From Chloroflexota bacterium (lineage in GTDB: Bacteria > Chloroflexota > UBA6077 > JACCZL01): DNA of 64,000 bases. A program made the translations under genes and the position numbers. The notes beneath the pieces are model-generated. The model ran no database searches, was not told the DNA's origin, and saw only the letters and a program-made list of their open reading frames with translations. Positions 1-64,000 of this stretch are shown piece after piece; within the stretch, counting starts at the first letter, position 1; each line of letters begins with the position of its first letter. The stretch covers positions 248,001 to 312,000 of the forward strand of contig JADLFM010000128.1 of the NCBI GenBank assembly GCA_020845495.1. Reading direction: 5' to 3'.

Positions 1-2
1 CG

Positions 3-440
3 AGTCGTGCCGTTGCCCAACGGCTGGCATCGCAGGCGAAGTCAAAGAAGCGTCGCGCGCCGCGCCCCGACATGCCGGCGCCCGAGGGAGGCACGCCCTC
101 CCCAGAGGCGACCGCATCGGTGTCACCTACCGTCGAGCAGATTCTCGATGAGGTCGTGCCGTCCGGCGCCGGATCGCGCGCTGCCGCATCGCCGGTTGCC
201 ACGGCGCGGACCGCCGCGCCGGCTGGATCGCCGGTGGCGGCCGCTCCACGCCGCACGCTCGGGACCGGAACGCGTACGGGGCCTGGGCGTGCTCCGGCGC
301 ACCGCGCCGCCGCACCCCGCCGGCGCTACTCCGAGTACGCGGCCGAGTACGCGTACGTCTGGGCCGATCTCCACCGGATCGTTATCGTCGCCGGTGTCCT
401 GGTACTGTTGATGGTTGCGCTCTGGTTCGCACTCGAGTAA
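3..440 (+). CDS. Small C-terminally anchored membrane protein, 5' truncated
   Basis: The reading frame is open from the first bases of the window, so the start lies upstream and only the last 145 residues are visible; an internal ATG at 72 is possible but has no ribosome site. The visible part begins with a Lys/Arg-rich stretch (KSKKRRAPRP), continues as a low-complexity Ala/Pro/Arg-rich linker and ends in one hydrophobic helix (IVIVAGVLVLLMVALWFALE) that finishes at the stop. This is the layout of a tail-anchored or single-pass membrane protein with a disordered soluble part. I recognise no enzymatic domain. A perfect hairpin terminator follows 49 bases downstream. Confidence 0.6.
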   Translation, partial: SRAVAQRLASQAKSKKRRAPRPDMPAPEGGTPSPEATASVSPTVEQILDEVVPSGAGSRAAASPVATARTAAPAGSPVAAAPRRTLGTGTRTGPGRAPAHRAAAPRRRYSEYAAEYAYVWADLHRIVIVAGVLVLLMVALWFALE

Positions 441-488
441 CGCCCGAGGCTCGTACCGGAACCGGGTGCGGCGATATCCGAGAAGTGT

Positions 489-520
489 GAACGGGGCGGG
501 CCACCTGGCCCGCCCCGTTC
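489..520 (+). terminator. Rho-independent terminator
   Basis: A perfect 14-bp stem (GAACGGGGCGGGCC at 489-502 with its complement at 507-520) closes a 4-base loop and is followed by ATTTGT on the + strand. It lies 49 bases after the stop of the truncated first gene. It also lies downstream of the leftward wall hydrolase, which ends at 586, so it may stop transcription in both directions, although the minus-strand side lacks a T-run. Confidence 0.8.
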
Positions 521-585
521 ATTTGTGCTCCATCGTGCAGCCTCGCTGCCCGCCGCGTCAGATGCAGCGGGACCGTGACGAGCGG

Positions 586-2322
586 TTAGTACAGGCGGGC
601 GGCTCCGATGTAACGCGGCCCCCAGTAGCTATCGCTGAGGCTGGAGATCTTCACACCCGACGACTCATCCGAAGCGTGGATGAAGCGGCCGCCTCCGATG
701 TAGATCCCCGCATGCGACAGTCCTGGCATGTAGGTATTGGCAAAGAAGACGGTATCGCCCGGCTGAAGGTTGTTCATCGAGATGCGCGGCCCGCCATTCA
801 ACTGACCCCATAGCCCGCGCGAGACCGGCCTACCGAGGGCGTTGTGGATATACCAGACGAAGCCGCTGCAATCGAAGCCGCTCGGCGACGTGCCACCGAA
901 GACGTAGCGAGCACCGAGATATTTCATCGCCGCCCCGACGACCGCGCTCCCATTGCCGCCGCCCGCGACCGGAACGGGAGCCGTGACCGAGGCCGCTGCC
1001 AACCGATTCGGCGCCTGCGGTTTCGCGGCGACCGGCGCGGATGGCCTGGCGGCGGCTTGCGAGCGGGCAGCAGCCGGCTGAGCCTGGGCCAGAGTGGACT
1101 GCGCTGCCGGGCGCTGCGCGGAGGCGACATTCGCACGAGCCGGCGCGGCGGCGACGGGTGCGGCCGGTGCTGGCACCGCCGCAATCAGCGCGAGCGGCGT
1201 ACCGGTGCTGGCGCCAGCGAGCGAGTAGGTGGGTTGGGGCCGTTCGGCGCCAGGGATCGTCAGCATCGAGCCGACTTTCAGGCTGTCCGGATTGGCGATC
1301 GCGTTGAAGTCGATCAGCGGCCCAAGGTCCACCTTGTAGAAGGAGGCGATGTCGGACAGGCTCTCGCCAGCCAGAACTTCGTGCTGGATACCGTTGACGG
1401 GGAGCACCTTGAGCTTCATCCCCGGCCGAATCAGGTCGGCATCGCCGAGGTTGTTGGCGCTCAGGATCGTCCAGACGGTGACCCCAAACTGCGTCGACAA
1501 CTGTCCGAGGGTGTCGCCATCCTGGACCTCGTACTCGACCGGCGACGGCTTCGCCAGCGTTGCCGGATCGACGTTGGCGGTCTGGCCGGCCTGGACGTTC
1601 TCCTGCCGCCTCGTCTGACCGACGGCTCGCTCGGCCGTCTCCATCCCCGGCACCACAACCCGCTCGTACGGGATCTTGTGATCGGGATCGTTTGGAAGGG
1701 CGTTCGCCGTCGCAACGTCGATTGCCTCGACGTGGTACCGCTCGGCCAGATGCCCGAGCGTCTCATCTGGCTCGACGTCAGCGACCACACCCTCAACCGG
1801 TGGGATCAGCAGATCCTGGCCCGGCTGGATCATGTTTGGGTCGTCGAGTTTGTTCGAAGCAAGGATGGTGCTGATGCTGACCGAATACTCGGCCGCGATC
1901 GAGCGGATCGTGTCTCCCTCGGCCACCCGCCGTACCGCTGGCTTGAGTGGCCCGCCGCTCGTGTCGGCTGCCGATCGACCTGGCGCGGCCTCGGCCGCGT
2001 CGTCGACGCTCCGATTGGCGGTCGCATCCTGCATCGTCGTCGTAGAAGCCAGGCTCTCGGCTGCGCTGTAGTCACCCACCGCTGTGCCGAGTGCCACCTG
2101 ACTTACGCTGACGGGAGCATCAGAGATCTGACCTCGATCGGTGGTCCCGTTCCAGACGGTCACGGCTGCCGTCAGACCAACGGCCACGATGAGACCGTGG
2201 AATCCTACCCGTGCCAGCCCGCGTCGGAGGGCCGAACGTCCGCCACCATCGATTCTGCGCGCCCGCGAGAACCGGCGGCGCCGGACTCCCCTCGACAGAT
2301 GCTGGCTGCTCGTGTCGATCAT
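586..2322 (-). CDS. Secreted LysM/NlpC-P60 peptidoglycan endopeptidase
   Basis: This 578-residue protein is a probable cell-wall hydrolase that cleaves peptide stems in peptidoglycan. A basic N-terminus precedes one hydrophobic segment (about residues 43-57), which would export or anchor it. LysM repeats lie at about 131-175, 264-306 and 312-356, with a weaker one at 181-226. A Pro/Ala-rich linker (about 380-450) leads to a C-terminal NlpC/P60 domain (about 460-578) that has the catalytic Cys in GFDCSGF (C485), the His in LSHAGIYIG (H537) and a polar third residue at H549. I chose the ATG at 2322 because GAGGAA stands 5 bases upstream; an ATG 11 codons earlier has no such site. A good promoter lies about 310 bases upstream, leaving a long leader. 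Confidence 0.9.
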   Translation of the reverse strand: MIDTSSQHLSRGVRRRRFSRARRIDGGGRSALRRGLARVGFHGLIVAVGLTAAVTVWNGTTDRGQISDAPVSVSQVALGTAVGDYSAAESLASTTTMQDATANRSVDDAAEAAPGRSAADTSGGPLKPAVRRVAEGDTIRSIAAEYSVSISTILASNKLDDPNMIQPGQDLLIPPVEGVVADVEPDETLGHLAERYHVEAIDVATANALPNDPDHKIPYERVVVPGMETAERAVGQTRRQENVQAGQTANVDPATLAKPSPVEYEVQDGDTLGQLSTQFGVTVWTILSANNLGDADLIRPGMKLKVLPVNGIQHEVLAGESLSDIASFYKVDLGPLIDFNAIANPDSLKVGSMLTIPGAERPQPTYSLAGASTGTPLALIAAVPAPAAPVAAAPARANVASAQRPAAQSTLAQAQPAAARSQAAARPSAPVAAKPQAPNRLAAASVTAPVPVAGGGNGSAVVGAAMKYLGARYVFGGTSPSGFDCSGFVWYIHNALGRPVSRGLWGQLNGGPRISMNNLQPGDTVFFANTYMPGLSHAGIYIGGGRFIHASDESSGVKISSLSDSYWGPRYIGAARLY

Positions 2323-2628
2323 CGTTTCCTCACGTCGTCCGACTCGACACGGCACAGCGCCGTCCGTGCGCGATTCGGGAATCGAGAGGTCGTCAACGCC
2401 GCCACAGCGCCATGACCTCGCCGGCGGCGCGCATGCCGCCTTTGGCTGAAGCGTTCGTTGTACCCGCCAATCGCCGGGCTCCCACCGTGCCCGAGGATAA
2501 CCTGCCGCTGCTGGCGGTAGCCGTTGGTACCACGACAGCGGCTCGCCCTCGGAGGCGCTGGTGAGTCATCGCAGCCCGATCCTCGTTGGGATATTGCATG
2601 CGGTCCCTTCGGCTGGAGTGCCACGAAC
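2323..2628 (-). promoter_or_regulatory. Long GC-rich untranslated leader of the wall hydrolase, possible riboswitch
   Basis: About 300 bases separate the predicted transcription start near 2628 from the hydrolase ATG at 2322, and no convincing gene fills them. The leader has several short inverted repeats and, on the minus strand, stretches such as AGGTTATCCTCGG and CTTCAGCCAAAGGCGG that loosely recall conserved parts of the ydaO (c-di-AMP) riboswitch. That class is known upstream of LysM/NlpC-type wall hydrolase genes. I could not fit the whole consensus by eye, so this is a candidate only. Confidence 0.3.
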
Positions 2629-2634
2629 GGCCCC

Positions 2635-2663
2635 ATTCTACTTGCTACCGTCGTTTGGGTCAA
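2635..2663 (-). promoter_or_regulatory. Sigma-70-type promoter for the wall hydrolase
   Basis: On the minus strand a -35 box TTGACC (2663-2658) is separated by exactly 17 bases from a -10 box TAGAAT (2640-2635). Each box differs from consensus at one position. The predicted start near 2628 gives a leader of roughly 300 bases before the hydrolase start codon. Confidence 0.6.
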
Positions 2664-2785
2664 TATCTTGACGGTTTTGTGACGGACGTCCGCTTGACAG
2701 GTAACGGAAGCGTGGGATCGTGGCTCGAAGGTGGACATCGGCTAGACTAACGTCGGAAATCGCCGACCGGTGACGGCGCAGCACC

Positions 2786-3310
2786 ATGACCGACCGAACT
2801 GCAATCTCTTCTGTTACGCCCTCGCCCAATCCGAGTTCAGGCAGCGAGGCCGCTCCACTCTGCGAGGATGCTCCGAACCCCGGTAGGGCCGCGTCACACG
2901 CGCCTCGCTGGCGTGTCGTCATCGGGTGGTCGCTTGGGCCGGCCGCCGTCTACGCGTTCGTGAGCCTGCTTCAGGCGCTTGCGGAGGGGCACCTGACCGT
3001 CGACGTCGGATTCGGGCGGTCACTCGCGTTCTGGGTCGGGACGACTTACCTTGCACTGATCCTCTGGGGGTTCCTGCCGGCCGCCCCACACGGCTGGTAC
3101 GCCCGCCCCCGCGCGCTCATGACGTTGAGCGCCCTGGGTGCGCTCGGGGTGGCTGTCTGCGGCGGGTTCCTGGCGCTCTGGCTCGCAGACCACTGGCAGG
3201 CATCCGTAGGCACGCCGGTGCTGCTGGCGCTGGCAGTGGTGCTCGTCGCGGCGCTCGGAACGCTCTGGCTGGCCGGTCGCGCCGATCCACCGCGCCAGCC
3301 GGCGGAGTGA
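2786..3310 (+). CDS. Predicted four-helix membrane protein of unknown function
   Basis: The 174-residue product has a soluble Ser/Pro-rich N-terminus of about 45 residues and then four hydrophobic segments (about 47-63, 80-100, 110-130 and 140-163), ending in a short charged tail. The layout is that of a small integral membrane protein. I see no catalytic or transport signature and do not recognise the family. A TAGACT -10-like box at 2743-2748 would fit as its promoter, but no good -35 box accompanies it and there is no clear ribosome site before the ATG. It is transcribed away from the wall hydrolase and converges with the RraA-like gene. Confidence 0.6.
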   Translation: MTDRTAISSVTPSPNPSSGSEAAPLCEDAPNPGRAASHAPRWRVVIGWSLGPAAVYAFVSLLQALAEGHLTVDVGFGRSLAFWVGTTYLALILWGFLPAAPHGWYARPRALMTLSALGALGVAVCGGFLALWLADHWQASVGTPVLLALAVVLVAALGTLWLAGRADPPRQPAE

Positions 3311-3651
3311 TGCAGCCTACGGGCTCGTCCGGAGGTTGCAAAGGTTGCCAGCGCCGAGGCCAATGCCCGGTAGTACTGGGTCACGCCGCATGTGGCTGAG
3401 AGCCCCCACCCACTACCTTTCCCCCGTGCGCGAGAGAGGGCCGGCTGATCCGAAAGCACCGATGCGCAACCACTGGTGGCGTGACCCACTGGTGGCGTGA
3501 CCCACGAGCAAGGCCGTTGAGCCTGGCCTCAGAGGGGCCGGCCTGGTACCGGGCGCCCGGACGAGTCGGTCCGCCGCACTCTCGGCCATGCGTGTTGACC
3601 TGGCCGTGCACTTGACGTGATTGAGCCGATCCGCCCAGGCGCCTCACACTG
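3311..3651. other. Intergenic region, 341 bp, no gene seen
   Basis: This lies between two convergent genes. I see no supported coding sequence, only a 16-bp tandem duplication at 3471-3502. No hairpin followed by a T-run stands out. Confidence 0.6.
3471..3502. repeat. 16-bp tandem duplication
   Basis: The unit CACTGGTGGCGTGACC occurs twice head to tail (3471-3486 and 3487-3502), followed by a further CAC. It is noncoding and looks like a replication-slippage duplication. Confidence 0.85.
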
Positions 3652-4335
3652 TTAATGCGACATAATCTCGATCAAGCGCTCGAGGCTGAAATCCGGAGAC
3701 TGCACGAACTCCATCGTGCGGCGTTCGCGCTGTCGGATCTCGTCGACGGCGTCCGGTAGCCCCTCGGCGGCCTCGTCTGGGATCAGGACGATGCCGTTAC
3801 GGTCGGCGTGGAGAAGGTCGCCCGGCCGCACGGTCAGGCCAGAGATCGTGACCGGTACGCCGACCCTGGTGATGGCGATGTTACCGTGCGAGACGACGGC
3901 CCCAGGCGCGAAGTAGTGGAACCCGAGCGCCTCGACCTCGGCAAGGTCGCGGACGCCCCCATCCGTGATCAGCCCGATCGAGCCAAGCTTCTGAGCAGTC
4001 GTCGCCATCACTTCGCCCATGTAGCAGGAGTGCGTGCGCCTGGGACTGACGTCCTGGAACACGCATACCACCGGCTTCGGTGACGCCTCGATGGCCTTCA
4101 ACCAGTCGAAGTATCCTGCTCGGCCGGCAACCGGCCCGGGGCTGTTGTCACAGAGCGCCGTGACGGCATACCCGAGCATCGTCCCGAACTGGGGGAACAG
4201 GCAGCGGATGTCGAAGCCGGTGTAGCCCTGGGTGCGGTCACGCAGCTTGAACGGTTCGATGGCGTTGGAGATAGTCGGCGAGTCGATGGCGCACAGCTTC
4301 TCCATCAACTCGGGGGAAAAGTTGCCACGAGGCAT
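3652..4335 (-). CDS. RraA-like / 4-hydroxy-4-methyl-2-oxoglutarate aldolase family protein
   Basis: The 227-residue product belongs to the RraA/HMG-aldolase superfamily, whose members cleave 4-hydroxy-2-oxo acids or decarboxylate oxaloacetate with a divalent metal; some (RraA itself) inhibit RNase E. The family core is clear: an N-terminal IDSPTISNAIE helix, then the glycine-rich GEVMATTAQKLGS segment followed by GLITDGGVRDLAEV with the substrate and metal-binding Arg-Asp pair, and the late strand ADRNGIVLIP. I chose the ATG at 4335 because GAGGGA lies 7 bases upstream; an in-frame ATG at 4386 would add 17 residues but has no ribosome site. An enzyme role is more likely than RNase regulation. 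The substrate cannot be told from sequence. Confidence 0.82.
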   Translation of the reverse strand: MPRGNFSPELMEKLCAIDSPTISNAIEPFKLRDRTQGYTGFDIRCLFPQFGTMLGYAVTALCDNSPGPVAGRAGYFDWLKAIEASPKPVVCVFQDVSPRRTHSCYMGEVMATTAQKLGSIGLITDGGVRDLAEVEALGFHYFAPGAVVSHGNIAITRVGVPVTISGLTVRPGDLLHADRNGIVLIPDEAAEGLPDAVDEIRQRERRTMEFVQSPDFSLERLIEIMSH

Positions 4336-4421
4336 CTGGCGGTCCCTCACTCTTGGTGTCACCCGCGTCGGCGTGGGCGAGGACATGATAGGCGAGGAGG
4401 CAAGTCTCGGCAGTCAGGCGT

Positions 4422-4479
4422 CCGTGGTGAGGCGCCAGCCGTCACAGTGAGTCAGCCGTGGTGAGGCGCCAGCCGTCAC
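4422..4479. repeat. 24-bp direct repeat, two copies
   Basis: The sequence from CCGTGGTGAGG to GCCGTCAC is present identically at 4422-4445 and 4456-4479, 10 bases apart. It lies between the RraA-like gene and the TauE-type gene in noncoding DNA. No function is apparent. Confidence 0.85.
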
Positions 4480-4553
4480 CAATCCGTGGCCGGACGATGG
4501 GTGATTGCTGACCGTTTCTCCCAACCACTGATCGCTGACGGCTGAGGGCTCAG

Positions 4554-5360
4554 CTACGCGCCCAGGCCGGTCAGGACGTCGTACCAGAGACCAATGGCGA
4601 TAGTGGAGACCAGAACCCCGTAGGCCCAACGTAGGAATCGTGGCGTCGCTCGCACGCTCAAGGCGCTGCCGAACTGCGCCCCGATGATGGCGCCGACGAC
4701 GATGATCGCCGACATAATGAAGGGCACCTGGCCGGTCGCAACCTTCCCGATGGCGGCGCTGAACGCCGTGGGGAAGCCGACCGCCAGGACCGTGCCCAGG
4801 GCGATGCGGGTCGGGACGCCGACGAGGTAGATCAGCATTGGCAGCATCAGGAACGCGCCCGAGCCGTTCATCCCGATGACCAGCCCGATCGCGAAGGCCG
4901 CCGGTACGACGATCAGGGGCCGGACCGCGAGCAACTCCTCCTTCTGGAGCCCCTCGGCGCGCGACGGCAGGAACATCAGGACTGCCGCCATCGTCGCCAG
5001 TGCCGCCGTCGCGACGAGCAGGAACGCTCCTGAGACGAATGCTGAGAGGATGCCTCCGAGCAGCGCACCGAGCGTGCTGCCGATCGTCATGACCAGAGCG
5101 AGCCGCAGATGGACGCCGCCATGCCGGCGGTGCGCCAGCGCCCCGGAGAGGGTCGCGGCCGTGACTTGCACGACGGCGACGGCGCTCGCGGTCCGGATGC
5201 CGACCTCCCCGAACCCAAACCAGAGCGGGACGTACAGGAGGAGGGGGACGATGATGAGCCCGCCGCCGATGCCGAGCAGGCCGGAGAGGGTGCCGCCAAT
5301 CAGTCCCAGCACCAGAAGAACGACGCCATAGAGCGGGCTCATACCGTAGAGAATGTTCAC
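4554..5360 (-). CDS. TauE/SafE-family membrane exporter
   Basis: The 268-residue integral membrane protein matches the TauE/SafE family, implicated in export or uptake of sulfite, sulfoacetate and other small organic anions. It has two repeated halves with the typical glycine-rich loops GGTLSGLLGIGGGLIIVPLL near the N-terminus and GMNGSGAFLMLPMLIYL in the second half, and about eight hydrophobic segments. The open frame begins at a GTG (5360); the ATG at 5342 is equally plausible and neither has a clear ribosome site. A terminator hairpin ends 9 bases upstream of the GTG, so the gene probably has its own weak signals or depends on read-through from the sugar importer operon. The substrate is unknown. 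Confidence 0.85.
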   Translation of the reverse strand: MNILYGMSPLYGVVLLVLGLIGGTLSGLLGIGGGLIIVPLLLYVPLWFGFGEVGIRTASAVAVVQVTAATLSGALAHRRHGGVHLRLALVMTIGSTLGALLGGILSAFVSGAFLLVATAALATMAAVLMFLPSRAEGLQKEELLAVRPLIVVPAAFAIGLVIGMNGSGAFLMLPMLIYLVGVPTRIALGTVLAVGFPTAFSAAIGKVATGQVPFIMSAIIVVGAIIGAQFGSALSVRATPRFLRWAYGVLVSTIAIGLWYDVLTGLGA

Positions 5361-5368
5361 ACCATGAA

Positions 5369-5398
5369 GAAAGGCCCGCCATACGCGACGGGCCTTTC
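5369..5398 (-). terminator. Hairpin terminator after the ABC importer operon
   Basis: A perfect 10-bp stem (GAAAGGCCCG at 5369-5378 and its complement at 5389-5398) encloses a 10-base loop. On the minus strand it follows the stop of the last permease gene (5418) by 19 bases and is T-rich at its 3' side. It sits directly before the TauE-type gene, so it may attenuate rather than fully separate the two units. Confidence 0.65.
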
Positions 5399-5417
5399 GT
5401 CTACTCCTCGCGAAGAC

Positions 5418-6302
5418 TTAGCCTTTGACGGCTCCGGCCGTCAGGCCCGCCACATAGTACTCGACGAAGAACGAGTAGATGAGCGCGACCGGCACCGAGC
5501 CGAGCAGTGCGCCCGCCATCAACGAGCCCCAGAAGAACACGTCACCTCGGATCAACTCGTTGACGACGCCCACAGGGAGGGTCTTCATCGGGGTGGTGGT
5601 GATGAACACCAGCGAGTAGATGAACTCGTTCCAGGAGAGCGTGAAGGCGAAGATGCCGGCCGACAGGATACCCGGCATCGCCAGCGGCAGCACGATGTCG
5701 CGCAGAGCGCGGAGCCGGCTCGACCCGTCGATCATCGCGCTCTCTTCGAGCTCCTTCGGGATGCTCTTGAAGTAGCCCATCAGGAGCCAGGTGCAGAACG
5801 GGATCAGGAACGTCGGGTAGGTGAGGATCAGCGCCCAGTAGGTGTCGCCGATGCTCAGCGACTTGATGACGTCGAACATCGGGATGAAGAGCAGGGTCTG
5901 CGGCACGAGATAGCTGATGAACACCCCTACCCCGAGCACAGCCGCGCCGGCGAACCGTAACCGCGCCAGCGCATAGCCGGCCAGGATGCCGAACAGGAGC
6001 GAGATCGCCGTCGACGAGATCGAGACGATCAGCGTATTGAGCAACCAGCGGGCGTACAGGGTCTTCTGGAACAGGTAGGCGTAGTGGTCCAGGGTGGGCT
6101 TGAAGACCCAGAACGGGAAGACCCGCAGGTTGTAGAGCTCGTTGTTCGGCTTCAGGGATGCCACCAGCATCCAGTAGAAGGGGAACAGCGTCAGCACGAC
6201 GAAGAGGACCAGCGGCAGCCAGAACGTGAACACCCGTGCAGCCGGACTCGTGCGGTCTACGCCGACGCCGTGGGACTGAACGGTTGGAGCGACACTGCTC
6301 AT
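5418..6302 (-). CDS. Carbohydrate ABC transporter permease, MalG-type
   Basis: The 294-residue inner-membrane permease of a CUT1-type sugar importer has six hydrophobic segments and the cytoplasmic EAA loop (EESAMIDGSSRLRALRDIVL, about two thirds along) that docks the ATPase. The long segment between the first two helices, FPFYWMLVASLKPNNELY, is typical of MalG-like subunits. The ATG overlaps the stop of the preceding permease by 4 bases (ATGA) and has GGAGG 7 bases upstream, so the two are translationally coupled. No ATPase gene is present in the cluster; a shared MsiK/UgpC-type ATPase elsewhere in the genome is the usual solution. Confidence 0.92.
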   Translation of the reverse strand: MSSVAPTVQSHGVGVDRTSPAARVFTFWLPLVLFVVLTLFPFYWMLVASLKPNNELYNLRVFPFWVFKPTLDHYAYLFQKTLYARWLLNTLIVSISSTAISLLFGILAGYALARLRFAGAAVLGVGVFISYLVPQTLLFIPMFDVIKSLSIGDTYWALILTYPTFLIPFCTWLLMGYFKSIPKELEESAMIDGSSRLRALRDIVLPLAMPGILSAGIFAFTLSWNEFIYSLVFITTTPMKTLPVGVVNELIRGDVFFWGSLMAGALLGSVPVALIYSFFVEYYVAGLTAGAVKG

Positions 6303-7240
6303 TGCCCGGCCTCCCGACGCTGGTACCAGAGGGTCGCGACCACCAGGATCGCCATGAACGGGAACATCCAGAGGGAGATCGCCGCGCCCATGCTCAGCTC
6401 GCCGGCCGTCATACCGATCTGGTAGGCCAGGGTTGCGAGCAGGTGGGTGCTGTTTGTGGGACCCCCGCGTGTCAGGACGTAGACGAGCTGGAAGTCCGCG
6501 AAGGTCCAGATGACCGAGAAAAGGGTGACGATCGTCAGGACCGGCATCATCAACGGCAGGGTGACGTGCACGAAGCGATTCCAGGCATTCGCGCCGTCGA
6601 TGGCCGCCGCCTCGTATAGATCCTGGGAGATCGTCTGGAGCGCCGCGAGCAGCGAGATCGCGAAGAAGGGCGTTCCCCGCCAGATGTTGACCACCACCAC
6701 CGAACCCATGGCCAGGACCGGGTCACCCAGGAAGGCGATGTTCGACCGGATCAGCCCCATGTTCTTGAGTACCCAGGAGATGATCCCGTAGGTGGCATCG
6801 AAGATCCAAAGCCAGGCCAGAGTCGAGAGTGCCGTTGGGATGATCCACGGCAGCAGCAGCCCGGCCCGCACCAGGTTCTTGAGCGGGAAGCGCTGATTCA
6901 TCAACAGCGCCAGCGCCAACCCGAGTGTCAACTTGAAGGTGGTGGTGATGGCCGTGTAGACGAAGGTATTCCTGAGCGTCTGCTGGAAGATCCCGTCCTG
7001 CGCGTTGCGGATGAAGTTGTCTATCCCCACGAACTGGCCTGGCACGCCGATACGGGCGTTCACCAGGCTGTACCAGATGCCGAGAAAGAACGGATAGGCG
7101 ATGAACACCACGAGCACGATGACGGCCGGGGCCATCAGGATCAGCCCGAGGCTGCCTTCCCGCTCGAAGAGATCGCCGAAACGGCGCGTGGCCGGCTGAC
7201 GGACTTCTACACTTGCGCGCGACGTGACGCGTGTGCTCAT
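6299..7240 (-). CDS. Carbohydrate ABC transporter permease, MalF-type
   Basis: This 313-residue partner permease has an N-terminal cytoplasmic tail, six hydrophobic segments and an EAA loop (YEAAAIDGANAWNRFVHVTL). The conserved FFLGIWYSL region after the first helix is typical of MalF/UgpA-like subunits. I prefer the ATG at 7240 because AAAGG lies 7 bases upstream; the ATG at 7246 would have it only 1 base away. It lies 69 bases after the binding-protein gene and overlaps the next permease by 4 bases, giving the order binding protein, MalF-type, MalG-type in one leftward operon. Confidence 0.92.
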   Translation of the reverse strand: MSTRVTSRASVEVRQPATRRFGDLFEREGSLGLILMAPAVIVLVVFIAYPFFLGIWYSLVNARIGVPGQFVGIDNFIRNAQDGIFQQTLRNTFVYTAITTTFKLTLGLALALLMNQRFPLKNLVRAGLLLPWIIPTALSTLAWLWIFDATYGIISWVLKNMGLIRSNIAFLGDPVLAMGSVVVVNIWRGTPFFAISLLAALQTISQDLYEAAAIDGANAWNRFVHVTLPLMMPVLTIVTLFSVIWTFADFQLVYVLTRGGPTNSTHLLATLAYQIGMTAGELSMGAAISLWMFPFMAILVVATLWYQRREAGQ

Positions 7241-7309
7241 CGCCATGCCTTTCTCGCAGCCCCCTACTTCAGTGGAGGGGCGCCTGGACCCGGAGAAACG
7301 TAGGCGCTC

Positions 7310-8806
7310 TCAGACGTAGATCTCTTTGAGCTCCTGCTCGGCTTGAGCGATCGTCTGGTCGACCGGCGTGCCCTGAACGGCGCGGGCAAACATGTCGACG
7401 ATGACGTATTTCGACTGTGCCAGCCCCGCTTGCTGGTTGTAGGGGCCCGCATAGCCAGGAGTTCGCGTCTTCGACCCGGAACCTTTCAGGCTCTGAACCG
7501 CCGGTGGGAACGTGTTCCAGGGTGAGTCGTTGTCCTGCTTCTCAGAGACTCCGCCGATGTAGCCACCGTTAACCTCAAACCAGGGCATCCAGACTGGATC
7601 GCTCACGGCCCATCGGATGAACGCCTTTGCCCCCTCCACGTTCTTGCTATATTTCATGATGGCGTAGTTGTGATTGATCATGAAGACGTAGGCGCCCTTT
7701 GGGCCGGCTGGCACGAGATCCATTGCAATGTCGTCGAAGAAGGGCAGCTTCTGGTCACGTGCTGCCCACCAGATACTCGTCCCGTTGACGGTGCCCGAGA
7801 TTGTCTCGGCGAGGAAGGCTCGGTTATTCGACGAGTCATCCCACCCAAGGCCGGTCTCGTCGAAAGCCGCCGGCCAGGCGGCGGCCATCGCCTTGACGGC
7901 GGCCGTCGTCTCAGGGGAGTTAATCGCGACCTTGCCGGACTGGTCAACCTCCCGGCCTCCGTAGGCCCAGAATAGCGGATAGGCAAAGGTCGGCGGATCC
8001 CCGAAACTGTGCGAGAGCGCCTGACCGAGTGGATGGCCCTTGTCCTTCAGCTTCTTCCCGACTGCGAACAGATCGTCAAAGGTCTTTGGGAAGCTATCGG
8101 CCCCGACCTCCTTGAACCAGGATTTCCGCCAGTGGACCGCGTTCGGTACGACGTGGTGCGGCACATCCAGCCACTTACCATTAACCTTGGCCGTCACCTC
8201 AAGGCCGGGGTAGACCGAGCTGTGCGCCCGGACGTACTCGTCGACGATATCCGACACGTCGACCACAGAATCCTGATAGAGGTGCGCCCAGTTGTACTGG
8301 AACAGCACGAGGTCTGGGCCGGAGCCGGCTTGAATCGACGCCGCGATCTTCGGCTGAAGGTCGTTTGCGTTGACGAATTCGACCGTCACCGTGGCGCCGG
8401 TCTTCTTCATGAAGTCGTCCTCGATCTGCTTCTTGAAGAACTCCTCGGCGGCTGGCACCGAGCCGGTCCACTGCAGGACCGAGAGACTGGTGCCTCGGAG
8501 ATTCGGCAAGGCGCCCGTGGTCGTCGACGCTGGCGATGCCTGAGGGGCCGGGCTTGCGCCCGCGGCAGGCGATGCGCTCACGGCGGGGCTGGCCCCGGCC
8601 GCTGGCTTGGCAGCGGCAGCGCTGGTCGGCTTCGACTCGGCAGGTTTGGTCTCAGCGGGCCTGGTCTCGGTCTTCGCGGCCGGCGCTGTCGCACCCCCGC
8701 AGGCCGTTACGAGCAGCAGCGCGGTGCTGCCCACAGCAGCCTGCAAGAAACGGCGCCGTGTGAGCGGTCGAAACGGGGCATCGCCACGACCGTCAGCCTC
8801 AGTCAT
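7310..8806 (-). CDS. Sugar ABC transporter substrate-binding lipoprotein (Tat-type signal)
   Basis: The 498-residue extracellular solute-binding protein (family 1) captures a carbohydrate for the two permeases downstream. Its signal carries a twin-arginine motif (TRRRFLQ, R17-R19), a hydrophobic stretch and a lipobox LVTAC with Cys 36, so it is probably exported folded and lipid-anchored. A low-complexity Ala/Ser/Pro/Lys linker (about 40-95) separates the anchor from the binding domain, which contains family features such as DLVLFQYNWAH and the late hinge segments. The start at 8806 is supported by GGAGG 6 bases upstream; an upstream ATG at 8878 would bury the signal peptide. The substrate cannot be deduced. 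Confidence 0.92.
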   Translation of the reverse strand: MTEADGRGDAPFRPLTRRRFLQAAVGSTALLLVTACGGATAPAAKTETRPAETKPAESKPTSAAAAKPAAGASPAVSASPAAGASPAPQASPASTTTGALPNLRGTSLSVLQWTGSVPAAEEFFKKQIEDDFMKKTGATVTVEFVNANDLQPKIAASIQAGSGPDLVLFQYNWAHLYQDSVVDVSDIVDEYVRAHSSVYPGLEVTAKVNGKWLDVPHHVVPNAVHWRKSWFKEVGADSFPKTFDDLFAVGKKLKDKGHPLGQALSHSFGDPPTFAYPLFWAYGGREVDQSGKVAINSPETTAAVKAMAAAWPAAFDETGLGWDDSSNNRAFLAETISGTVNGTSIWWAARDQKLPFFDDIAMDLVPAGPKGAYVFMINHNYAIMKYSKNVEGAKAFIRWAVSDPVWMPWFEVNGGYIGGVSEKQDNDSPWNTFPPAVQSLKGSGSKTRTPGYAGPYNQQAGLAQSKYVIVDMFARAVQGTPVDQTIAQAEQELKEIYV

Positions 8807-8895
8807 TTGTCGCCTCCGGATTGCCTTGAAATTGTCGGCCCCATTGCTGGATGACAGGATTAGCCCCACAGACAGCATCGCTTAGTAGTGGTGCA

Positions 8896-8910
8896 CTCCC
8901 TTCGAGGGAG
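8896..8910. repeat. Short inverted repeat between divergent genes
   Basis: CTCCC (8896-8900) and GGGAG (8906-8910) flank TTCGA upstream of the sugar-binding protein gene. It could be part of an operator for the importer, but it is short and no regulator gene is nearby. Confidence 0.3.
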
Positions 8911-9033
8911 CATACGAACGGCCATCCGGGGTGTCAAGGATAGATCGTGCCGAGAACTGCTCCTGTTCTGTCGCCTCTGGGCAGACCATGCGTTGGCGGC
9001 GCCGGAGGCCGCTCGTAGCGGCTGAACCACGCG

Positions 9034-9039
9034 TATAAT
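9034..9039 (+). promoter_or_regulatory. -10 box for the sensor kinase gene
   Basis: A perfect TATAAT lies 32 bases before the chosen GTG start of the kinase, which implies a short leader of about 25 bases. No good -35 box is seen at the right spacing. Confidence 0.45.
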
Positions 9040-9070
9040 GTGGCCGCTCACTCTTGGTTCCGGAGCTTGT

Positions 9071-11167
9071 GTGTCCCTGACACGGGAGACTCGAAGTCGG
9101 CGATCGGTCGTTGCAGCGCAATCTGATGATGAGTTGCTGCGTCGAAAGGCCGCCGAACTCGAGGCCGTCTTCGAGTCCCTTGCGGACGGCGTACTGGTGG
9201 TGGACGCCTCTAGCCGTGTTGTCGAGGCGAACCGTGCGATGGTCGCGCTCGTGGGGTGCACCTCGAAGGACGATCTGCTCGGCCCGATCGCCCAGGTCTT
9301 CTACGCCCGTGCGCGCCGTGCTGATGGCGGTACCCTCAGCCGGGAGGACATCGGCCTGCATCGCACCCTGCGCGATGGCGACGTCATGCGCGGTGAGGCG
9401 CTCATCCAGGAGGGCGCTGGCCGACCAGGGGACGGTGGACGTGGCGAGACGTGCTGGCTGGAGACCATAGCCAGCCCGATCCGTGACCTCGAGGGCGCTG
9501 TGCTCGGCGCTACCCTGGTCGCCCGCGACGTCACCGACCGTCGCCGCCACGAGCGAGAGCTTGCCTTCCTCTGCGCCGCGAGTGAGATTGTCGTATCGTC
9601 TCTGGACGCCGAGAGCACGCTCGCTGTCCTGGCTGAGCGCTGCGTCGCGGAACTGGCCGACTGGTGCTCGATCTCGCTTCGGGACGAGCAGACGGGCACG
9701 CTCCGGCTCGTCGCGCTCCAGCATCGAGACGCCAGGGTTGCCACGGCAGTGGCCGACGAGCTTCGAAAGCGCCCGCTCGCGCTCGGCCAGGAGTTTGCCA
9801 GCGCTGCTATTCGAGCCGATCAGACCCTGCTGCTGCCCGACCTCACTGACGAGGTCGTCAAACGGTACACTCGGAGCAACCGTGAGGCCCAGCTTATCCG
9901 GCGGCTGAACGTGCGCGGCATCATCTCGGCGCCACTGCGTGGTGCAGACTGCGCGATCGGCGCCATCTCGGTCGGCTGGGCAGGCTCTCGACAGGTCGAA
10001 GAGTCGGACCGCCGTGTCGTCGACGAGCTAGCTCGTCGCGCTGCGCTGGCCATCGAACAGGGCCGGGCGTTCGATGCGCTCGAGCAGGCGCTGGAGCGGC
10101 TGGAGCTCGTGCTTGATTCGATGGCCGCCGGCTTCTTGATCTTCGGCGGAGATGGCCGCTCGATCCTGGTGAACGCACCGGCTCGGTCGATGCTCGGGAT
10201 GGAGGGGACTGGCCTCGGGCTGAAGATCGAAGAGATCATCCACCACTACGCCGACAACTTCGAGGATGATCGGCAGGTCGATGCGCTCATCGCCAGCGTG
10301 AGCGACCGTGACCAGTACGGACGTGGCACGTTCCGGCTGGAGGCGCCGACGCCGCTCGACGTCGAGTGGATCGCATCGCCAGTCCGAGAGTCGGACGGCC
10401 CGGCACTCGGCCAGGTGGTCGTCTGGCTCGACGTCACCCACGCTCGGTCGGTCGAGCGAGTGAAGGACGATCTCGCGGCCGATCTGAGCGCCGCGCTTCG
10501 CTCGCCGCTTCAGGCAGCTTCCACCTACGCGGTCCAGGCGCTCCGCCGCTCGCGGCGGCCGGGCGGAGATAATCAGGTCGCCCACGCCCTGGAAGTCATC
10601 CTGCGGAATACTCGCCAGATCGCCGTACTGGTCAACGACCTCGTCGACGGTGCGCGCTTCGACGCATCCGAGCTCGAGCTCAGCGTCCACGATGTCGACG
10701 CTGCCGATGTCGTGCAACAGGCCGTCGATCAGGCGCGGGCGATGACGACCGTCCATCGCTTCCGGCTCGATGTGCCGGCCGGGCTGCCCCGGCCGCGTTG
10801 GGATCCCGACCGGGCGCGGCAAGCCTTGCTCCACGTCCTGACGAACGCCATCAAATTCTGGCCTGAGGGCGGCCAGATCGGCGTCAAGGTGCGTCCGAAT
10901 CCCGAAGGCATCGTCATCAGCGTGCGGGATCGCGGGCTTGGCATCCCCCCGGAGGAGCACGAGCGCGTTTTCGAACGCTTCTACCGACTCTCAAACGACC
11001 CGGAGCGGCGGCGGATCCGGGGGAATGGCCTGGGCCTCTACCTCGTCCAGGGTGTCGTGCAGGCGCACGGCGGAACCATCTGGATCGAGTCCGACGGCCT
11101 CCCCGGCGAGGGAACGATCGTCCATCTGCTGCTGCCCTGGGAGCCGTCGCTAGACGCCGACGCCTGA
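9071..11167 (+). CDS. PAS-GAF-PAS sensor kinase lacking the phospho-accepting His
   Basis: The 698-residue soluble sensor has a PAS domain at about 25-130, a GAF domain at about 145-310, a second PAS at about 320-440, a dimerisation/phosphotransfer-like helix pair at about 455-525 and a HATPase domain at about 565-690. The ATPase boxes are intact: N box HVLTNAIKF, G1 DRGLGIPPEE, F box RVFERFYR and G2 GNGLGLYLVQ. The H box is not: where kinases read SHELRTPL this protein reads SAALRSPL, with Ala 474 in place of the His. It may bind ATP but probably cannot autophosphorylate at the usual site. The GTG start has GGAG 5 bases upstream. No response regulator is adjacent, and its 3' end overlaps the convergent gene by 18 bases. 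Confidence 0.88.
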   Translation: MSLTRETRSRRSVVAAQSDDELLRRKAAELEAVFESLADGVLVVDASSRVVEANRAMVALVGCTSKDDLLGPIAQVFYARARRADGGTLSREDIGLHRTLRDGDVMRGEALIQEGAGRPGDGGRGETCWLETIASPIRDLEGAVLGATLVARDVTDRRRHERELAFLCAASEIVVSSLDAESTLAVLAERCVAELADWCSISLRDEQTGTLRLVALQHRDARVATAVADELRKRPLALGQEFASAAIRADQTLLLPDLTDEVVKRYTRSNREAQLIRRLNVRGIISAPLRGADCAIGAISVGWAGSRQVEESDRRVVDELARRAALAIEQGRAFDALEQALERLELVLDSMAAGFLIFGGDGRSILVNAPARSMLGMEGTGLGLKIEEIIHHYADNFEDDRQVDALIASVSDRDQYGRGTFRLEAPTPLDVEWIASPVRESDGPALGQVVVWLDVTHARSVERVKDDLAADLSAALRSPLQAASTYAVQALRRSRRPGGDNQVAHALEVILRNTRQIAVLVNDLVDGARFDASELELSVHDVDAADVVQQAVDQARAMTTVHRFRLDVPAGLPRPRWDPDRARQALLHVLTNAIKFWPEGGQIGVKVRPNPEGIVISVRDRGLGIPPEEHERVFERFYRLSNDPERRRIRGNGLGLYLVQGVVQAHGGTIWIESDGLPGEGTIVHLLLPWEPSLDADA

Positions 11168-12616
11168 TCCCCGGTCACCCCCGGAAACGCCGCCGCGCTC
11201 GATCGGAGACCCGGTAGCTGCACTCTGGCGGAGTGCCACCAGCGCGGCGGCGTACGCCAGCAGGAGCGCCGCCAGTTGCTGGCCGCCCACAGCCGCGTAT
11301 GGCTCCACGTATTGATGCGGTGCCATCACCGCGACGCTCACTGCCTGCGCGCCGAGACCACCCCATGCCCACCCTGCCGAATGGGCCCCGAGTGCGCCTG
11401 CCCTGGCACGATGCCAGAGCCAGGCCGCGACCAGCGCGACCGGCATCACCAACACCACATAGTAGTGCGGCCAGACGATCGGGGTGACGAGCAGGGTGAG
11501 GACCGACAACGCCGCCATTTCCAGGTCGTCACGCGGGGAAGCGGGCAGGCTCGCGGGCGGCCGGAGCCAGCCGAACGGCCGTGCGCCCAGCAGGTAGGTG
11601 GCTTTCGGGCGAGTGAACGAGTCAGGTGTGGCAGCCTGGGCGGCAGCACGCTGGCTCGCGTCGGAAGCTCGAGCAGGCGTGCGGCCAACGGCGAGCAGCA
11701 GCAACCCAAGCAGTCCGCCGCTGGCCGCCCACAGCAGCATCGAGGCGAACGGCACAGGATAGGGCGGGCGCTTCCACTCGCTCGGCCCGAACAGGCGGGT
11801 GAAAAAGCCTCGGAGTGAGGCGTTATCCGGGTAGGCTGGCCAGACCTTCGCGTGCGATGGATAGTTCACCGTCGCCCACAGCCACGCCCCCTCCAGGCCG
11901 CCGAGCCAGAGGCCGGCCGCACTCAGCGCGACGACAGCGGCCAGTGCTGCGCCGATCAGCCGCCACTCGCGCCGCCACACGTAATAGACGAAGAAGAGGC
12001 CCGGAATCGGCTTGAGTGCGAATGCTATGCCCAGGAGGATGCCGGCGAGGACCGGCCGCCCTTCCCGCCGCGCTGCCCAGCAGCCGATCACGCCGGCTAC
12101 GACGACCACGTTGAGCTGGCCTTCCTCGAAGTTCTCGCGAATCGGCGGCAGCAGTTGGAGTGCGAGCGCCGCCAGCAGCCCGGCGAGGGCCGGCCTGGGC
12201 GCATCGAGCCGGCGAAGGGTCAGCCAGCAGATGCCCCAGAGTGCCAGCAGGCTGGCCGCCCCCCAGGCCAGGAACGCGCCGGGGTAGCCCCAGGCCGACG
12301 CGAACGGCAGCAGCCAGATGAGCGGCAGCAGCGATGACGGCGCGTGAAAGCTGTACAGCTTGCCGCGATGGGGCGGGCCGCCGAACAGTGCCTGGGTGAC
12401 GTCGTTGTACGGTTCATAGGGATTGCGTCCAACGCCGATCTTGATGACGGCCGCGTAGTCTTGCACGAAGTCCCGGCCGCCGCCTATTCCCTCGCGCCAC
12501 GCGCCTACCAGGAGCCACGCGCCGACGATCGCGAGTGCGCCGAGCGCCACCCAGACGATGACTCGCAAGGATACGGCTCTCGGCCTAGTTGGCTGGCGTT
12601 CGAGGGCGGTTGTCAT
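11150..12616 (-). CDS. GT87-type (DUF2029) membrane glycosyltransferase
   Basis: The 488-residue polytopic protein, with about ten hydrophobic segments, resembles GT87 polyprenyl-phosphate-dependent mannosyltransferases such as actinobacterial PimE. After the first helix it has the acidic loop GRDFVQDYAAVIKIGVGRNP and later RENFEEGQLNVVVVAGVIG. It is clearly paralogous to the gene at 17205-18638, which shares both of these and an NAS.x.GFFTRLFGPS segment. It is the last gene of the glycosyltransferase operon and is separated from the preceding gene by 105 bases, so it may have some independent expression. A low-complexity insertion of about 40 residues near 330 is not shared with the paralogue. 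The sugar transferred is unknown. Confidence 0.78.
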   Translation of the reverse strand: MTTALERQPTRPRAVSLRVIVWVALGALAIVGAWLLVGAWREGIGGGRDFVQDYAAVIKIGVGRNPYEPYNDVTQALFGGPPHRGKLYSFHAPSSLLPLIWLLPFASAWGYPGAFLAWGAASLLALWGICWLTLRRLDAPRPALAGLLAALALQLLPPIRENFEEGQLNVVVVAGVIGCWAARREGRPVLAGILLGIAFALKPIPGLFFVYYVWRREWRLIGAALAAVVALSAAGLWLGGLEGAWLWATVNYPSHAKVWPAYPDNASLRGFFTRLFGPSEWKRPPYPVPFASMLLWAASGGLLGLLLLAVGRTPARASDASQRAAAQAATPDSFTRPKATYLLGARPFGWLRPPASLPASPRDDLEMAALSVLTLLVTPIVWPHYYVVLVMPVALVAAWLWHRARAGALGAHSAGWAWGGLGAQAVSVAVMAPHQYVEPYAAVGGQQLAALLLAYAAALVALRQSAATGSPIERGGVSGGDRGSGVGV

Positions 12617-12721
12617 GGCTGGTGCGTGCTGACTCCTGGAGTCACCCTCGGCGAGTGACGGCCGATGTCGCCGGGTTTCCAGTGGCGGTCCCGCGCGTCT
12701 CCCTGGCGGTCCGTATCGTAC

Positions 12722-14353
12722 TCAATGCCGCTCGACATCGTAGACGAAGTGGGCTGCCTCGCCGGTCGGTAGGGCGACGGTCAAGAGGGGCGCCGTGTTG
12801 GGGAACACGTGCTGGCCTTCGGCGGGCGTGACCCAGACGAGGTAGCGGCCGGGCCGGTCGAGCACATCGCTAATCTTCCCGAACCTGTACACTCCGATCT
12901 CGCCACGCGAGCGCACGTTCGGCTGGCTCACGTGGATCGGCGCCTGCTGGTAGCGCACAGGATCGAATTGCGCGAAGAACAGCACCAGGATGTGCGGGGT
13001 ATCCAGCCGGTCACTCACGAGGACGCCGTCATACCCGGAGCGCTCGGCCTCGAGGAACTGAACCACCTGCGCGGCGCCGTACTCCCAGTCGTCGGCTGCG
13101 TACACCGGGTACTCCAGGTACAGTGCGCGGGCCGCGAGGCCGGCCGTGATGGTGGCAGCCACGAGCCCCGCAAGCGCGGCTACTCGGGCCAACCGCACCC
13201 CCCGCTCGGCCAGCCAGACGATTCCCGAGACCGCGCCCACGGCGGCGAGCGCCTGCCAGGCCGGGATCGCGCCGAGCAGCAGCAGGGACGACGGGCTTTC
13301 GCGGTGGAGGGCAGCACTGGCCGGCGCGGCGACGATCCACCAGAGCCAGAAGGCCAGCGGCCGGGCGGGTCGCCGGATGGCGGCCAGCAGCCCGAGTGTA
13401 ACGAGCGGTACCATGAACGGCAGGATTGGCCCGAAGCCGGCGAGCCGATGATGATGGGTCGGCTCGCTGCCCCAGACCAGGAACCAGGGCGCAAAGTAGG
13501 AGACGAAGTTCGCGAGCACGTAGGGGATGAGCGCGAATCCCGGGTAACGGTCCAGTGGTACGACGGTGCGCAGGCGCGTCTGACCCTCGGGCGTCAGGCC
13601 AAACTGGACGACCGGTAGCGCCAGGATCGCGAAGACCAGCAGCCCGGTCAGCGCCCAGCACCAGTGCGGCCGAAGTGCTCGCCACCAAACGAGCGCGAAC
13701 CCGGCGACGAGTAGCGGTTCGAGGACACGGGCGAAGGCGTAGCTGTACAGCCCCATCCCGAGCATGGCTCCCGCTAGCACGAGCGCGGGACCGCGCTGCC
13801 GCCCAGCCGCCAGCGACCACACGCCGGCTGTCGTGAAGAGCGGCAGCAGGATCCACTCGGCCCCGGTCCGGCTCGGGAGTATGTGCCAGGGCGAGGTGGC
13901 GAGCAGCGCCGCCGCGACCAGCCCGGTCGGGGCGCCAAAGAACGCCGCAACCGCGCCATAGGTCAGCCCAACCGTCGCGATCCCGGCCAGCGCGGCCGGC
14001 AGGCGCACTGCGAGCGGCGTCGGACCGAGCGCGGCGACGAACGGGACGGTCAGGTAGGTGTAGAGGCCGGGAGTGTAGTCGTCGAGACCTTCGGCGAAGA
14101 GCGGCCACGCCACGCCGTACTGGTCACGGCCGGTCCGCGACAGCGAATAGGCGTCGTAGCCGCGGGACGCTTCGTCGAGGAAAAGGCCGTTCGGGATACG
14201 GTCGAGCAGGGGCAAGCGGAAAAGGGCTGCGACGACCAGTACGAAAGCCAGGGTCACCAGCCGTACCCGTGGTGACAACCATGCACCATTCTGGTCCGTG
14301 CCATGGGCGACGGAGAGCGAGGCGTTGGTTGCGTGGAGGGCAGTTGCGCTCAC
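12722..14353 (-). CDS. GT39/ArnT-like membrane glycosyltransferase
   Basis: This 543-residue GT-C-fold protein has about twelve hydrophobic segments. The first extracytoplasmic loop contains the acidic motif FLDEASRGYDAYSLSRTGRD, the typical catalytic Asp-Glu pair of PMT/ArnT-like enzymes that take sugar from a polyprenyl phosphate. A C-terminal soluble domain of about 130 residues follows the last helix. The GTG start overlaps the stop of the upstream gene by 4 bases (GTGA) and GAGG lies 7 bases upstream. Its position in the operon suggests a role in surface or exported glycan assembly. Acceptor and donor are unknown. Confidence 0.82.
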   Translation of the reverse strand: MSATALHATNASLSVAHGTDQNGAWLSPRVRLVTLAFVLVVAALFRLPLLDRIPNGLFLDEASRGYDAYSLSRTGRDQYGVAWPLFAEGLDDYTPGLYTYLTVPFVAALGPTPLAVRLPAALAGIATVGLTYGAVAAFFGAPTGLVAAALLATSPWHILPSRTGAEWILLPLFTTAGVWSLAAGRQRGPALVLAGAMLGMGLYSYAFARVLEPLLVAGFALVWWRALRPHWCWALTGLLVFAILALPVVQFGLTPEGQTRLRTVVPLDRYPGFALIPYVLANFVSYFAPWFLVWGSEPTHHHRLAGFGPILPFMVPLVTLGLLAAIRRPARPLAFWLWWIVAAPASAALHRESPSSLLLLGAIPAWQALAAVGAVSGIVWLAERGVRLARVAALAGLVAATITAGLAARALYLEYPVYAADDWEYGAAQVVQFLEAERSGYDGVLVSDRLDTPHILVLFFAQFDPVRYQQAPIHVSQPNVRSRGEIGVYRFGKISDVLDRPGRYLVWVTPAEGQHVFPNTAPLLTVALPTGEAAHFVYDVERH

Positions 14354-17208
14354 CGCGTCACCTCGACGGCGCCGAGGGGTAGCTCGGCGGCTGGCCGGCC
14401 GCGCAGGCGCGCATCATCGGCGCCGGGCGGCACCATGCCGCCAGCGGTCAGATCGCGCGGATACACCAGCGTCACCGCCTCGTACTGCCCTGGCTCCAGG
14501 CCCACGGGAACCACGAGGCCTAGCCGTTGATCGACGACATCGCCGGCTTGCCAGAAGGGCAATGGGTTGAACCACGCACCCGGCCGCGCTGACTCACCCT
14601 GGATATTCTGGCCACGCCCCCGCAGCACCAGGAGGCTCAGATACTCGCGCGACGTGTCGAGCGATGCTCCCGTCGCCTGCCAGGTCAGGTCGGCGACGAG
14701 CGTATCGCCGCCCCGTACGCTGTTGCGGACCGCCGCTCCGGGCGCCGGGTGCAGCCGGCCAGCGACCGTCAGGCCATCGGCCACCTGGAGGCTCCCCTCC
14801 GTGGTCGACTGCGAATCGCCGACGCTCGGCGGCGCCATCAACTGACCGATCGTGACCTCGTCGGGCGGATGGGCCGGGTTGGTGACGACCAGCGTCAGCG
14901 TCGCGCGGCCGGCCGGAAAGGTCGAGGGGAGTCGTATGGCGAGCGGCGTCCGCACCAGTTCGTTCGCTTCCCAGCCGCGACCGAGCGCTTCAGAGGGCCA
15001 GTCGACCCGGTGCTCGTCGCCGTTCCCCGCCCGCACGACCAGGGCCGTGCGCGTTCCTTCAGGCAGCGGCGTGCGGACGAGCCATTCCAGAGTCAGGGTG
15101 ACGACGCGGTCAGAGGTCAGACGGGTGGGGTCGGTCCGTACGGTCAGGAGCTCCAGGCTCGTGCCGACCGAGCGGTGCCGCGTCGACACCCAGCCCGGCG
15201 AGCGTACACCGAGGAGTGCCCAGGCAAGTGACACCAGGACGAAGAAGCCGGCGACGGTGCCGCCGAGCGTCAGCCAGCGTGCCGGACGGATGTCAGGCCA
15301 GGGCCGGGCTGCTTCAGATGCACCTGAGTCGCGCCCCGCTGCCGTATGCCGGCGGGTGCCAGCCCATCGAGATCCCGCCCATCGAGATCCATGCCATCTC
15401 CATCCGATGCTCGGCGCACGTGTCAGCACGAGCAGGCCGAGGAGCCCGAGAGCGCCAAGCATCGACAGCCCCAACCCCACGAGGCGGGGCGTCGTCCAGC
15501 CCCAGGTGATCCGGACGTCGTGCTCGCCGTCAGGGACGTCGAGGGTGAGCACCCCGAACCGGCCGCTCGGGTACGGCTGGGCGGGAACACCGTCGACGCT
15601 GGCGATCCAGCCGGGAAACGCGAACTGGTGCACCCGGAGCGTCTGAGGACCGCGCGCCGTGACCTGCATGGCAATGTCACCAGGCTGCCACTCCAACTGG
15701 TCGACCTGAAGTGCGGGTTGAACGCTCGGTGCCCCGACGCCACTCTGACCGGTCGCAGACCTCTGGGCGCGCGGGTCGGCGAGAACCGGGCAATCGTCGA
15801 GGAGTGACTTGCGGAGCCGATTGGCGTTGCGCTGGCCGCTCGTAAGTGGCAGGTACTCGCCGCTGTGGGTCGTGCCGAGCCCGTAGTCGGCCATCTCGGC
15901 GCGGAGGAGGCTCTCGGCGGTCAGGTACCGCTCGTCGGGGAAGACGGCGTCCGGACTGAGCCGCGCGACGGCCGTCCAGATCGAGCAGGCGGCGACGAGG
16001 CCGGTCAGCAAGAGCCGCGTAGCCGGCCGCTCGGTCAGACCCTCCACGAGGCCCCCGGCGAGCAACGCCGAGCCGAGGCCGACGACGGCCAGCAACCGCC
16101 AGGGGAATTGCACGAACGCCGCCAGCGGCACGGCCTCGAAGAGCGCCTCGGCCGGTCCAAGCTGGAGCACCCAGCCGCCCAGCACGAGCAGGACCGCCCA
16201 GCCGAGGACCACACGCCGGACGCCGCGCGTCCGAACCACGGCCAGAGCGCCCAGTGCACTCGTGACGACCTGGACCAACCCAGGCTGAGGCCAGAAAATC
16301 GGTGAACCAAGGGCAGTGCTGACCGGTGCACGGTAGTCGAAGGCGGCGTCAAGGTTGAACGGCGGCCAGGACCGCACGAAGAAACTCCGAAACAGAGCCG
16401 GCTCGATCGTCTCGCCGATCTGGACGAGGTCGCGCTCGGCGAGAGCCGGCCACCAGTACCAGCCCGCCAGCAGGACACCGGCGACGAGCGCCAACGGTAC
16501 CGTCGCCCAGGTACCTCGTGGCGCCCTCCTTTGCCCGCCGAGCAGCAGGAGAGCTAGCACGAGGACGGCTGGCAGGAACATCAGCGCCGTGATGTTGTGG
16601 GTCAGCACGAGTGCGGCCAGCGTGAGGGCCAGCCCGGCCGCCCAGCGCCCGTATCCATTCCTCATTGTTCGCAGCAGACAGAACGTGACGAGCGGTAGCC
16701 AGACGAACGCCGCCGTCTCGGCGAGTGCGCCCCGCACGTACAGATCGACCATCTGATACGGCAGCACCGCGTAGACGATCGCGGCAGTGAGCGCCGCCGG
16801 TCGCGAGAACAGCGAGCGCGCCAGCAGGTACATGGCGATGGCCGAGGCCGTGAGCCACAGTGCCGACGTCACCTCGAAGCTTGCCAGCACGCCAATGCCC
16901 AACAGACGGCCGGCGACGGCCGGGGCGTAGGCGAGCGGCGCGTAGTAGAGGAAAAGGGGCTGACCGAAGCCGTAGGCGAGATCCGGCAGCCAGCGGCTCC
17001 AAAGGGGGCCGAGCGCCCAAAACTGGTCGAGGGCGATCAGCCGCTGGACGTGCAGGAAGCCGTCGTGCGTCAACGGCAACCCCGGCGCGGCCAGCGGGAG
17101 CAGCGCCGGCACGAGCGCCGCCGTGAGGATCGCCAGAGCAACGGCTTCGGCGATCCAGGCCGGCCGGGTTCGTGCCGGCGCGCGTCGCGGCAGGGCGCTG
17201 ACGGTCAC
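14350..17208 (-). CDS. Large YfhO-like / GT-C-type membrane protein
   Basis: The 952-residue product has an N-terminal polytopic part (about residues 20-470) with an early acidic loop LPLTHDGFLHVQRL, characteristic of GT-C-like and YfhO-like membrane proteins. An extracytoplasmic beta-rich segment follows; FPGWIASVDGVPAQPYPSGR resembles the C-terminal part of YfhO proteins. Then come one helix, a linker, another helix (about 640-665) and a second beta-rich domain to the end. Related proteins are often annotated as 6-pyruvoyl-tetrahydropterin-synthase-related, a label with little functional meaning. It starts at a GTG overlapping the previous stop by 4 bases. A role in glycan transfer is inferred from fold and neighbours. 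Confidence 0.72.
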   Translation of the reverse strand: MTVSALPRRAPARTRPAWIAEAVALAILTAALVPALLPLAAPGLPLTHDGFLHVQRLIALDQFWALGPLWSRWLPDLAYGFGQPLFLYYAPLAYAPAVAGRLLGIGVLASFEVTSALWLTASAIAMYLLARSLFSRPAALTAAIVYAVLPYQMVDLYVRGALAETAAFVWLPLVTFCLLRTMRNGYGRWAAGLALTLAALVLTHNITALMFLPAVLVLALLLLGGQRRAPRGTWATVPLALVAGVLLAGWYWWPALAERDLVQIGETIEPALFRSFFVRSWPPFNLDAAFDYRAPVSTALGSPIFWPQPGLVQVVTSALGALAVVRTRGVRRVVLGWAVLLVLGGWVLQLGPAEALFEAVPLAAFVQFPWRLLAVVGLGSALLAGGLVEGLTERPATRLLLTGLVAACSIWTAVARLSPDAVFPDERYLTAESLLRAEMADYGLGTTHSGEYLPLTSGQRNANRLRKSLLDDCPVLADPRAQRSATGQSGVGAPSVQPALQVDQLEWQPGDIAMQVTARGPQTLRVHQFAFPGWIASVDGVPAQPYPSGRFGVLTLDVPDGEHDVRITWGWTTPRLVGLGLSMLGALGLLGLLVLTRAPSIGWRWHGSRWAGSRWAGTRRHTAAGRDSGASEAARPWPDIRPARWLTLGGTVAGFFVLVSLAWALLGVRSPGWVSTRHRSVGTSLELLTVRTDPTRLTSDRVVTLTLEWLVRTPLPEGTRTALVVRAGNGDEHRVDWPSEALGRGWEANELVRTPLAIRLPSTFPAGRATLTLVVTNPAHPPDEVTIGQLMAPPSVGDSQSTTEGSLQVADGLTVAGRLHPAPGAAVRNSVRGGDTLVADLTWQATGASLDTSREYLSLLVLRGRGQNIQGESARPGAWFNPLPFWQAGDVVDQRLGLVVPVGLEPGQYEAVTLVYPRDLTAGGMVPPGADDARLRGRPAAELPLGAVEVTR

Positions 17209-18638
17209 GTCTGGGTCGCCGCTCCAGCCGGCCCGGTGCTCCTCGGCCGGATGTCCCCCGCTTGAGTGCCGCCCGACGGAGTGTCTCCCGTGCGGTCACG
17301 CCCGCTCGCAGCGTCCCCGTGCTGGCCAGGCTCCGGGGCGGTCTGGCCGGCACGGGCCTCGCGCGTCTCGGCCTTCCCTGGGATGATCTCACCCGCTCGG
17401 CCAAGGACTGCGAGCCCTACAGCGTACATGGCGAGCAGGGCCGGTAGCTGGGCGTTGCCGAGGCCGCGCGGCAGCAGGTCGCCGCGCGGGATCAGCAGCA
17501 CCCCGATGGCGAGGCTCAGCAGCGCTAGCCAGCCCCAGGCTCGGCGCCGCCAGAGCGACGCCACGAAGACCGCCACCGGTGCGGCCAGCACGACGTAATA
17601 GTGAGGCCAGATGATCGGCGTCACCAGCAGCATCGTCGCGCCGAGCGCCGCGAACTCTCGGTTCAGCCGGTCGGGCGATGGCGGACGCCGGCCGATTCGC
17701 CAGAACAGCAGCCCGACCGCGACGGCCCACGACGTGAGCGTCAGCCCCGTGGAGAGGCCGCGAATCGGGTAGGGCGGACGCGGCTTCCAGTCGGACGGGC
17801 CGAAGAGGCGGGTGAAGAAGCCCTGCGGCGAGGCGTTGTCCTTGTAGCCCGGCCAGAGCGCCGCGTGCATCGGGTAGGCAGCGGTGAGATAGTCGCGCAC
17901 CCCGTCGACGCCGGCCAGCATCGCGCCGACGACGGTGACCGCTCCCAGAGCGACGCTCGCGCCGGTCAGCAGTCGCCACTCGCGGCGCCAGAGCGCCCAG
18001 AGCACGAACAGACCGACGAGCGGCTTCAGGGCGATGGCGATGGCCAGGGCGACGCCGGCCAGGACTGGTCGCTCGATGCGGCGGGCGTACCAGCATCCTA
18101 CGATGCCGGCTGCCACCGCCACGTTCAACTGGCCCTCGACGAAGTTCTCGCGGAGCGGCCAGACCGCGACCAACCCCAGTGCCAGCGCCAGCCCGGCCAG
18201 CGCCCGGAGCGGCCGACCGAGCGCGCGTGCCGTGAGATCGACGATGAGCCAGAGGCAGGCGAGGCTAGCCAGCCCCCAGACCACGAATGCCTGCTGGTAC
18301 GACAGCAGCGCCAGCGGGATGAAGAAGACGAGCGTGGTTGGAGGGTGGAAACTGTAAGCCGGGCCTTCCTTGGGGGCCGGCATGTCGAACAGTTCGCCGA
18401 TCCGCTGGTTCTGGGGCCGGAACGGGTTGCGGCCGGCCAGGACGTCCTCGGCGGACACGTAGTCCTGGGTGAAGTCGTGCCACGTGTACGGACTCGTCTG
18501 AAAGATACCCACGAGGTTCCAGACGCCGAGTCCGCTCATGGCGAACAGCGCTGCGATGACGAGAGGCCGTCGGACGTGGCGGAGTGAATCTGCCAGGAGC
18601 CGCTGGGAGGCGGAAGTGGACGTGCGATCCGCGATCAC
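17205..18638 (-). CDS. GT87-type (DUF2029) membrane glycosyltransferase
   Basis: The 477-residue polytopic protein has the family's acidic first loop HDFTQDYVSAEDVLAGRNPF, the segment RENFVEGQLNVAVAAGIVG and the loop NASPQGFFTRLFGPSDW, all shared with the product of 11150-12616. It is probably a polyprenyl-phosphate-dependent hexosyl- or mannosyltransferase of the inner membrane. The GTG start at 18638 overlaps the upstream stop by 4 bases and has AGGG 7 bases before it. The frame stays open about 1 kb further upstream, but there it lies inside the preceding gene in another frame, so I reject that extension. The C-terminus is a Thr/Gly/Ala-rich hydrophilic tail of about 60 residues. Confidence 0.78.
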   Translation of the reverse strand: MIADRTSTSASQRLLADSLRHVRRPLVIAALFAMSGLGVWNLVGIFQTSPYTWHDFTQDYVSAEDVLAGRNPFRPQNQRIGELFDMPAPKEGPAYSFHPPTTLVFFIPLALLSYQQAFVVWGLASLACLWLIVDLTARALGRPLRALAGLALALGLVAVWPLRENFVEGQLNVAVAAGIVGCWYARRIERPVLAGVALAIAIALKPLVGLFVLWALWRREWRLLTGASVALGAVTVVGAMLAGVDGVRDYLTAAYPMHAALWPGYKDNASPQGFFTRLFGPSDWKPRPPYPIRGLSTGLTLTSWAVAVGLLFWRIGRRPPSPDRLNREFAALGATMLLVTPIIWPHYYVVLAAPVAVFVASLWRRRAWGWLALLSLAIGVLLIPRGDLLPRGLGNAQLPALLAMYAVGLAVLGRAGEIIPGKAETREARAGQTAPEPGQHGDAASGRDRTGDTPSGGTQAGDIRPRSTGPAGAATQT

Positions 18639-20071
18639 GGCGCATCCCTGCCGACGACACTCGGACGTCGACCCGTGGCGCGTGCCAGCCTCCCCGCCGT
18701 GGCCGCTGCCTCGGCCATCCCATCGGGGGTGCTGGCGGTCTCGACGGTGCGTGGCAGCCGGGCGACTCGCCACGCTAGCAGCCCATACAGCGCGGCTACG
18801 CCGAGCGCCTTGTACGACAACACGAGCCGGCTCAGCGCGGTCGGATACAGGTGCTGGAGCGCGAGGTTTGCCGCGTCGGCACGGCTGCGAAGCCATAGCC
18901 CACGGTCGATCTCTGCGCCGTAGAGCAGAGCCGGATTCGGAAGCAGCAACACGACGTACACAGTAGTCAGCATGATCCAGCCAGCCACGTCGCGACGACC
19001 ACGCTGGAGGCGGTCGATAGCGAGCACTGAGAGCGGCAGCAGGCAGATCGCCTGATAGTGGGTCCAGGCGGCCGGAATCACCAGAATCGAGAGCGGGACG
19101 AAGAGACTGACCTGAAGTGCGGCGTCGAGCGGCGAGGCGGCTGGCCGCCGGCGTGCCAGCCAGATGGTCGCAGCCGTCGTGACGAGCGCGACGACGCGGA
19201 TCGCCAGATCGACGCCAGGAGCGCCGGAGAGCGGCAGCGGCTTGAAGTCGTCGCCGATCAGGCGCGCCAGCACACCGCCGAGCGTCTGATTGTCCGGGTA
19301 GGCCGTCGTCGTGCCGCTCGCCGGCAGCACCCGCGTCAGGAAGGCGATCGTCTCGTCCCAGCCGACCGCCAGCGCCCCGATGCCGACGAACGCCGCGAGG
19401 GCGGCAGCCGTGACAGCGAGCGCCCGCCACCAGGCCCGTGCAACGAAGATGCCCGCTACCAGCAGCGGGTAGGGCTTGATGCTGGCGGCCAGCGCGATTG
19501 TCAGCGCGGCGACGAGCGGTCGGTGCCGCACGACGGCCAGCGTAGCGATGGCGAGCAGGAGTAAGAAGAAGGGATCCCACTGCCCCTCGCCAACGGCGAT
19601 CTGGAGCGGCCCGAAGATCGACCAGAATCCGAGACCGGTGACGCTCACCCAGCTTAGCGGCCGGACGCCGAGCGCTCGGGCCGTGATGAGCCACGCCACC
19701 AGCATCGCCGCTACGAGTACCAGCCGCCAGATCAGGCGCGCCTGCTGGATCGTCCCAAAGGAGAACGGCGCCATCAGCAGGGCGGCGGAGGGTGGTAACT
19801 TGAAGACCTCGCCGAACGGATTCTCGTCGAGTTGGATCAGGTCGTAGAGCGGTACCTCGGGGTGACGGACCGCGTAGCCGGCCGAGTAGAACGACTTGAA
19901 GTCAGCGGCGTGGTCGTAGAAGCTCTGTTGCACGAACAGCCCGATCGATGCCCCGACCACCAGCAGCCGTGCGAGCAGCCCACCCCGCATCATGGCGCAG
20001 TACCACGGAGCAGCCTGCTCGCGATGCGCGACCTGGAGGACGGTGTCAGCCGAAGCACTCGGCGCGCTCAT
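18635..20071 (-). CDS. GT87-type (DUF2029) membrane glycosyltransferase
   Basis: The 478-residue product is a polytopic membrane protein with about ten hydrophobic segments. The first loop reads HAADFKSFYSAGYAV, and the segment AVGEGQWDPFFLLLLAIATL corresponds to the EGQ-containing helix of GT87 enzymes; it is more distant from the other two GT87-like proteins of this operon. The ATG at 20071 overlaps the upstream stop by 4 bases (ATGA) and has GGAGG 7 bases before it, so I prefer it to an in-frame start about 200 bases upstream. The role in glycan assembly is inferred. Confidence 0.75.
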   Translation of the reverse strand: MSAPSASADTVLQVAHREQAAPWYCAMMRGGLLARLLVVGASIGLFVQQSFYDHAADFKSFYSAGYAVRHPEVPLYDLIQLDENPFGEVFKLPPSAALLMAPFSFGTIQQARLIWRLVLVAAMLVAWLITARALGVRPLSWVSVTGLGFWSIFGPLQIAVGEGQWDPFFLLLLAIATLAVVRHRPLVAALTIALAASIKPYPLLVAGIFVARAWWRALAVTAAALAAFVGIGALAVGWDETIAFLTRVLPASGTTTAYPDNQTLGGVLARLIGDDFKPLPLSGAPGVDLAIRVVALVTTAATIWLARRRPAASPLDAALQVSLFVPLSILVIPAAWTHYQAICLLPLSVLAIDRLQRGRRDVAGWIMLTTVYVVLLLPNPALLYGAEIDRGLWLRSRADAANLALQHLYPTALSRLVLSYKALGVAALYGLLAWRVARLPRTVETASTPDGMAEAAATAGRLARATGRRPSVVGRDAP

Positions 20072-21498
20072 CGGGCGGCCTCCACGTCGCGCGGGCCGCG
20101 GACGGTCGGCAGCAGCCCGCGCCGCGCGAAAAGGCGTTGGATACCATCGACCATGGTGGCCGCTCCGATCCCGATTAACAGCGCTCCGTAGAACGCGGTC
20201 GGGACGTAGTAGCGCGGCCAGTCCAGGCTCAGGTTTGCGGCGATCCCGAGCGCGTAGCAGCCGAGCCAGCACACGAACGCTACGTCCGCACCGCGGCCTG
20301 CACCCAGGTCACGGCTCCGTCCGACCCTCCAGAGCAACGCTCCCAGCCCGATGACGGCAAGCCCTAGCTCCAGGCTGATACCGCCAGGCGCGGGCATGTC
20401 AGAGAAGGTGCGTTGGATGAGCGGGTCGCTACCAGCCGGAAGGTTGGCATCGAAGGGCGGCGTGGAGCTCTCCACGAAGGTGCGGCGTACGAGCAACCAG
20501 ATTCGCCCTGGAAGATCCTCGTGAACGGGGTTGCCGAACTGGACGCCTTGCTCGACCATGATCTGCTGCTGCTGGTCGAGCATCGAGAGGGTCCGTCCGA
20601 CCGGATCCGGCCAGAGGAACGGGTTGACGGCGACCCACACGCCCGACGCGATCAGCCCCGTGACTGCCGCCCAGGCTAGCAGCCGCGTTCCCTCACGTCG
20701 GCTCGCTCTCAGCCGCGCCAATCCAGCCGCCGCGCCATACCCGCAGACGCCGACGATCGCGAGAGCAGCCGTGAGTTTGGTCGCGAGTGCCAGCCCCAGG
20801 ATGACGCCGACGAGCCAGCCGGCGACAGGGATCCGCCCATCTCGGCTGAAGCGGCGCGCGGTCAGGAGCAGCCCGAGCAGCGCGACCGTCGATACGAACG
20901 CTAACAGCGCCTCGGTGCGGGCCTGCGCGAAATACAGTTGTAGGAGCGGGCTGGACATGGCCGCTAACGCCGCCACCACCCCGACGAGCGGCCCGCCGAG
21001 CAGCCGGCCCACCACGTACAGCAGGCCGACGCTGAGCGCGCCGAGCACCGCCATCGCACGGCGCACCGGTAGGAGGATCCGCGGCTCCGGCACCCGGCCG
21101 TCGCGCAGGTTGGCCGCGTAATCCTTATCCCAGGCGTAGGTGCGATTCACCTTCTCGGGGTCCGTGCCAGAGGCCCAGACGATAGCCCCGATGACGTAGC
21201 GCCCGACAGGCGGCTGGTCGCGGTTCAGCCAGGAGGGTCGCCAGACCTGGCTGGTCAGGTCGTGGTCGAGGAAGACGTAGCGGAAGTAGCGGCCGTTGGC
21301 GATCCACTCACTCTCGTCGCCGTGGAAGGGCGCCCGGTCGACGGCACCGAGGAAGGTGACGAGCGCGGCGACGAGCAGCCCGACGAACGCCACGGCATCC
21401 AGGCTGCGCGACGGCGGTCGGAGCCAGCCGGCCCGGACAGGCGTGCCCTCGGCCGTTGCGTCTCGCGGCGTGGCGCGCTCCACGGTCGACGCGGCCAC
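20068..21498 (-). CDS. GT39/PMT-like membrane glycosyltransferase
   Basis: The 476-residue GT-C-type protein has an N-terminal cytoplasmic tail, a first helix at about 30-50 and the first-loop motif APFHGDESEWIANGRYF carrying the Asp-Glu pair expected of PMT-family enzymes. About ten more hydrophobic segments follow. The GTG start lies 3 bases after the stop of the preceding operon gene, and its 3' end overlaps the next gene by 4 bases. Protein O-mannosylation and lipid-linked glycan transfer are both possible. Confidence 0.8.
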   Translation of the reverse strand: MAASTVERATPRDATAEGTPVRAGWLRPPSRSLDAVAFVGLLVAALVTFLGAVDRAPFHGDESEWIANGRYFRYVFLDHDLTSQVWRPSWLNRDQPPVGRYVIGAIVWASGTDPEKVNRTYAWDKDYAANLRDGRVPEPRILLPVRRAMAVLGALSVGLLYVVGRLLGGPLVGVVAALAAMSSPLLQLYFAQARTEALLAFVSTVALLGLLLTARRFSRDGRIPVAGWLVGVILGLALATKLTAALAIVGVCGYGAAAGLARLRASRREGTRLLAWAAVTGLIASGVWVAVNPFLWPDPVGRTLSMLDQQQQIMVEQGVQFGNPVHEDLPGRIWLLVRRTFVESSTPPFDANLPAGSDPLIQRTFSDMPAPGGISLELGLAVIGLGALLWRVGRSRDLGAGRGADVAFVCWLGCYALGIAANLSLDWPRYYVPTAFYGALLIGIGAATMVDGIQRLFARRGLLPTVRGPRDVEAAR

Positions 21499-21501
21499 GG
21501 C

Positions 21502-23295
21502 TCAGCGCCGCTCCGGCGCCTGGAGGATGGAGGGCGTGTGGCCGACGATCTGGGGAGCGGCGGGTCGATTGGTGACAGTCTGGACGACGGGAGCCGGACC
21601 GCCGCTGACTCGGGCGATGCGCGACGGATCGAAGCGTACCAGCCGATAGCGCTCGGCCGGCTTCGGTGCCTTCGCCGGCTTCCCGTCTAACCCGACGAGG
21701 CGGTACCGGTCGATGAGATCCTGGAGCTTGTTGGTGTCGACGCTATCGAAGCCGGACGACAGGATGATGACGGCCGGACGCTGACGTGCGGCCAGTCGAT
21801 CCATCGCCGCCGCATCGACATTTGGCGTCTCGTAGGGCACGTTCTCGAATTCGAGGATGTACTTGAAGACTCGATAGGTGCTCGCCTCATCCCACGGCGA
21901 GGCGTGCTCGACCTTCCGGTCGTTCAAGTTGCCGTCCACGACCATCAGGTCGCCGGGCCGGAGGGCGGCCGTCGCCTCGGCCATGGCGCTGACCAGGCTT
22001 GCGTTCGTCGGCTCGGACTTCACGCCACGCGCGTAGAAGCGACCCAGCGAGAAGAGAGGGGCAGCGATCAATACCATCAGCAGCCCGCTAATGGCGACCT
22101 GCACGGCAAGCCGCGTTATCCGGCCTTGGAGGCGCCCGCGGACGAACCGTGCCGTGTCCACGGTGACGAGCCCCATTGTGGCGTACACGAGCGGCAGTAG
22201 CGGCATGATGTAGCGGCCGTCGTAGCCAATGTCGTAGTGGGTGGCGTTGGCCAGCGGCAGGATGAGCGAGAACGACCCAAGCAGCCACAGCGGCAGCGCG
22301 TAGCCCCGCCGCGCTGCCCAGATCAGTCCTGCGGCGGCGAGCGCCGAGGCCGCGACCAGCAACGGATCGGTCAGGTAACTCTCTGCGTTCGAGCGCTCGT
22401 CGACGGCGCCCCCGAGCGTCCCGTAGACCATCAACCAGTAGGCTTGCTGCCGCTCCAGATACGTCGCCGGCGTCAGTTCGGTGGACTGACCGCGTGCATA
22501 GTCGCCGCGCTCGGTGGCCGTCCAGGCGGCGTGGCGAATCGACTGTCCGCCGGTCATGACGTTGTAGGCGATCATCGGGCTGAAGGCGACGACGAAGAGC
22601 AGCGCCGCGACGTACGGCCAGCGCGTTCGCAGGCTGTCCCGCCAGTGCCAGAGCACCCAGCCCAGCGCGCCCGGTAGGAACGCAACGATGGTCGGATGGG
22701 TATGCAGGCCCATCCCGAGCGCGAAGCCGGCCCATGCCAACGCCCACCCGCTGCGCCGAACGACGGCCCGATGGAGCAGCCAGAACCCGAGCGTCGTAAA
22801 GAGCGGCGTGATGCTGCCGGAGAAGGCGACGTGTCCCATCGGCGCGATGTGGACGCCGTTCGTCACCATGAAGCCGGCCGCGATCAGGCCAACCATCCGT
22901 CCGCCGACCTCGCGGCCCAGGCAGTAGGCCGCGCCAACGGCGGCTACCCCGAACCAGGTGACGATGGTTCGGGCGGCGTAAATAGTTGGGCCGATGACAA
23001 ACATCCCGGCAGCGACCGCGTAGTTGAAGAACGCCCCAATGTACGGCTCGATGTCGGTAAACGGAAACTCCTGCCCTCGGTAGATCCGCAGCGCGATGAG
23101 CGTGTTGAACGTCTCGTCGCGGAAGCGGGGTACCGTCTCCAGGTAGGGGAAGCGCGTCACGCACGCGAGCGCCATCACGAGGAGCGTACCGAGCACGTCG
23201 GAGAGCAGGCCGGACAGACGGCGACGCTCGATTCGGGCGGAAGCGGCCGGCAGCGGAGGCAGCGTGGCGGGCGACGGCGTGTCGGTGGCCAGCAT
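21502..23295 (-). CDS. GT39-like membrane glycosyltransferase, first gene of the operon
   Basis: The 597-residue product has a first helix at about 30-48, the acidic loop VPRFRDETFNTLIALRIYRG with the Asp-Glu pair of GT39/GT83 enzymes, about ten further helices and a soluble C-terminal domain of about 170 residues. It opens the leftward run of seven glycosyltransferase-type genes. The ATG at 23295 has no good ribosome site, so the start is uncertain by a few codons. The 278 bases upstream are shared with the divergent gene at 23574. Confidence 0.8.
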   Translation of the reverse strand: MLATDTPSPATLPPLPAASARIERRRLSGLLSDVLGTLLVMALACVTRFPYLETVPRFRDETFNTLIALRIYRGQEFPFTDIEPYIGAFFNYAVAAGMFVIGPTIYAARTIVTWFGVAAVGAAYCLGREVGGRMVGLIAAGFMVTNGVHIAPMGHVAFSGSITPLFTTLGFWLLHRAVVRRSGWALAWAGFALGMGLHTHPTIVAFLPGALGWVLWHWRDSLRTRWPYVAALLFVVAFSPMIAYNVMTGGQSIRHAAWTATERGDYARGQSTELTPATYLERQQAYWLMVYGTLGGAVDERSNAESYLTDPLLVAASALAAAGLIWAARRGYALPLWLLGSFSLILPLANATHYDIGYDGRYIMPLLPLVYATMGLVTVDTARFVRGRLQGRITRLAVQVAISGLLMVLIAAPLFSLGRFYARGVKSEPTNASLVSAMAEATAALRPGDLMVVDGNLNDRKVEHASPWDEASTYRVFKYILEFENVPYETPNVDAAAMDRLAARQRPAVIILSSGFDSVDTNKLQDLIDRYRLVGLDGKPAKAPKPAERYRLVRFDPSRIARVSGGPAPVVQTVTNRPAAPQIVGHTPSILQAPERR

Positions 23296-23533
23296 CGGTG
23301 GGAAGGAGTCTCGGCGTCGGTCCGCGGCAGGGCGTCAGGATGACGGCACGGACGTGGACGGGTCGGCGGATGCTACCAGATTTCCGGCCGCGCATGCTCG
23401 CCCCATGACCTGCTCGCGCCGTTGCCTTAGCCCGGGACGACGCTCACCCCGGCCGCACTCTCGGGCGTGGCCACGCCCGAGACGAACGACCCTCGGTTGA
23501 TAGCGTCGAACGTCCCTCGGGCACCTTCGACCC

Positions 23534-23539
23534 TATAAT
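23534..23539 (+). promoter_or_regulatory. -10 box before the rightward GT39-like gene
   Basis: A perfect TATAAT lies 34 bases before the ATG at 23574. I see no matching -35 box. Confidence 0.4.
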
Positions 23540-23573
23540 CACGCTCGGGCCGGCTGGCCGGCCAGGTTCGACG

Positions 23574-25151
23574 ATGGCAGCTCGCACGACAACCACTTCG
23601 CGCTCGGCCGCTCCGGCGGAGGCGCGCCGGCCCTGGGCGGCCAGCGCCAACCTGCACGCCTGGTGGAGCCGCCATCCTGACCTGGGCCGGCTGTCGGTGG
23701 TGCTGGCGGTCGGGCTGGTGCTGAGGCTGGCGTTGCTCTATCGCATCCCGCCACTCTTCATGCCGGGCGATAGCCAGAGCTTTCTGACGCCGGCCTACGA
23801 TCTGGCCCGCGGCCTCGGCTTCGATCCGATCCTGAAACGTCCGCTCGGCTACCCGCTCTTCATTGCCGCAACCATCCTGGCGCTGAGCGAGGATCCACGC
23901 GCTCTGATCTTCGTCCAGGCGATGCTTGGCCTCGCGACCGTCGCCGTGACCTACTGGATCGGACGGCTCGCGTTTGGGCGCGCAGCCGGGCTGCTCGCCG
24001 CACTGCTGGTGGCGATCGGCGGGCAACTGTTGATCTACGAGCACTACATCCTGGCCGAGAGCGTTTTTGCGCTGTTGCTGGCGCTCGCCGTCCTCGGCAC
24101 GATGGCGGCGGTTGGGCACGGCGCGCGAGCGGCACTGCTCGGTGGGGTGGCGCTGGCCGGTGCAAGCCTGTTCCGCCCGATCGCCGAAGTGCTGATCCCA
24201 GTCCTTCCGGCCTTCTTCCTGCTCGTCGCGCGGCCGTCGCGCCGCGCGCTGACACTCTCCGCGTTCGCCGGGCTTGGCTTCCTCGGCCTGATGTTGCCGG
24301 CCGTAACCGTAGATGCGACCCTCCGAGGCGGCTTTAGCTCGGGCGCGGTAGGTGAACACTTGCTCTGGCGAATCACCCGCTCGGACGCCGAGTACATCTC
24401 GCGCGATGACGTCCCACGCGCTGAGCCGGACTCACCACACGCAGTGGCGAAGCGGCTCGTCATCCGGCGCGCCGCCGACCGCCGACTGCCCCAGGAGATC
24501 TACACCGAGCTCCATTCCGACCTCGGGCTCGGCGCGTCCGAGGCGGATGGCGTCATGCGTGAGGTCGCTCTGGAAGCGATTGGACGGCAGTGGCAACGCT
24601 ACGTCACGAGTACGCTCGCCATGTCAATCCAGCTTTTCCTCGGGGCTGACCAGCCGCTCGGCGAGGTTTCGAAGCGCGACGGCGAGGCCCGGTACGCCAA
24701 CCCCCAGACGCGCCAACGGTCCTGGTTCGAGGATCGAGTGCTGCATCTGGGCGAGCCGCCATCGCTGGCCGTCCAGAACGAGTTTGACGAAGCCGCCTGG
24801 CTGACCGGGCTGTTCCAGCCTGGGCAATTCGGCATCGTCTGGCCCGCGCTGATACTGCTTGGTGGGGGGCTGGCAGCGTTCGGCCGCCCGAGCCGGCTCG
24901 GTTTGCTGCTCGTCCTGGCGCTGCCGCCGCTCCTGCTCGCCAACGCGGCCTTTGCCGGCCCTGAGGCTCGCTTCCGTTACCCGCTTGACCCCCTGTTTGG
25001 AGTTCTGGCGAGCGGCGCCGCTATGACGGTGCTCGTACTCGCCGTCGACGCGGTCAGGAAACGCGGCGCCGGCGCCGAGGTCCGAGCGCACCGGTCGCCG
25101 GCAGCCGGCCCGGCTGCCGAGCCGGCCGCCAACCTCGCGGGGGATCGGTAG
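23574..25151 (+). CDS. GT39/ArnT-like membrane glycosyltransferase
   Basis: The 525-residue polytopic protein has a first helix at about 40-58, then an acidic loop FMPGDSQSFLTPAYDLARG in the place of the catalytic Asp loop of dolichyl/polyprenyl-phosphate-mannose glycosyltransferases; here a Ser follows the Asp instead of the usual Glu. About ten more helices and a hydrophilic Ala/Glu/Pro-rich tail follow. It is divergent from the seven-gene operon, so the two may share regulation through the 278-bp spacer. The substrate is unknown. Confidence 0.78.
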   Translation: MAARTTTTSRSAAPAEARRPWAASANLHAWWSRHPDLGRLSVVLAVGLVLRLALLYRIPPLFMPGDSQSFLTPAYDLARGLGFDPILKRPLGYPLFIAATILALSEDPRALIFVQAMLGLATVAVTYWIGRLAFGRAAGLLAALLVAIGGQLLIYEHYILAESVFALLLALAVLGTMAAVGHGARAALLGGVALAGASLFRPIAEVLIPVLPAFFLLVARPSRRALTLSAFAGLGFLGLMLPAVTVDATLRGGFSSGAVGEHLLWRITRSDAEYISRDDVPRAEPDSPHAVAKRLVIRRAADRRLPQEIYTELHSDLGLGASEADGVMREVALEAIGRQWQRYVTSTLAMSIQLFLGADQPLGEVSKRDGEARYANPQTRQRSWFEDRVLHLGEPPSLAVQNEFDEAAWLTGLFQPGQFGIVWPALILLGGGLAAFGRPSRLGLLLVLALPPLLLANAAFAGPEARFRYPLDPLFGVLASGAAMTVLVLAVDAVRKRGAGAEVRAHRSPAAGPAAEPAANLAGDR

Positions 25152-25589
25152 TTGGCGCGTGCGTCGTGTTGATGGCCGGTATCCTGGCTGGCGCCGTCCG
25201 TCGATGATGAGGATCAGGTGGCGGCGCCTGGATCGTGCCGATCGTCCAGGCAGCGGGCACGTTGTCATCGGCCCCGACACGGAGGGATGACACGCTGCCA
25301 TCTACCCCGCTCTGACGGTGGGATCGTCACGAGAGTAGCCAGGGCAGGCGTGGGATTCACCGTGGCATCGGTGAAGGCCGTGCTTTTGGCCCCTGGGTAT
25401 CGCGGAGTCGTTGGGTAGGGCGAGCGGCCGGGCAGGCGGATGTCTGCTTCGCGGTGACCCGCGCGAGCGACGCTTCAGGCTGGACGGCCGGGTGGCACGC
25501 GACGGACAGGTTACAGTCTGGGGCTCGGCCCGCCGCTTGCCACGAAACCGGTGACTACTCCGCGGTTTGGGTGCTAAGGTGGTCCGGTA
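25152..25589. other. Intergenic region, 438 bp, no gene seen
   Basis: I see no supported coding sequence or stable hairpin here. The right end carries the ribosome site of the DedA-fusion gene. Confidence 0.6.
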
Positions 25590-26903
25590 GTGGATGTCTG
25601 GGAGCGGGTCACTGCGATCCTCCTCCGCCTCCTCGAGCGTTACGACGACATCGCAGTCTTCCTGTTCGTGCTCGTCGAGGAGAGCGGGGTGCCATTGCCC
25701 GTTCCCTCCGATCTCGTCATGGTCGTGTCGGGGTATTGGATCGCCACCGGCCGGATGAGCGCCCTCTGGGCGCTCTTTTTGCTTGAATCGGCCACCCTCG
25801 TCGGCACGAGTATCTTGTACTGGCTGGCGCGGCGCGGTGGCCGGCCGCTGGTGTACCGCTACGGCCGGTACATCCACCTCGACCGCGAGCGGCTGGATCG
25901 CGCGGAGCGCTGGTTTCAGCGGTATGGCGGCCTGGCCGTCGTGCTTGGGCGGATCATCCCGGGCTTGCGCATCGCCACCCCGCTGATGGCGGGTCTGTTC
26001 GGCATCCCCTACCGGATCTTCCTGCCGGCTGTGACGCTCGGCTCCTTCACCTATATCCTGGTGTTCGTCGGGCTCGGCTACTTCGTGGGGCCGCGGGCGC
26101 TGTCGTGGCTGCACGGGCCCGAGTTCTCGCTACGCGCCGTGATGACCATCATCGTCTTCCTCGGCGTCGCGGCGTTCCTGGCGACCACCTACCGCCGCAC
26201 CACGATTGGGCGGCAGCGCCCACGCGAGCACGTTCCCGAGGGACGCCGACTGGAGACCACGGCGCTGGCCGGCTTCGTCGCAACACTCGAGATGTGGCTT
26301 GCGGTCAACGTCGTGTTCTACGTGCTTGCCGAGCTGGGGTTGCGCCGGCCCGAACAGACGCTTGTCAAGCTGGCGCAGCGCGGAGCTGACCGCTACTTTG
26401 ACGGTGAGCTCTTCGGGTTCACCGTCACGGTGGCCGTCATCTTGTTCGTGGGCGGGATTGCCTGGGCGTTCGTCTACTCGCACGTCGCCGAGCCGATCTT
26501 GCCCGGCCCGCCGGTCGTGCGCGGACTGCTCTTTGGCATCCTGCCGTTCTTGTTCTCGGCCCTGGTGCTGGTTCCGTCCTTCGGCGGCGGCTACTTCGGG
26601 CTGGCGCTCCAGGCCGGCTTCGTGCCGGCCATCGGCGAATTGCTCCGCAGCCTGTTCTTCGGCGTCGGCCTGGGGACGACGTACAGCCTGCTCCGTGCTG
26701 CCCGGCAGCCGGGCGCCCCGAAACCTCCGCCAGCCACCGCACCGTCGCCCGGTACTGGCCCGCCAGCGCTGCCCCCTGCCCCGCTACCGGCGCATCCTAA
26801 TGGCCTGCTCGTCACCGGTAACAAGGAGCAGCACACGCGCAGCAGGCCGCCCAGGTCAGCCCATCGCAAGCGCACCGACGATTCGTCCACGCTGATCCGC
26901 TAA
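25590..26903 (+). CDS. DedA-family membrane protein with an extra C-terminal membrane domain
   Basis: The first 200 residues of this 437-residue protein are a DedA (SNARE-associated/VTT) domain, linked to lipid scrambling and to membrane-potential and antimicrobial-peptide tolerance. The motif EESGVPLPVPSDLVMV and the helix segment LGRIIPGLRIATPLMAGLFG are characteristic. DedA proteins usually stop near residue 220. This one continues with about four more helices (about 225-375), including GLLFGILPFLFSALVLVPSF, and a Pro-rich basic tail. The GTG start has AAGGTGG 7 bases upstream. An 11-bp inverted repeat straddles its stop codon and the end of the convergent gene. Confidence 0.82.
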   Translation: MDVWERVTAILLRLLERYDDIAVFLFVLVEESGVPLPVPSDLVMVVSGYWIATGRMSALWALFLLESATLVGTSILYWLARRGGRPLVYRYGRYIHLDRERLDRAERWFQRYGGLAVVLGRIIPGLRIATPLMAGLFGIPYRIFLPAVTLGSFTYILVFVGLGYFVGPRALSWLHGPEFSLRAVMTIIVFLGVAAFLATTYRRTTIGRQRPREHVPEGRRLETTALAGFVATLEMWLAVNVVFYVLAELGLRRPEQTLVKLAQRGADRYFDGELFGFTVTVAVILFVGGIAWAFVYSHVAEPILPGPPVVRGLLFGILPFLFSALVLVPSFGGGYFGLALQAGFVPAIGELLRSLFFGVGLGTTYSLLRAARQPGAPKPPPATAPSPGTGPPALPPAPLPAHPNGLLVTGNKEQHTRSRPPRSAHRKRTDDSSTLIR

Positions 26904-26958
26904 GGGGCTCGCCGCCGTCGGGTTTTCAGCCGGTGAGATCGACGTAAGGATCAGCGTG
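26888..26958. repeat. 11-bp inverted repeat across the 3' ends of convergent genes
   Basis: CACGCTGATCC (26888-26898) and its exact complement (26948-26958) flank 49 bases that contain the stop of the DedA-fusion gene. It could form a long-range hairpin acting as a bidirectional terminator. Confidence 0.5.
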
Positions 26959-26963
26959 AGCGG

Positions 26964-29900
26964 CTACTCGTAGCGAAGGGCCTGAGCTGGCTGGATGCGG
27001 CTGGCTTGCCACGCCGGCAGGAAGGTGGTTGCCATCGCCGCGAGGTACGAGAAGACGATGATGCCGGCGATCTGCCACCACGGGACGCTGAAGGCGATCT
27101 CCGGGAACTCCCGCCCAAGGTACTCGACGAGCCGATACGCCAGCCCGAGCCCGAGTAGCGTCCCGACGAAGATGCCGAGCAGCGCGACGAGCGACGCTTC
27201 CAGCAGAAAGCTCGCCTGGACCGTGCGTCGCTTGAACCCGAGCGCGCGCAGCATCCCGATCTGCTGACGCCGCTCGACCACGGCGCGGGTGCTCAGCACG
27301 CCAAGGCCGGCGATGCCCGCCAGCAGCCCGATGCCGATGAATGCCTGGAGCAACTGATTCAGCAGCATCCGCAGGCCGAGGATACGGCGCACGTCTGCGC
27401 CGATCTCGGTCGCTTGCAGGCCGCTGTCGCTCAGGGCCAGGTTCAATCCCACCGTCTTCACGGATGGGTCCACACCGGGTTGGGTGCGGAGGTAATAGGC
27501 CGTTTTCTGCGGCGGCGGTGCACCCGCATGCGCCAGCGCCTCGCTGGAGGTGTAGATCCCGGTTCCGAAGGTGGCGCGCGGATCGAGGATGCCGACGATC
27601 GTGAGTTTGACGGAGCCGCCGCCGCGCGAGTCCCGCACCCAGACGGTGAGCGGCGAGAAGGTCGTGTCCTCGCGAGCGATGCCGTCGAGGCGTAACAGCC
27701 CCCCGAACGTGGCCTCCGATTGGCGAGGCGGCACAATCGGCCCGGCCACGACGGCCATCCCCGGCCGTGCCCGGAGCGCCGCCCAGATGGCATCGTCCGA
27801 CGGATAGCCGATGGCCCGCCCGCTGAAACCCGAGCGCACGGACCGCATGAACTCATCGTCAAGCAACTGGACGTTGACCGAGCGCCACGTTCGTAGACCG
27901 TTGCCTGGCTGGATCGCCTCGGCGTTGGTCGACTGGAGCGTCCCGATCGCCGCGAAGTCGTCCGGCCGGACCGAATCGACGGCGTCGAGGCGGGCGCGGA
28001 GAGGCGTGGTGTCGTCGCCCGGCTGGTCGATCCGGATCTCGTAACCGCCAGCCATCGCCTCCGGATCGCTGTAGGCGCGGTGCGTACCGGTCAGCAGGAC
28101 CGAGGCGACGACCATCGTGAAGATCACCAGGCCGAACATTGCGACCGTCATGCCGGTCCGGAAGCGGTGCTGAGTCGGGAAGGCCAGTGCCGTGCGCGCC
28201 ACCAGCCCCCCGCCGGGCGCCTGCTCCGTCACCCAGCGGACGAACCGGCCGAGGAGGTCCAGGTTGAAGACCACCAGCCAGACGGCCCCCAGGACGAGGC
28301 TCAGCCCAGCCAGGAAGAAGAGGTCGAGGTTGCGCGGCAACGGCCGCAGCCGGCCGAAGGCGAGAACGTCACTCGGGACCAGCCAGTAGCCGAGGAGCAG
28401 GAGCCCGCCCAGGGTGAACCGTAGTCGGTCAACCGCGCCTGCCGACAGGCCAACCCGCAGCAATGGGATCTGTATCAGCGCACTGAGGCCGATGACCGCC
28501 AGGACGATTCCGGCTCCGAGCGGCATGGCGTACGCACTCCAGCCCCCCCACCAGACTCCGGCCGCGCCGGCGAGCAGGCCCAGGCCACCGAGTGCCAGAG
28601 TGCGGCGGGAGCACGACGCTCGCTCCGGCTCGGGAAGGTCTTTGATCGCGGCGACGATGGTCAGCCGGCTGGCCTGCCAGGCGCTCGCGGCGATGCTCGC
28701 CATCGTGATGACGGCTCCCAGACAGTAGGCCAGGACGAGGCTGCGCGGCTCGACCTGCGGCCGCAGCTCGATGCCGAAGCCGCTCAGCACGCCGGCGCTC
28801 GCCTGAACCAGCCCGACTGCCACCGTGATGCCGACGAGCAGCCCGATGGCTGCCGCCGCGAGGTCGTACGCCAGTCCCTCGTACAGGAACATGGCTATCA
28901 AGTGCCGCCGCTTCGCGCCGAGCGCCCGCGTCACCCCCATCTCGGAGCGCCGCTCGGCGGCCAGCAAGACGAAGATCAGGACGATCAGCATCACGCCGGT
29001 TGCGATCGAGAACAGGCCAAGGATGACAAATACGGTCGTCAAGGCCGAGCCCCAGCGGTCGGCAAGCTCCTGGCTCATCCGCTTCACTTCGATGACGCGC
29101 AACGTGGAGACGTTCGCCAGGGGGCTTCGTCCAGGTCGCCCCTGTCCGCCCAGGCGCGCACCAGCCGACAGGATCCGCCGTTCGAGGTCTGGATCGGCGG
29201 CGAGCGCCTTGAAGGTCGAGCTCGGCTCGGCGGCGTCGCTTTCGGCGAGCAGTGTCTGAACCTGCTCGCGGGTACGCGGGTCGAGCGAGGGCAGTACCGA
29301 GGTCACCTGAGCGCGCGCGACGTCGCTCCGCAGCAACTCCTGGAGCCGTTTCGCCGCCGCGTCGTCGACGAGGTACGGCCGAATCGCCCGTGCGACGTCC
29401 TGGCTCAGTTGGACCGATGTCGTGCGGCTGCCCTGATTGGCAACCAGGATCTGGTTGATCTGGCCGGGCCGGTCGAGCAGACGCTGGAGGTTGTCGAGCG
29501 GCATGACGATGGTTGGCTGGACGCCGAGGTCGCCATTTCGGACGACGGCCATGACCTCCACCTCGAACTGACGGGCCTCGACGTACAGGCGCAGGCGTTG
29601 GCCGACGTCGGCTTGCAGTGCAGCGGCGGCCTCGGCGTTCAAGAGTATGGCATCAGCAGGTAGGTCGGCCAGGGAGACGCTCGTGCCGTCCTGCCGCTCG
29701 AAACCGCCGAACACGGCCGGATAGACGCGCGGGAGGCCCTGGAGCCGCACCTGCGCCGTGAGCTCCCGGGTCGCGAGGTTGACGGCGACGACCTGCTCGA
29801 TCATGGCTGGCGCCAGCGCGGCGATGCGCTCGTCGCCGGCGAGCGTGGCGCTGAGCCGCTGGTACTCCGACTCGTCGAACAACTCCAGGGTGCCGGTCAG

Positions 29901-30254
29901 GAACGTGCCGTTCGCCACCGCCTGGACGGCGTCAAGGCCGAAGCGGCGTGGATCGCGGTGCGGCTTGACGATGACCTCGTCGGCTCGACCGACCGTGCCG
30001 GCGACCAGCGACCGTATCGTGTAACTCATCGTGTCGCCGATCTGGAGGGCCGTGGCCACGATCACGGTGGCGAGGGCGAGCCCAAGCGCGATCAGGAACG
30101 ATTGCGCCGGCCGGCGCGGCACGTTCCGCAGGGCGAGGAGCAGGAGCAGCCGGTTCCGCAGCGCCGCCACGAGCAGCGCGCCTACGCCGAGTATGAACAG
30201 GGCGGCCACAACCGCCAGGACGATCGAGATCGGGATGCCGAAGATAGCCTGCAT
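26964..30254 (-). CDS. FtsX-like ABC transporter permease, double-length
   Basis: The 1096-residue protein contains two MacB/LolC-type permease units in one chain. Each has an N-terminal helix, a large extracytoplasmic domain and a three-helix FtsX domain; the FtsX helices are at about 420-560 and at the C-terminus, separated by a four-helix connector (about 570-680). The segments LAAERRSEMGVTRALGAKRR and VVERRQQIGMLRALGFKRR mark the two FtsX coupling regions. Such proteins pair with a LolD/MacB-type ATPase and move lipoproteins, lipids or peptides rather than import solutes. The matching ATPase gene ends 36 bases upstream. Confidence 0.9.
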   Translation of the reverse strand: MQAIFGIPISIVLAVVAALFILGVGALLVAALRNRLLLLLALRNVPRRPAQSFLIALGLALATVIVATALQIGDTMSYTIRSLVAGTVGRADEVIVKPHRDPRRFGLDAVQAVANGTFLTGTLELFDESEYQRLSATLAGDERIAALAPAMIEQVVAVNLATRELTAQVRLQGLPRVYPAVFGGFERQDGTSVSLADLPADAILLNAEAAAALQADVGQRLRLYVEARQFEVEVMAVVRNGDLGVQPTIVMPLDNLQRLLDRPGQINQILVANQGSRTTSVQLSQDVARAIRPYLVDDAAAKRLQELLRSDVARAQVTSVLPSLDPRTREQVQTLLAESDAAEPSSTFKALAADPDLERRILSAGARLGGQGRPGRSPLANVSTLRVIEVKRMSQELADRWGSALTTVFVILGLFSIATGVMLIVLIFVLLAAERRSEMGVTRALGAKRRHLIAMFLYEGLAYDLAAAAIGLLVGITVAVGLVQASAGVLSGFGIELRPQVEPRSLVLAYCLGAVITMASIAASAWQASRLTIVAAIKDLPEPERASCSRRTLALGGLGLLAGAAGVWWGGWSAYAMPLGAGIVLAVIGLSALIQIPLLRVGLSAGAVDRLRFTLGGLLLLGYWLVPSDVLAFGRLRPLPRNLDLFFLAGLSLVLGAVWLVVFNLDLLGRFVRWVTEQAPGGGLVARTALAFPTQHRFRTGMTVAMFGLVIFTMVVASVLLTGTHRAYSDPEAMAGGYEIRIDQPGDDTTPLRARLDAVDSVRPDDFAAIGTLQSTNAEAIQPGNGLRTWRSVNVQLLDDEFMRSVRSGFSGRAIGYPSDDAIWAALRARPGMAVVAGPIVPPRQSEATFGGLLRLDGIAREDTTFSPLTVWVRDSRGGGSVKLTIVGILDPRATFGTGIYTSSEALAHAGAPPPQKTAYYLRTQPGVDPSVKTVGLNLALSDSGLQATEIGADVRRILGLRMLLNQLLQAFIGIGLLAGIAGLGVLSTRAVVERRQQIGMLRALGFKRRTVQASFLLEASLVALLGIFVGTLLGLGLAYRLVEYLGREFPEIAFSVPWWQIAGIIVFSYLAAMATTFLPAWQASRIQPAQALRYE

Positions 30255-30290
30255 AGTTAAGGTGGTCAGGACGAGACCACGTCCGCCTCG

Positions 30291-31106
30291 TTACGCTGGC
30301 CGCCGCGCGGGGTGAGGGTGGCCCAGGCGTGTCGCCGCGCCATTCTGAGACGGAGACGAGCCAGCGCCTGGGCGTTCCTCACGCTCGATCTGGCCGTCGC
30401 GCATCCAGAGGATGCGGTGAGCGCGCTCGGAGACCTGGGCTGCATGGGTCACCAGCACCAGCGTCTGACCCTTCTGCGCGTTCAACTGCTGGAGCAGGTT
30501 CAGGATATCCTCGGCGGCGTGCGAGTCGAGGTTGCCGGTCGGCTCGTCAGCCCAGACGACGGCCGGCTCGTTCACCAGCGCGCGGGCGATGGCGACGCGC
30601 TGTTGCTGCCCGCCAGACAACTCACTCGGGCGATGGCGTGCTCGGTCGTTCAGCCCGACCGCGTCGAGGGCGGCGAGCGCACGTGCCCGCGCCTCCTTCC
30701 CCCGCACGCCGGCCAGCAGGAGCGGCAGTTCGACATTCTCGGCAGCGTCGAGGACTGGCAACAGGTTGTACGCCTGGAAGATGAAGCCGGTGTAGCGCGC
30801 CCGAAACTCGGCCTTGCGGTCGTCGCTCATCCCCCGCAGGGGTGTACCGGCCAGGTGAACCTGTCCTTCGTCGAAGTCGTCGAGGCCGGACAGACAGTGC
30901 AGCAGCGTCGTCTTGCCGCAGCCGCTCGGCCCCATGATCGCGACGATCTCGCCGGCCGCAACCGACACGTCGACGCCCCGGAGCGCCTCCACGGCGACGC
31001 TGCCGGTGTGGTAGCGCTTCACCAGCCCACGCGCCTCGACGACAGGGAAGCCAGCATCCCAGGCTCGCTCGTTCGACCTCGATCCGGTCGAACGTAGCAG
31101 GCTCAT
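30291..31106 (-). CDS. LolD/MacB-type ABC transporter ATPase
   Basis: The 271-residue ATPase has Walker A GPSGCGKTT at 59-67, Q loop, signature LSGGQQQR, Walker B VVWADEPTGNLDS and the H-loop His in LVTHAAQ. The TGNLDS sequence after Walker B is typical of the LolD/FtsE/MacB subfamily, which energises FtsX-like permeases, and such a permease is encoded 36 bases downstream. The ATG overlaps the stop of the SGNH hydrolase gene by 4 bases. The C-terminal 30 residues are a nonconserved tail. Confidence 0.92.
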   Translation of the reverse strand: MSLLRSTGSRSNERAWDAGFPVVEARGLVKRYHTGSVAVEALRGVDVSVAAGEIVAIMGPSGCGKTTLLHCLSGLDDFDEGQVHLAGTPLRGMSDDRKAEFRARYTGFIFQAYNLLPVLDAAENVELPLLLAGVRGKEARARALAALDAVGLNDRARHRPSELSGGQQQRVAIARALVNEPAVVWADEPTGNLDSHAAEDILNLLQQLNAQKGQTLVLVTHAAQVSERAHRILWMRDGQIEREERPGAGSSPSQNGAATRLGHPHPARRPA

Positions 31107-31798
31107 CGCGGCAATTCGAGCCGTCGGGCCACGGCCGCGTAGAAGACGTCGGCAAGGCGGGCGTAGCCAAGCGTACTTGGATGGAACCCATCGGCGCTGA
31201 TGTACTCAGGATGCTCGGCCACATCCTGCCAGGTGCCGCGGAGATCGACGAGCTCGGCGCCATTCCGGACCACCACCTCGGTGATCGCGGCGTTCCAGCG
31301 GTCGACATCGCCGAGATTCATCCTGTTTGCGCCTGGCAGGCGGCTGAGGTCCGGCAGGTTGCCGACGAAGACAACGGCGTGTGTTTGCGCGTGCAGGGTC
31401 TGTAGCAGGGTGTCGAGATCGTCGACGTAACGACCGAGCGGAACCCGGGCATTGTAGTCGTTGACGGCCAGCCAGACCGTCACCAGGTCGGGATCGCTGT
31501 CGAGCACGACCGGCACTTGCTGTTCGAGTGCCTGGTGCGCGATGGAGCCGCTCACGCCGAGGTTGAGCAGCCGGCTGCCCGGTGGCAGGCGCCTGTAAAG
31601 CACGGCGGCCCAGTTCTCGTGCTCGGGGACCGCCGCGCCGACACCGACCGTATCCGACGCCCCGATAGCCGCGTAGGTGAGGGGGCGCGGCTCGGATACC
31701 GATGAAGCCGGCACCGCCGACCGTCCGGCGACGGTGGCGAGGGCACCCGCTGCTACCGCGAGTGTGGCGATGAGGAGCAGGGGGCGAAGAGGGATCAT
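31103..31798 (-). CDS. SGNH/GDSL-family hydrolase with signal peptide
   Basis: The 231-residue product starts with a signal-peptide-like segment (MIPLRPLLLIATLAVAAGAL) and then shows SGNH-hydrolase blocks: block I YAAIGASDTVGVG with the nucleophile Ser in a GAS context, block III VWLAVNDYN with the Asn, and block V DGFHPSTLG with the catalytic Asp-His pair. It is probably an exported esterase or lipase acting on lipids or acylated glycans. I chose the ATG at 31798 because it begins the signal peptide; upstream in-frame starts overlap the small gene before it. It is translationally coupled to the ABC ATPase gene, which suggests a shared envelope role. Confidence 0.82.
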   Translation of the reverse strand: MIPLRPLLLIATLAVAAGALATVAGRSAVPASSVSEPRPLTYAAIGASDTVGVGAAVPEHENWAAVLYRRLPPGSRLLNLGVSGSIAHQALEQQVPVVLDSDPDLVTVWLAVNDYNARVPLGRYVDDLDTLLQTLHAQTHAVVFVGNLPDLSRLPGANRMNLGDVDRWNAAITEVVVRNGAELVDLRGTWQDVAEHPEYISADGFHPSTLGYARLADVFYAAVARRLELPR

Positions 31799-31821
31799 GG
31801 GTACGTGGCCGGGGATAAAGG

Positions 31822-32013
31822 TCAGGAAAGGTCTCGGCGCGGGTCGCGGCCGTAGATCCAGGCGAGGCAGCGGGCACGAAAGGCCAGGAAATACGGGTCT
31901 TTCCAACGGGTAAGGGCCAGCTCGCGCTCCGCCTCCTCAGTCAGGACTGCGCCCGGCTCTCCCAGGATGAGGTTCACGAACGGGCGAGTCAGCCTGAGCG
32001 GTAGCCCTCGCAT
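31822..32013 (-). CDS. Small conserved-looking protein, 63 residues
   Basis: This short frame fits exactly between the metallo-hydrolase gene (ending at 32018) and the SGNH hydrolase gene (starting at 31798). Its composition is protein-like: an N-terminal basic part, an acidic helix VLTEEAERELALTRW and a mixed C-terminus, WIYGRDPRRDLS. A GAGG lies 10 bases before the ATG, overlapping the end of the previous gene. I do not recognise a family. It may be a chance frame, but spacing and composition favour a real gene. Confidence 0.5.
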   Translation of the reverse strand: MRGLPLRLTRPFVNLILGEPGAVLTEEAERELALTRWKDPYFLAFRARCLAWIYGRDPRRDLS

Positions 32014-32017
32014 GGCG

Positions 32018-32668
32018 CTAGCGCCTCGCCTCCGGCGGTGCGAGCAAGACGACGCGCGGCTCGTCGGGCAGCCCCGACCTGGTGATGGACAGGCGGGGAA
32101 TGGTCGCGAGGTCGTCTACCGCCATCTCCTTGCAGAAGCGCTCCACGCCCTCGAGGGGCACGTTCGGCGTTCCATAGTGCATGGGGATGACGAGCTTCGG
32201 CTCGAGCTGGCTCACCACCTCGGCCGCCTCGGCCGCGTCGATGGTACAGCCGCCCCCAACCGGCACCATCACGATGTCGGCGTCCTTCAATGCTTCGATC
32301 TGCGCCTGATTCAGGGTGTGGCCGAGGTCGCCGAGATGGCAGACCGTCAGGTCGTCCAGGTGCAGCAGGTACGCCGTGTTCTTGCCGTGCACCTTGCCGC
32401 GCTGCTTGTCGCGGTAGGTCGTCACGCCTTCGATCAGGACGCCCGCTACCTCGTACTCACCCGGGCCGTTGACGACGCGCTGTCGCTCGGCGGCCGGCTG
32501 GACGACAGCGAGCGTGCTGTGGTGTGGATGCTCGTGTGAGATCGTTACGATGTCGGCGGTGAGCCGAAGCGCTGGATAGCCGCTCGTTCGGTCGTACGGA
32601 TCGGTCACGATGGTCGCCTCGCGCCCACGAATCCGGAAGCACGAGTGACCGAGCCAGTTGATGTCCAA
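32018..32668 (-). CDS. Metallo-beta-lactamase-fold hydrolase, UPF0173-like
   Basis: The 216-residue protein resembles small MBL-fold proteins of the UPF0173/UlaG-like group. It begins MDINWLGHSCFRI, where the His of the LGHS segment is typical, and has the metal motif SHEHPHHS (H45, H47, H50) in place of HxHxDH, with His at the position of the usual Asp. Later metal ligands are likely in VCHLGDLGH and IPMHYG. The start is a TTG at 32668 with GGAG 5 bases upstream. It heads a five-gene leftward operon with the SGNH hydrolase and the ABC exporter. The substrate is unknown. Confidence 0.85.
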   Translation of the reverse strand: MDINWLGHSCFRIRGREATIVTDPYDRTSGYPALRLTADIVTISHEHPHHSTLAVVQPAAERQRVVNGPGEYEVAGVLIEGVTTYRDKQRGKVHGKNTAYLLHLDDLTVCHLGDLGHTLNQAQIEALKDADIVMVPVGGGCTIDAAEAAEVVSQLEPKLVIPMHYGTPNVPLEGVERFCKEMAVDDLATIPRLSITRSGLPDEPRVVLLAPPEARR

Positions 32669-32835
32669 CGTGTCTCCGTCGAGGCAGACCGGGCGGGCGG
32701 ACTGCCCGATCGGGTGGCGTCACCGGCCGTCGCCGGGCGCGGTCTGCTCTCCGGAAATGGTACCGGCCGAGGTGCCCGGGCAGCCACGTATCTCGGCCAT
32801 CCTACGCCCCGGGCCGGGAGTTCGCGAGCGACTCC

Positions 32836-33339
32836 TCAGCGCCCGGCCGTCGCGAGGTAGCGGGCAGACACCCAGCCGCTCGTGCCGGTCGCATCGCGGA
32901 CGTTGCGCCAGGTGGCGCCATCGACCGTCTGGTCGGCGCCGACGACTTCGAGCGCCGAGCCCTCACGGAGCGTCTTGAGGCGCTGTCCGCGCTCGCCGGG
33001 CTTCGCCCGCACGTTGACGCCCGAACCGTTCGTGAACGCAACCTGCACTCGCTCGGCGATCGGCTCGGCCGGCTGTGATAGCAGCGCTCGCACCTCCGAC
33101 TGGAGCGGCGGGGCTGGAATCGGTGTCGGGGCAGGCGGCGTGACCGTCTCGACCGGCGCGGCCGCCGCCGATGCCATGCGAACGTCTCCACGACGCGGCG
33201 CCGCGAGCCAGGACACTCCTACCACCACGACGACGGCCAGCACCAGCCCGACCACGGCCGATGGCCAGTGAATCGGCGGTTCGCTTGTGGCAAGAATCGG
33301 ACGAAACTTACTGTCAACCTGCGGAAATGCGACACTCAT
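32836..33339 (-). CDS. Membrane-anchored SH3-domain protein
   Basis: The 167-residue product has one N-terminal helix (about 25-45), a Pro/Ala-rich linker and a C-terminal bacterial SH3 (SH3b) domain of about 65 residues with the typical GVNVRAKPGERGQRLKTL and WRNVRDATGTSGWVSARYL segments. Such domains usually bind peptidoglycan or wall components outside the cell. The ATG at 33339 is chosen for the length of the N-terminal tail; further in-frame starts extend to 33450, and none has a strong ribosome site. It lies 167 bases upstream of the MBL-fold gene. Confidence 0.75.
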   Translation of the reverse strand: MSVAFPQVDSKFRPILATSEPPIHWPSAVVGLVLAVVVVVGVSWLAAPRRGDVRMASAAAAPVETVTPPAPTPIPAPPLQSEVRALLSQPAEPIAERVQVAFTNGSGVNVRAKPGERGQRLKTLREGSALEVVGADQTVDGATWRNVRDATGTSGWVSARYLATAGR

Positions 33340-33528
33340 CGCAGTAACGAACACCTCGGCGGGTGTACTAGAGGGCGCACGGCTGCGCCTCGGTCGGCGG
33401 CCGAGGGCCGCGGGAGCGGCGCCAATCGGCACGTCGCGAGCGTACGTCATCCCCCCCGGAGCATCAAGCGGGGAGCCGTCACGATGCGCTCACAGGGTCG
33501 GCACAGGGCCGCCGGCGGCCCTCCGTGG

Positions 33529-33534
33529 TAGCAT
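33529..33534 (+). promoter_or_regulatory. -10-like box suggesting a leaderless transcript
   Basis: TAGCAT ends 9 bases before the ATG at 33544, which would place the transcription start at or next to the start codon. No clear -35 box is visible. Confidence 0.3.
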
Positions 33535-33543
33535 CCGGCGCCT

Positions 33544-34896
33544 ATGAGCCCGCCGACTCGAACTCACCCCCGAACCACGTGCCGAGCCATCAACAGGGAC
33601 ACGGTCAGTGGCGCGCAGCCGGGCCAGGCGGTGCAGAGTGTGAGCCGGCGGCGCCTGCTCGTCGCGCTGATCGGCGGGTGTGGGCTGACGGCCTGTCGGC
33701 TCGACGTGCCGCCGCCGACGCCGCGTGCGACGCCGACGCCGGCCCCAGCAGGCGATGCGCTTGTGGTTGGTGCGACACTGAGCCTGAGCGGCCGCTACTC
33801 GCGCGAGGGCGCCATCCTCCAGGCCGGCTACGAGACCTGGGCCGACGCCGCTAACGAGCGTGGCGGCGTGTCCCTGGGGGCAGCGATCAGGCCGATCCGG
33901 CTGCTCGTCTATGACGACCAGAGCGAACCGCTCGTCGCTGCCCGCCAGATCGAGCGTCTCGTACGCGAGGACGACGTGCGGCTCTTGCTTGGGCCGTTCA
34001 CAGGGCAGATCACGACCACCGCCGCGCTCGCCGCCGAGCGGCTGGGCGTCCTGATGGTCGCGTCGGATGCGAGCCAGCCGGAGTTGTATGCCCGCGGGCT
34101 CACTCGCCTGGTTTCGATCCTTCCGACCGACGACCGGCTGTTCGTCGGGCTGGCCGAACTTGCTGCACGGGTGACGCCACGCGCCTGGCCGATTGCCGTG
34201 CTTATTCCCGAGGAGCCTGCCTACGTCGCCGCTGTGGGCGGGCTGCGTCGGCGCGCCGCTGAGGTCGGAATCGACATGATGGAAGCGGCCTCGTATGCGG
34301 CCAATGCCGTCGACGTGAGCGAGCCGTTCGAGCGGCTGGCGCGCGCCCGGCCGCGCCTGCTCGTCCTCGTCGGAGATGCTGAGCGACAGGCCCAGTTGAT
34401 CCGGCGGGCGCGCGCGCTCTCGCTCAGCCCGCCGATGCGCACGATCGTTCCGCTCCCAGTTTCTGACGACCGACGCGGGCTGCCGCCTTCCCTGTACGAC
34501 GGCGCCCTCACCGTCGACTGGTGGTCGCCGCGCCTGACCGGCGTCGGCCCAGTGCTTGGGTCAGCCCGCGACTTCGCCGCGCGGTTCCAGGCCCGCCACG
34601 GGTACCCACCGGATACGCGCGCGGCGGCCGGTGCAGCCGCTGGTCTGGCGCTCCAACTGGCGATCGAGCGGGCTGAGTCGCTCGTTCCGAGCGCGGTCAG
34701 GGCCGCGTTCGGGAACCTGAACGTCACGACGTTCTGGGGACGCCTGGCCTGGGACGAGGCCGGCCGCAACATCGGGACGCTGCCGCCGGTCGTGCAGCAG
34801 CAAGGGGAATTGCCCGTGGTGGTCTACCCGGTCGGTGCAGAGACCGGGTCAGTGCAATACCCGCTCGGCGCGTGGACGGGGACGGGTCAGGGGTAG
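33544..34896 (+). CDS. Branched-chain amino-acid-type ABC substrate-binding lipoprotein
   Basis: The 450-residue protein is a periplasmic-binding fold type I receptor like LivJ. Its signal has a twin-arginine-like SRRRLLVALIGGCGLTAC with a lipobox Cys, then a Pro/Thr-rich linker. The mature domain starts with the family's VVGATLSLSGRYSREG, followed by LVYDDQSEPLVAARQIERL and LLLGPFTGQITTTAA, which line the ligand cleft. No cognate permease or ATPase genes are adjacent, so the ligand and transport role are open; it could act as a sensor. The ATG has no ribosome site, and a TAGCAT box lies only 9 bases before it, so the message may be leaderless. Confidence 0.85.
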   Translation: MSPPTRTHPRTTCRAINRDTVSGAQPGQAVQSVSRRRLLVALIGGCGLTACRLDVPPPTPRATPTPAPAGDALVVGATLSLSGRYSREGAILQAGYETWADAANERGGVSLGAAIRPIRLLVYDDQSEPLVAARQIERLVREDDVRLLLGPFTGQITTTAALAAERLGVLMVASDASQPELYARGLTRLVSILPTDDRLFVGLAELAARVTPRAWPIAVLIPEEPAYVAAVGGLRRRAAEVGIDMMEAASYAANAVDVSEPFERLARARPRLLVLVGDAERQAQLIRRARALSLSPPMRTIVPLPVSDDRRGLPPSLYDGALTVDWWSPRLTGVGPVLGSARDFAARFQARHGYPPDTRAAAGAAAGLALQLAIERAESLVPSAVRAAFGNLNVTTFWGRLAWDEAGRNIGTLPPVVQQQGELPVVVYPVGAETGSVQYPLGAWTGTGQG

Positions 34897-34901
34897 CCCG
34901 C

Positions 34902-35627
34902 TCAGAGCCGCCCCGCGTCGCGCAGGCTACGTTCGAGCTTGAGACCGCGCCGATACTTGCCCATGGTGGAGGGTTCGAGGCGATCGGGATAGCGTTTCAC
35001 CAGCGCCTCGCCCAGGCGGCGTGCCAGCGAGCCGTCGCCGGCGCCGATTTGCTCGATCTCGATCTCGTGGTAGTCCACCTGCATGTGGCCGAAGTCGTAA
35101 CGGGTGCGGTCCAGTGCGAGCTCGGCGACCGGGACGCCGGCCCGGAGAGCGTTGCGGACCGTACGCTCGGTCCGTCGATCCTGGGTCACCACCAGGCCGG
35201 CCGCGGCCAGCCAGGCCATCGGGTCCGACGTGGTGACGCCGGCTCTGCCCGCACTGGTTCGCTGCCCGTCATCGCGCAGCGCGACGCCACGCTCGGCGAA
35301 CTCCCGCCGGATCGTTGCCCAGGACTCACGGGTCGCCGGTAGCTCGAGCTCGTCGCGCAGGAACAAGCCATCGTGCGAGCTCGTGCCACCCTTGACCGTG
35401 AACAGCACCCGGTCGTCGATGTGGCGCAGGCGGAGGGAGAGGCCATGCTCGTGTACGGAGCCGTTTGAGAGATCCCAGTAGACGTCGTGGAGGTGGTGCC
35501 GACGCGGAGTATCGAGCGCAAGGCCAGCCAGCGAACGCAGCGACGCCACGTCTTCAAGAATGGCGTCCAGATCGCCGCCGGTGACGCTGAGCTTGAACTC
35601 GATCTCCTGATGATCCTGGAGTCGCAT
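34902..35627 (-). CDS. CYTH-domain triphosphate-tunnel protein
   Basis: The 241-residue product is a CYTH-family protein. It starts with the signature ExExK as EIEFK (E8, E10, K12). The alternating charged strands expected of a triphosphate tunnel follow: LSLRLRHIDDRVLFTVKGG, LFLRDELEL, ELALDRTRYDF and DYHEIEIEQI. CYTH proteins bind triphosphorylated compounds and act as inorganic or thiamine triphosphatases or as class IV adenylate cyclases; the sequence does not say which. The ATG at 35627 has GAGG 5 bases upstream; an in-frame GTG at 35660 would add 11 residues. It is the last gene of a cluster that also encodes two nucleotide-kinase-like proteins and a DUF4956 membrane protein. It ends 5 bases from the convergent binding-protein gene. 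Confidence 0.9.
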   Translation of the reverse strand: MRLQDHQEIEFKLSVTGGDLDAILEDVASLRSLAGLALDTPRRHHLHDVYWDLSNGSVHEHGLSLRLRHIDDRVLFTVKGGTSSHDGLFLRDELELPATRESWATIRREFAERGVALRDDGQRTSAGRAGVTTSDPMAWLAAAGLVVTQDRRTERTVRNALRAGVPVAELALDRTRYDFGHMQVDYHEIEIEQIGAGDGSLARRLGEALVKRYPDRLEPSTMGKYRRGLKLERSLRDAGRL

Positions 35628-35795
35628 GGCCCCCTCGAGGCGCGTACGAGGCTCCGCCACCGGTCCGGGACGCCCGGGTCTGGAGCCTCACAGGCAAAGG
35701 TTCGTGTACGGTGCTCGTTCGTGTGCGTGAGTGGCGCATCTGCGCCGGCGCTTCGGCGGGCGCACAGGCCACCGGGCTCCCCGGGCGTCGCAGGC

Positions 35796-35993
35796 TTACC
35801 TGGCCGCGTGGCGCTGAAGCTCAGCCCGAATCGTCGACACGGCTTCGTTGGCCTGGGCGCGTAGGCGCTCCCAGATGCGGCTGCAATCCTCACAGCCCTT
35901 CGCATCCTTGAGATACCGGTCGTAGCTCTCGATGTCTTCGAGCTGGTCGTGGAGAGCGGCGATCAGGTCGTACTCGGCTTCGCGGCTCGGCAT
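35796..35993 (-). CDS. Small helical CxxC protein, 65 residues
   Basis: The product is short, strongly charged and predicted to be helical, with a central GCEDCSRIW CxxC that could bind a metal or form a disulfide. The ATG has an excellent ribosome site (AGGAGG about 7 bases upstream). Its first 31 bases overlap the end of the kinase-HD gene in another frame. I do not recognise the family. Its tight position between the kinase-HD gene and the CYTH gene suggests it belongs to the same system. Confidence 0.72.
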   Translation of the reverse strand: MPSREAEYDLIAALHDQLEDIESYDRYLKDAKGCEDCSRIWERLRAQANEAVSTIRAELQRHAAR

Positions 35994-37291
35994 GCGCCCT
36001 CCTCCTGTGAGATTGCCGCCGAACCGGGCAACGGCGCAAGTTTTGCGGTCGCCGGCGGCGGCCCCTGCCGCTCTGCGACGACGTCGACAGTCACGTCGTA
36101 CACCCGCTCCACGAGGTGGGCACGATCGCGGGCCGCTTTCACCTCGGTGCGGGCTTTCGTCCGGCTCTGCATCCGAACCAACAGATGCCGGTCCTCGTCC
36201 AGCACGGCCTCGACCCAGCGGACCGTTTGCTCGTGACTCAGGTCCATGGCATCGGCCAGGCGGGCGAGCGGCGCAAGCTTCTCGACGGCGTCGCGGTACT
36301 CGACAGGCACGGTGGAGAGCCAGGCCTCGAGCTCACGGTGATGCTGAATGGTATGGGCGGCCGCGATGACGCTCACCGCATTGAGCTCGTCGGCGCTGAA
36401 GCCGGGAAGCTCGCTGTTGCGGATCGTGGCGGCGGTCCGGATGTGACGGTCGCGCTCCTCGCCGTCCGATTCTCCGACGTTGTGAAGCAGCACCCCAAAC
36501 TCCAGCAGCTCCGCCTCGCGGGCGCCAAGGCTATGCAGGGGCTTGAGCTGGTCAAAAAGCTGGAGAGCGAGCGTCGCGACCTGCTGAGCGTGCGGTGGGT
36601 CGTGATACTGCTTGTAGAGCATCTCGAGCACACTGTGGTGCCGGACGTTGAAGTCGGACGCCTCCAGCCCGAGGAGCCGCTCGATGCGCCCGATCATCTC
36701 GCTCATAGTGGCCGGCGTCACCATCTCGATCTGGTGCGCTTCCGCCCACTCCTCATACGCGTCCAGCGTTCGCTCTTGATAGAGCTGGTAGCTGAATGGC
36801 ACGTCGCGGGTCAACCCCAGGTCCATCCCCGCCTCGTACAGGTCGAGCGTGGTCAGGTCGAGCTTCCGTGACAGGATGGACGGATCGCCGGCGAAGTGGA
36901 ACACCAGGTCTGGACGCGGGGCGGGGGCGCATAGCGTCTCCAGCCACTCGGTGTCGAGGTCACGCGCCATGCCCTGGATGATGCGGTAGATATAGCGGTC
37001 GGCGAGAACGACCTTGCCGGCGTTGAGGGCCGGCAGGATTTCCCACTCCAGCCGCTCGGCCATGTCGCTCGCCGCCACAAGCACGAGGGTGCGGGGAGAC
37101 AACTCGTTCAGGGGGGCGGCGCTCCGGTAGATGCCGCCGGCGAGCGTCGCACCCAGCGGACGGCTGACGACGACGTCCTTGCCACGGGCCTGGAGCGCGC
37201 CGCGCGCCTGCGCGAGCGCCTCGCGTCGCCCGGCGCCCTCGGGGCCTTCGAACGCGATCAAGTAGCCTGGATACGTGCGCTCGTCAGCCAC
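35963..37291 (-). CDS. Degenerate thymidylate-kinase-like domain fused to a Ppx/GppA-type HD domain
   Basis: The N-terminal half (about 1-210) of this 442-residue protein follows the thymidylate-kinase fold: FEGPEGAGRREAL at 14-26, then VVLADRYIYRIIQGMARDLD. The P-loop reads GPEGAGRR, so the invariant Lys and Thr/Ser are both Arg. The C-terminal half (about 215-400) matches the HD domain at the end of Ppx/GppA exopolyphosphatases, including HAQQVATLALQLFDQL and LLEFGVLLHNVGE. The HD dyad is His270-Asn271 rather than His-Asp. Catalysis by either half is therefore doubtful, and a ligand-sensing or scaffold role is plausible. The GTG start has GGAGG 6 bases upstream and overlaps the intact kinase gene by 8 bases. 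Confidence 0.82.
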   Translation of the reverse strand: MADERTYPGYLIAFEGPEGAGRREALAQARGALQARGKDVVVSRPLGATLAGGIYRSAAPLNELSPRTLVLVAASDMAERLEWEILPALNAGKVVLADRYIYRIIQGMARDLDTEWLETLCAPAPRPDLVFHFAGDPSILSRKLDLTTLDLYEAGMDLGLTRDVPFSYQLYQERTLDAYEEWAEAHQIEMVTPATMSEMIGRIERLLGLEASDFNVRHHSVLEMLYKQYHDPPHAQQVATLALQLFDQLKPLHSLGAREAELLEFGVLLHNVGESDGEERDRHIRTAATIRNSELPGFSADELNAVSVIAAAHTIQHHRELEAWLSTVPVEYRDAVEKLAPLARLADAMDLSHEQTVRWVEAVLDEDRHLLVRMQSRTKARTEVKAARDRAHLVERVYDVTVDVVAERQGPPPATAKLAPLPGSAAISQEEGACRAAKPSTT

Positions 37292-38072
37292 GCACCACCT
37301 CCCGCCGCCGGCGCCGCTCGTAGCGGCTCTCCTCGCGCTCTTCGAGCACCTTCAGATGGCGCTCGAGGATCGGGCGGGCGAGCTCGCGGACCTCTTCGCG
37401 CTGTGGGTCGATCGACCGATTTGCGTCGATCACGGTCAGGCCGTATTCGTCGATCATCTGGTCGTACTCGGTGACGACTCGGCTTTGAAAGAGCCGATAG
37501 CTCTCCTGAGGGTCCATGCTCAGCCCGAGGTCGAGGCCGGCCTCATAGTATTTGAGCCCCTCGCGGCCCGGACCGGTGAGCACCCGATTCATTGCCACGT
37601 CGAGCGGGACGTGGAAGTAGAGCGCCAGGTCCGGCTGCACCGCGAAGCTGTACAGCCGTCGCACGGATGCGCGGTCGGCGTTCCGCGCAACGTCCCGAGC
37701 GAAGGCTGTGAAGACGTACCGGTCGGCCAGGACGAGCTTCCCTTCGCGGAGGGCCGGTAGGACGATGTTCTCGTAGCGATGGGTAAAGTCGGTGACGTGG
37801 AGAAGCACGAAGCTCAGATGGCCGAGCCAGAGCCGGCGCTTGCCGCGCCGGACGGCCTTCTGAGTCAGGCTGGAACTGTTCCACTCGGTGAACAGCACGT
37901 CGGCGCCCTGCTCCACGAGCCACTCGCGCAGCAGTTGCAGCTGGGTACTCTTGCCGCTCCCGTCCACGCCCTCGACGACAACCAGGCTGCCGGGGTATTC
38001 GAGGCGCTGAAGCGGAATGCGGCCGGTGCCGTGCGCCGCGAGACCGTCGGCCTGACCGTTGACCGTCATCAT
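37284..38072 (-). CDS. Thymidylate-kinase-like P-loop kinase
   Basis: The 262-residue product has an intact P-loop VEGVDGSGKSTQ (34-44), the DRYxxxxFARD segment LADRYVFTAFARDVAR and a lid-like region near 180-190, as in dTMP kinases. It is longer than housekeeping Tmk (about 210 residues), with an N-terminal extension of about 25 residues and an Arg-rich C-terminus. Clustering with a DUF4956 protein, a second kinase-like protein and a CYTH protein suggests a specialised role, possibly on another phosphorylated substrate. The ATG at 38072 overlaps the upstream stop by 4 bases and has GGAGG 7 bases before it; an upstream extension of the frame is rejected. Confidence 0.85.
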   Translation of the reverse strand: MMTVNGQADGLAAHGTGRIPLQRLEYPGSLVVVEGVDGSGKSTQLQLLREWLVEQGADVLFTEWNSSSLTQKAVRRGKRRLWLGHLSFVLLHVTDFTHRYENIVLPALREGKLVLADRYVFTAFARDVARNADRASVRRLYSFAVQPDLALYFHVPLDVAMNRVLTGPGREGLKYYEAGLDLGLSMDPQESYRLFQSRVVTEYDQMIDEYGLTVIDANRSIDPQREEVRELARPILERHLKVLEEREESRYERRRRREVVRG

Positions 38073-39004
38073 GCCTCTTCCTCCCAGTGCACGGATTGCA
38101 CGCCGTGTTCGAGCACGAGCAGCGTGAGATCCTCGGTGGTCACGTGCGCATTGGCTTCGACGGCAAGCGCGATCTTCACCGTGTTGTCCTTCTTGCCCGC
38201 TCGTGCATCGTATTCGAGCAAGCGATAACGGATATCGTTTGTGGCGAAGCACGCTTTGAGGCGGGCCAGTGCGTCGATACCGTCGTCGGCGGTCACAGTG
38301 AGCGTGTAGCCGCGTTGGGGGTTGTAGAGCGTCGCCGGGAGCAGAGACGACAGCGACCCCATCATCCCCTGAAGCGCGACGATCAGGACGCCCGCGACGA
38401 AGGCAAGCTCAAACAGACCGATCCCGATGGCGATGCCGATGCCCATCGTCACGAACAACGATGCCAGCGCCTTTGGATCGCGGACTGGCGTACGATAGCG
38501 AATGATGCTGCCGGCGCCGAGCAGCCCCACCGCCCGCACGATCTCGTTGCCGATGATGATCATCATCAGTGCACCGGTGAAGGCGATGATGACGTGCGCG
38601 TGAACGATGTACTCTTCGACGTGGAGCCGCTGGCGGTACCCGATCAATCCACCCAACAGGGCCGCCAGCATGAGCTTGCCGAGCACGACCGGTAGCGAGT
38701 GGTTACTCGGCGCAAGGAGCCCCTGAACGCTGCCGAAGATGCGGGTGAACTCGTCGTCGGGTACGGCAGCACCCTCGGGGACCGGGCGGCTCCCTGGGAG
38801 CGCGACCAGTCCGACCATCAAGATCGCGGAAAGCACGATGCCCGCGACGATCAACCAGACGCCGTAGTCGCGTTCGCTTGCGGGCGGCGGTAGGTGCCGG
38901 AGAGCGGCCGTCGAACCGTTCGCGCTTGCTGGCGACGGGTCCGGAGCATCCACTGTGGCTGGGCTCTCGCCCACCCGAGCCCCCGCGCTGTCCTGCTTCG
39001 GCAT
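38069..39004 (-). CDS. DUF4956-type (MgtC-like) membrane protein
   Basis: The 311-residue protein has a disordered N-terminus of about 45 residues, a first helix (about 48-70), four further helices (about 105-220) and a soluble C-terminal ACT-like domain of about 85 residues. The segment GLLGAGSIIRYRTPVRDPKALASLF between helices is diagnostic of DUF4956 proteins, which are related to MgtC/SapB. As I recall, DUF4956 genes often sit next to genes for VTC-type polyphosphate polymerase domains, which are relatives of CYTH; that fits the CYTH gene of this cluster. It is the first gene of the leftward cluster, with a possible promoter at 39090. Confidence 0.8.
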   Translation of the reverse strand: MPKQDSAGARVGESPATVDAPDPSPASANGSTAALRHLPPPASERDYGVWLIVAGIVLSAILMVGLVALPGSRPVPEGAAVPDDEFTRIFGSVQGLLAPSNHSLPVVLGKLMLAALLGGLIGYRQRLHVEEYIVHAHVIIAFTGALMMIIIGNEIVRAVGLLGAGSIIRYRTPVRDPKALASLFVTMGIGIAIGIGLFELAFVAGVLIVALQGMMGSLSSLLPATLYNPQRGYTLTVTADDGIDALARLKACFATNDIRYRLLEYDARAGKKDNTVKIALAVEANAHVTTEDLTLLVLEHGVQSVHWEEEA

Positions 39005-39368
39005 GCCGATCCCCTACTGCCCTGCCAACGACGGTGTAGCTCGCAACGACCCGACAGAGGGCACCCGCATCGCCTCAACCGGTGCGCCCAGTATACCGAG
39101 GCGGTGCGGGTGCTGACTGTACGCTCGGACACACTTTCCGGCCAAACGGTCAGCATCGTCGTCCAGAAGGGCACCTACGTTCGCGGCTCGGCCGTATGGC
39201 ACGATCGGCCGCCCGCGTGTGCGGTGTTTGCTACCGTAGCCAGGTGGCGACATGCGCCTGACGCGCGTCCCTCGGTGGTCAGTCGGCAGCCCGGTGCCGG
39301 TCCGCCGATGCCCCGTGCGATGCGTCTCCAGCGCCATGGCCCCACCAGTGCGTGGAGGCGTCCTGCCG
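39005..39368. other. Intergenic region, 364 bp, no gene seen
   Basis: Apart from the promoter-like box for the DUF4956 gene I see no supported coding sequence. The left part would be the leader of the triphosphate-type cluster. Confidence 0.55.
39090..39095 (-). promoter_or_regulatory. -10 box upstream of the DUF4956-kinase-CYTH cluster
   Basis: On the minus strand TATACT stands about 85 bases before the DUF4956 start. A weak -35 candidate, CAGTCA, lies 18 bases further upstream. The -10 box is good; the whole promoter is uncertain. Confidence 0.35.
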
Positions 39369-40973
39369 CTAGAAGCCGCGCTCTACGAAGAGCGGCGCAA
39401 CCAGGTTATCGGCCGGCGCGTAGTCGTCGGTGAGCACCGGCGCGGGTGTCTGGGCCAGCCACTCGTCGAATTTGTCCTTCGGCATCACCGAGGTGATCGT
39501 AGCGCCGTTCAACCCCTGGCCGCGCTTCTCGTTGGCGACGATCTTCAGCCGCTCGAAGTCGATCGGCGTGGCGCTGGCCGCGACGACGTAGGTGTTCGGC
39601 GCTTCGCTGTTCCAGTTCGGCGCGTCGTTCAGGATGTACACGTACGGGAACACTTCCTGGACTGTCCGTACATAGGCCGGGATGAAGCGTCCGCCCACGA
39701 GCTTGTCGATGACGAGGGCCAGGTACATCCCGTCGTCCTTCATCATCGCTCGTACCTTCTGGGTGAACTCCTTCGTGGTCAGGTGGTACGGGATCTGAAG
39801 GTCATTGAAGGCGTCGCCGAAGACGAGGTCGAACTTCTCCTGCCCCTGGAACTGCTCGACGATCTGCCGAGCGTCGGCGTTGTAGGTCACAATCCTGGTA
39901 TTCGGGTCGACGCCGAGCATCTCGAAGTTCGTCTGGGTGACGCCTGGATCGATCTCCGACACCACGATATGAACGTCTGGGCGGAGCGTCTCCATCTGGC
40001 GAGGCAGGGTGTAACCGCCGCCACCGATGAAGAAGGCGCTGTAGTTGGGGACGCGCTGAGCGAGCGTCTCGATCATCTCGGCGTACACCTTGATGTAGCC
40101 GTACTTCAGGTAGGTCGGGTCCGCGAGCGAGTTGTAACTGTGGATCAGGTGGTCGAGGACCAGTTCGCGGGTCAGCCGCTGCGGCGATGGATCCTCATCG
40201 ATCACCTTGATGCAAAAGTAGTTGGTCTCCTTGTAGCAGCCGCTGTTCAGGGCGTCTGGCCGCTCGGCCGAGAACGTACTGTGGGGGTTGATCCAGAAGA
40301 TCAGAAGCGCCAGGACGGTAGCCGTCGCAGCAGCGACCGGGGCGTCGCTCTTCTTGGTGCGCCGGAAGAACTCGCCGAAGACGGCCGCCATGAGGATCAA
40401 GATGATCGCGACACCCAGGACGATGTTCCGGGTTCCGAACGTCGACACGAGGTAGAAGCCGGTCAGGAACGTGCCGAAGATGCTGCCGGCAGTCGAGTAG
40501 GCGTAGATTTTGCCGGCGATGCTGCCGGTGTGGCGCAGGTCGGTCACCGCGAGCTTGATGACGATCGGCGAGACCATACCGAGGACCAGCGTCGGCGGCA
40601 GGAACAGGAGCGACGTCAGCGAGACGATTCGGATCATCAACCAGGCGTCGCGGCCAATCGCGGCTGGCCCGAGTCGCGGCAGCAGAGTCGTCAGATCCCA
40701 GGCCGCGAGCGGCAGGATCAGCAGGCTGAATAACCCGCCGCCAAGCAGGATCAGGCCGAGCGAGCGCCGCGAGCCATAACGGTCGGCGAGCGCGCCGCCG
40801 AGATAGTTCCCAATCGAGATACCGGCCAGACAGACGCCGATAATGCTCGTCCAGGTGTACAGCGAGACGCCGATGAACGGCGCCAGAATCCGGCCGGCTA
40901 CCAACTCGAGGACGAGCGTACAGCAGCTCGCCATGAACACGATCAGATACGACACCCAGAGCCCACCTGCCAC
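39369..40973 (-). CDS. Membrane-fused spermidine-synthase-like protein
   Basis: The N-terminal half (about 1-230) of this 534-residue protein has seven or eight hydrophobic segments resembling a transporter-like membrane domain, with TSIIGVCLAGISIGNYLGGA and YAYSTAGSIFGTFLTGFYLV. The C-terminal half is a Rossmann methyltransferase-type domain of the spermidine synthase family: FFIGGGGYTLPRQME, IVVSEIDPGVTQ, and DLVFGDAFND with its catalytic-region Asp. Such fusions are common in bacteria, but polyamine synthesis has rarely been shown for them. The GTG at 40973 is supported by GAGAGG 8 bases upstream; an in-frame GTG at 41039 would add 22 residues. Confidence 0.85.
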   Translation of the reverse strand: MAGGLWVSYLIVFMASCCTLVLELVAGRILAPFIGVSLYTWTSIIGVCLAGISIGNYLGGALADRYGSRRSLGLILLGGGLFSLLILPLAAWDLTTLLPRLGPAAIGRDAWLMIRIVSLTSLLFLPPTLVLGMVSPIVIKLAVTDLRHTGSIAGKIYAYSTAGSIFGTFLTGFYLVSTFGTRNIVLGVAIILILMAAVFGEFFRRTKKSDAPVAAATATVLALLIFWINPHSTFSAERPDALNSGCYKETNYFCIKVIDEDPSPQRLTRELVLDHLIHSYNSLADPTYLKYGYIKVYAEMIETLAQRVPNYSAFFIGGGGYTLPRQMETLRPDVHIVVSEIDPGVTQTNFEMLGVDPNTRIVTYNADARQIVEQFQGQEKFDLVFGDAFNDLQIPYHLTTKEFTQKVRAMMKDDGMYLALVIDKLVGGRFIPAYVRTVQEVFPYVYILNDAPNWNSEAPNTYVVAASATPIDFERLKIVANEKRGQGLNGATITSVMPKDKFDEWLAQTPAPVLTDDYAPADNLVAPLFVERGF

Positions 40974-41200
40974 GTCCGTTGCCTCTCTTCCTTGGGCCCG
41001 GGGATCGAGATGCTCGGCGGGACCGGGCCGGGTTCGCACAGGGGCGCTATTGTATCATCTCGAAGAGGCGCCGATCGCAGATCAGCGTTCGGTCGAACCA
41101 TCAGCGTGCGAAGCCTACGGCAGCCACCCGACGGTGGCCTGCCAGAAGTCTGGGCGGCGCGGAGAGGCAGGACGTGCGGCAAGGGATGCCTGGAGGCGCG

Positions 41201-41398
41201 GTGATCGCCACGATCCTCTGCATCGTCGCCGTCAACCTGCTGCTCGCGCAGGTGCTTGCCCGTCTCGTCATCCAGGGGCCGGTGCTCCGGCTCGGGCCGC
41301 CGATGCTCGCGGCGCTGTTCCTGGTAGCGCTCGTGAGCGGCGCCGCGGCCGTCGTCGGCTGGCGCACCTACGTCAACGAACGCCGCCGTGTCTCGTAA
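41201..41398 (+). CDS. Small two-helix membrane protein, 65 residues
   Basis: The frame starting at a GTG (41201) encodes two hydrophobic helices separated by a short polar loop (about residues 2-22 and 32-53) and a basic C-terminus NERRRVS. GGAGG precedes the GTG by 4 bases. It ends 82 bases before the dehydrogenase gene on the same strand and could be cotranscribed. I do not recognise it. An upstream extension of the frame is compositionally poor and lacks a ribosome site. Confidence 0.5.
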   Translation: MIATILCIVAVNLLLAQVLARLVIQGPVLRLGPPMLAALFLVALVSGAAAVVGWRTYVNERRRVS

Positions 41399-41480
41399 CA
41401 TCCTCGCGCCCCGCCAGCGGGTGAACGGCGAGGGCCGAGCCGCTGGCGCCTCGTACATAGCGCCATCTGGAGGCACCAGC

Positions 41481-42569
41481 GTGAGACACTACGCCGTGGC
41501 AACGATCCCCGGCGACGGCATCGGCCAGGACGTCATCGCAGCCGGCATACGCGCCCTGACCGCCGCGCAAGAGGTTCGCGGGGACGTCCGTCTCGAATTC
41601 ACGTCGTTTCCCTGGAGTTGCGCCTACTACCTCGAGCACGGCCGGATGATGCCCGAGGATGGCCTCACGACCCTCGCGCCGTTCGACGCAATCTACCTCG
41701 GCGCAGTCGGGTCCCCGCGCCTCGTACCCGACCACGTCTCGCTATGGGGGTTGCTGCTGCCGCTTCGCAAGGGCTTCGACCTGTACGTCAACATGCGCCC
41801 CTGCCGGCTCCTGCCCGGCTTGCAGGGCATCTTGCTCGGGAAGAGGCCGGAGGACATCGACTTCGTCGTCCTGCGTGAGAACACTGAGGGGGCGTACGCT
41901 GGCGTTGGCGGGCGGGTCCACACCGATGCGGACTACGAGGTCGCGATACAGAGCATCGTCTTCACCCGGCCGGCCGTCGAGCGAATCATGCGCCACGCTT
42001 TCCAGGTTGCGCGGCGAGACGGTCGGAAGAAGGTGACGAGCGTCACCAAGTCGAACTCGATGCAGCACTGTCAGGTCTTCTGGGACCACATCTTCGAGCT
42101 TGTCTCGGCGGATTTCCCGGAGATCCAGACCGAGCAGGTCCACGTCGATGCGATGGCCGCGCGGATGGTCCGCAACCCGGAGAGCCTGGACGTGGTGGTC
42201 GCCTCGAACCTGTTCGGCGACATCCTGACCGACCTCGCCGCCGCCCTCCAGGGCAGCCTCGGCCTTGCGCCGAGCGCGAACGTCAATCCTGACCGCAAGG
42301 TGCCGGGCTTCTTCGAGCCGGTCCACGGCTCGGCGCCGGACATCGCAGGCAAGGGCATCGCCAACCCGATCGCCGCGATCTGGGCAGGTGCGCTGATGCT
42401 CGACTACCTGGGCGAGCGGGAGATGGGCGCGCAGATCTCCCAGGCAATTGAAGCGGTCACGCGGGCGGGGAAGGTGCTCACGCCGGACCTCGGGGGCCGC
42501 GCGACCACCGACGAGGTCACCGACGCCATCTGCGACCAGATCCGGGCGGGCGCGGCGCTCGGAGCGTGA
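41481..42569 (+). CDS. Tartrate / D-malate dehydrogenase family (isocitrate-isopropylmalate type)
   Basis: The 362-residue protein belongs to the NAD-dependent beta-decarboxylating dehydrogenases. It has AVATIPGDGIGQDV at the N-terminus, NMRPCRLLPGL, VVLRENTEGAYAG, VTKSNSMQHCQVFW with the catalytic Lys region, the metal-binding DxxxD in GDILTDLAA and the NAD loop FEPVHGSAPDIAGKGIANP. The segment SCAYYLEHGRMMPEDG and the loop GSPRLVPDHVSLWG match the tartrate dehydrogenase/D-malate dehydrogenase (TtuC/DmlA) branch more than LeuB. The expected reaction is NAD-dependent oxidation and decarboxylation of D-malate or tartrate. The GTG start has GGAGG 7 bases upstream. Confidence 0.88.
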   Translation: MRHYAVATIPGDGIGQDVIAAGIRALTAAQEVRGDVRLEFTSFPWSCAYYLEHGRMMPEDGLTTLAPFDAIYLGAVGSPRLVPDHVSLWGLLLPLRKGFDLYVNMRPCRLLPGLQGILLGKRPEDIDFVVLRENTEGAYAGVGGRVHTDADYEVAIQSIVFTRPAVERIMRHAFQVARRDGRKKVTSVTKSNSMQHCQVFWDHIFELVSADFPEIQTEQVHVDAMAARMVRNPESLDVVVASNLFGDILTDLAAALQGSLGLAPSANVNPDRKVPGFFEPVHGSAPDIAGKGIANPIAAIWAGALMLDYLGEREMGAQISQAIEAVTRAGKVLTPDLGGRATTDEVTDAICDQIRAGAALGA

Positions 42570-42581
42570 GGGCCTTCCTCA

Positions 42582-42622
42582 CCTCCCGTCCTGCTCCCGT
42601 GTGCAGGGAGCGGGACGGGAGG
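42582..42622. terminator. Strong hairpin between convergent genes
   Basis: A 17-bp stem (42582-42598 with 42606-42622, one G-U pair, otherwise perfect) encloses the 7-base loop GTGTGCA. It lies 13 bases after the dehydrogenase stop and 57 bases from the end of the convergent zinc-ribbon gene. No T-run follows, so termination efficiency is uncertain. Confidence 0.55.
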
Positions 42623-42678
42623 GCCAGCCGATAGTCCGATGTGGTCGGGTGAGGGGCAGCGTCGTGGTGACGGCGGAC

Positions 42679-43281
42679 CTACTTGCCCCGCCGGCCTCGC
42701 CGTGAGGAGCGGGCCGCGCTGATCGAGGTCGGCTCGGAGGCGGCGGCCTCAGCCTTGTCGGCGTCCGCTGCCGCGGCGGCATCGGCGGCGCTCACCTCGG
42801 ACTCCGGCTGAGCCGGGACTTCGATCTGCTCGTCCCAGTTCACTTCGGGGAACAACCGCTCGACGCCCCGTGCGAACCGGTCCGGGTCGGTAAACTTGAG
42901 TTGATAGACCGGGTTCTCTTCGAGTGGATCGTCCGGGAACTCCAGTTCGACCCAGCCCTCGTCGATGCCCTGGGCCACGAGCCGTGTGACCAGGTGGCGG
43001 AAGACGTCGTAGTTGGCGTGCTGCGGGGAGATGCCGTTGTAGAGCGTCTCGCCCTGACCGTTGGCCGTCCAGAGCTTCTCGATCAGGTAGAACGGGTTCG
43101 GCTGATGAAGGTCAGCGCGCCAGCGGCGCGGGTAGAACCACTGATCGAGCAACTGATCCAGTTGCGCGATCCGCCCCACTCGCTCACCGCAATGCGGGCA
43201 GTTCAGGACCGTGCCCCAATCGGCGCTGGGGAAGGTCTTGCGGCAGCTTGGGCAGGTAAAGTCGAACGGGGTGCGGGCCAC
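42679..43281 (-). CDS. Zinc-ribbon protein of unknown function
   Basis: The 200-residue soluble protein begins with a zinc ribbon, TCPSCRKTF and NCPHCGERVG (Cys 10, 13, 28, 31). A conserved-looking alpha/beta region follows, including LLDQWFYPRRWRADLHQPNPF and ELEFPDDPLEENPVYQLKF. It ends in an Ala/Glu-rich linker and a basic tail, SSRRGRRGK, which could bind nucleic acid or acidic partners. The GTG at 43281 has GGAGG 4 bases upstream; an in-frame start at 43317 is less likely. I do not recognise the family. Confidence 0.65.
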   Translation of the reverse strand: MARTPFDFTCPSCRKTFPSADWGTVLNCPHCGERVGRIAQLDQLLDQWFYPRRWRADLHQPNPFYLIEKLWTANGQGETLYNGISPQHANYDVFRHLVTRLVAQGIDEGWVELEFPDDPLEENPVYQLKFTDPDRFARGVERLFPEVNWDEQIEVPAQPESEVSAADAAAAADADKAEAAASEPTSISAARSSRRGRRGK

Positions 43282-43538
43282 GAATCCTCCTCCTCGTCGA
43301 GCGAGACGGTTATACACGTTGCCTTGAAGCCCGGCAAACGTTGCGGCGATGCGGCAGGAGTGCCGCCCGAGCCGGCCGGCACCGTGTGGGTGGACGCCGG
43401 GCCGTGTGGCGTCCAGGCCGGTCGGGTGTGACGTTGAGCGGATGCCGCGCCAATTGGTAGCAGGCCATAGTATTGGGTGCGTACTGGATGTCAGGCCGTC
43501 TCACGGCTGGCCTGACTGCGCCTCAGGCTATCAAGAAG

Positions 43539-44600
43539 TCAGGCCGAGCGGGCTCGCGCCTTCGCCAGGCGCGCCTTCAACTGGTCATTGATTGTCGAGT
43601 AGAGCCGCAGCGCTTCGTCGCGGAAGGCGGCGATCGCCTCGGGCGGCGGCTTCTCGCCCCGTTCGTAGTAGTAGCGCGCCGCCTCTCCAACGGCGTACGT
43701 TCCCGCGAATGCGACGGTTGCCTTCGGTAGAGCGGCGAGTACAGCGGTTGGCCCACCTGGCGCGGCCACGGCTTCGACCGCGGTGCGGGCAAGCGTTCTC
43801 CAGACGAACGCACCGCCGATGACCGGCAGGATCTCCCGCAGGACGCTGAAACGGTCGTCGATGTTGCGGCCGTAAATACCGGCGAGCTTGAAGACCAGCA
43901 TCGCCTGATTCTTGGTCAACACGAGCATGTCGGCCACGCCGCCAACGAAGAACCCGAGCAACGGGATCACCGCCGGCAGGCTGGACACCAGTGCGAACTG
44001 GGCGTTCACCCGGCTCGTCTCGAAGATCAAGTCCTCCACGATCGCGTGCCGGATGGCTGGGTACTGGTGTGCGAGCGCCAGCCGCTCCTGGGGGATGGTC
44101 TTCAGAATCGGCCCGAGCAGCCGCTGTCGAGTCTGCATCACGTCGCGTGGATCGACGACGGCCATCAATTCTGGAGGGTGCGCGGGGAACTGCGCTCGGA
44201 GCGCGTGCGGTCCTTGTTCCGGCGACGGCAGCAGATCGGCGTGGGTCAGCACCAGAAAGCCGGGATAGCCTCGGCTGGCGATCTCCTGCGCGATCCGCCG
44301 CTCGGTCGTCCAGTCGGGTTCGGTGGCATCGAGCACTATCAGGGCGAGGTCGGTCGGCCCGGCGGCGGCCACCGCCCCGACGTCGGTACCAGCGATCGAG
44401 ATACCGCGGCCGGGTCGTTCGGCGACGCTGGTGCCGAACAGCGCGTGGGCGAGGGTGTGCCGGCCGCTACCCTCTCGGCCGAACAGGTCGATCGCGACCG
44501 GCCGTTCGAGGTCGGCGCGGACGTCGGCCGGATTGATCTCCCGGATCGCATCCCAGAAGTAGCGGCCCATGCCAAACAGGCGGGTCGTTCGTTGCAGCAT
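43539..44600 (-). CDS. GTPase-like protein with degenerate P-loop and DUF697 membrane domain
   Basis: The N-terminal part (about 30-180) of this 353-residue protein looks like a small GTPase: IDLFGREGSGRHTLAHALFG in the P-loop position (41-49), LALIVLDATEPDW, and VLTHADLL replacing the NKxD motif. The P-loop Lys-Ser/Thr is Arg-His and NKxD is THAD, so nucleotide binding is uncertain. The C-terminal part has hydrophobic segments (about 205-235 and 260-320) with the DUF697 feature LLGFFVGGVADMLVLTKNQA. DUF697/YcjF-like proteins are membrane-associated and poorly understood. The ATG follows a TACACT box by only 10 bases, so the message may be nearly leaderless. Confidence 0.75.
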   Translation of the reverse strand: MLQRTTRLFGMGRYFWDAIREINPADVRADLERPVAIDLFGREGSGRHTLAHALFGTSVAERPGRGISIAGTDVGAVAAAGPTDLALIVLDATEPDWTTERRIAQEIASRGYPGFLVLTHADLLPSPEQGPHALRAQFPAHPPELMAVVDPRDVMQTRQRLLGPILKTIPQERLALAHQYPAIRHAIVEDLIFETSRVNAQFALVSSLPAVIPLLGFFVGGVADMLVLTKNQAMLVFKLAGIYGRNIDDRFSVLREILPVIGGAFVWRTLARTAVEAVAAPGGPTAVLAALPKATVAFAGTYAVGEAARYYYERGEKPPPEAIAAFRDEALRLYSTINDQLKARLAKARARSA

Positions 44601-44610
44601 CCTACTTTCG

Positions 44611-44703
44611 AGTGTACCACCGACTCATGAGAGGCGCTCGGATTGGCGAGCGTGTGCCGGTATCCTCCGCGAGGTCTTCCAGGTCGGTACAATGAGGCCG
44701 GCG
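44611..44703. promoter_or_regulatory. Divergent -10 boxes between DUF697 and FHA genes
   Basis: On the minus strand TACACT (44616-44611) precedes the DUF697 gene, and on the + strand TACAAT (44698-44703) precedes the FHA gene by about 50 bases. Neither has a convincing -35 box, so these are tentative. Confidence 0.35.
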
Positions 44704-44752
44704 CGACCGTGACGCTTCGCGCCAACTTTTCGCTGGTCGGAGGCACCCGCCG

Positions 44753-46021
44753 ATGACGTGCCCGCAGTGCGGCACTCGCAATCCGGACGACTTCATGTTC
44801 TGCCTCCAATGTGGAGCGCAGTTAGGCGGTGGGTCAGCCGCGCAGCCGTCGCCCGATTTGCTTGCGGCGACGCGCGCCAACCTGGACCCCGTCGACGGCA
44901 ACCACGACGCGCCAGAGGCCGAAGCGCGGCTGCGCGTCGAGCAGGGCTCGGTCGACCAGCGGGAAATCCTGATCGACCGGCCGGTCATGATCATCGGGCG
45001 GCGTCTCGGCAGCGATATCGTTATTCACGACACTAACGTTTCGCGCCAGCACGCCCGGATTGCGAAGACCGGCTCGGTCATCACGATCGAGGACACCAAG
45101 AGCTCGAACGGAACGCTCGTCAACGAGGAGCGTCTCGAAGACCCGCGCGAGCTACGCCACGGCGACGTGGTCCGGATTGGAGACGCCGTGTTCGTCTTCG
45201 AGCAGGCCCAGCCAGAGCCGATGACCGCCGAGGAATCGTCGTTCGAAGGTGCGACGCTCGCCATCGATCTCGATTCACCGATGACGAGCCTGGGAGCGCC
45301 TCCCGAGCTGTCGCCGCCGGCTGCGTTGAGCGCCCAGGCATCTGGGGCGACCATGCAGCCATCCGGTCCGTTGACACCGCCGCCCCCTATCATGGACCCC
45401 GGCCAGACCGCCATCGCGGACAACGTCCTGGACAACAGGCCGGACGAAGCGCCGTCGCCAGACATGCCACTCGGGTCTAGGGTTGGTCCTCATGATGATG
45501 CGGAGTCACCCGGAACGATTGCCTGGGAGCCATCCTCGCACGAGTCTGTCGCCAGGGAGCCGGCTGTCAGCGAGCCGGCGGTTCGATCGGCCGCCGCCAA
45601 CGGTGGTAGTACCCCGTCTATCGACGCTCTGCGGCGAGAGATCGGGCAACTCGGTCAGGATCTCGTGAGCTTCGCCAACAGCCTCGGCGGCCTCGCCGAC
45701 CGCGTGGAGCGGATCGAGCAGGGGTTGGATCAGGCGACGGCCGGCCTCGTCGACATGCAGCAGCGGGTTCGCGGGCCAGACGGCGCCTCGCTCCGGGAAC
45801 TCCGCGAGTTGGCCGCCGAAGTCGAGACGTCCGGGCTGACCTCCCAGATCGATGCGGCGACCCGCGTTCTCGAACAACTCGTGCAGCAGCCTCGTGACAT
45901 CGAGCTACTTCTCAAGCTCTCGCAACAGGCGACGGCTATCGAGGCTGCGCTCCGGGTGCACGGGCGGCTCGTCGCGCTGGCGCCGCGGTTGCGCGGCGTG
46001 CTCGGAAGCTTGCTGGACTGA
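44753..46021 (+). CDS. Zinc-ribbon FHA-domain protein
   Basis: The 422-residue protein starts with a zinc ribbon (Cys 3, 6, 17, 20) and has an FHA domain at about 60-150, with all signature residues: the GR of MIIGRRLGSD (82-83), SRQH (97-100) and SSNGT with Asn 119. FHA domains bind phosphothreonine peptides. A Pro/Ser-rich linker follows, and the C-terminal 150 residues are helical and rich in charged heptad-like segments (LGGLADRVERIEQGLDQATA), suggesting a coiled coil. GGAGG lies 9 bases before the ATG. Its stop is 10 bases before the cNMP-patatin gene, so they probably form an operon. A Ser/Thr kinase is not in the window. Confidence 0.88.
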   Translation: MTCPQCGTRNPDDFMFCLQCGAQLGGGSAAQPSPDLLAATRANLDPVDGNHDAPEAEARLRVEQGSVDQREILIDRPVMIIGRRLGSDIVIHDTNVSRQHARIAKTGSVITIEDTKSSNGTLVNEERLEDPRELRHGDVVRIGDAVFVFEQAQPEPMTAEESSFEGATLAIDLDSPMTSLGAPPELSPPAALSAQASGATMQPSGPLTPPPPIMDPGQTAIADNVLDNRPDEAPSPDMPLGSRVGPHDDAESPGTIAWEPSSHESVAREPAVSEPAVRSAAANGGSTPSIDALRREIGQLGQDLVSFANSLGGLADRVERIEQGLDQATAGLVDMQQRVRGPDGASLRELRELAAEVETSGLTSQIDAATRVLEQLVQQPRDIELLLKLSQQATAIEAALRVHGRLVALAPRLRGVLGSLLD

Positions 46022-46031
46022 CGCGGACGCC

Positions 46032-48011
46032 GTGGAAGGCGGGCCGATCGGCGACACCCCGGCGCGGGGCGGCTTCTTCGCCAGCCCGCTGTTTCGTGGC
46101 GTGCCGGCGGATCGCCTGCCGGATCTGGCCGCGAGCTTCGAGGCCCGCACACTCGCTTCGGACGCGATCGTCGTCCGCGAGGGCGAGCCGGGCGATGCCC
46201 TGTTCGTGGTCGAGACAGGTCTCGTCGAGGTGTTTCTTGCCCGCCCCGGTGGCGAGGAGGTCGTCCTCTCGCGGCTCGGGCCGGGCGAGGCGTTCGGCGA
46301 GATGTCGGTGCTCACCGGCGAGCCGCGTTCGGCGGCCGTCCGAACGGTCCGCCCGACGACCGTTCGGGTGGTGACGCGGGAGCAGTTTCTTCGCCTCGCG
46401 GCGGATCTGCCGCTCTTGCTCTTCAATCTGAGTCGGACGCTGGTCGGACGACTATCGCAGGCGAGCCGCGCAGCAGCCAGGGTGCAGGGGTGCGAGGTCG
46501 TCGCGATCGTTGGACGAGTGCCGCCGCTCGTCGGTAGCCTGATCGCCACCAACCTGGCGGCTGCCCTCTCCTGGACGACCCGCGAGCGCGTGCTGCTGGT
46601 AGATCGGCCACCCGGGCAGGCGTCGTGGTTACCCGGGCGCGAGCAAGCGCCGGCCCTTGCCGACGTCTGGTCGGCTGGGGCCGAGGGACTGAGCGTCCGA
46701 GCCTTTCAGTTCGGGGGCGCTCGCCTGCGCATCGTGTCGTTACCCGAGGATGGCGGCTTCCTGGCGGCGACGCGGCCGGTCAGTCTGCCCGAGGCGTTCG
46801 CGTGGTTGCGGCACAATGCCCGCTTCGTCGTGCTGAATCTCGCCGGCGAGGACCGTGGCGACCTGGAGACCTTGTTGTCTCAGGTGGACCGGACCTATCT
46901 GCTGGTTACAGCGCGCCAACTCGAGACGCCATTTGCCGGCGAAATTGTCGCGGCGTTTCACGCGGCGCGACCAGAGGTGCAGCAGCGCTCGTATCCGATC
47001 GTCATCTCAGGCGAGGGACTGTCGCTGTCGGAACTCCGGCGGCGCACGATGCGGCGGCTCGGGATGCCGGCCCGGTCGATCGTGCCTGGACTGGCCCAGA
47101 TCCTCAAGGATGCTGCCCGCAATCAGGCACCGCTGGCGATCGAAGCGCGGCACCTCTCGTTCAGCCGGGCGATGCACTGGCTTGCCCGCGATGTGGCTGG
47201 CCTCAAGGTCGGCGTGGCGCTTGGCGCTGGCGGCGCTCGTGGCTTCGCGCACGTCGGGGTGTTCTCGTTCCTGGAAGAGCACGACATCCCGAACGACTTT
47301 CTGGCCGGGACGAGCATGGGCTCGGTGATCGCTGCGCCGAAAGCGCTCGGCATGGACGTGGCGCAGGGCCGTGAGACGATGCTCCGCCTGCACGAGAAGT
47401 TCACCAGTCTGATCCGCCCGACCTTCTCGCTGATGGCTTCGCTGCTCTCGCCGAAGGGCGTGGAAGATACGTACCGCGAACTGGTTGGCGACGCGAACCT
47501 GGAGGAGTTGCCGGTGCCGTTCGCGGTCGTCGCCGCGGACCTGGAGACGGCCCGCCCAATCGTCCTGACCGAAGGCTCGCTCGCGGACGCGATGCGGGCC
47601 AGCAGCGCCATCCCGCTCGTCTGGCCGCCGAAGGTCATCGGGAAGTACCGACTGGTCGACGGCGCTGTGCTGAACCCGGTCCCGACTCAGCCGGTGCGCG
47701 ATCTGGGCGCCGACATCGTGATTGCCGTCGACCTGTCGGCTCGTTCGGAGCCCGGCGCAGACGGGGCCCGCGGCGAGCGGCACCCGAATATCTTCCAGAA
47801 CGTCTTTCGCTGCATCGATATCATGACCGCCGATCGCGCGGTTCGAGACTGCCTGCTCGCGGACGTGGTGATCCGGCCGCGCTTCGAGTTGACCGGCTGG
47901 AAGCACTTCGATCAGGCCGACGCCTACGCTGCGGCCGGCTATCAGGCCGCTGAGGAGATGTTGCCGGCGCTCCGAAAGGTGCTACCCTGGCTCGATCGCG
48001 CGGGAGCCTGA
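46032..48011 (+). CDS. Cyclic-nucleotide-binding, patatin-like phospholipase
   Basis: The 659-residue protein has three parts. Residues 15-140 are a cNMP-binding domain with the phosphate-binding cassette GEAFGEMSVLTGEPRSAAV, keeping Glu 90 and Arg 99. Residues 155-330 resemble a MinD/CpsD-like P-loop domain (VVAIVGRVPPLVGSLIATN), but its GK[ST] is missing. Residues 390-655 are a patatin/RssA-type hydrolase with GAGGAR (398-403), the nucleophile Ser 428 in GTSMG and Asp 543 in DGAVLNPVP. The whole resembles neuropathy-target-esterase-type phospholipases gated by cyclic nucleotides. The GTG start lies 10 bases after the FHA gene's stop; the ribosome site is weak, so the start is approximate. 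Confidence 0.85.
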   Translation: MEGGPIGDTPARGGFFASPLFRGVPADRLPDLAASFEARTLASDAIVVREGEPGDALFVVETGLVEVFLARPGGEEVVLSRLGPGEAFGEMSVLTGEPRSAAVRTVRPTTVRVVTREQFLRLAADLPLLLFNLSRTLVGRLSQASRAAARVQGCEVVAIVGRVPPLVGSLIATNLAAALSWTTRERVLLVDRPPGQASWLPGREQAPALADVWSAGAEGLSVRAFQFGGARLRIVSLPEDGGFLAATRPVSLPEAFAWLRHNARFVVLNLAGEDRGDLETLLSQVDRTYLLVTARQLETPFAGEIVAAFHAARPEVQQRSYPIVISGEGLSLSELRRRTMRRLGMPARSIVPGLAQILKDAARNQAPLAIEARHLSFSRAMHWLARDVAGLKVGVALGAGGARGFAHVGVFSFLEEHDIPNDFLAGTSMGSVIAAPKALGMDVAQGRETMLRLHEKFTSLIRPTFSLMASLLSPKGVEDTYRELVGDANLEELPVPFAVVAADLETARPIVLTEGSLADAMRASSAIPLVWPPKVIGKYRLVDGAVLNPVPTQPVRDLGADIVIAVDLSARSEPGADGARGERHPNIFQNVFRCIDIMTADRAVRDCLLADVVIRPRFELTGWKHFDQADAYAAAGYQAAEEMLPALRKVLPWLDRAGA

Positions 48012-48197
48012 CGAGCCGGCGAACTGGAGAGTGCCAGGACTGGACGGCGCTCGGCGTCGGTGACGGGCAGTGAGGCAGGGCGAAGGCACCGGCAGCGAGG
48101 ATGTAGCGTCGAGGGTGTGCGCTGAGGGTATAGCGCCCGAGGGATGTGTCGGAGGCTCGGGCAGGTCGCGTACGAGTCGAGGGCGAGGAGGGGTGAC

Positions 48198-49463
48198 GTG
48201 TCACGACGCCGCGTGGTAGTGACTGGAATGGGCGCCCTATCCCCGGTGGGCAACACGGTTGACGAGTCCTGGCGAAGCCTGCTCGCGGGGCGATCTGGCG
48301 CGCAGGCGTTCCCGGGGATGATGCCGTACTCGGATCGTCCGTTCGACGTCTCGCCGTACCCCACGCGGATCGCCGCTCCGGTCAAAGACTTCGAGCCGAC
48401 CCGCTTCATGGACGGTAAGTCGGCGCGGCGGCTGGCCCGCTTCAGCCAGTTTGGCGTGGCGGCGGCGAAGATGGCCGTCGAAGACGCCGGGCTTCACGTT
48501 ACGCCAGAGAACGCCGACCGAGTTGGCGTGCTGATCTCCAGCAGCGTCGGTTCAGTCGCCGTCACCGAGCGCAACTTTGCCACCCTGCGAGAACGCGGCT
48601 GGCAACGCATTCACCCGCTCTTCATGGCGATGGTGCTGCCCAACATGGCGGGCGCCAGCATCGCCATCGCGCTCGGCGCCCGTGGCTACAATTCGACGGT
48701 GGCCACGGCGTGCGCGGGTGGCACGACGGCTATTGGCGAGGCGGCCGAGGTGATCCGCCGGGGCGTTGCCGACGTCATGCTGGCCGGTGGTGCCGACGCG
48801 CCAATCTGCGAGATGACGCTGGCTGGCATGTCGATGATCGGGGCGCTCTCCAGACGAAACGAGGCGCCCGAGCAGGCGAGCCGTCCCTTCGAGGCCGGCC
48901 GCGATGGCTTCGTTGCGGCGGAAGGGGCAGGCGTCCTCGTGTTGGAGGCGCTGGAGCATGCCGAGGCGCGCGGTGCCCCAATCCGTGCTGAAGTGCTCGG
49001 CTTTGGCTGTACCGCCGATGCGTACCACCTGACCGGGCCAGACCCGACCGGCGAGGCATCGGCGCGGGCCATGACGCTCGCGCTGGACGACGCCCGGCTC
49101 GCGCCGGAGGACGTCGACCACATCAACGCTCATGCGACCTCGACGCCGCTTGGGGACAAGATGGAGACGGTCGCGATCAGACGGGCACTCGGCCAGCATG
49201 GCGAGCGTATACCGATCTCAGCCAACAAATCGATGACCGGTCACATGTTCGCGGCCAGCGGCGCGCTCGAAGCGGTCGTATCGATCCTGACGATCCAGCA
49301 CGGCATCATCCCACCCACGATCAACTACGCTGTGCCGGATCCCGAGTGCGATCTTGACTACGTGCCGAACGTGGCGCGTGAGTCGCGTGTCGACGTGGTA
49401 GTGTCGAACAGTTTCGGCTTCGGCGGCCAAAATGCCTGCCTGGCGTTCCGCCGGATGGCCTGA
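48198..49463 (+). CDS. fabF: Beta-ketoacyl-ACP synthase II
   Basis: The 421-residue thiolase-fold enzyme condenses malonyl-ACP with acyl-ACP in fatty-acid elongation. It shows VVVTGMGALSPVG at the start, the active-site Cys 172 in TVATACAGGTTA, His 312 in INAHATSTPLGD and His 349 in NKSMTGHMFAASGA, in the order and spacing of FabF. The length matches the family (about 410-420). The GTG has an AGGAGG-like site 6-7 bases upstream. It follows the cNMP-patatin phospholipase gene by 186 bases on the same strand, but no other fatty-acid synthesis genes are near, so it could be a secondary ketosynthase for a special lipid. Confidence 0.92.
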   Translation: MSRRRVVVTGMGALSPVGNTVDESWRSLLAGRSGAQAFPGMMPYSDRPFDVSPYPTRIAAPVKDFEPTRFMDGKSARRLARFSQFGVAAAKMAVEDAGLHVTPENADRVGVLISSSVGSVAVTERNFATLRERGWQRIHPLFMAMVLPNMAGASIAIALGARGYNSTVATACAGGTTAIGEAAEVIRRGVADVMLAGGADAPICEMTLAGMSMIGALSRRNEAPEQASRPFEAGRDGFVAAEGAGVLVLEALEHAEARGAPIRAEVLGFGCTADAYHLTGPDPTGEASARAMTLALDDARLAPEDVDHINAHATSTPLGDKMETVAIRRALGQHGERIPISANKSMTGHMFAASGALEAVVSILTIQHGIIPPTINYAVPDPECDLDYVPNVARESRVDVVVSNSFGFGGQNACLAFRRMA

Positions 49464-49899
49464 GGGCGGGGTACCGCCGACGCCCGGCCCTACGCATGCG
49501 AGGCATCGACACGCGGGCGCCCTATGCTCGTGCTCTTCGCCGTGGCAACGCTCCTCTCGACAACGACCTCATTCGAGCGGATGCCGCTCTTCGACGGTCG
49601 CCCGATTGCGGGCAGGGACCATACCGGGCACCTCGAATCGTCTGAGCAACGCCTGCCGATGGTACGATCGGCACGGCCGCGCGTCATCACCTCGTCCTCA
49701 GGCCGATGTGGCTGTGTCGCATGTCACCCGCGTATCAGCGTGCGATGCTACGATACGCCCCGCGTAGGCCGCGCCGACACTGGCCTTCGACGGACTTCGG
49801 CAGCGCCCCCACAATGACCGCGGCCGACAGGATCAGGCGTCTCTCCGTCACATGGAAGGCTGGGCCACGCCAGGTGATTTCACCCGCAAGGAGGTGACT
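49464..49899. other. Intergenic region, 436 bp, no gene seen
   Basis: Several short frames exist but none has protein-like composition or a ribosome site. A small inverted repeat (GGCGG and CCGCC around GGTA near 49470) lies just after the ketosynthase stop. The right end carries a strong ribosome site for the sulfatase. Confidence 0.55.
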
Positions 49900-52152
49900 G
49901 TGGGCCAGGACGAGGCTGCCCAGGACCCGGGCCGGTTTCAGGGAACAGTCGGTCGAACGCGCGAGGAATCGACGCCGTGGTGGCCGGAGCGAGCCAGTGC
50001 CCCAAAGGGCGCGCCAAACATCGTCGTCATCTACCTGGACGACATGGGCTTCTCCGACCTCGGCTGCTTCGGCTCCGAGATCGACACGCCCAACATCGAC
50101 GCGCTGGCCGAGCGTGGGCTGCGCTTCAATCACTACACCACGCATCCGATCTGCTCGCCCGCCCGCGCTGCCCTGCTGACCGGAATCAATGCCCACGCCG
50201 TCAGCACCGGCTGGCTCGCGAACAACAACCCCGGCTACCCGGGGTACACCGGTGAGATTCCCCTGGACGCCGCGACGATCGCCGAGACGCTGCGAGCGCG
50301 CGGCTACGAGACGATCATGACCGGCAAGTGGCACAACACGCCCACCCTGGACGCAGTCCCCTCGGGACCGAAACACAACTGGCCTACTCAGCGCGGGTTC
50401 GACACCTTTTATGGCTTCATGGAAGGCGAGACCCACTATTTCTTCCCGAGCGCGCTCCGGCTAAATAATCAGACCCTGCCCGTCGATGAGTACCCGAGCG
50501 ACTACTACTCCACCGACGATTGGACGGACCGGGGTATCCAGTTCGTCAAGGAGCTTCGGGCGTCGTCCGCGACCAAGCCATTCTTCCTCTATATCGCCAA
50601 CAACGCCGTGCATGCGCCCTTCCAGGCGAAGACCGACGACCTGGCTCGGTACCGTGGGCGCTATGACGCCGGCTGGACCGCGATCCGCGAGGCGCGCTAC
50701 CACCGTCAGATCGAGCTCGGGATCATCCCCGCCGATGCGAAGCTGGCTCCATCTGACGAGAAGCTGCTGGCCTGGGACGAGACCGATCCCGACGACCGCC
50801 CGCTGTTCGCCAGGCACATGGAGACGTACGCGGCGATGCTCGACTGCGTCGATCAGAACGTCGGCAAGCTCGTCGCCTTCCTGGAGCAGATCGGTGAACT
50901 CGACAACACCATCATCGTCTTCACCTCGGACAACGGCGCCACCGATGCGGGCGGGCCGACCGGCATGGTCAACAACAATCGCCGCTACAGCGGGCTAACG
51001 CCGAAGCCGGTCGAGGAGGAGCGCCTCCGGATCGATGATCTGGGCGGCCCGCGCAGCGTGGCGCTCTACCCGTCGGCCTGGGGGCAGGTCTGCAACACCC
51101 CGTTCCCAACCTACAAGACGTACACCGGTGGCGGCGGCCGGCGGGTCTCGTTCATTGTCTCCTGGCCCGAGAAGATCCGCGAGCAGGGCGCGATCCGCTC
51201 GCAGTTCATCCACGTCACCGACGTCATGCCGACGCTCCTGGATCTGGCCGGCGTGGAGCCACTCGTCACTATCAATGGTGCTCCGACGCGCGGAATGACC
51301 GGCCGATCGTTCGCGCCGGTGCTGCTCGATTCAGACGCGCCCGCGGCCCGCAACGAGCAGTATTACGAGTGTTGGGCAAACCGCGCCTTCTACCGCGATG
51401 GTTGGCTGGCACGATCCATCCAACGGCGCGGCGAGCCGATCGACATGGATAACTGGACGCTCCACAACCTTCAGGCAGACTTCTCCGAGAGCGTCGACCT
51501 GCGTGCCCAGCATCCAGACAGGCTCGCCGCGCTCGTCGAGGCGTTCGACGCCGCAGCCTGGGAGAATCAGGTCTATCCGCTCGACAACCGCAGCCGACCG
51601 CAGAAGTTCTTCGACACGCCGGCGTGGGCTCGGGAGTTGGCGGATGAAGCCCGGACGTACCTGCCCGGCATGCAGACCGTCATTCGGGCCGACGTGATGC
51701 CGAAGATCAGCGACCGATCGTTTCGGATCCGCGTGCAGTTCAGCCACCGCGAGACGGACCAGGGCATCCTCTGGGCCCTCGGCGATCCGATCGGCGGAAT
51801 GGTCGCCTGGATCGAACGGGGCCAGATCTTCGTCCACTACAACGGCTTCAGCGACACGGTGACGCTGCCCGGCGTGGCGCTGCACGACGGCGACCACGAG
51901 GTAATCCTGGAATACGAGGCGCTGGGCAACCGCCAGGGGCGCGGTCGTCTCATGCTCGACGGTGCCGGAGCCGTCGGCTGGACGGCGATGTCGCCAACGC
52001 TGAGCTTCGGCGTCTTCGAGGGCCTCGACGTCGGGCTCGACCGTCGTGGCCCGGTCTACCCGGACCTGTTCGACCGGCACGGATCGTTCCCGTATACGAA
52101 CGCCATCCACGCCGTCAGGATCGAGCCTGGCGCCCGCGCGCCGCGGTTGTAG
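49900..52152 (+). CDS. Arylsulfatase-type sulfatase
   Basis: This 750-residue enzyme of the alkaline-phosphatase/sulfatase superfamily has the formylglycine motif CSPARAALLTG (Cys 85 to Arg 89). The metal-binding Asp pair in VVIYLDDMGFSD (D47, D48), DTPNIDALAERG, and the distal metal site FTSDNGATDAGG are also present. An accessory C-terminal region of about 200 residues, beta-rich, follows the catalytic fold. No signal peptide is visible, so it is probably cytoplasmic. It needs conversion of the Cys to formylglycine, but no formylglycine-generating enzyme is encoded here. The GTG at 49900 has a near-perfect AAGGAGG 5 bases upstream; a start at 49852 is less likely. The sulfate ester substrate is unknown. 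Confidence 0.9.
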   Translation: MGQDEAAQDPGRFQGTVGRTREESTPWWPERASAPKGAPNIVVIYLDDMGFSDLGCFGSEIDTPNIDALAERGLRFNHYTTHPICSPARAALLTGINAHAVSTGWLANNNPGYPGYTGEIPLDAATIAETLRARGYETIMTGKWHNTPTLDAVPSGPKHNWPTQRGFDTFYGFMEGETHYFFPSALRLNNQTLPVDEYPSDYYSTDDWTDRGIQFVKELRASSATKPFFLYIANNAVHAPFQAKTDDLARYRGRYDAGWTAIREARYHRQIELGIIPADAKLAPSDEKLLAWDETDPDDRPLFARHMETYAAMLDCVDQNVGKLVAFLEQIGELDNTIIVFTSDNGATDAGGPTGMVNNNRRYSGLTPKPVEEERLRIDDLGGPRSVALYPSAWGQVCNTPFPTYKTYTGGGGRRVSFIVSWPEKIREQGAIRSQFIHVTDVMPTLLDLAGVEPLVTINGAPTRGMTGRSFAPVLLDSDAPAARNEQYYECWANRAFYRDGWLARSIQRRGEPIDMDNWTLHNLQADFSESVDLRAQHPDRLAALVEAFDAAAWENQVYPLDNRSRPQKFFDTPAWARELADEARTYLPGMQTVIRADVMPKISDRSFRIRVQFSHRETDQGILWALGDPIGGMVAWIERGQIFVHYNGFSDTVTLPGVALHDGDHEVILEYEALGNRQGRGRLMLDGAGAVGWTAMSPTLSFGVFEGLDVGLDRRGPVYPDLFDRHGSFPYTNAIHAVRIEPGARAPRL

Positions 52153-52161
52153 AGCAGGGGG

Positions 52162-52203
52162 GCAGGATTGATGGTGGAGCGGCTCCCACACCGTCAATCC
52201 TGC
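52162..52203. terminator. Hairpin terminator between convergent genes
   Basis: GCAGGATTGATGGTG (52162-52176) pairs with 52189-52203 over 15 bp with one G-U pair, and the loop can add a further GGAGC/GCTCC pairing. It lies 9 bases after the sulfatase stop and downstream of the convergent FHA gene. No long T-run follows. Confidence 0.6.
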
Positions 52204-52284
52204 TCATCCGGTCAAAACACTCAGATGCGCGAGATGCCGAACTCATCGGAGGACGGGCGTGAGTACTTCCCCGCCAAACGGGTC

Positions 52285-53298
52285 TCAAACCTCTCGATAG
52301 GTTCCGTGACTCGCCTGCTCCAGTCCGTCGATCAGGCCGATGGCCTCATGAGCAAGCCGTGTCCAGGCGCCCATCGCGCCTGCTTCCGCGCCGAGAGCGA
52401 ACAACTGGGTCAAGTCGGTCTGATTGCTGAGCCGGGCATGCAAGAGCGCGGCAAACCTGGCAAGCTCGGCATCTCCGCCAAGCTCCTGATGCCGAGCAAG
52501 GACCCGATCGAGCCGTAGGAGTGCCGCTCGTGTCGCGCTCTGTTGCTCCGTCGTCGGCGGGACCGACGGGGCGATGGTCGCGACGAGCTGCTCGCCGGCC
52601 GCTTTCAGGCGACGGGCACCCGCGCGCAGGGCGCCCGGCGTCGGGATGGCGGGCGGCACCAGCGGTGCGTGGAGGCGGACGGCGGGCGTTGACGGTGTGG
52701 GCGTTTGCGGTGTGGGCGTTTGCGGTGTGGGCGTTTGCGGTGTGGGCGTTCGTGGCGGGCTGGAAGCCGCGGGTGGCCTGGTCCGGTCCGATCTAGCCGG
52801 CACGTTCGGCCTGACTCGTTCACGCTGCGTGCCGGTCGTGCCTGGTCCAGACGGCTCGCCGGAGGTAGCCGGAGGTGCTGGCGGTCCACTCTGGGCCGGT
52901 GCGTGCGATGCTCCGGATAGGGCCTGCCCCGATGGCTCCACAGACGGTGAGCCCGCTTCGGTCGGCCGGTGTACGGTCGGTTGCCGGTCGGCGTGCCACC
53001 GAGCTCGTTCCGCACCAAGGTCGAGTTGGAGCAGCACGCCCCCCACGACTATCAGATCGCCGTGTTCGAGCCAGCGCGATCCGCGCACCAGCCGGTCGTT
53101 GACGATGCTCGGGTTGGCTGGCTGGAGGTCTTCCAGAACGACCCGTCCGCCGGCCGATCGCAGGCGAGCGTGGTGTCGGGAGACTTGCGGATCGTAGAGC
53201 CGGATGGCGCAGTCTGGAGCCCGGCCGATCGTGGCGTCCGGCCCGGCCACGACAAACTCGTGCTGGGCAGTTGGCCCTTCGAGCACGACGAGCTTCAT
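52285..53298 (-). CDS. FHA-domain protein with a Pro/Thr repeat linker
   Basis: Residues 1-95 of this 337-residue protein are an FHA domain: MKLVVLEGPTAQHEFVV, then TIGRAPDCAIRLYDPQVSRHHARL with the Gly-Arg and Ser-Arg-His phosphothreonine-binding residues, and NPSIVNDRLV where most FHA domains have NGT. A long Pro/Ser/Thr-rich linker contains four PQTPT-like repeats. The last 110 residues are helical and charged. The ATG lies 14 bases after the zinc-ribbon gene, in an operon with the MMPL exporter. The weak ribosome site suggests coupled translation. Confidence 0.8.
   Translation of the reverse strand: MKLVVLEGPTAQHEFVVAGPDATIGRAPDCAIRLYDPQVSRHHARLRSAGGRVVLEDLQPANPSIVNDRLVRGSRWLEHGDLIVVGGVLLQLDLGAERARWHADRQPTVHRPTEAGSPSVEPSGQALSGASHAPAQSGPPAPPATSGEPSGPGTTGTQRERVRPNVPARSDRTRPPAASSPPRTPTPQTPTPQTPTPQTPTPSTPAVRLHAPLVPPAIPTPGALRAGARRLKAAGEQLVATIAPSVPPTTEQQSATRAALLRLDRVLARHQELGGDAELARFAALLHARLSNQTDLTQLFALGAEAGAMGAWTRLAHEAIGLIDGLEQASHGTYREV
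52694..52753. repeat. 15-bp tandem repeat, four units, inside the FHA gene
   Basis: Four head-to-tail units of GGTGTGGGCGTTTGC, the last one imperfect, encode a PQTPT-type pentapeptide repeat in the linker of the FHA protein. The number of units is likely to vary between strains. Confidence 0.9.
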
Positions 53299-53312
53299 CT
53301 GCCCGTCGCCTT

Positions 53313-53603
53313 TTATTGCCGGATCGCGGCTGAGTAGATCCAGGCGAGGGCGCCAATGGCGATCGCTGCCCAGACGATCATGACCGCCCACAACACCGGT
53401 CCCCGCAGCATCCCGCCGGTCCCGGCGGAGTCGGGGGCGGCGGGGTTCTCGGCCGTCCCGAAGTCGAAGCCGCACTCTTCGCAGAAGCGGGCGCCGGGCA
53501 TACGGGGATCTCCGCAGGCTGGACACGCCGTCTGGGAAGTTGTTGGCGGCGTATCCAGCGGCGGCGCCGGAGGTGGGGGTGTGCGTGGTGGCTGATGCTC
53601 CAC
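53313..53603 (-). CDS. Zinc-ribbon, single-pass membrane protein
   Basis: The 96-residue protein has a Pro-rich N-terminus, a zinc ribbon (CPACGDP and CEECGFDFG) and one C-terminal helix, VLWAVMIVWAAIAIGALAWI. The GTG start has GAGGAG 8 bases upstream. It is placed 22 bases after the MMPL exporter gene and 14 bases before the FHA gene. The MMPL protein carries its own zinc ribbon of the same C-terminal type, so a shared scaffold is plausible. Confidence 0.75.
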   Translation of the reverse strand: MEHQPPRTPPPPAPPLDTPPTTSQTACPACGDPRMPGARFCEECGFDFGTAENPAAPDSAGTGGMLRGPVLWAVMIVWAAIAIGALAWIYSAAIRQ

Positions 53604-53625
53604 GGGCAGTGCTCCTCGACTGACC

Positions 53626-56394
53626 CTAGAACCGGACCCGCGCATTGCGGATCTGAAGTTCTGGGGGATCCTGACCGGGGATCGGGCGGACATCCAGGCC
53701 CTGCACCGAGATCGTCGGGATGCTCGGCATGCGCGGGTCCTTCTCGACCTGGCAGTCACGCAGGTTGAGCCAGGCCCGTTGCTCGACGTTGCCGAAGCGA
53801 ATGAGGATCGGGATCCGGCGCAGCCCGGTGGGCCCGGGCGGCCCCGGCGACGCGATCGCCGAGGCGGCCGGATCGTGTGCGGCCATCGACGGATCGAGTG
53901 CAAGGCTGCTCGTCATCAATGTCTCACCGCCCGCGCCGGCCGCCACGAGGACTGGACCCCCCTGCGCGTATGGCATGCCGTACGCCGCTTGACCGCCGAG
54001 GGTGGTCCCACAGCGTCCGCAGAAGCGCGCTCGGGCCGGCAACTGCTGGCCGCACGTCGGGCAGATCCGACCGGTCGACCCGTGTGCGGGGATCGGCGCG
54101 CCATGCTCCTCCTCGCCACCTTCGGAGATCTCCGGGATCCAGTTGAGCGCTTTCGGCATCCACCAGTTTAGATGGCCCATCAGCTTCATCGAGGCCGGTA
54201 CCAGCACGACCCGGATGATCGTCGAGTCGAGCAGGACCGCCATCGAGAGGCCGACGCCCAGTTCCTTGATGACCAGGACGTTGCCCATCGCGAAGGAGCC
54301 GAAGACCACGATCATGATCAGGCCGGCCGCCGTGATGATCCCGGCCGTGCGCTCCAACCCTTCAGCGACGCTGTGCTCGTTGTCGTTCGTGCGGCGGTAG
54401 ATCTCCTTGACTCGGCTGAGCAGGAAGACCTCGTAGTCGGTGGACAGCCCGAACAGGATCGAGAACAAGATCACGGGCGGGAACATCGTCAGCCGGCCAA
54501 GGTGCTCGAAGCCGAGCACCTTATCGAGGATGCCCCACTCGAAGACCATCACCAGGAAGCCGTAGCTCGCCAGGATCCCGACGAGGTTCATCAGGATCGC
54601 CTTGAGCGGCAAAATCAGCGAGTGGAAGAAGAGCACCAGCACCACATACGTTACGAGCAGCACCAGCCCCACGAGCGTCGGAAACTGCGCGAACAATTCG
54701 TTGCGGTAGTCAAGCGTCAGGGCGGACTGGCCGGTGACCAGGGCGTTCGTGCCGCTCAGTTCACGGACGCCCGGTACGATCGACGCGCGGATGTCGGATA
54801 CGAGGTTCGTGGTCTCGGGGTCAACTTCCGCGTACTTCGAGACCACCGAAATGTGGTAGGTGTCCAGCCCCTTATCGAGGTTCAGATACTGGGAGGCGAT
54901 GGCCTTCTGACGTGGATCGGCCGATAACTGCGCCGGCGTGATCGCCTTGAACTGTTCGAGCGTCATGTTCGGCTGGAGGTTCGCGATCGACTCGACGCGG
55001 GCAACGCGCGGATCGCTCTCCAGATCCTTGGTCAGCCGCCAGATCCCTTCCCGGACCGTCGGGTCTAGCGCGCCGTCCGGCTTGTTGGTCTGGATCAGGA
55101 TCGAGATCGGGGCCACCTCGCCTGGGGGGAACGCGGCGGCGAGGACGTCGAAGCCCTTGCGCGACTCCGCCTCCGGGCCGACGCCCTGCGGCCCGCCAGC
55201 ACCGATGGCGTTCATCTCGCGTGCTGGCCACGCCATGCCGATCAGGACGGCGAGTGAGAGAATCAAGAACGCCCACGGGAAGCGCATGACCAGCAGGCTC
55301 CAGGCGTGCCAGCGCCCGGTGCCCACCTTCGGCTGCGCGCCGGCCTTGCGGCCGGGGATCAGGTTCAAGGCGTTGACGCTGCGTCCGAATACGCACAGCA
55401 GCGCCGGGAGCAGTGTGACGGCGCCGAGCACCGCCAACCCGGCGACCAGCAGCATGCCGAGCGCGATCGAGCGCACGAGCGTCAGGTTGTACAGGAGCAT
55501 GACGGAGAGCCCGAGCATCACCGTCAGGCCCGAGAAGACGATCGACTGGCCGGCCGTCGCGACGGTCCGAACGGTCGCCTGATGCGGCGTCAGCCCGCGT
55601 GCCAGTTCCTCACGGAAGCGGCTGACCATCAGCAGTGAGAAGTCGATGCCCAGCCCAAGCCCGATCATGGAGGCGGTGTTCATCGCGAAGATGGACGTCT
55701 CCATGTGCTGTGCGACGAGGTACAGGCCGCCGAGTGCCGCGACCACGGCTGCCGCGCCGAGGATGACCGGCAGGCCGGCCGCGAGCACGGTCCCAAAGAC
55801 GACCAGCAGCAGGAACACCGTCAGCGGCAGGCTATACAGTTCCGCCTTATGCAGGTCTTCGGCGCTTCCGTCTGAGATGTCATAAGAGACGGCTGGGAAG
55901 CCGATGATGTACGCCGAATCCAGGTCCGTGAGATCCTGGCGGAGCGCGTCGCGCACGGTGGGGATGTGCGCCTTCGCCTCTTCCTCGTCGCCGGCGAAGG
56001 TGATCGGCGCGTAGGTGGTGTGTCGATCTTGACTCACCAGCCGGGGGAAGCCGGTCGAATAGAACGAGAGGACGTTGGAGACGCCGTCGACGTTCTTGAC
56101 GTTACCGAGCGCCTTCTCGACGGCGGCCTTGTACTTCGGGTCGTCCACCGTGAGCGTGCTGCTGGTGAAGATCGCGGCCGCGGTGCGGGTGGGAACCCGG
56201 TCGAACTCCTCTTCGAGGACTTTGCCGCCGCGATCCGATTCGTTGCCGGGGACGTTGATGCCGCCGCTGATCAACTCGCCCTTGACGTGGCTGGCCCCGA
56301 TGGCGGAGACGCCGGCGAAGATGATCCACAGCGCGAGGATGACCCAGCGGAGTCTGGCGACGAGGTCACCAAGCGTCGGGAAAAAGCCAGTCAC
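53626..56394 (-). CDS. MMPL-family RND transporter with a C-terminal zinc ribbon
   Basis: The first 750 residues of this 922-residue protein are a typical MMPL/RND exporter: helix, extracytoplasmic domain, five helices, then the same again. The RND helices carry GLGIDFSLLMVSRFREE and FGLSTDYEVFLLSRVKEIYR, with the Asp-Tyr/Phe pairs that couple to the proton gradient. MMPL proteins export lipids or lipid-linked products. Unusually, residue 776 starts a zinc ribbon (CPTCGQQL and CGRCGTTLG) followed by a Gly/Ala-rich linker and a beta-rich C-terminal domain of about 65 residues. It lies 27 bases after the cyclase gene and before two zinc-ribbon/FHA genes. The cargo is unknown. Confidence 0.9.
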   Translation of the reverse strand: MTGFFPTLGDLVARLRWVILALWIIFAGVSAIGASHVKGELISGGINVPGNESDRGGKVLEEEFDRVPTRTAAAIFTSSTLTVDDPKYKAAVEKALGNVKNVDGVSNVLSFYSTGFPRLVSQDRHTTYAPITFAGDEEEAKAHIPTVRDALRQDLTDLDSAYIIGFPAVSYDISDGSAEDLHKAELYSLPLTVFLLLVVFGTVLAAGLPVILGAAAVVAALGGLYLVAQHMETSIFAMNTASMIGLGLGIDFSLLMVSRFREELARGLTPHQATVRTVATAGQSIVFSGLTVMLGLSVMLLYNLTLVRSIALGMLLVAGLAVLGAVTLLPALLCVFGRSVNALNLIPGRKAGAQPKVGTGRWHAWSLLVMRFPWAFLILSLAVLIGMAWPAREMNAIGAGGPQGVGPEAESRKGFDVLAAAFPPGEVAPISILIQTNKPDGALDPTVREGIWRLTKDLESDPRVARVESIANLQPNMTLEQFKAITPAQLSADPRQKAIASQYLNLDKGLDTYHISVVSKYAEVDPETTNLVSDIRASIVPGVRELSGTNALVTGQSALTLDYRNELFAQFPTLVGLVLLVTYVVLVLFFHSLILPLKAILMNLVGILASYGFLVMVFEWGILDKVLGFEHLGRLTMFPPVILFSILFGLSTDYEVFLLSRVKEIYRRTNDNEHSVAEGLERTAGIITAAGLIMIVVFGSFAMGNVLVIKELGVGLSMAVLLDSTIIRVVLVPASMKLMGHLNWWMPKALNWIPEISEGGEEEHGAPIPAHGSTGRICPTCGQQLPARARFCGRCGTTLGGQAAYGMPYAQGGPVLVAAGAGGETLMTSSLALDPSMAAHDPAASAIASPGPPGPTGLRRIPILIRFGNVEQRAWLNLRDCQVEKDPRMPSIPTISVQGLDVRPIPGQDPPELQIRNARVRF

Positions 56395-56421
56395 GAGCCC
56401 CCTCCTCGGTCCGCGGCTGCG

Positions 56422-58788
56422 TCAACGTCGCAGTGAGGTCACTTTATACATCGTGACCGGCGAGAGTCGACCTTTCACGTAGATCGACCCAAGCGGCTCC
56501 GCCTCCACCTCGCCCGAGACCCGGCGGAAGGTCTCTTCGGTGATCAAGACTTCCCCGGCGCGCGCCTCGCCCTGAAGGCGTGCGGCCACGTTCACGACGT
56601 CGCCAATGACGGTATAGCTCATCAACTGGCTCGCGCCAATGGTTCCCACGATGCCTTCACCGGAGTTGATGCCGATACCGAAGCTCGCTCGCTGGCCGCC
56701 AGCGGGTGACGTCTCGGCAAAGGTGCGCTGCATGGCCAGCGCCGCACGTACCGCCTGGATCGGATGGTTCTCGATCGGTACCGGTGCGCCGAAGAGCGCC
56801 ATGATCGCGTCGCCGATGAACTTGTCGATGGTGCCCTGGTGCTCAAAAATGACCTTGGTAGCCGCGTCGAGGTAGCCGTTCAGCACCTCGACGACTCGCT
56901 CGGGCGGGAGCCGTTCGGACATGCCGGTAAAGCCGCGTATGTCGGCGAACAGGATCGTCAGGTCGCGACGGTCCCCGCTGATCCCCGTCCGCTCCGGCCC
57001 CTGCCGCAACAACTCCTGAAAGACGGCCGGCGCCATGTAGTGCTCGAAGATCGACTTGATGTGCTCGCGCTCGGCTGCCGCCTGGCGCCGCTCGCGCTCG
57101 AGCCGCTCCCGGTCGGTTCGGTCGTCGAGGACGAGCACGTAGCCGATGGTCGCGCCGGCCTCGTCGCGCAGCGGGGACAGACGGTGCTGGAGGTGGACGT
57201 AGCCTCGGCCCGGCAGGTCGCCGGCCATCTCGAAGCCCTGGATGGTCATGCCCGGCTCGGAGCCGCCGCCATCGAAGGGTGCGCCGAGCGCGAGCATGAA
57301 GCGCGGTGGGAGCACGCTGCTCAGGGGCTTGCCGACAGCGCGCTCGGTCGGGACGGCGAGAACGTCTTCGGCGCCGCGATTGTAGCTGGTGATCGTCCCG
57401 GCGCGGTCGACGGCGATGATCGCGCTCGTGACGCTCCGAAGGATGCGGTCCTGGGTGGTCTTCATCGCGCCGATGGCCCGGACTTGCTCGGCGAGCTGCT
57501 GGTGGAGACGGGCGTTATCGATGGCTGAGGCGGCCATGTTGGCGAAGGCCGTCACGAGCTCCAGGTCTTCGCGGGTGAACAACTCGGCGTGCAGGCTGTT
57601 GTCGACGTAGAGGATCCCAATCGCCTCGCCCCGCACGACGAGCGGCACGCAGATCACCGAGCGCAGGCCCTGGACCACGACGCTCTCGAAGGCTTTGAAG
57701 CGCTCGTCGCCTCGGGCATCACCGAGGAGGAGCGGCGTGCCGTCGCGGACCACCTGGCCGACGATGTTGCGGCTGATCGCCACGTCGCGCTCGATGCCGG
57801 CTGCATCGAGGTTGCGCCCGACGCGAAATTCGAGCCGCCCGGTCTCGTTGTTGCGCAGCATGATGAAGCCGCGTTCGGCGCCGGTGAGCTCGATGAGGCT
57901 CTCGACGATGGCCGCCAGAGTGCGGTCGAGGTCGAGGCTGGCGTTGATGCGCTGGCTGATCGCCTGGAGCGCCGCGAGTCGCCCGAAGCTCAGGTCAGTG
58001 AGTGTGGGGCGAGGGCCGCTCGTGCGCTCGCGCGACTGGACGAGCGTCACGTCGAGGACGCCGATGGTGATGTTGTCGGTGCCGCCTCGCGCGTTCGCCA
58101 GGTCCACCAGTTGGCGACATGCCACCCGCGGCTCGGCCGCGCCGGCAATCTGCGCAATCTCGGCCTCCACGACGTGTCGCGTGATGCCGTCCGAGCACAG
58201 CACCACACGGTCGCCGGCCTCCAGCCGCTCGTGAAAGACGTCCGGTTCGAGTGTTGCGCGCTGGCCGAGGCAGCGCGTAATGAGGTTGCGGCGAGGGTGG
58301 GTTGCCACGTCCTCGGGCCGCAGCTTGCCGAGCGCGACCTGCTCGGCGACCCAGGTGTGATCACGGGTCAGTTGCCGGAGGGCGCCGCGCCGAAGCAGGT
58401 AGGCTCGACAGTCGCCGGCGTTCGCGATCCAGAGATCGTCTCCCTGGATGACGGCTGCCAGGAGGGTCGTCGCGTATGGCCGCGACTTGTCATGCGATTC
58501 TTGCGCCCGCTCGACGAGGCGTCGATTCGCGGTGTCGAAGGCGGTTCGCAGCACGGTCTCCGGACCGCGCGGAGCCGAGTCCCAGCCGGCCGCCAGCACC
58601 GTCTCGACCGCGAGCCGCGCGGCGTCCCGGCCGGTGCCGAGGTTGCTCACGCCATCGGCGACAGCCCAGACCGATTGCTCGGCACCATCGTCGCCGCTCT
58701 CCGGCTGGAGCGAGCCACACCAGTCTTCGTTTTCGCCACGACGGCGGCCGAGGTCGGTGAGGAGTGCGCCGTTGACGTGAAGCGTCAT
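56422..58788 (-). CDS. PP2C phosphatase - GAF - PAS - class III nucleotide cyclase fusion
   Basis: The 788-residue multidomain protein joins a PP2C-type phosphatase (about 1-245: GRRRGENEDW, VWAVADGVSNL, NAGDCRAYLL, LCSDGITRHV, GGTDNITIG) to a GAF domain (about 270-415), a PAS domain (about 425-540), a helical linker and a class III cyclase (about 590-770). The cyclase has both metal Asp residues (LFADIRGF and FIGDAIMALFG), the Lys of TIDKFIGD and the Asp of YTVIGDVVNVAARL, a combination expected for ATP specificity. It likely makes cAMP in response to a GAF/PAS ligand, while the phosphatase part dephosphorylates Ser/Thr proteins. The ribosome site before the ATG is weak. It is first in a leftward cluster with the MMPL exporter. 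Confidence 0.88.
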   Translation of the reverse strand: MTLHVNGALLTDLGRRRGENEDWCGSLQPESGDDGAEQSVWAVADGVSNLGTGRDAARLAVETVLAAGWDSAPRGPETVLRTAFDTANRRLVERAQESHDKSRPYATTLLAAVIQGDDLWIANAGDCRAYLLRRGALRQLTRDHTWVAEQVALGKLRPEDVATHPRRNLITRCLGQRATLEPDVFHERLEAGDRVVLCSDGITRHVVEAEIAQIAGAAEPRVACRQLVDLANARGGTDNITIGVLDVTLVQSRERTSGPRPTLTDLSFGRLAALQAISQRINASLDLDRTLAAIVESLIELTGAERGFIMLRNNETGRLEFRVGRNLDAAGIERDVAISRNIVGQVVRDGTPLLLGDARGDERFKAFESVVVQGLRSVICVPLVVRGEAIGILYVDNSLHAELFTREDLELVTAFANMAASAIDNARLHQQLAEQVRAIGAMKTTQDRILRSVTSAIIAVDRAGTITSYNRGAEDVLAVPTERAVGKPLSSVLPPRFMLALGAPFDGGGSEPGMTIQGFEMAGDLPGRGYVHLQHRLSPLRDEAGATIGYVLVLDDRTDRERLERERRQAAAEREHIKSIFEHYMAPAVFQELLRQGPERTGISGDRRDLTILFADIRGFTGMSERLPPERVVEVLNGYLDAATKVIFEHQGTIDKFIGDAIMALFGAPVPIENHPIQAVRAALAMQRTFAETSPAGGQRASFGIGINSGEGIVGTIGASQLMSYTVIGDVVNVAARLQGEARAGEVLITEETFRRVSGEVEAEPLGSIYVKGRLSPVTMYKVTSLRR

Positions 58789-59372
58789 GCTGGCTCTGCC
58801 GTACCCGACGGGTCTGAAAGCGATCGGCGCTACGACAGCGTCGGCCGGGCCGCCACATCGTCGCAGACGTCAGGCGTGGCCCCGCGTCCGCAGTGTAGCC
58901 AAATGCCCTTGCCAAATGCCCTTGTCATCTGCTGTATCGGTCTCGCACCCGCGCCCCGGCCCGCTCGAACGTGCCTGAGTGGAGCCAGATCGCTCGCCCG
59001 AATCGCGCTGCTGGCGCTTGCCCTGGCGAATCGGGGGACGTTCAGCCACTGGTGCCAACCAAAGTGCCTGTCGATCGAGCGCGGAGGACCGACGTGGCTC
59101 TTCGTCCATCTTTCGGGTGATCCCAACATCGCGCTTGCCGCCGCACCAGGCGCGGGCAGACTTCGAACGACGTTTCTCCTGGGCCGTCTGGAGCGCTGGA
59201 GGCCGCGGCTGATTGTCGATCACGGTGCAGTTGGGATGACAGAGCGTGTCCGCGGCAATCGAGGGTAGTATCCGCGCCTACGCCCGGCGAGTGGGGCAGG
59301 CTGCGCATTACCACGAATCAGCCGAGGCCAGTGCCTTGCTCGCCGAGCGCATTCATGACGACCTGCGCGGGC
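58789..59372. other. Intergenic region, 584 bp, no gene seen
   Basis: I find no supported coding sequence. A 13-bp tandem duplication lies at 58898-58923. The region lies upstream of the leftward cyclase gene and downstream of the leftward epimerase-like gene. Confidence 0.55.
58898..58923. repeat. 13-bp tandem duplication
   Basis: GCCAAATGCCCTT occurs twice head to tail (58898-58910 and 58911-58923) in noncoding DNA. Confidence 0.85.
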
Positions 59373-60269
59373 TCAGCCGCGGCGCGCCCCCGCGACGAGG
59401 TAGGTCCGGATCTCGTCCGCGAACGTGATCTCGGCGTCGTCCTCAGGCGCGTAGCCGATCACCCGGCGTGCGTTCACCAGGCTCCAGAACGCCCGAGTGT
59501 TGTTCGAGATGCCGTAGAAGATCTGAAACGGGATGCCGTGCTCGTCTTCGATGTTTGACGTCTCGATCGATTTGATGACCAGTTGCTGTAGATCGCGCTG
59601 GCTGAGGTACGCGCCAAGATCCCGCGCGTACCGCTGTGCGTCGCCACTGGCATCTGGACCGTTCGGGAAGAACGTGCTGGCCGAGATCTCGCGCGGCGCT
59701 CCGATGCGAAGTTGCACGTTCTCGAGCTTCCGCCCGAAGACGCCGGTCGCGAACATGAAGCCCAGCAACTCATAGGCTGCTTTCGCCCATCCGTAGTAGT
59801 TGTCGGAACGTGGCGGTGTGCGATCTGGGTCGACCACATCCATCTTTCCGACGTGCAGAAGCTCCTCGTACCAGTCGGCGGCGTGGTTCGAGCTTGCCAT
59901 CACCACCCGTCGCACGCCCTCTTCGAGCGCCAGTTGCAGCACCCGCTGGGCCATGTCGACGTTGGTACGCTCGTCGATGTAGCCGCGCGTCAGCCAGCCA
60001 TCGCGGTCGCTGAGGTTCGCGTCCGGCGGCCGGTAGTAGGCGAGGTGGACGACGGTGTCACAACCGGCGAACCAGGGACGCAGCGTCGCCAGATCGGCCG
60101 TCGCGAGGTCCAGGACGTCGACGCCCTCGACAGGATTGCCCTGGCGGTCATCGGGCCGCGCATCGATCGCACGAACGTCGTAGCGCTCGCGAAAGGCGGG
60201 TAGAAGTTGCGACGCGATGTAGCCGGTTGCACCGGTGACCAGCACGGTTCGACGGGGAGATACAGCCAT
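59373..60269 (-). CDS. NAD-dependent epimerase/dehydratase family, uronate-dehydrogenase-like
   Basis: The 298-residue Rossmann protein of the extended SDR family has the NAD-binding glycine motif VLVTGATGYIASQLL and the active-site pair YxxxK in NYYGWAKAAYE. The segment RRVVMASSNHAADWYE resembles the SSNH motif of uronate dehydrogenases, which oxidise glucuronate or galacturonate to the lactone. The ATG at 60269 has GAGG 9 bases upstream; an in-frame extension to 60389 is less likely. The uronate function is inference from one motif; a sugar-nucleotide epimerase role is possible. Confidence 0.78.
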   Translation of the reverse strand: MAVSPRRTVLVTGATGYIASQLLPAFRERYDVRAIDARPDDRQGNPVEGVDVLDLATADLATLRPWFAGCDTVVHLAYYRPPDANLSDRDGWLTRGYIDERTNVDMAQRVLQLALEEGVRRVVMASSNHAADWYEELLHVGKMDVVDPDRTPPRSDNYYGWAKAAYELLGFMFATGVFGRKLENVQLRIGAPREISASTFFPNGPDASGDAQRYARDLGAYLSQRDLQQLVIKSIETSNIEDEHGIPFQIFYGISNNTRAFWSLVNARRVIGYAPEDDAEITFADEIRTYLVAGARRG

Positions 60270-60504
60270 CACTCGGTTCCTCGCGGACAGGTATTCCGGA
60301 AGGGTACCCGCCCGAGGGTACGTCGATGCTGGAGGCCGGGGGCCGGCGCTGCTCAGATGGCGCGCTCTTTGCGGCTCACTGGGCGCCATGCTTGCCCCTG
60401 ATGCCCTTGTGTGCGGCGCGCGCCACCGCCATCATTGACGAAGCGCTCCAGGGCAGCTTCACAGGGAGCTAGCCTACGAGGTGACAGGTGGGGAGGGGTG
60501 AGGC

Positions 60505-60978
60505 GTGGCCCACGATCGAGCGGTCCATCAGCAAGCAATCGAGAGCGGTGACTACGCGGACGAGACGCTGTTCGACTCCCAGGACGTCACGGCGAGCCTG
60601 ATCCACTTTGCCGATGGCAGTCACAGTATCCGTCTCGATCTGACGGACCGCGGAATGTCGCTGGTGCTGGACACGCCCGCCTGGCTCGACCTCGACACGG
60701 TGTTGGGTGAGGTCAGTGAGACCGAGCCCACGCTCGGCAGCGGCTACGTGACCGTCGAGCGGGAGGCGTCAGCCGGCGAGGTCGGCTACCGCGTCACCGT
60801 GCAGGGCGGGGACGTCGTCGGACGGGTCAGCGTCATTCTGCTTCAGCCTGAAGTCGACCAGCTACGGCTGGCACTCGACGCCGTGCGGGACGCCGCTGAG
60901 GCTGCCGACACGCTCGACCACGAGGCCCAGATCCCTGGCCTGGCGTCGGACGGCCGAGCGCAACCCGGCGGGAAGTAA
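60505..60978 (+). CDS. Conserved-looking soluble protein of unknown function
   Basis: The 157-residue acidic protein has no membrane segment. The middle (about 30-115) looks beta-rich (SIRLDLTDRGMSLVLDTPAW), and the C-terminus begins with a helix, EVDQLRLALDAVRDAAEAAD. The GTG start has GAGGGG 8 bases upstream. I do not recognise the family, and no neighbour suggests a role. Confidence 0.6.
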   Translation: MAHDRAVHQQAIESGDYADETLFDSQDVTASLIHFADGSHSIRLDLTDRGMSLVLDTPAWLDLDTVLGEVSETEPTLGSGYVTVEREASAGEVGYRVTVQGGDVVGRVSVILLQPEVDQLRLALDAVRDAAEAADTLDHEAQIPGLASDGRAQPGGK

Positions 60979-60979
60979 C

Positions 60980-61011
60980 TGGCTGGCGGCTACTTGATGG
61001 CTGGCGGCTAC
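60980..61011. repeat. 14-bp direct repeat
   Basis: TGGCTGGCGGCTAC occurs at 60980-60993 and again at 60998-61011, directly after the stop of the preceding gene. It is noncoding. Confidence 0.8.
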
Positions 61012-61220
61012 CTACTGGATGGCCGCCGTCTGGCGTGCGGCCGTGATGCAACAGCCGGACGTCGACGTTCTGCCGCGCGCTGCCACACGCCCGAGTAGTC
61101 AGGGCCGTAGCGGGTGTGGCCTGACCTCCAGTCCGCGGGCACACTGCTATCCTGCTGATGTACTGAGTCTCACGGCCTACCCCTGCACGGCCCACCCTTG
61201 CGAGGAGGCGATCTCCGTCC

Positions 61221-62111
61221 ATGGCAAGCGAGCCCACCACCGAGTACTTGAAAGATGCGCCGCCGCGCGTGTTCGACGTCCACGTTCATTATCCCTGGCG
61301 CGGCGACGTTGCCAGTGGCCTGACCGCCGAGTTCCAGGCGCGCATGCTGGCCTACACCTGCCGGCGGCTCAATATCCGCAAGGTCGCTCTGCTCGGCCGC
61401 TACACCGACGATGGCTGGGAGGCGACCCTCGACGCGAGGCGTGCCTTCCCGGACCTCGTCGTGCCGCTGGCGCAGATCGACCTCGACACCCACGTGCCGG
61501 ACGATATCTCCCGCCTGCACGACCGTGGCATGCGGGGCCTCAAGATTACCGGCCCGAGCCGCGACTACGACGACGAGGCGTACTACCCCGTGTACGAGCG
61601 CTGCGAAGAGCGTGGGATGCCGATCCTCTTTCACACCGGCATCCGGGGCGGCCCGATCGACTACCTGCTCTTCCCTCCGCGCGACCGCGAGCAAGCCGAG
61701 CATGCGAGCGCCGAGCACGAGGAGCGGTCTCGCGGGACGCGGCGCGGGGCGGCGCGGATGCAGCCCATCTTTCTCGACACGCTCGGCATCGCCTTCCCAC
61801 GCCTCAAGATCATCGGCGCCCACCTGGGCTACGGCCTGTACGACAGTGCGGCGGCAGTCGCGCGGTGGCGCCGCAACGTCGTCTTCGACATCTCCGGCGG
61901 GGCCGTTGTCCGTCGCCACATTGTCGACCGTGAGATGATCTACAAGGAAGTTCTGCCGGACAAGCTGGTCTGGGGCTCGGACTGCGACGTGGCGCACATG
62001 AGCCGCGAGCTCACCGCCTGGATGGACGCCTTCAACAGGCTGGGGATGCCGGCGGACGATCGAGACAAGATCTTCTACGCCAACGCGGCGGCGATCTTCG
62101 GCGTCGACTGA
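61221..62111 (+). CDS. Amidohydrolase-2 family protein
   Basis: This 296-residue metal-dependent hydrolase or decarboxylase has a TIM-barrel fold. It has the N-terminal metal motif VFDVHVHYPW (His 21, His 23), a His in the strand LKIIGAHLGYG and the late Asp in LVWGSDCDVAHM, as in the amidohydrolase-2 (ACMSD-like) group. Another possible ligand is the His in FHTGIRGGPIDY. The substrate is unknown; family members act on aromatic carboxylates or lactones. An AGGAGG lies 12 bases before the ATG, slightly far. Confidence 0.82.
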   Translation: MASEPTTEYLKDAPPRVFDVHVHYPWRGDVASGLTAEFQARMLAYTCRRLNIRKVALLGRYTDDGWEATLDARRAFPDLVVPLAQIDLDTHVPDDISRLHDRGMRGLKITGPSRDYDDEAYYPVYERCEERGMPILFHTGIRGGPIDYLLFPPRDREQAEHASAEHEERSRGTRRGAARMQPIFLDTLGIAFPRLKIIGAHLGYGLYDSAAAVARWRRNVVFDISGGAVVRRHIVDREMIYKEVLPDKLVWGSDCDVAHMSRELTAWMDAFNRLGMPADDRDKIFYANAAAIFGVD

Positions 62112-62126
62112 CCGACGCAGGAGCGA

Positions 62127-62166
62127 CCTGACGCGGGGACAACCTGACGCGGGGACAACCTGACGC
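62127..62166. repeat. 16-bp tandem repeat, 2.5 units
   Basis: CCTGACGCGGGGACAA is repeated head to tail at 62127-62142 and 62143-62158, with a half unit to 62166. It lies just after the amidohydrolase stop. Confidence 0.88.
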
Positions 62167-62238
62167 AGACAGGACACCTGCGCTGCTTGCGCGGCTCCGT
62201 CCGTCGGCTGTGCTGCGCCGCCGGTGGTTCCCTCCGAT

Positions 62239-63195
62239 TCAGCCCGAGGCTGGCTCGGCGGCGCCGTGCTCGCTGGAGGCGACGCGGTTGCCGCCGCCCG
62301 CTTTGGCCCGCCGCAGGGCCGCGCTCGCATCAGAGAGCAGCGCGTCGTAGGTACCAGTCGACGATGGTGTGAAGGCGGCGATGCCGGCGCTGATGGTGAC
62401 GACGTTCCAGGGCGGATTCCCGGCGTCGGGCAGTGCCTGGGCTTCTAGCGCTTCGCGCAGCCGTTCGACCGCGATCCGCGCCGACTCCAGTGTCTGCTCC
62501 GGTAGCAAGAGGATGAACTCCGCGCCGCCCGAGCGATAGGCTCGATCGCCGGTCCGTACTTGCTGGCTGATGGTCTGGGCGAACGAGCGCAGGGCCTCGT
62601 CGCCAGCCAGCCGGCCGTACGTCTCGTTGTACGCGCCAAAGCGGTCGATATCGCAGATGGCGGCCGCATAACGGTGCCCGTAGCGCGTCAACTGCCCCTG
62701 GAACAGGTCGAGGTCTTCCCGAAGTTGGACGTGATTCCCCAGGTTGGTGAGGGGATCGGTGCGCGAACTTGCCCGCAGCGCCTGGGTCAGTCGCTCGACG
62801 TCGGCGCGGCGGTCGGTCAGGTCGCGATGGAGCAGCAGAACCCGCTCGGCGACTTGGAGGCGAACGTGAAGCTCAACGTCGTCGAGAGGCAGAGTAAGAC
62901 GATCGTCGGCGCCGGCCTGCATGGCGTCGCTGCCAGCCGCTTGCTCGCCCGGCTCGCTCATCAAGATCAGGTAGGTGTAGCGGTCCCCGCGGGCTCGGAC
63001 CGCTCGGCACAGGTTGATGCCGTCCTGATCGTCGACTCCGGTCGGTCCAATCACGATGTCCGGTGCGACGAGCGCGAGCGTGCGTATGGCCTGATTGATG
63101 TCGGCGACGGTATGGCAACGATAGCCGAAACGCTCGATGGCCCGGCCAGCGCGCTCCCGGCGTAGCGGATCCGGGTCGGAGAACAGTACCTTCAT
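62239..63195 (-). CDS. Receiver-like domain plus GGDEF domain, both altered
   Basis: The 318-residue protein has an N-terminal response-regulator-like domain (about 1-120) and a C-terminal diguanylate-cyclase-type domain (about 145-300). In the receiver, the phosphorylatable Asp is replaced: the strand reads PDIVIGPTGVDDQDG, with Pro 51 where Asp is expected, and the conserved Lys is Leu 102. In the cyclase, DPLTNLGN and CDIDRFGAYNETYG are typical, but the signature is GGAEF (223-227), with Ala for the metal-binding Asp/Glu. An RxxD inhibitory-site motif (RTGD, 214-217) stands exactly five residues before it. It may bind c-di-GMP rather than make it. GGAG lies 5 bases before the ATG. Confidence 0.85.
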   Translation of the reverse strand: MKVLFSDPDPLRRERAGRAIERFGYRCHTVADINQAIRTLALVAPDIVIGPTGVDDQDGINLCRAVRARGDRYTYLILMSEPGEQAAGSDAMQAGADDRLTLPLDDVELHVRLQVAERVLLLHRDLTDRRADVERLTQALRASSRTDPLTNLGNHVQLREDLDLFQGQLTRYGHRYAAAICDIDRFGAYNETYGRLAGDEALRSFAQTISQQVRTGDRAYRSGGAEFILLLPEQTLESARIAVERLREALEAQALPDAGNPPWNVVTISAGIAAFTPSSTGTYDALLSDASAALRRAKAGGGNRVASSEHGAAEPASG

Positions 63196-63285
63196 GTGCG
63201 CTCCGACTCACCCGTCAGACGTGCCGTGCCCCGAGCGTCGTCCGCGCTCATCCTCGGCTTCCGTCGCCGCGCGGTCGGGCGTGCC

Positions 63286-64000
63286 TCAGGGCGCGGTTGG
63301 GATGATGCGGGCACGTACACCGCACGCCTGGCACTGCGCGTTGGCGAGCCCGGGGCCGGGCGCGGGTCCGCCGAGCACCACGTCACCGCGCCGCGCTGCC
63401 TCGGCTGCTGCCGCCGTTCGCGCCGCTTCGCCGTAGACGATCGGGCGCATCGTCTTGACCGCCTGACAGCGCGGGCAGGCTACCGGTTCCCAGGGCGCAT
63501 GAAAGAGGACCGGGACTTCGCCGCCTGAGCCGCCCGCCGCCTGGCCGCCCGCCGCCTGGCTGGCCGCCGCCTGGCCGGCTAGCGGCTGGCCTGCACCTGC
63601 CTGGCCGGCCGTGCCCTGTCCGGCCGGGGCGGCCAGCGGCTGCGCCGGCTGTTGACCACGGTCGGAAGAGTTGCCGGGCATAGCGGTGCCTTCGGTGCGG
63701 AAACGGACGACGGTGTCGCCGACCGCGATCACCGCACCATCGTGGAGCGGCTGAGGTCCGTGAACGGCACGGTCATCGACACGGGTGCCGTTGCGGCTGT
63801 TGAGATCCTCGACCAGGAAGGTAGGACCGTCGCGGAAGATCCGCGCGTGCTGACGCGACACCCGGTTATCGTCGAGGCTGATGTCGCTCGAACGCGATCT
63901 GCCGATCGTCAGGGCCGGTCTGTCGAGCGGATACTCAGTCGCCCGCCCTGCCCGCTCGACGATAACCCAGGCGCGCGGCTCGGCGGCGATCTGTCCGCCA
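63286..64000 (-). CDS. FHA-domain protein with C-terminal zinc ribbon, 5' truncated by window end
   Basis: The frame is open to the right edge of the window, so the start lies beyond it. The visible 237 residues begin AEPRAWVIVERAGRATEYPL and contain a complete-looking FHA domain, LTIGRSRSSDISLDDNRVSR with QHARI next, then DLNSRNGTRVDDR, so the phosphothreonine-binding Gly-Arg, Ser-Arg-x-His and Asn-Gly are all present. A low-complexity Gly/Gln/Ala linker follows, and the C-terminus has two CxxC pairs (CPRC and CQAC) forming a probable zinc ribbon. It lies 90 bases upstream of the receiver-GGDEF gene on the same strand and may be cotranscribed with it. Confidence 0.85.
   Translation of the reverse strand, partial: GGQIAAEPRAWVIVERAGRATEYPLDRPALTIGRSRSSDISLDDNRVSRQHARIFRDGPTFLVEDLNSRNGTRVDDRAVHGPQPLHDGAVIAVGDTVVRFRTEGTAMPGNSSDRGQQPAQPLAAPAGQGTAGQAGAGQPLAGQAAASQAAGGQAAGGSGGEVPVLFHAPWEPVACPRCQAVKTMRPIVYGEAARTAAAAEAARRGDVVLGGPAPGPGLANAQCQACGVRARIIPTAP
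63529..63573. repeat. 15-bp tandem repeat, three units, in the FHA gene linker
   Basis: Two identical units (GCCGCCCGCCGCCTG) and a third diverged unit encode the Gln/Ala/Gly-rich linker of the FHA protein at the window end. It is probably variable between strains. Confidence 0.8.

Follow-up and report, generated by a model that had tools for sequence, protein, structure and literature searches.

The window, a 64,000-nucleotide stretch of a Chloroflexota genome, contains five open reading frames at 34902..39004, all of them open and all on the minus strand. A first reading of this DNA from its letters alone (the sequence-only reading) described five leftward genes lying head to tail, and this layout is confirmed: the overlaps between neighbouring frames measure 4, 8 and 31 bp, and the last frame follows after 168 bp. 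In the direction of transcription the genes encode an MgtC-like membrane protein, a thymidylate kinase (TMK)-like subunit A, a second TMK-like subunit B fused to part of an exopolyphosphatase, a CxxC protein and a CYTH protein. Neither Rfam nor tRNA searches found a match in the window, and nothing distinctive emerged from searches for promoters and terminators.

Subunit A (37284..38072, minus strand) has an intact P-loop, GVDGSGKST. Read as a 322-residue frame from an upstream GTG, it matches Thymidylate_kin with 71.6 bits, above the curated cut-off; it also scores 86.8 bits against the dTMP kinase model TIGR00041, slightly above the cut-off of 83.25. The solved structure closest to it in sequence is 2plr, Sulfolobus tokodaii ST1543 (161 bits). 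Nevertheless, the canonical contact residues are replaced. Three positions that we take to be the thymine contacts in TMK structures read R (18/18), Q (18/18) and F (15/18) in 18 canonical TMKs; the same positions in A-type proteins read F (85/86), R (86/86) and H (79/86). By these residues A does not group with the dTMP kinases.

Subunit B (35963..37291, minus strand) is a TMK-like protein whose P-loop has been lost; it is joined to the C-terminal half of Ppx/GppA, from domain III onward. The former P-loop reads GPEGAGRRE (37220..37246), and none of the 20 aligned fused proteins contains a GK[ST] motif. Both halves score above their cut-offs (Thymidylate_kin 51.9 bits; Ppx-GppA_III 43.9 bits, cut-off 27.3), so the Ppx-type HD domain proposed for this gene is indeed present; TIGR00041 stays below its threshold, at 50.3 bits against 83.25. 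In the structural model (pLDDT 82.6), Foldseek matches the N-terminal half to ST1543 and the C-terminal half to GppA/Ppx. The DR(Y) motif is found in A and B alike. Where sources name the full-length fused protein they usually call it dTMP or thymidylate kinase, which hides it in databases.

The two remaining downstream genes are smaller. The CxxC protein (35796..35993, minus strand; 65 residues) matches nothing in Pfam or NCBIfam at E 0.1, and its support comes from one relative, genome G046, which carries a homologue at the same place (E 5e-26). The CYTH-domain protein (34902..35627, minus strand; 241 residues) is confirmed, as had been read from the sequence: the 252-residue frame from an upstream GTG reaches 39 bits against a Pfam CYTH cut-off of 23.2. 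Fifteen positions are invariant among 12 aligned proteins (E8, E10, K12, R66, R68, K79, E93, E95, R151, R155, E188, E190, E192, K224 and R227). We take these, including the intact ExExK motif, to be the tunnel residues. CYTH is the sole family above cut-off for this protein; no model of the VTC-type polyphosphate polymerases reaches its threshold.

The membrane protein (38069..39004, minus strand; 311 residues) is MgtC/SapB-like, related to DUF4956, with an ACT-like domain at its C-terminus. It had been labelled DUF4956, and this label holds in part: DUF4956 scores 24 bits, below its cut-off of 30.6, and MgtC scores instead (49.7 bits, cut-off 31.4), but precomputed annotation assigns both families to 98 of 101 listed proteins. 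The C-terminus of its model (pLDDT 70.9) weakly resembles the MgtC C-terminal domains 2lqj and 7qa5 (best E 1.7e-3). The protein has 100 homologues besides itself, and those with a named organism are Chloroflexota. In Pel loci, according to PMC7112168, DUF4956 is a neighbour of a poly-phosphate polymerase and of CotH. We set aside the link between DUF4956 and VTC as an argument, the window protein being closer to MgtC.

The gene set is more than a chance assembly. G046 carries all five genes in matching order. Moreover, among 33 sizes of contigs of at least 4 kb that carry the kinase–HD fusion, 14 equal the size of a contig with an MgtC-like match and 12 that of a contig with a CYTH match; equal size is a proxy for one shared contig, not proof, and about 0.2 coincidences are expected by chance (computed at 2.5 kb and above). 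The co-occurrence in relatives that the sequence-only reading asked about is real in G046 but narrow. When all 47 Chloroflexota pair loci were tested, fused B appeared in the genomes of two, G046 and G001, and the CxxC and CYTH genes adjoin it only in G046.

The description of two kinase-like proteins proved correct and understated, for Thymidylate_kin matches both, the second lacks the P-loop lysine, and together they represent a two-gene family of wide distribution. The pair is present in Chloroflexota, Thermoplasmata, Nitrospirae, Acidobacteria and others. The P-loop lysine is kept in 83/83 readable A rows and replaced by arginine in 77/77 readable B rows (duplicate copies L081 and L105–L109 excluded), giving a signature of GK[ST]T in A and GR[ST]T in most B. 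A further 36 Chloroflexota genomes agree, with lysine in 35 readable A and arginine in 35 readable B. In a tree for which 33 Thermoplasmata loci (among them L041, labelled only bacterium) were thinned to eight, A falls on one side of a branch with support 99/88, and the AU test does not reject a single B clade (p 0.586). In five genomes (G056, G057, G061, G065 and G077) A and B are on separate contigs. Sequence comparison points to an ancient pair whose members are probably not dTMP kinases. In most pair-bearing genomes the kinase does not look like the only dTMP kinase, a situation that would have spoken against a dedicated system: 53 of 62 pair genomes have at least three TMK-family matches and, among the matches listed, a weak further one is visible for at least 22. 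By domain content and alignment, the window holds an unusual variant of the pair, in which B lacks the P-loop and has gained the Ppx/GppA C-terminal half, with the MgtC-like gene before and the CxxC and CYTH genes after.

The company that the pair keeps is distinctive. Within 5 kb of 85 pair loci we found Ppx/GppA-type proteins at 55 (53 if the two fused B are left out), CHAD at 44, SixA at 36, PhoU at 10 and PPK2 at three; each was at 0/20 control TMK loci, of which four (L113, L117, L125 and L127) have less than 5 kb of flank on one or both sides. Ppx and HD counts are one set of 55 loci; six of the proteins are short, and one of these six (L006) is truncated by a contig end. PstB is not distinctive (12/85 against 2/20). 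The association is strongest in Thermoplasmata; the 52 loci outside that group have Ppx-type proteins at 22, CHAD at 16 and SixA at eight. Twenty-three of the 85 have no Ppx/HD, CHAD, SixA, PhoU or PPK2 within 5 kb, and these are mostly from Obscuribacterales/Melainabacteria and Ktedonobacteria; in some of them the flanks are short. Among the 47 Chloroflexota loci only ten, apart from the two fused genes, showed a match of Ppx or HD type, in a search that used the window's fused protein as query and misses some Ppx.

The pair also avoids PPK1. Across 251 Chloroflexota genomes, PPK1 occurs in 11 of 47 with the pair and in 107 of the 204 without it (p 3e-4 by Fisher test, ignoring kinship, in genomes of unstated completeness). 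The 36 pair genomes without PPK1 frequently encode CHAD (23/36) and PPK2 (24/36), both of which are rare in the 97 genomes with neither pair nor PPK1 (6/97 each, the CHAD match in G028 and the PPK2 match in G227 being borderline, with E near 1e-4). These frequencies use all 138 CHAD genomes, and the tallies contain one genome below cut-off for each of CHAD and PPK2. This contrast suggests that the pair takes the place of PPK1. Of 107 genomes with both CHAD and PPK1, 36 have the two within 5 kb of each other; for CHAD and the pair the figure is 20 of 33 (134 of the 138 CHAD genomes listed). The pattern has exceptions: 13 of the 36 pair-only Chloroflexota genomes have no CHAD, and 15 of all 62 pair genomes also carry PPK1. 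In 23 of the 62, PPK1 and PPK2 are both missing. The fusion genomes G046 and G001 have no PPK1, PPK2 or Ppx catalytic domain, and CHAD is weak or absent, so that for the lineage of the window itself the HD domain and CYTH carry the link to polyphosphate.

We consider it fairly probable that the operon is a Chloroflexota variant of a two-subunit polyphosphate kinase derived from thymidylate kinase. TMKs are dimers, and A and B would form a heterodimer. In this complex A would pass the gamma-phosphate of a nucleoside triphosphate to a polyphosphate chain, or run the reaction backwards, and the chain would be held or guided by B and its Ppx domain III. Trimming of short chains, for example tripolyphosphate, may fall to the CYTH protein, and the MgtC-like protein may couple activity to membrane phosphate or ATP status. 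The earlier guess at polyphosphate chemistry is supported, mainly on other grounds than those first given for it: the Ppx, CHAD, SixA and PhoU company of the pair, and its presence together with PPK2 and CHAD where PPK1 is missing.

Could the pair consume polyphosphate instead? A might be a PPK2-like nucleotide kinase that phosphorylates NMP or NDP with polyphosphate as the donor. The TMK fold is a nucleotide kinase fold, A and B retain DR(Y), and such an enzyme would predict equal gene company. We nonetheless think it unlikely, for it leaves pair-only genomes with no known maker unless PPK2 is one, yet so many of them keep CHAD, and more than a third of pair genomes have neither kinase. Less probable still is a regulatory or signalling pair that makes no polyphosphate, with A and B as sensors of nucleotide or phosphate status that act on Ppx, SixA or the Pst/PhoR system. 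A conserved lysine-less partner, PhoU at pair loci but not at controls, and the MgtC-like and HD domains of the window would suit this role; the P-loop residues kept in A would not, and regulation by itself leaves PPK1 avoidance and the retention of CHAD and PPK2 unexplained. An ordinary dTMP kinase, duplicated within an unrelated metabolic operon, fits the TIGR00041 score of A and the PDB title of ST1543 but is very improbable given the replaced contact residues, the multiple TMK-family matches per genome and the non-random gene company.

The preferred reading, a polyphosphate kinase, has a wider form that we advance tentatively, at somewhat less than even confidence. The A/B pair would be a second major prokaryotic polyphosphate synthase of TMK descent, a heterodimer of catalytic and lysine-less subunits in many PPK1-less bacteria and archaea; here B would have absorbed the chain-handling half of Ppx to give a polymerase with a built-in guide. 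For PPK1-less genomes the pair is a candidate maker with a clear sequence signature, and the fused form points to Ppx domain III as a likely partner, already joined to B in one protein.

PMC10892726 states that the Sulfolobales or crenarchaeal polyphosphate synthase was still unidentified in 2024, and the same source lists SixA, PPX and dTMP kinase genes in Sulfolobales CHAD loci. It is one of four papers that a search of open-licence literature listed as mentioning both thymidylate kinase and polyphosphate. A citing paper attributes to Hofmann et al. (2026, J Biol Chem 302:111283) a distinct polyphosphate kinase family in Crenarchaeota. Because of those Sulfolobales gene contents, that family and the A/B pair may be one enzyme family. 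Even in that case, the lysine-less partner, the bacterial spread and the fusion may be additions.

How does the locus compare with known systems? PPK2 is a P-loop kinase that acts on polyphosphate and is structurally near TMK. Neither its model (PF03976) nor that of PPK1 (PF02503) matches any of the five window proteins. Like the pair, PPK1 often has CHAD as a neighbour within 5 kb, and PPK1 and the pair avoid each other in Chloroflexota. Ppx domain III occurs in three settings: within complete Ppx, as a protein by itself and joined to B. The window's B has the exopolyphosphatase from this domain onward, and the catalytic domains I/II (PF02541) are absent from the window gene and from G046 and G001. 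The CYTH protein appears to share its family and presumed tunnel residues with the YgiF-type triphosphatases, and one source names several of its homologues inorganic triphosphatase YgiF; unlike that type, it has no attached CHAD domain. ST1543 (2plr, 4nzy, 4rzx and 5h70; titled dTMP kinase in the PDB) is an archaeal single-domain protein, unlike fused B, but it shares the A-type EWNS, H..F and EAG.D motifs and is the solved structure nearest in fold to the N-domain of the window's B.

The minus-strand array at 34902..39004 most likely encodes a two-subunit polyphosphate kinase of thymidylate-kinase (TMK) descent, whose second subunit lacks a P-loop and is fused to part of Ppx; we hold this reading with moderate confidence. 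A sequence-only reading had described five genes here. We confirmed that array, with all five open frames at the spacing proposed (4, 8 and 31 bp of overlap, followed by a 168-bp gap), and the polyphosphate interpretation offered for it pointed in the right direction. Pfam and NCBIfam searches identify an MgtC-like membrane protein (38069..39004), TMK-like A (37284..38072), TMK-like B followed by Ppx/GppA domain III (35963..37291) and a CYTH protein (34902..35627), with no family match for the 65-residue CxxC protein (35796..35993). The DUF4956 label earlier given to the membrane protein falls below the cut-off in the window, where MgtC lies above it, although 98 of a listed set of 101 proteins carry both. 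Its model is moderate (pLDDT 70.9), with a C-terminal domain weakly resembling solved MgtC C-terminal domains.

Directly upstream, on the same strand, is a fused MFS/spermidine synthase gene (39369-41039, minus; NF037959, 415.8 bits), and a periplasmic binding-protein gene (Peripla_BP_6; 33544-34896, plus) converges with the CYTH gene. The window also encodes a 788-residue protein with PP2C phosphatase, GAF, PAS and adenylate/guanylate cyclase domains (56422-58788, minus), a single protein combining a cyclic-nucleotide-binding domain with a patatin-like phospholipase (45852-48011, plus), adjoining an FHA/zinc-ribbon protein, and, by eye, a run of long hydrophobic membrane proteins, perhaps glycosyltransferase-like, mostly on the minus strand (11150-25151).

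We used the fused family to scan a single genome of each species and took the best 79 of 414 confirmed stretches as loci; all 79 have an A-type match. By record title, loci with the pair (A and B) come from Chloroflexota, Thermoplasmata, Melainabacteria/Cyanobacteria, Nitrospirae, Acidobacteria, Armatimonadetes, Verrucomicrobia and others. One locus (L005) is titled Actinobacteria, perhaps in error: both its A and its B fall among Obscuribacterales/Melainabacteria rows. Across the 79 loci, six genomes from the class of L001 (the nearest named locus, in genome G001) and the window, the P-loop lysine is present in all 83 readable A rows (3 truncated), and arginine occupies its position in all 77 readable B rows (1 masked). 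The same holds in 36 further Chloroflexota genomes (lysine in 35/35 readable A, arginine in 35/35 readable B); 18 canonical TMKs have lysine (16) or threonine (2). Canonical TMKs have R, Q and mostly F at three positions taken to be the thymine contacts; A differs at these positions, as does nearly every B. In the tree, A forms one side of a branch, and the AU test does not reject a single B clade (p 0.586), although the fused B rows have long branches and are placed apart in the unconstrained tree. The nearest solved structure to A is Sulfolobus tokodaii ST1543, which carries the A-type motifs. At least three TMK-family matches, some of them second pairs, occur in 53 of 62 pair genomes. One B-type frame (L154; genome G105, C1:129036-138468) has 539 residues and no match to the window's HD part; its extra length may be another domain or a long false start. 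We infer both catalysis of the polyphosphate-kinase reaction by the pair and its direction; A and B would act as a heterodimer.

Within 5 kb of the pair, a Ppx/GppA-type protein occurs at 55 of 85 loci (48 full Ppx, 6 short domain-III proteins, 2 fused B itself; L002 has two kinds), CHAD at 44, SixA at 36, PhoU at 10 and PPK2 at 3. Any of these is present at 62 loci, namely all 33 from Thermoplasmata and 29 of 52 others; without Thermoplasmata the counts are 22/52 for Ppx-type, 16/52 for CHAD and 8/52 for SixA. None of the five was found around any of 20 canonical TMK controls drawn from pair genomes. PstB is not distinctive (12/85 versus 2/20). Pfam confirmed ten representative neighbours. 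In an independent scan covering 62 whole genomes, the pair had Ppx no more than 5 kb away in 26 of the 51 genomes carrying Ppx, and CHAD in 23 of the 47 carrying CHAD.

PPK1 is found in 15 of 62 pair genomes: in 3 of the 35 with Ppx or CHAD beside the pair versus 12 of the other 27 (p 0.002). An even draw of 251 Chloroflexota genomes includes 47 with the pair, 118 with PPK1 and 11 with both (p 3e-4, kinship ignored). CHAD occurs in 23/36 of these genomes with the pair only, 98/107 with PPK1 only, 11/11 with both and 6/97 with neither; for PPK2 the figures are 24/36, 78/107, 7/11 and 6/97 (pair-only versus neither, p 1e-11 for CHAD and 2e-12 for PPK2, kinship ignored). Distances, counted in 134 of the 138 CHAD genomes, put CHAD no more than 5 kb from PPK1 in 36 of the 107 genomes that have these two, and equally close to the pair in 20 of 33. 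Uncorrected for kinship and genome completeness, these counts are consistent with the pair providing polyphosphate in genomes that lack PPK1. In one genome (G186, C100:21910-29340) a divergent tandem pair and PPK1 are separated by about 5.6 kb, with CHAD in the interval; none of the other 46 pair genomes has PPK1 within 10 kb of its pair.

Only two of the 47 Chloroflexota pair genomes, G046 and G001, have the fusion; in the other 45, nothing within about 4 kb each side of the pair matches the MgtC-like, CxxC or CYTH protein of the window. Among 29 genomes of L001's class, seven have the tandem pair (G001, G032, G033, G041, G042, G043 and G046). G046 has all five genes in the window's order (identity 75% for B-HD, 86% for A), followed, judging by eye, by a gene similar to the convergent binding-protein gene (L080, 3832-4287). 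G001 has the MgtC-like, A and fused B genes, with no match to the CxxC or CYTH proteins. Of 33 metagenomic fused-gene contigs of at least 4 kb, 14 equal in length a contig with an MgtC-like match and 12 one with a CYTH match (about 0.2 expected), which, taking equal length as a proxy, suggests that both genes accompany the fused gene on many contigs. In several more distant relatives such equality of length holds for MgtC-like matches but not for CYTH ones; CYTH may thus have joined the array secondarily.

The fusion physically joins B to the Ppx C-terminal half, which outside the window variant sits within full Ppx (in 43/48 upstream of A and co-oriented with it) or forms a lone protein. In the model of B (pLDDT 82.6) the N half matches ST1543 and the C half GppA/Ppx. 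None of 20 aligned fused proteins has a GK[ST] P-loop; other branches retain the HD metal motif, but the branch of the window has lost it and reads HN (QN in one). The presumed CYTH tunnel residues are invariant in 12 aligned sequences, so the protein is likely a triphosphatase. Because Ppx catalytic domain, PPK1 and PPK2 were not found in G046 and G001 (CHAD weak or none), the fused half, plus CYTH in G046 and the window, may handle polyphosphate besides the pair in this lineage. The MgtC-like, CxxC and CYTH proteins would all have roles in such a system.

DUF4956 adjoins a poly-phosphate polymerase, according to PMC7112168. Sulfolobales CHAD loci contain SixA, PPX and dTMP kinase, and the crenarchaeal polyphosphate synthase was then still unidentified (both from PMC10892726); PMC7831078 reports no PPK homologue in Sulfolobales. 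A distinct PPK-type enzyme in Sulfolobus is attributed to Hofmann et al. 2026 in PMC13318637; we infer that this enzyme may belong to the A-type proteins. Should the family of Hofmann et al. prove to be a different one, the pair would represent a new kind of system.
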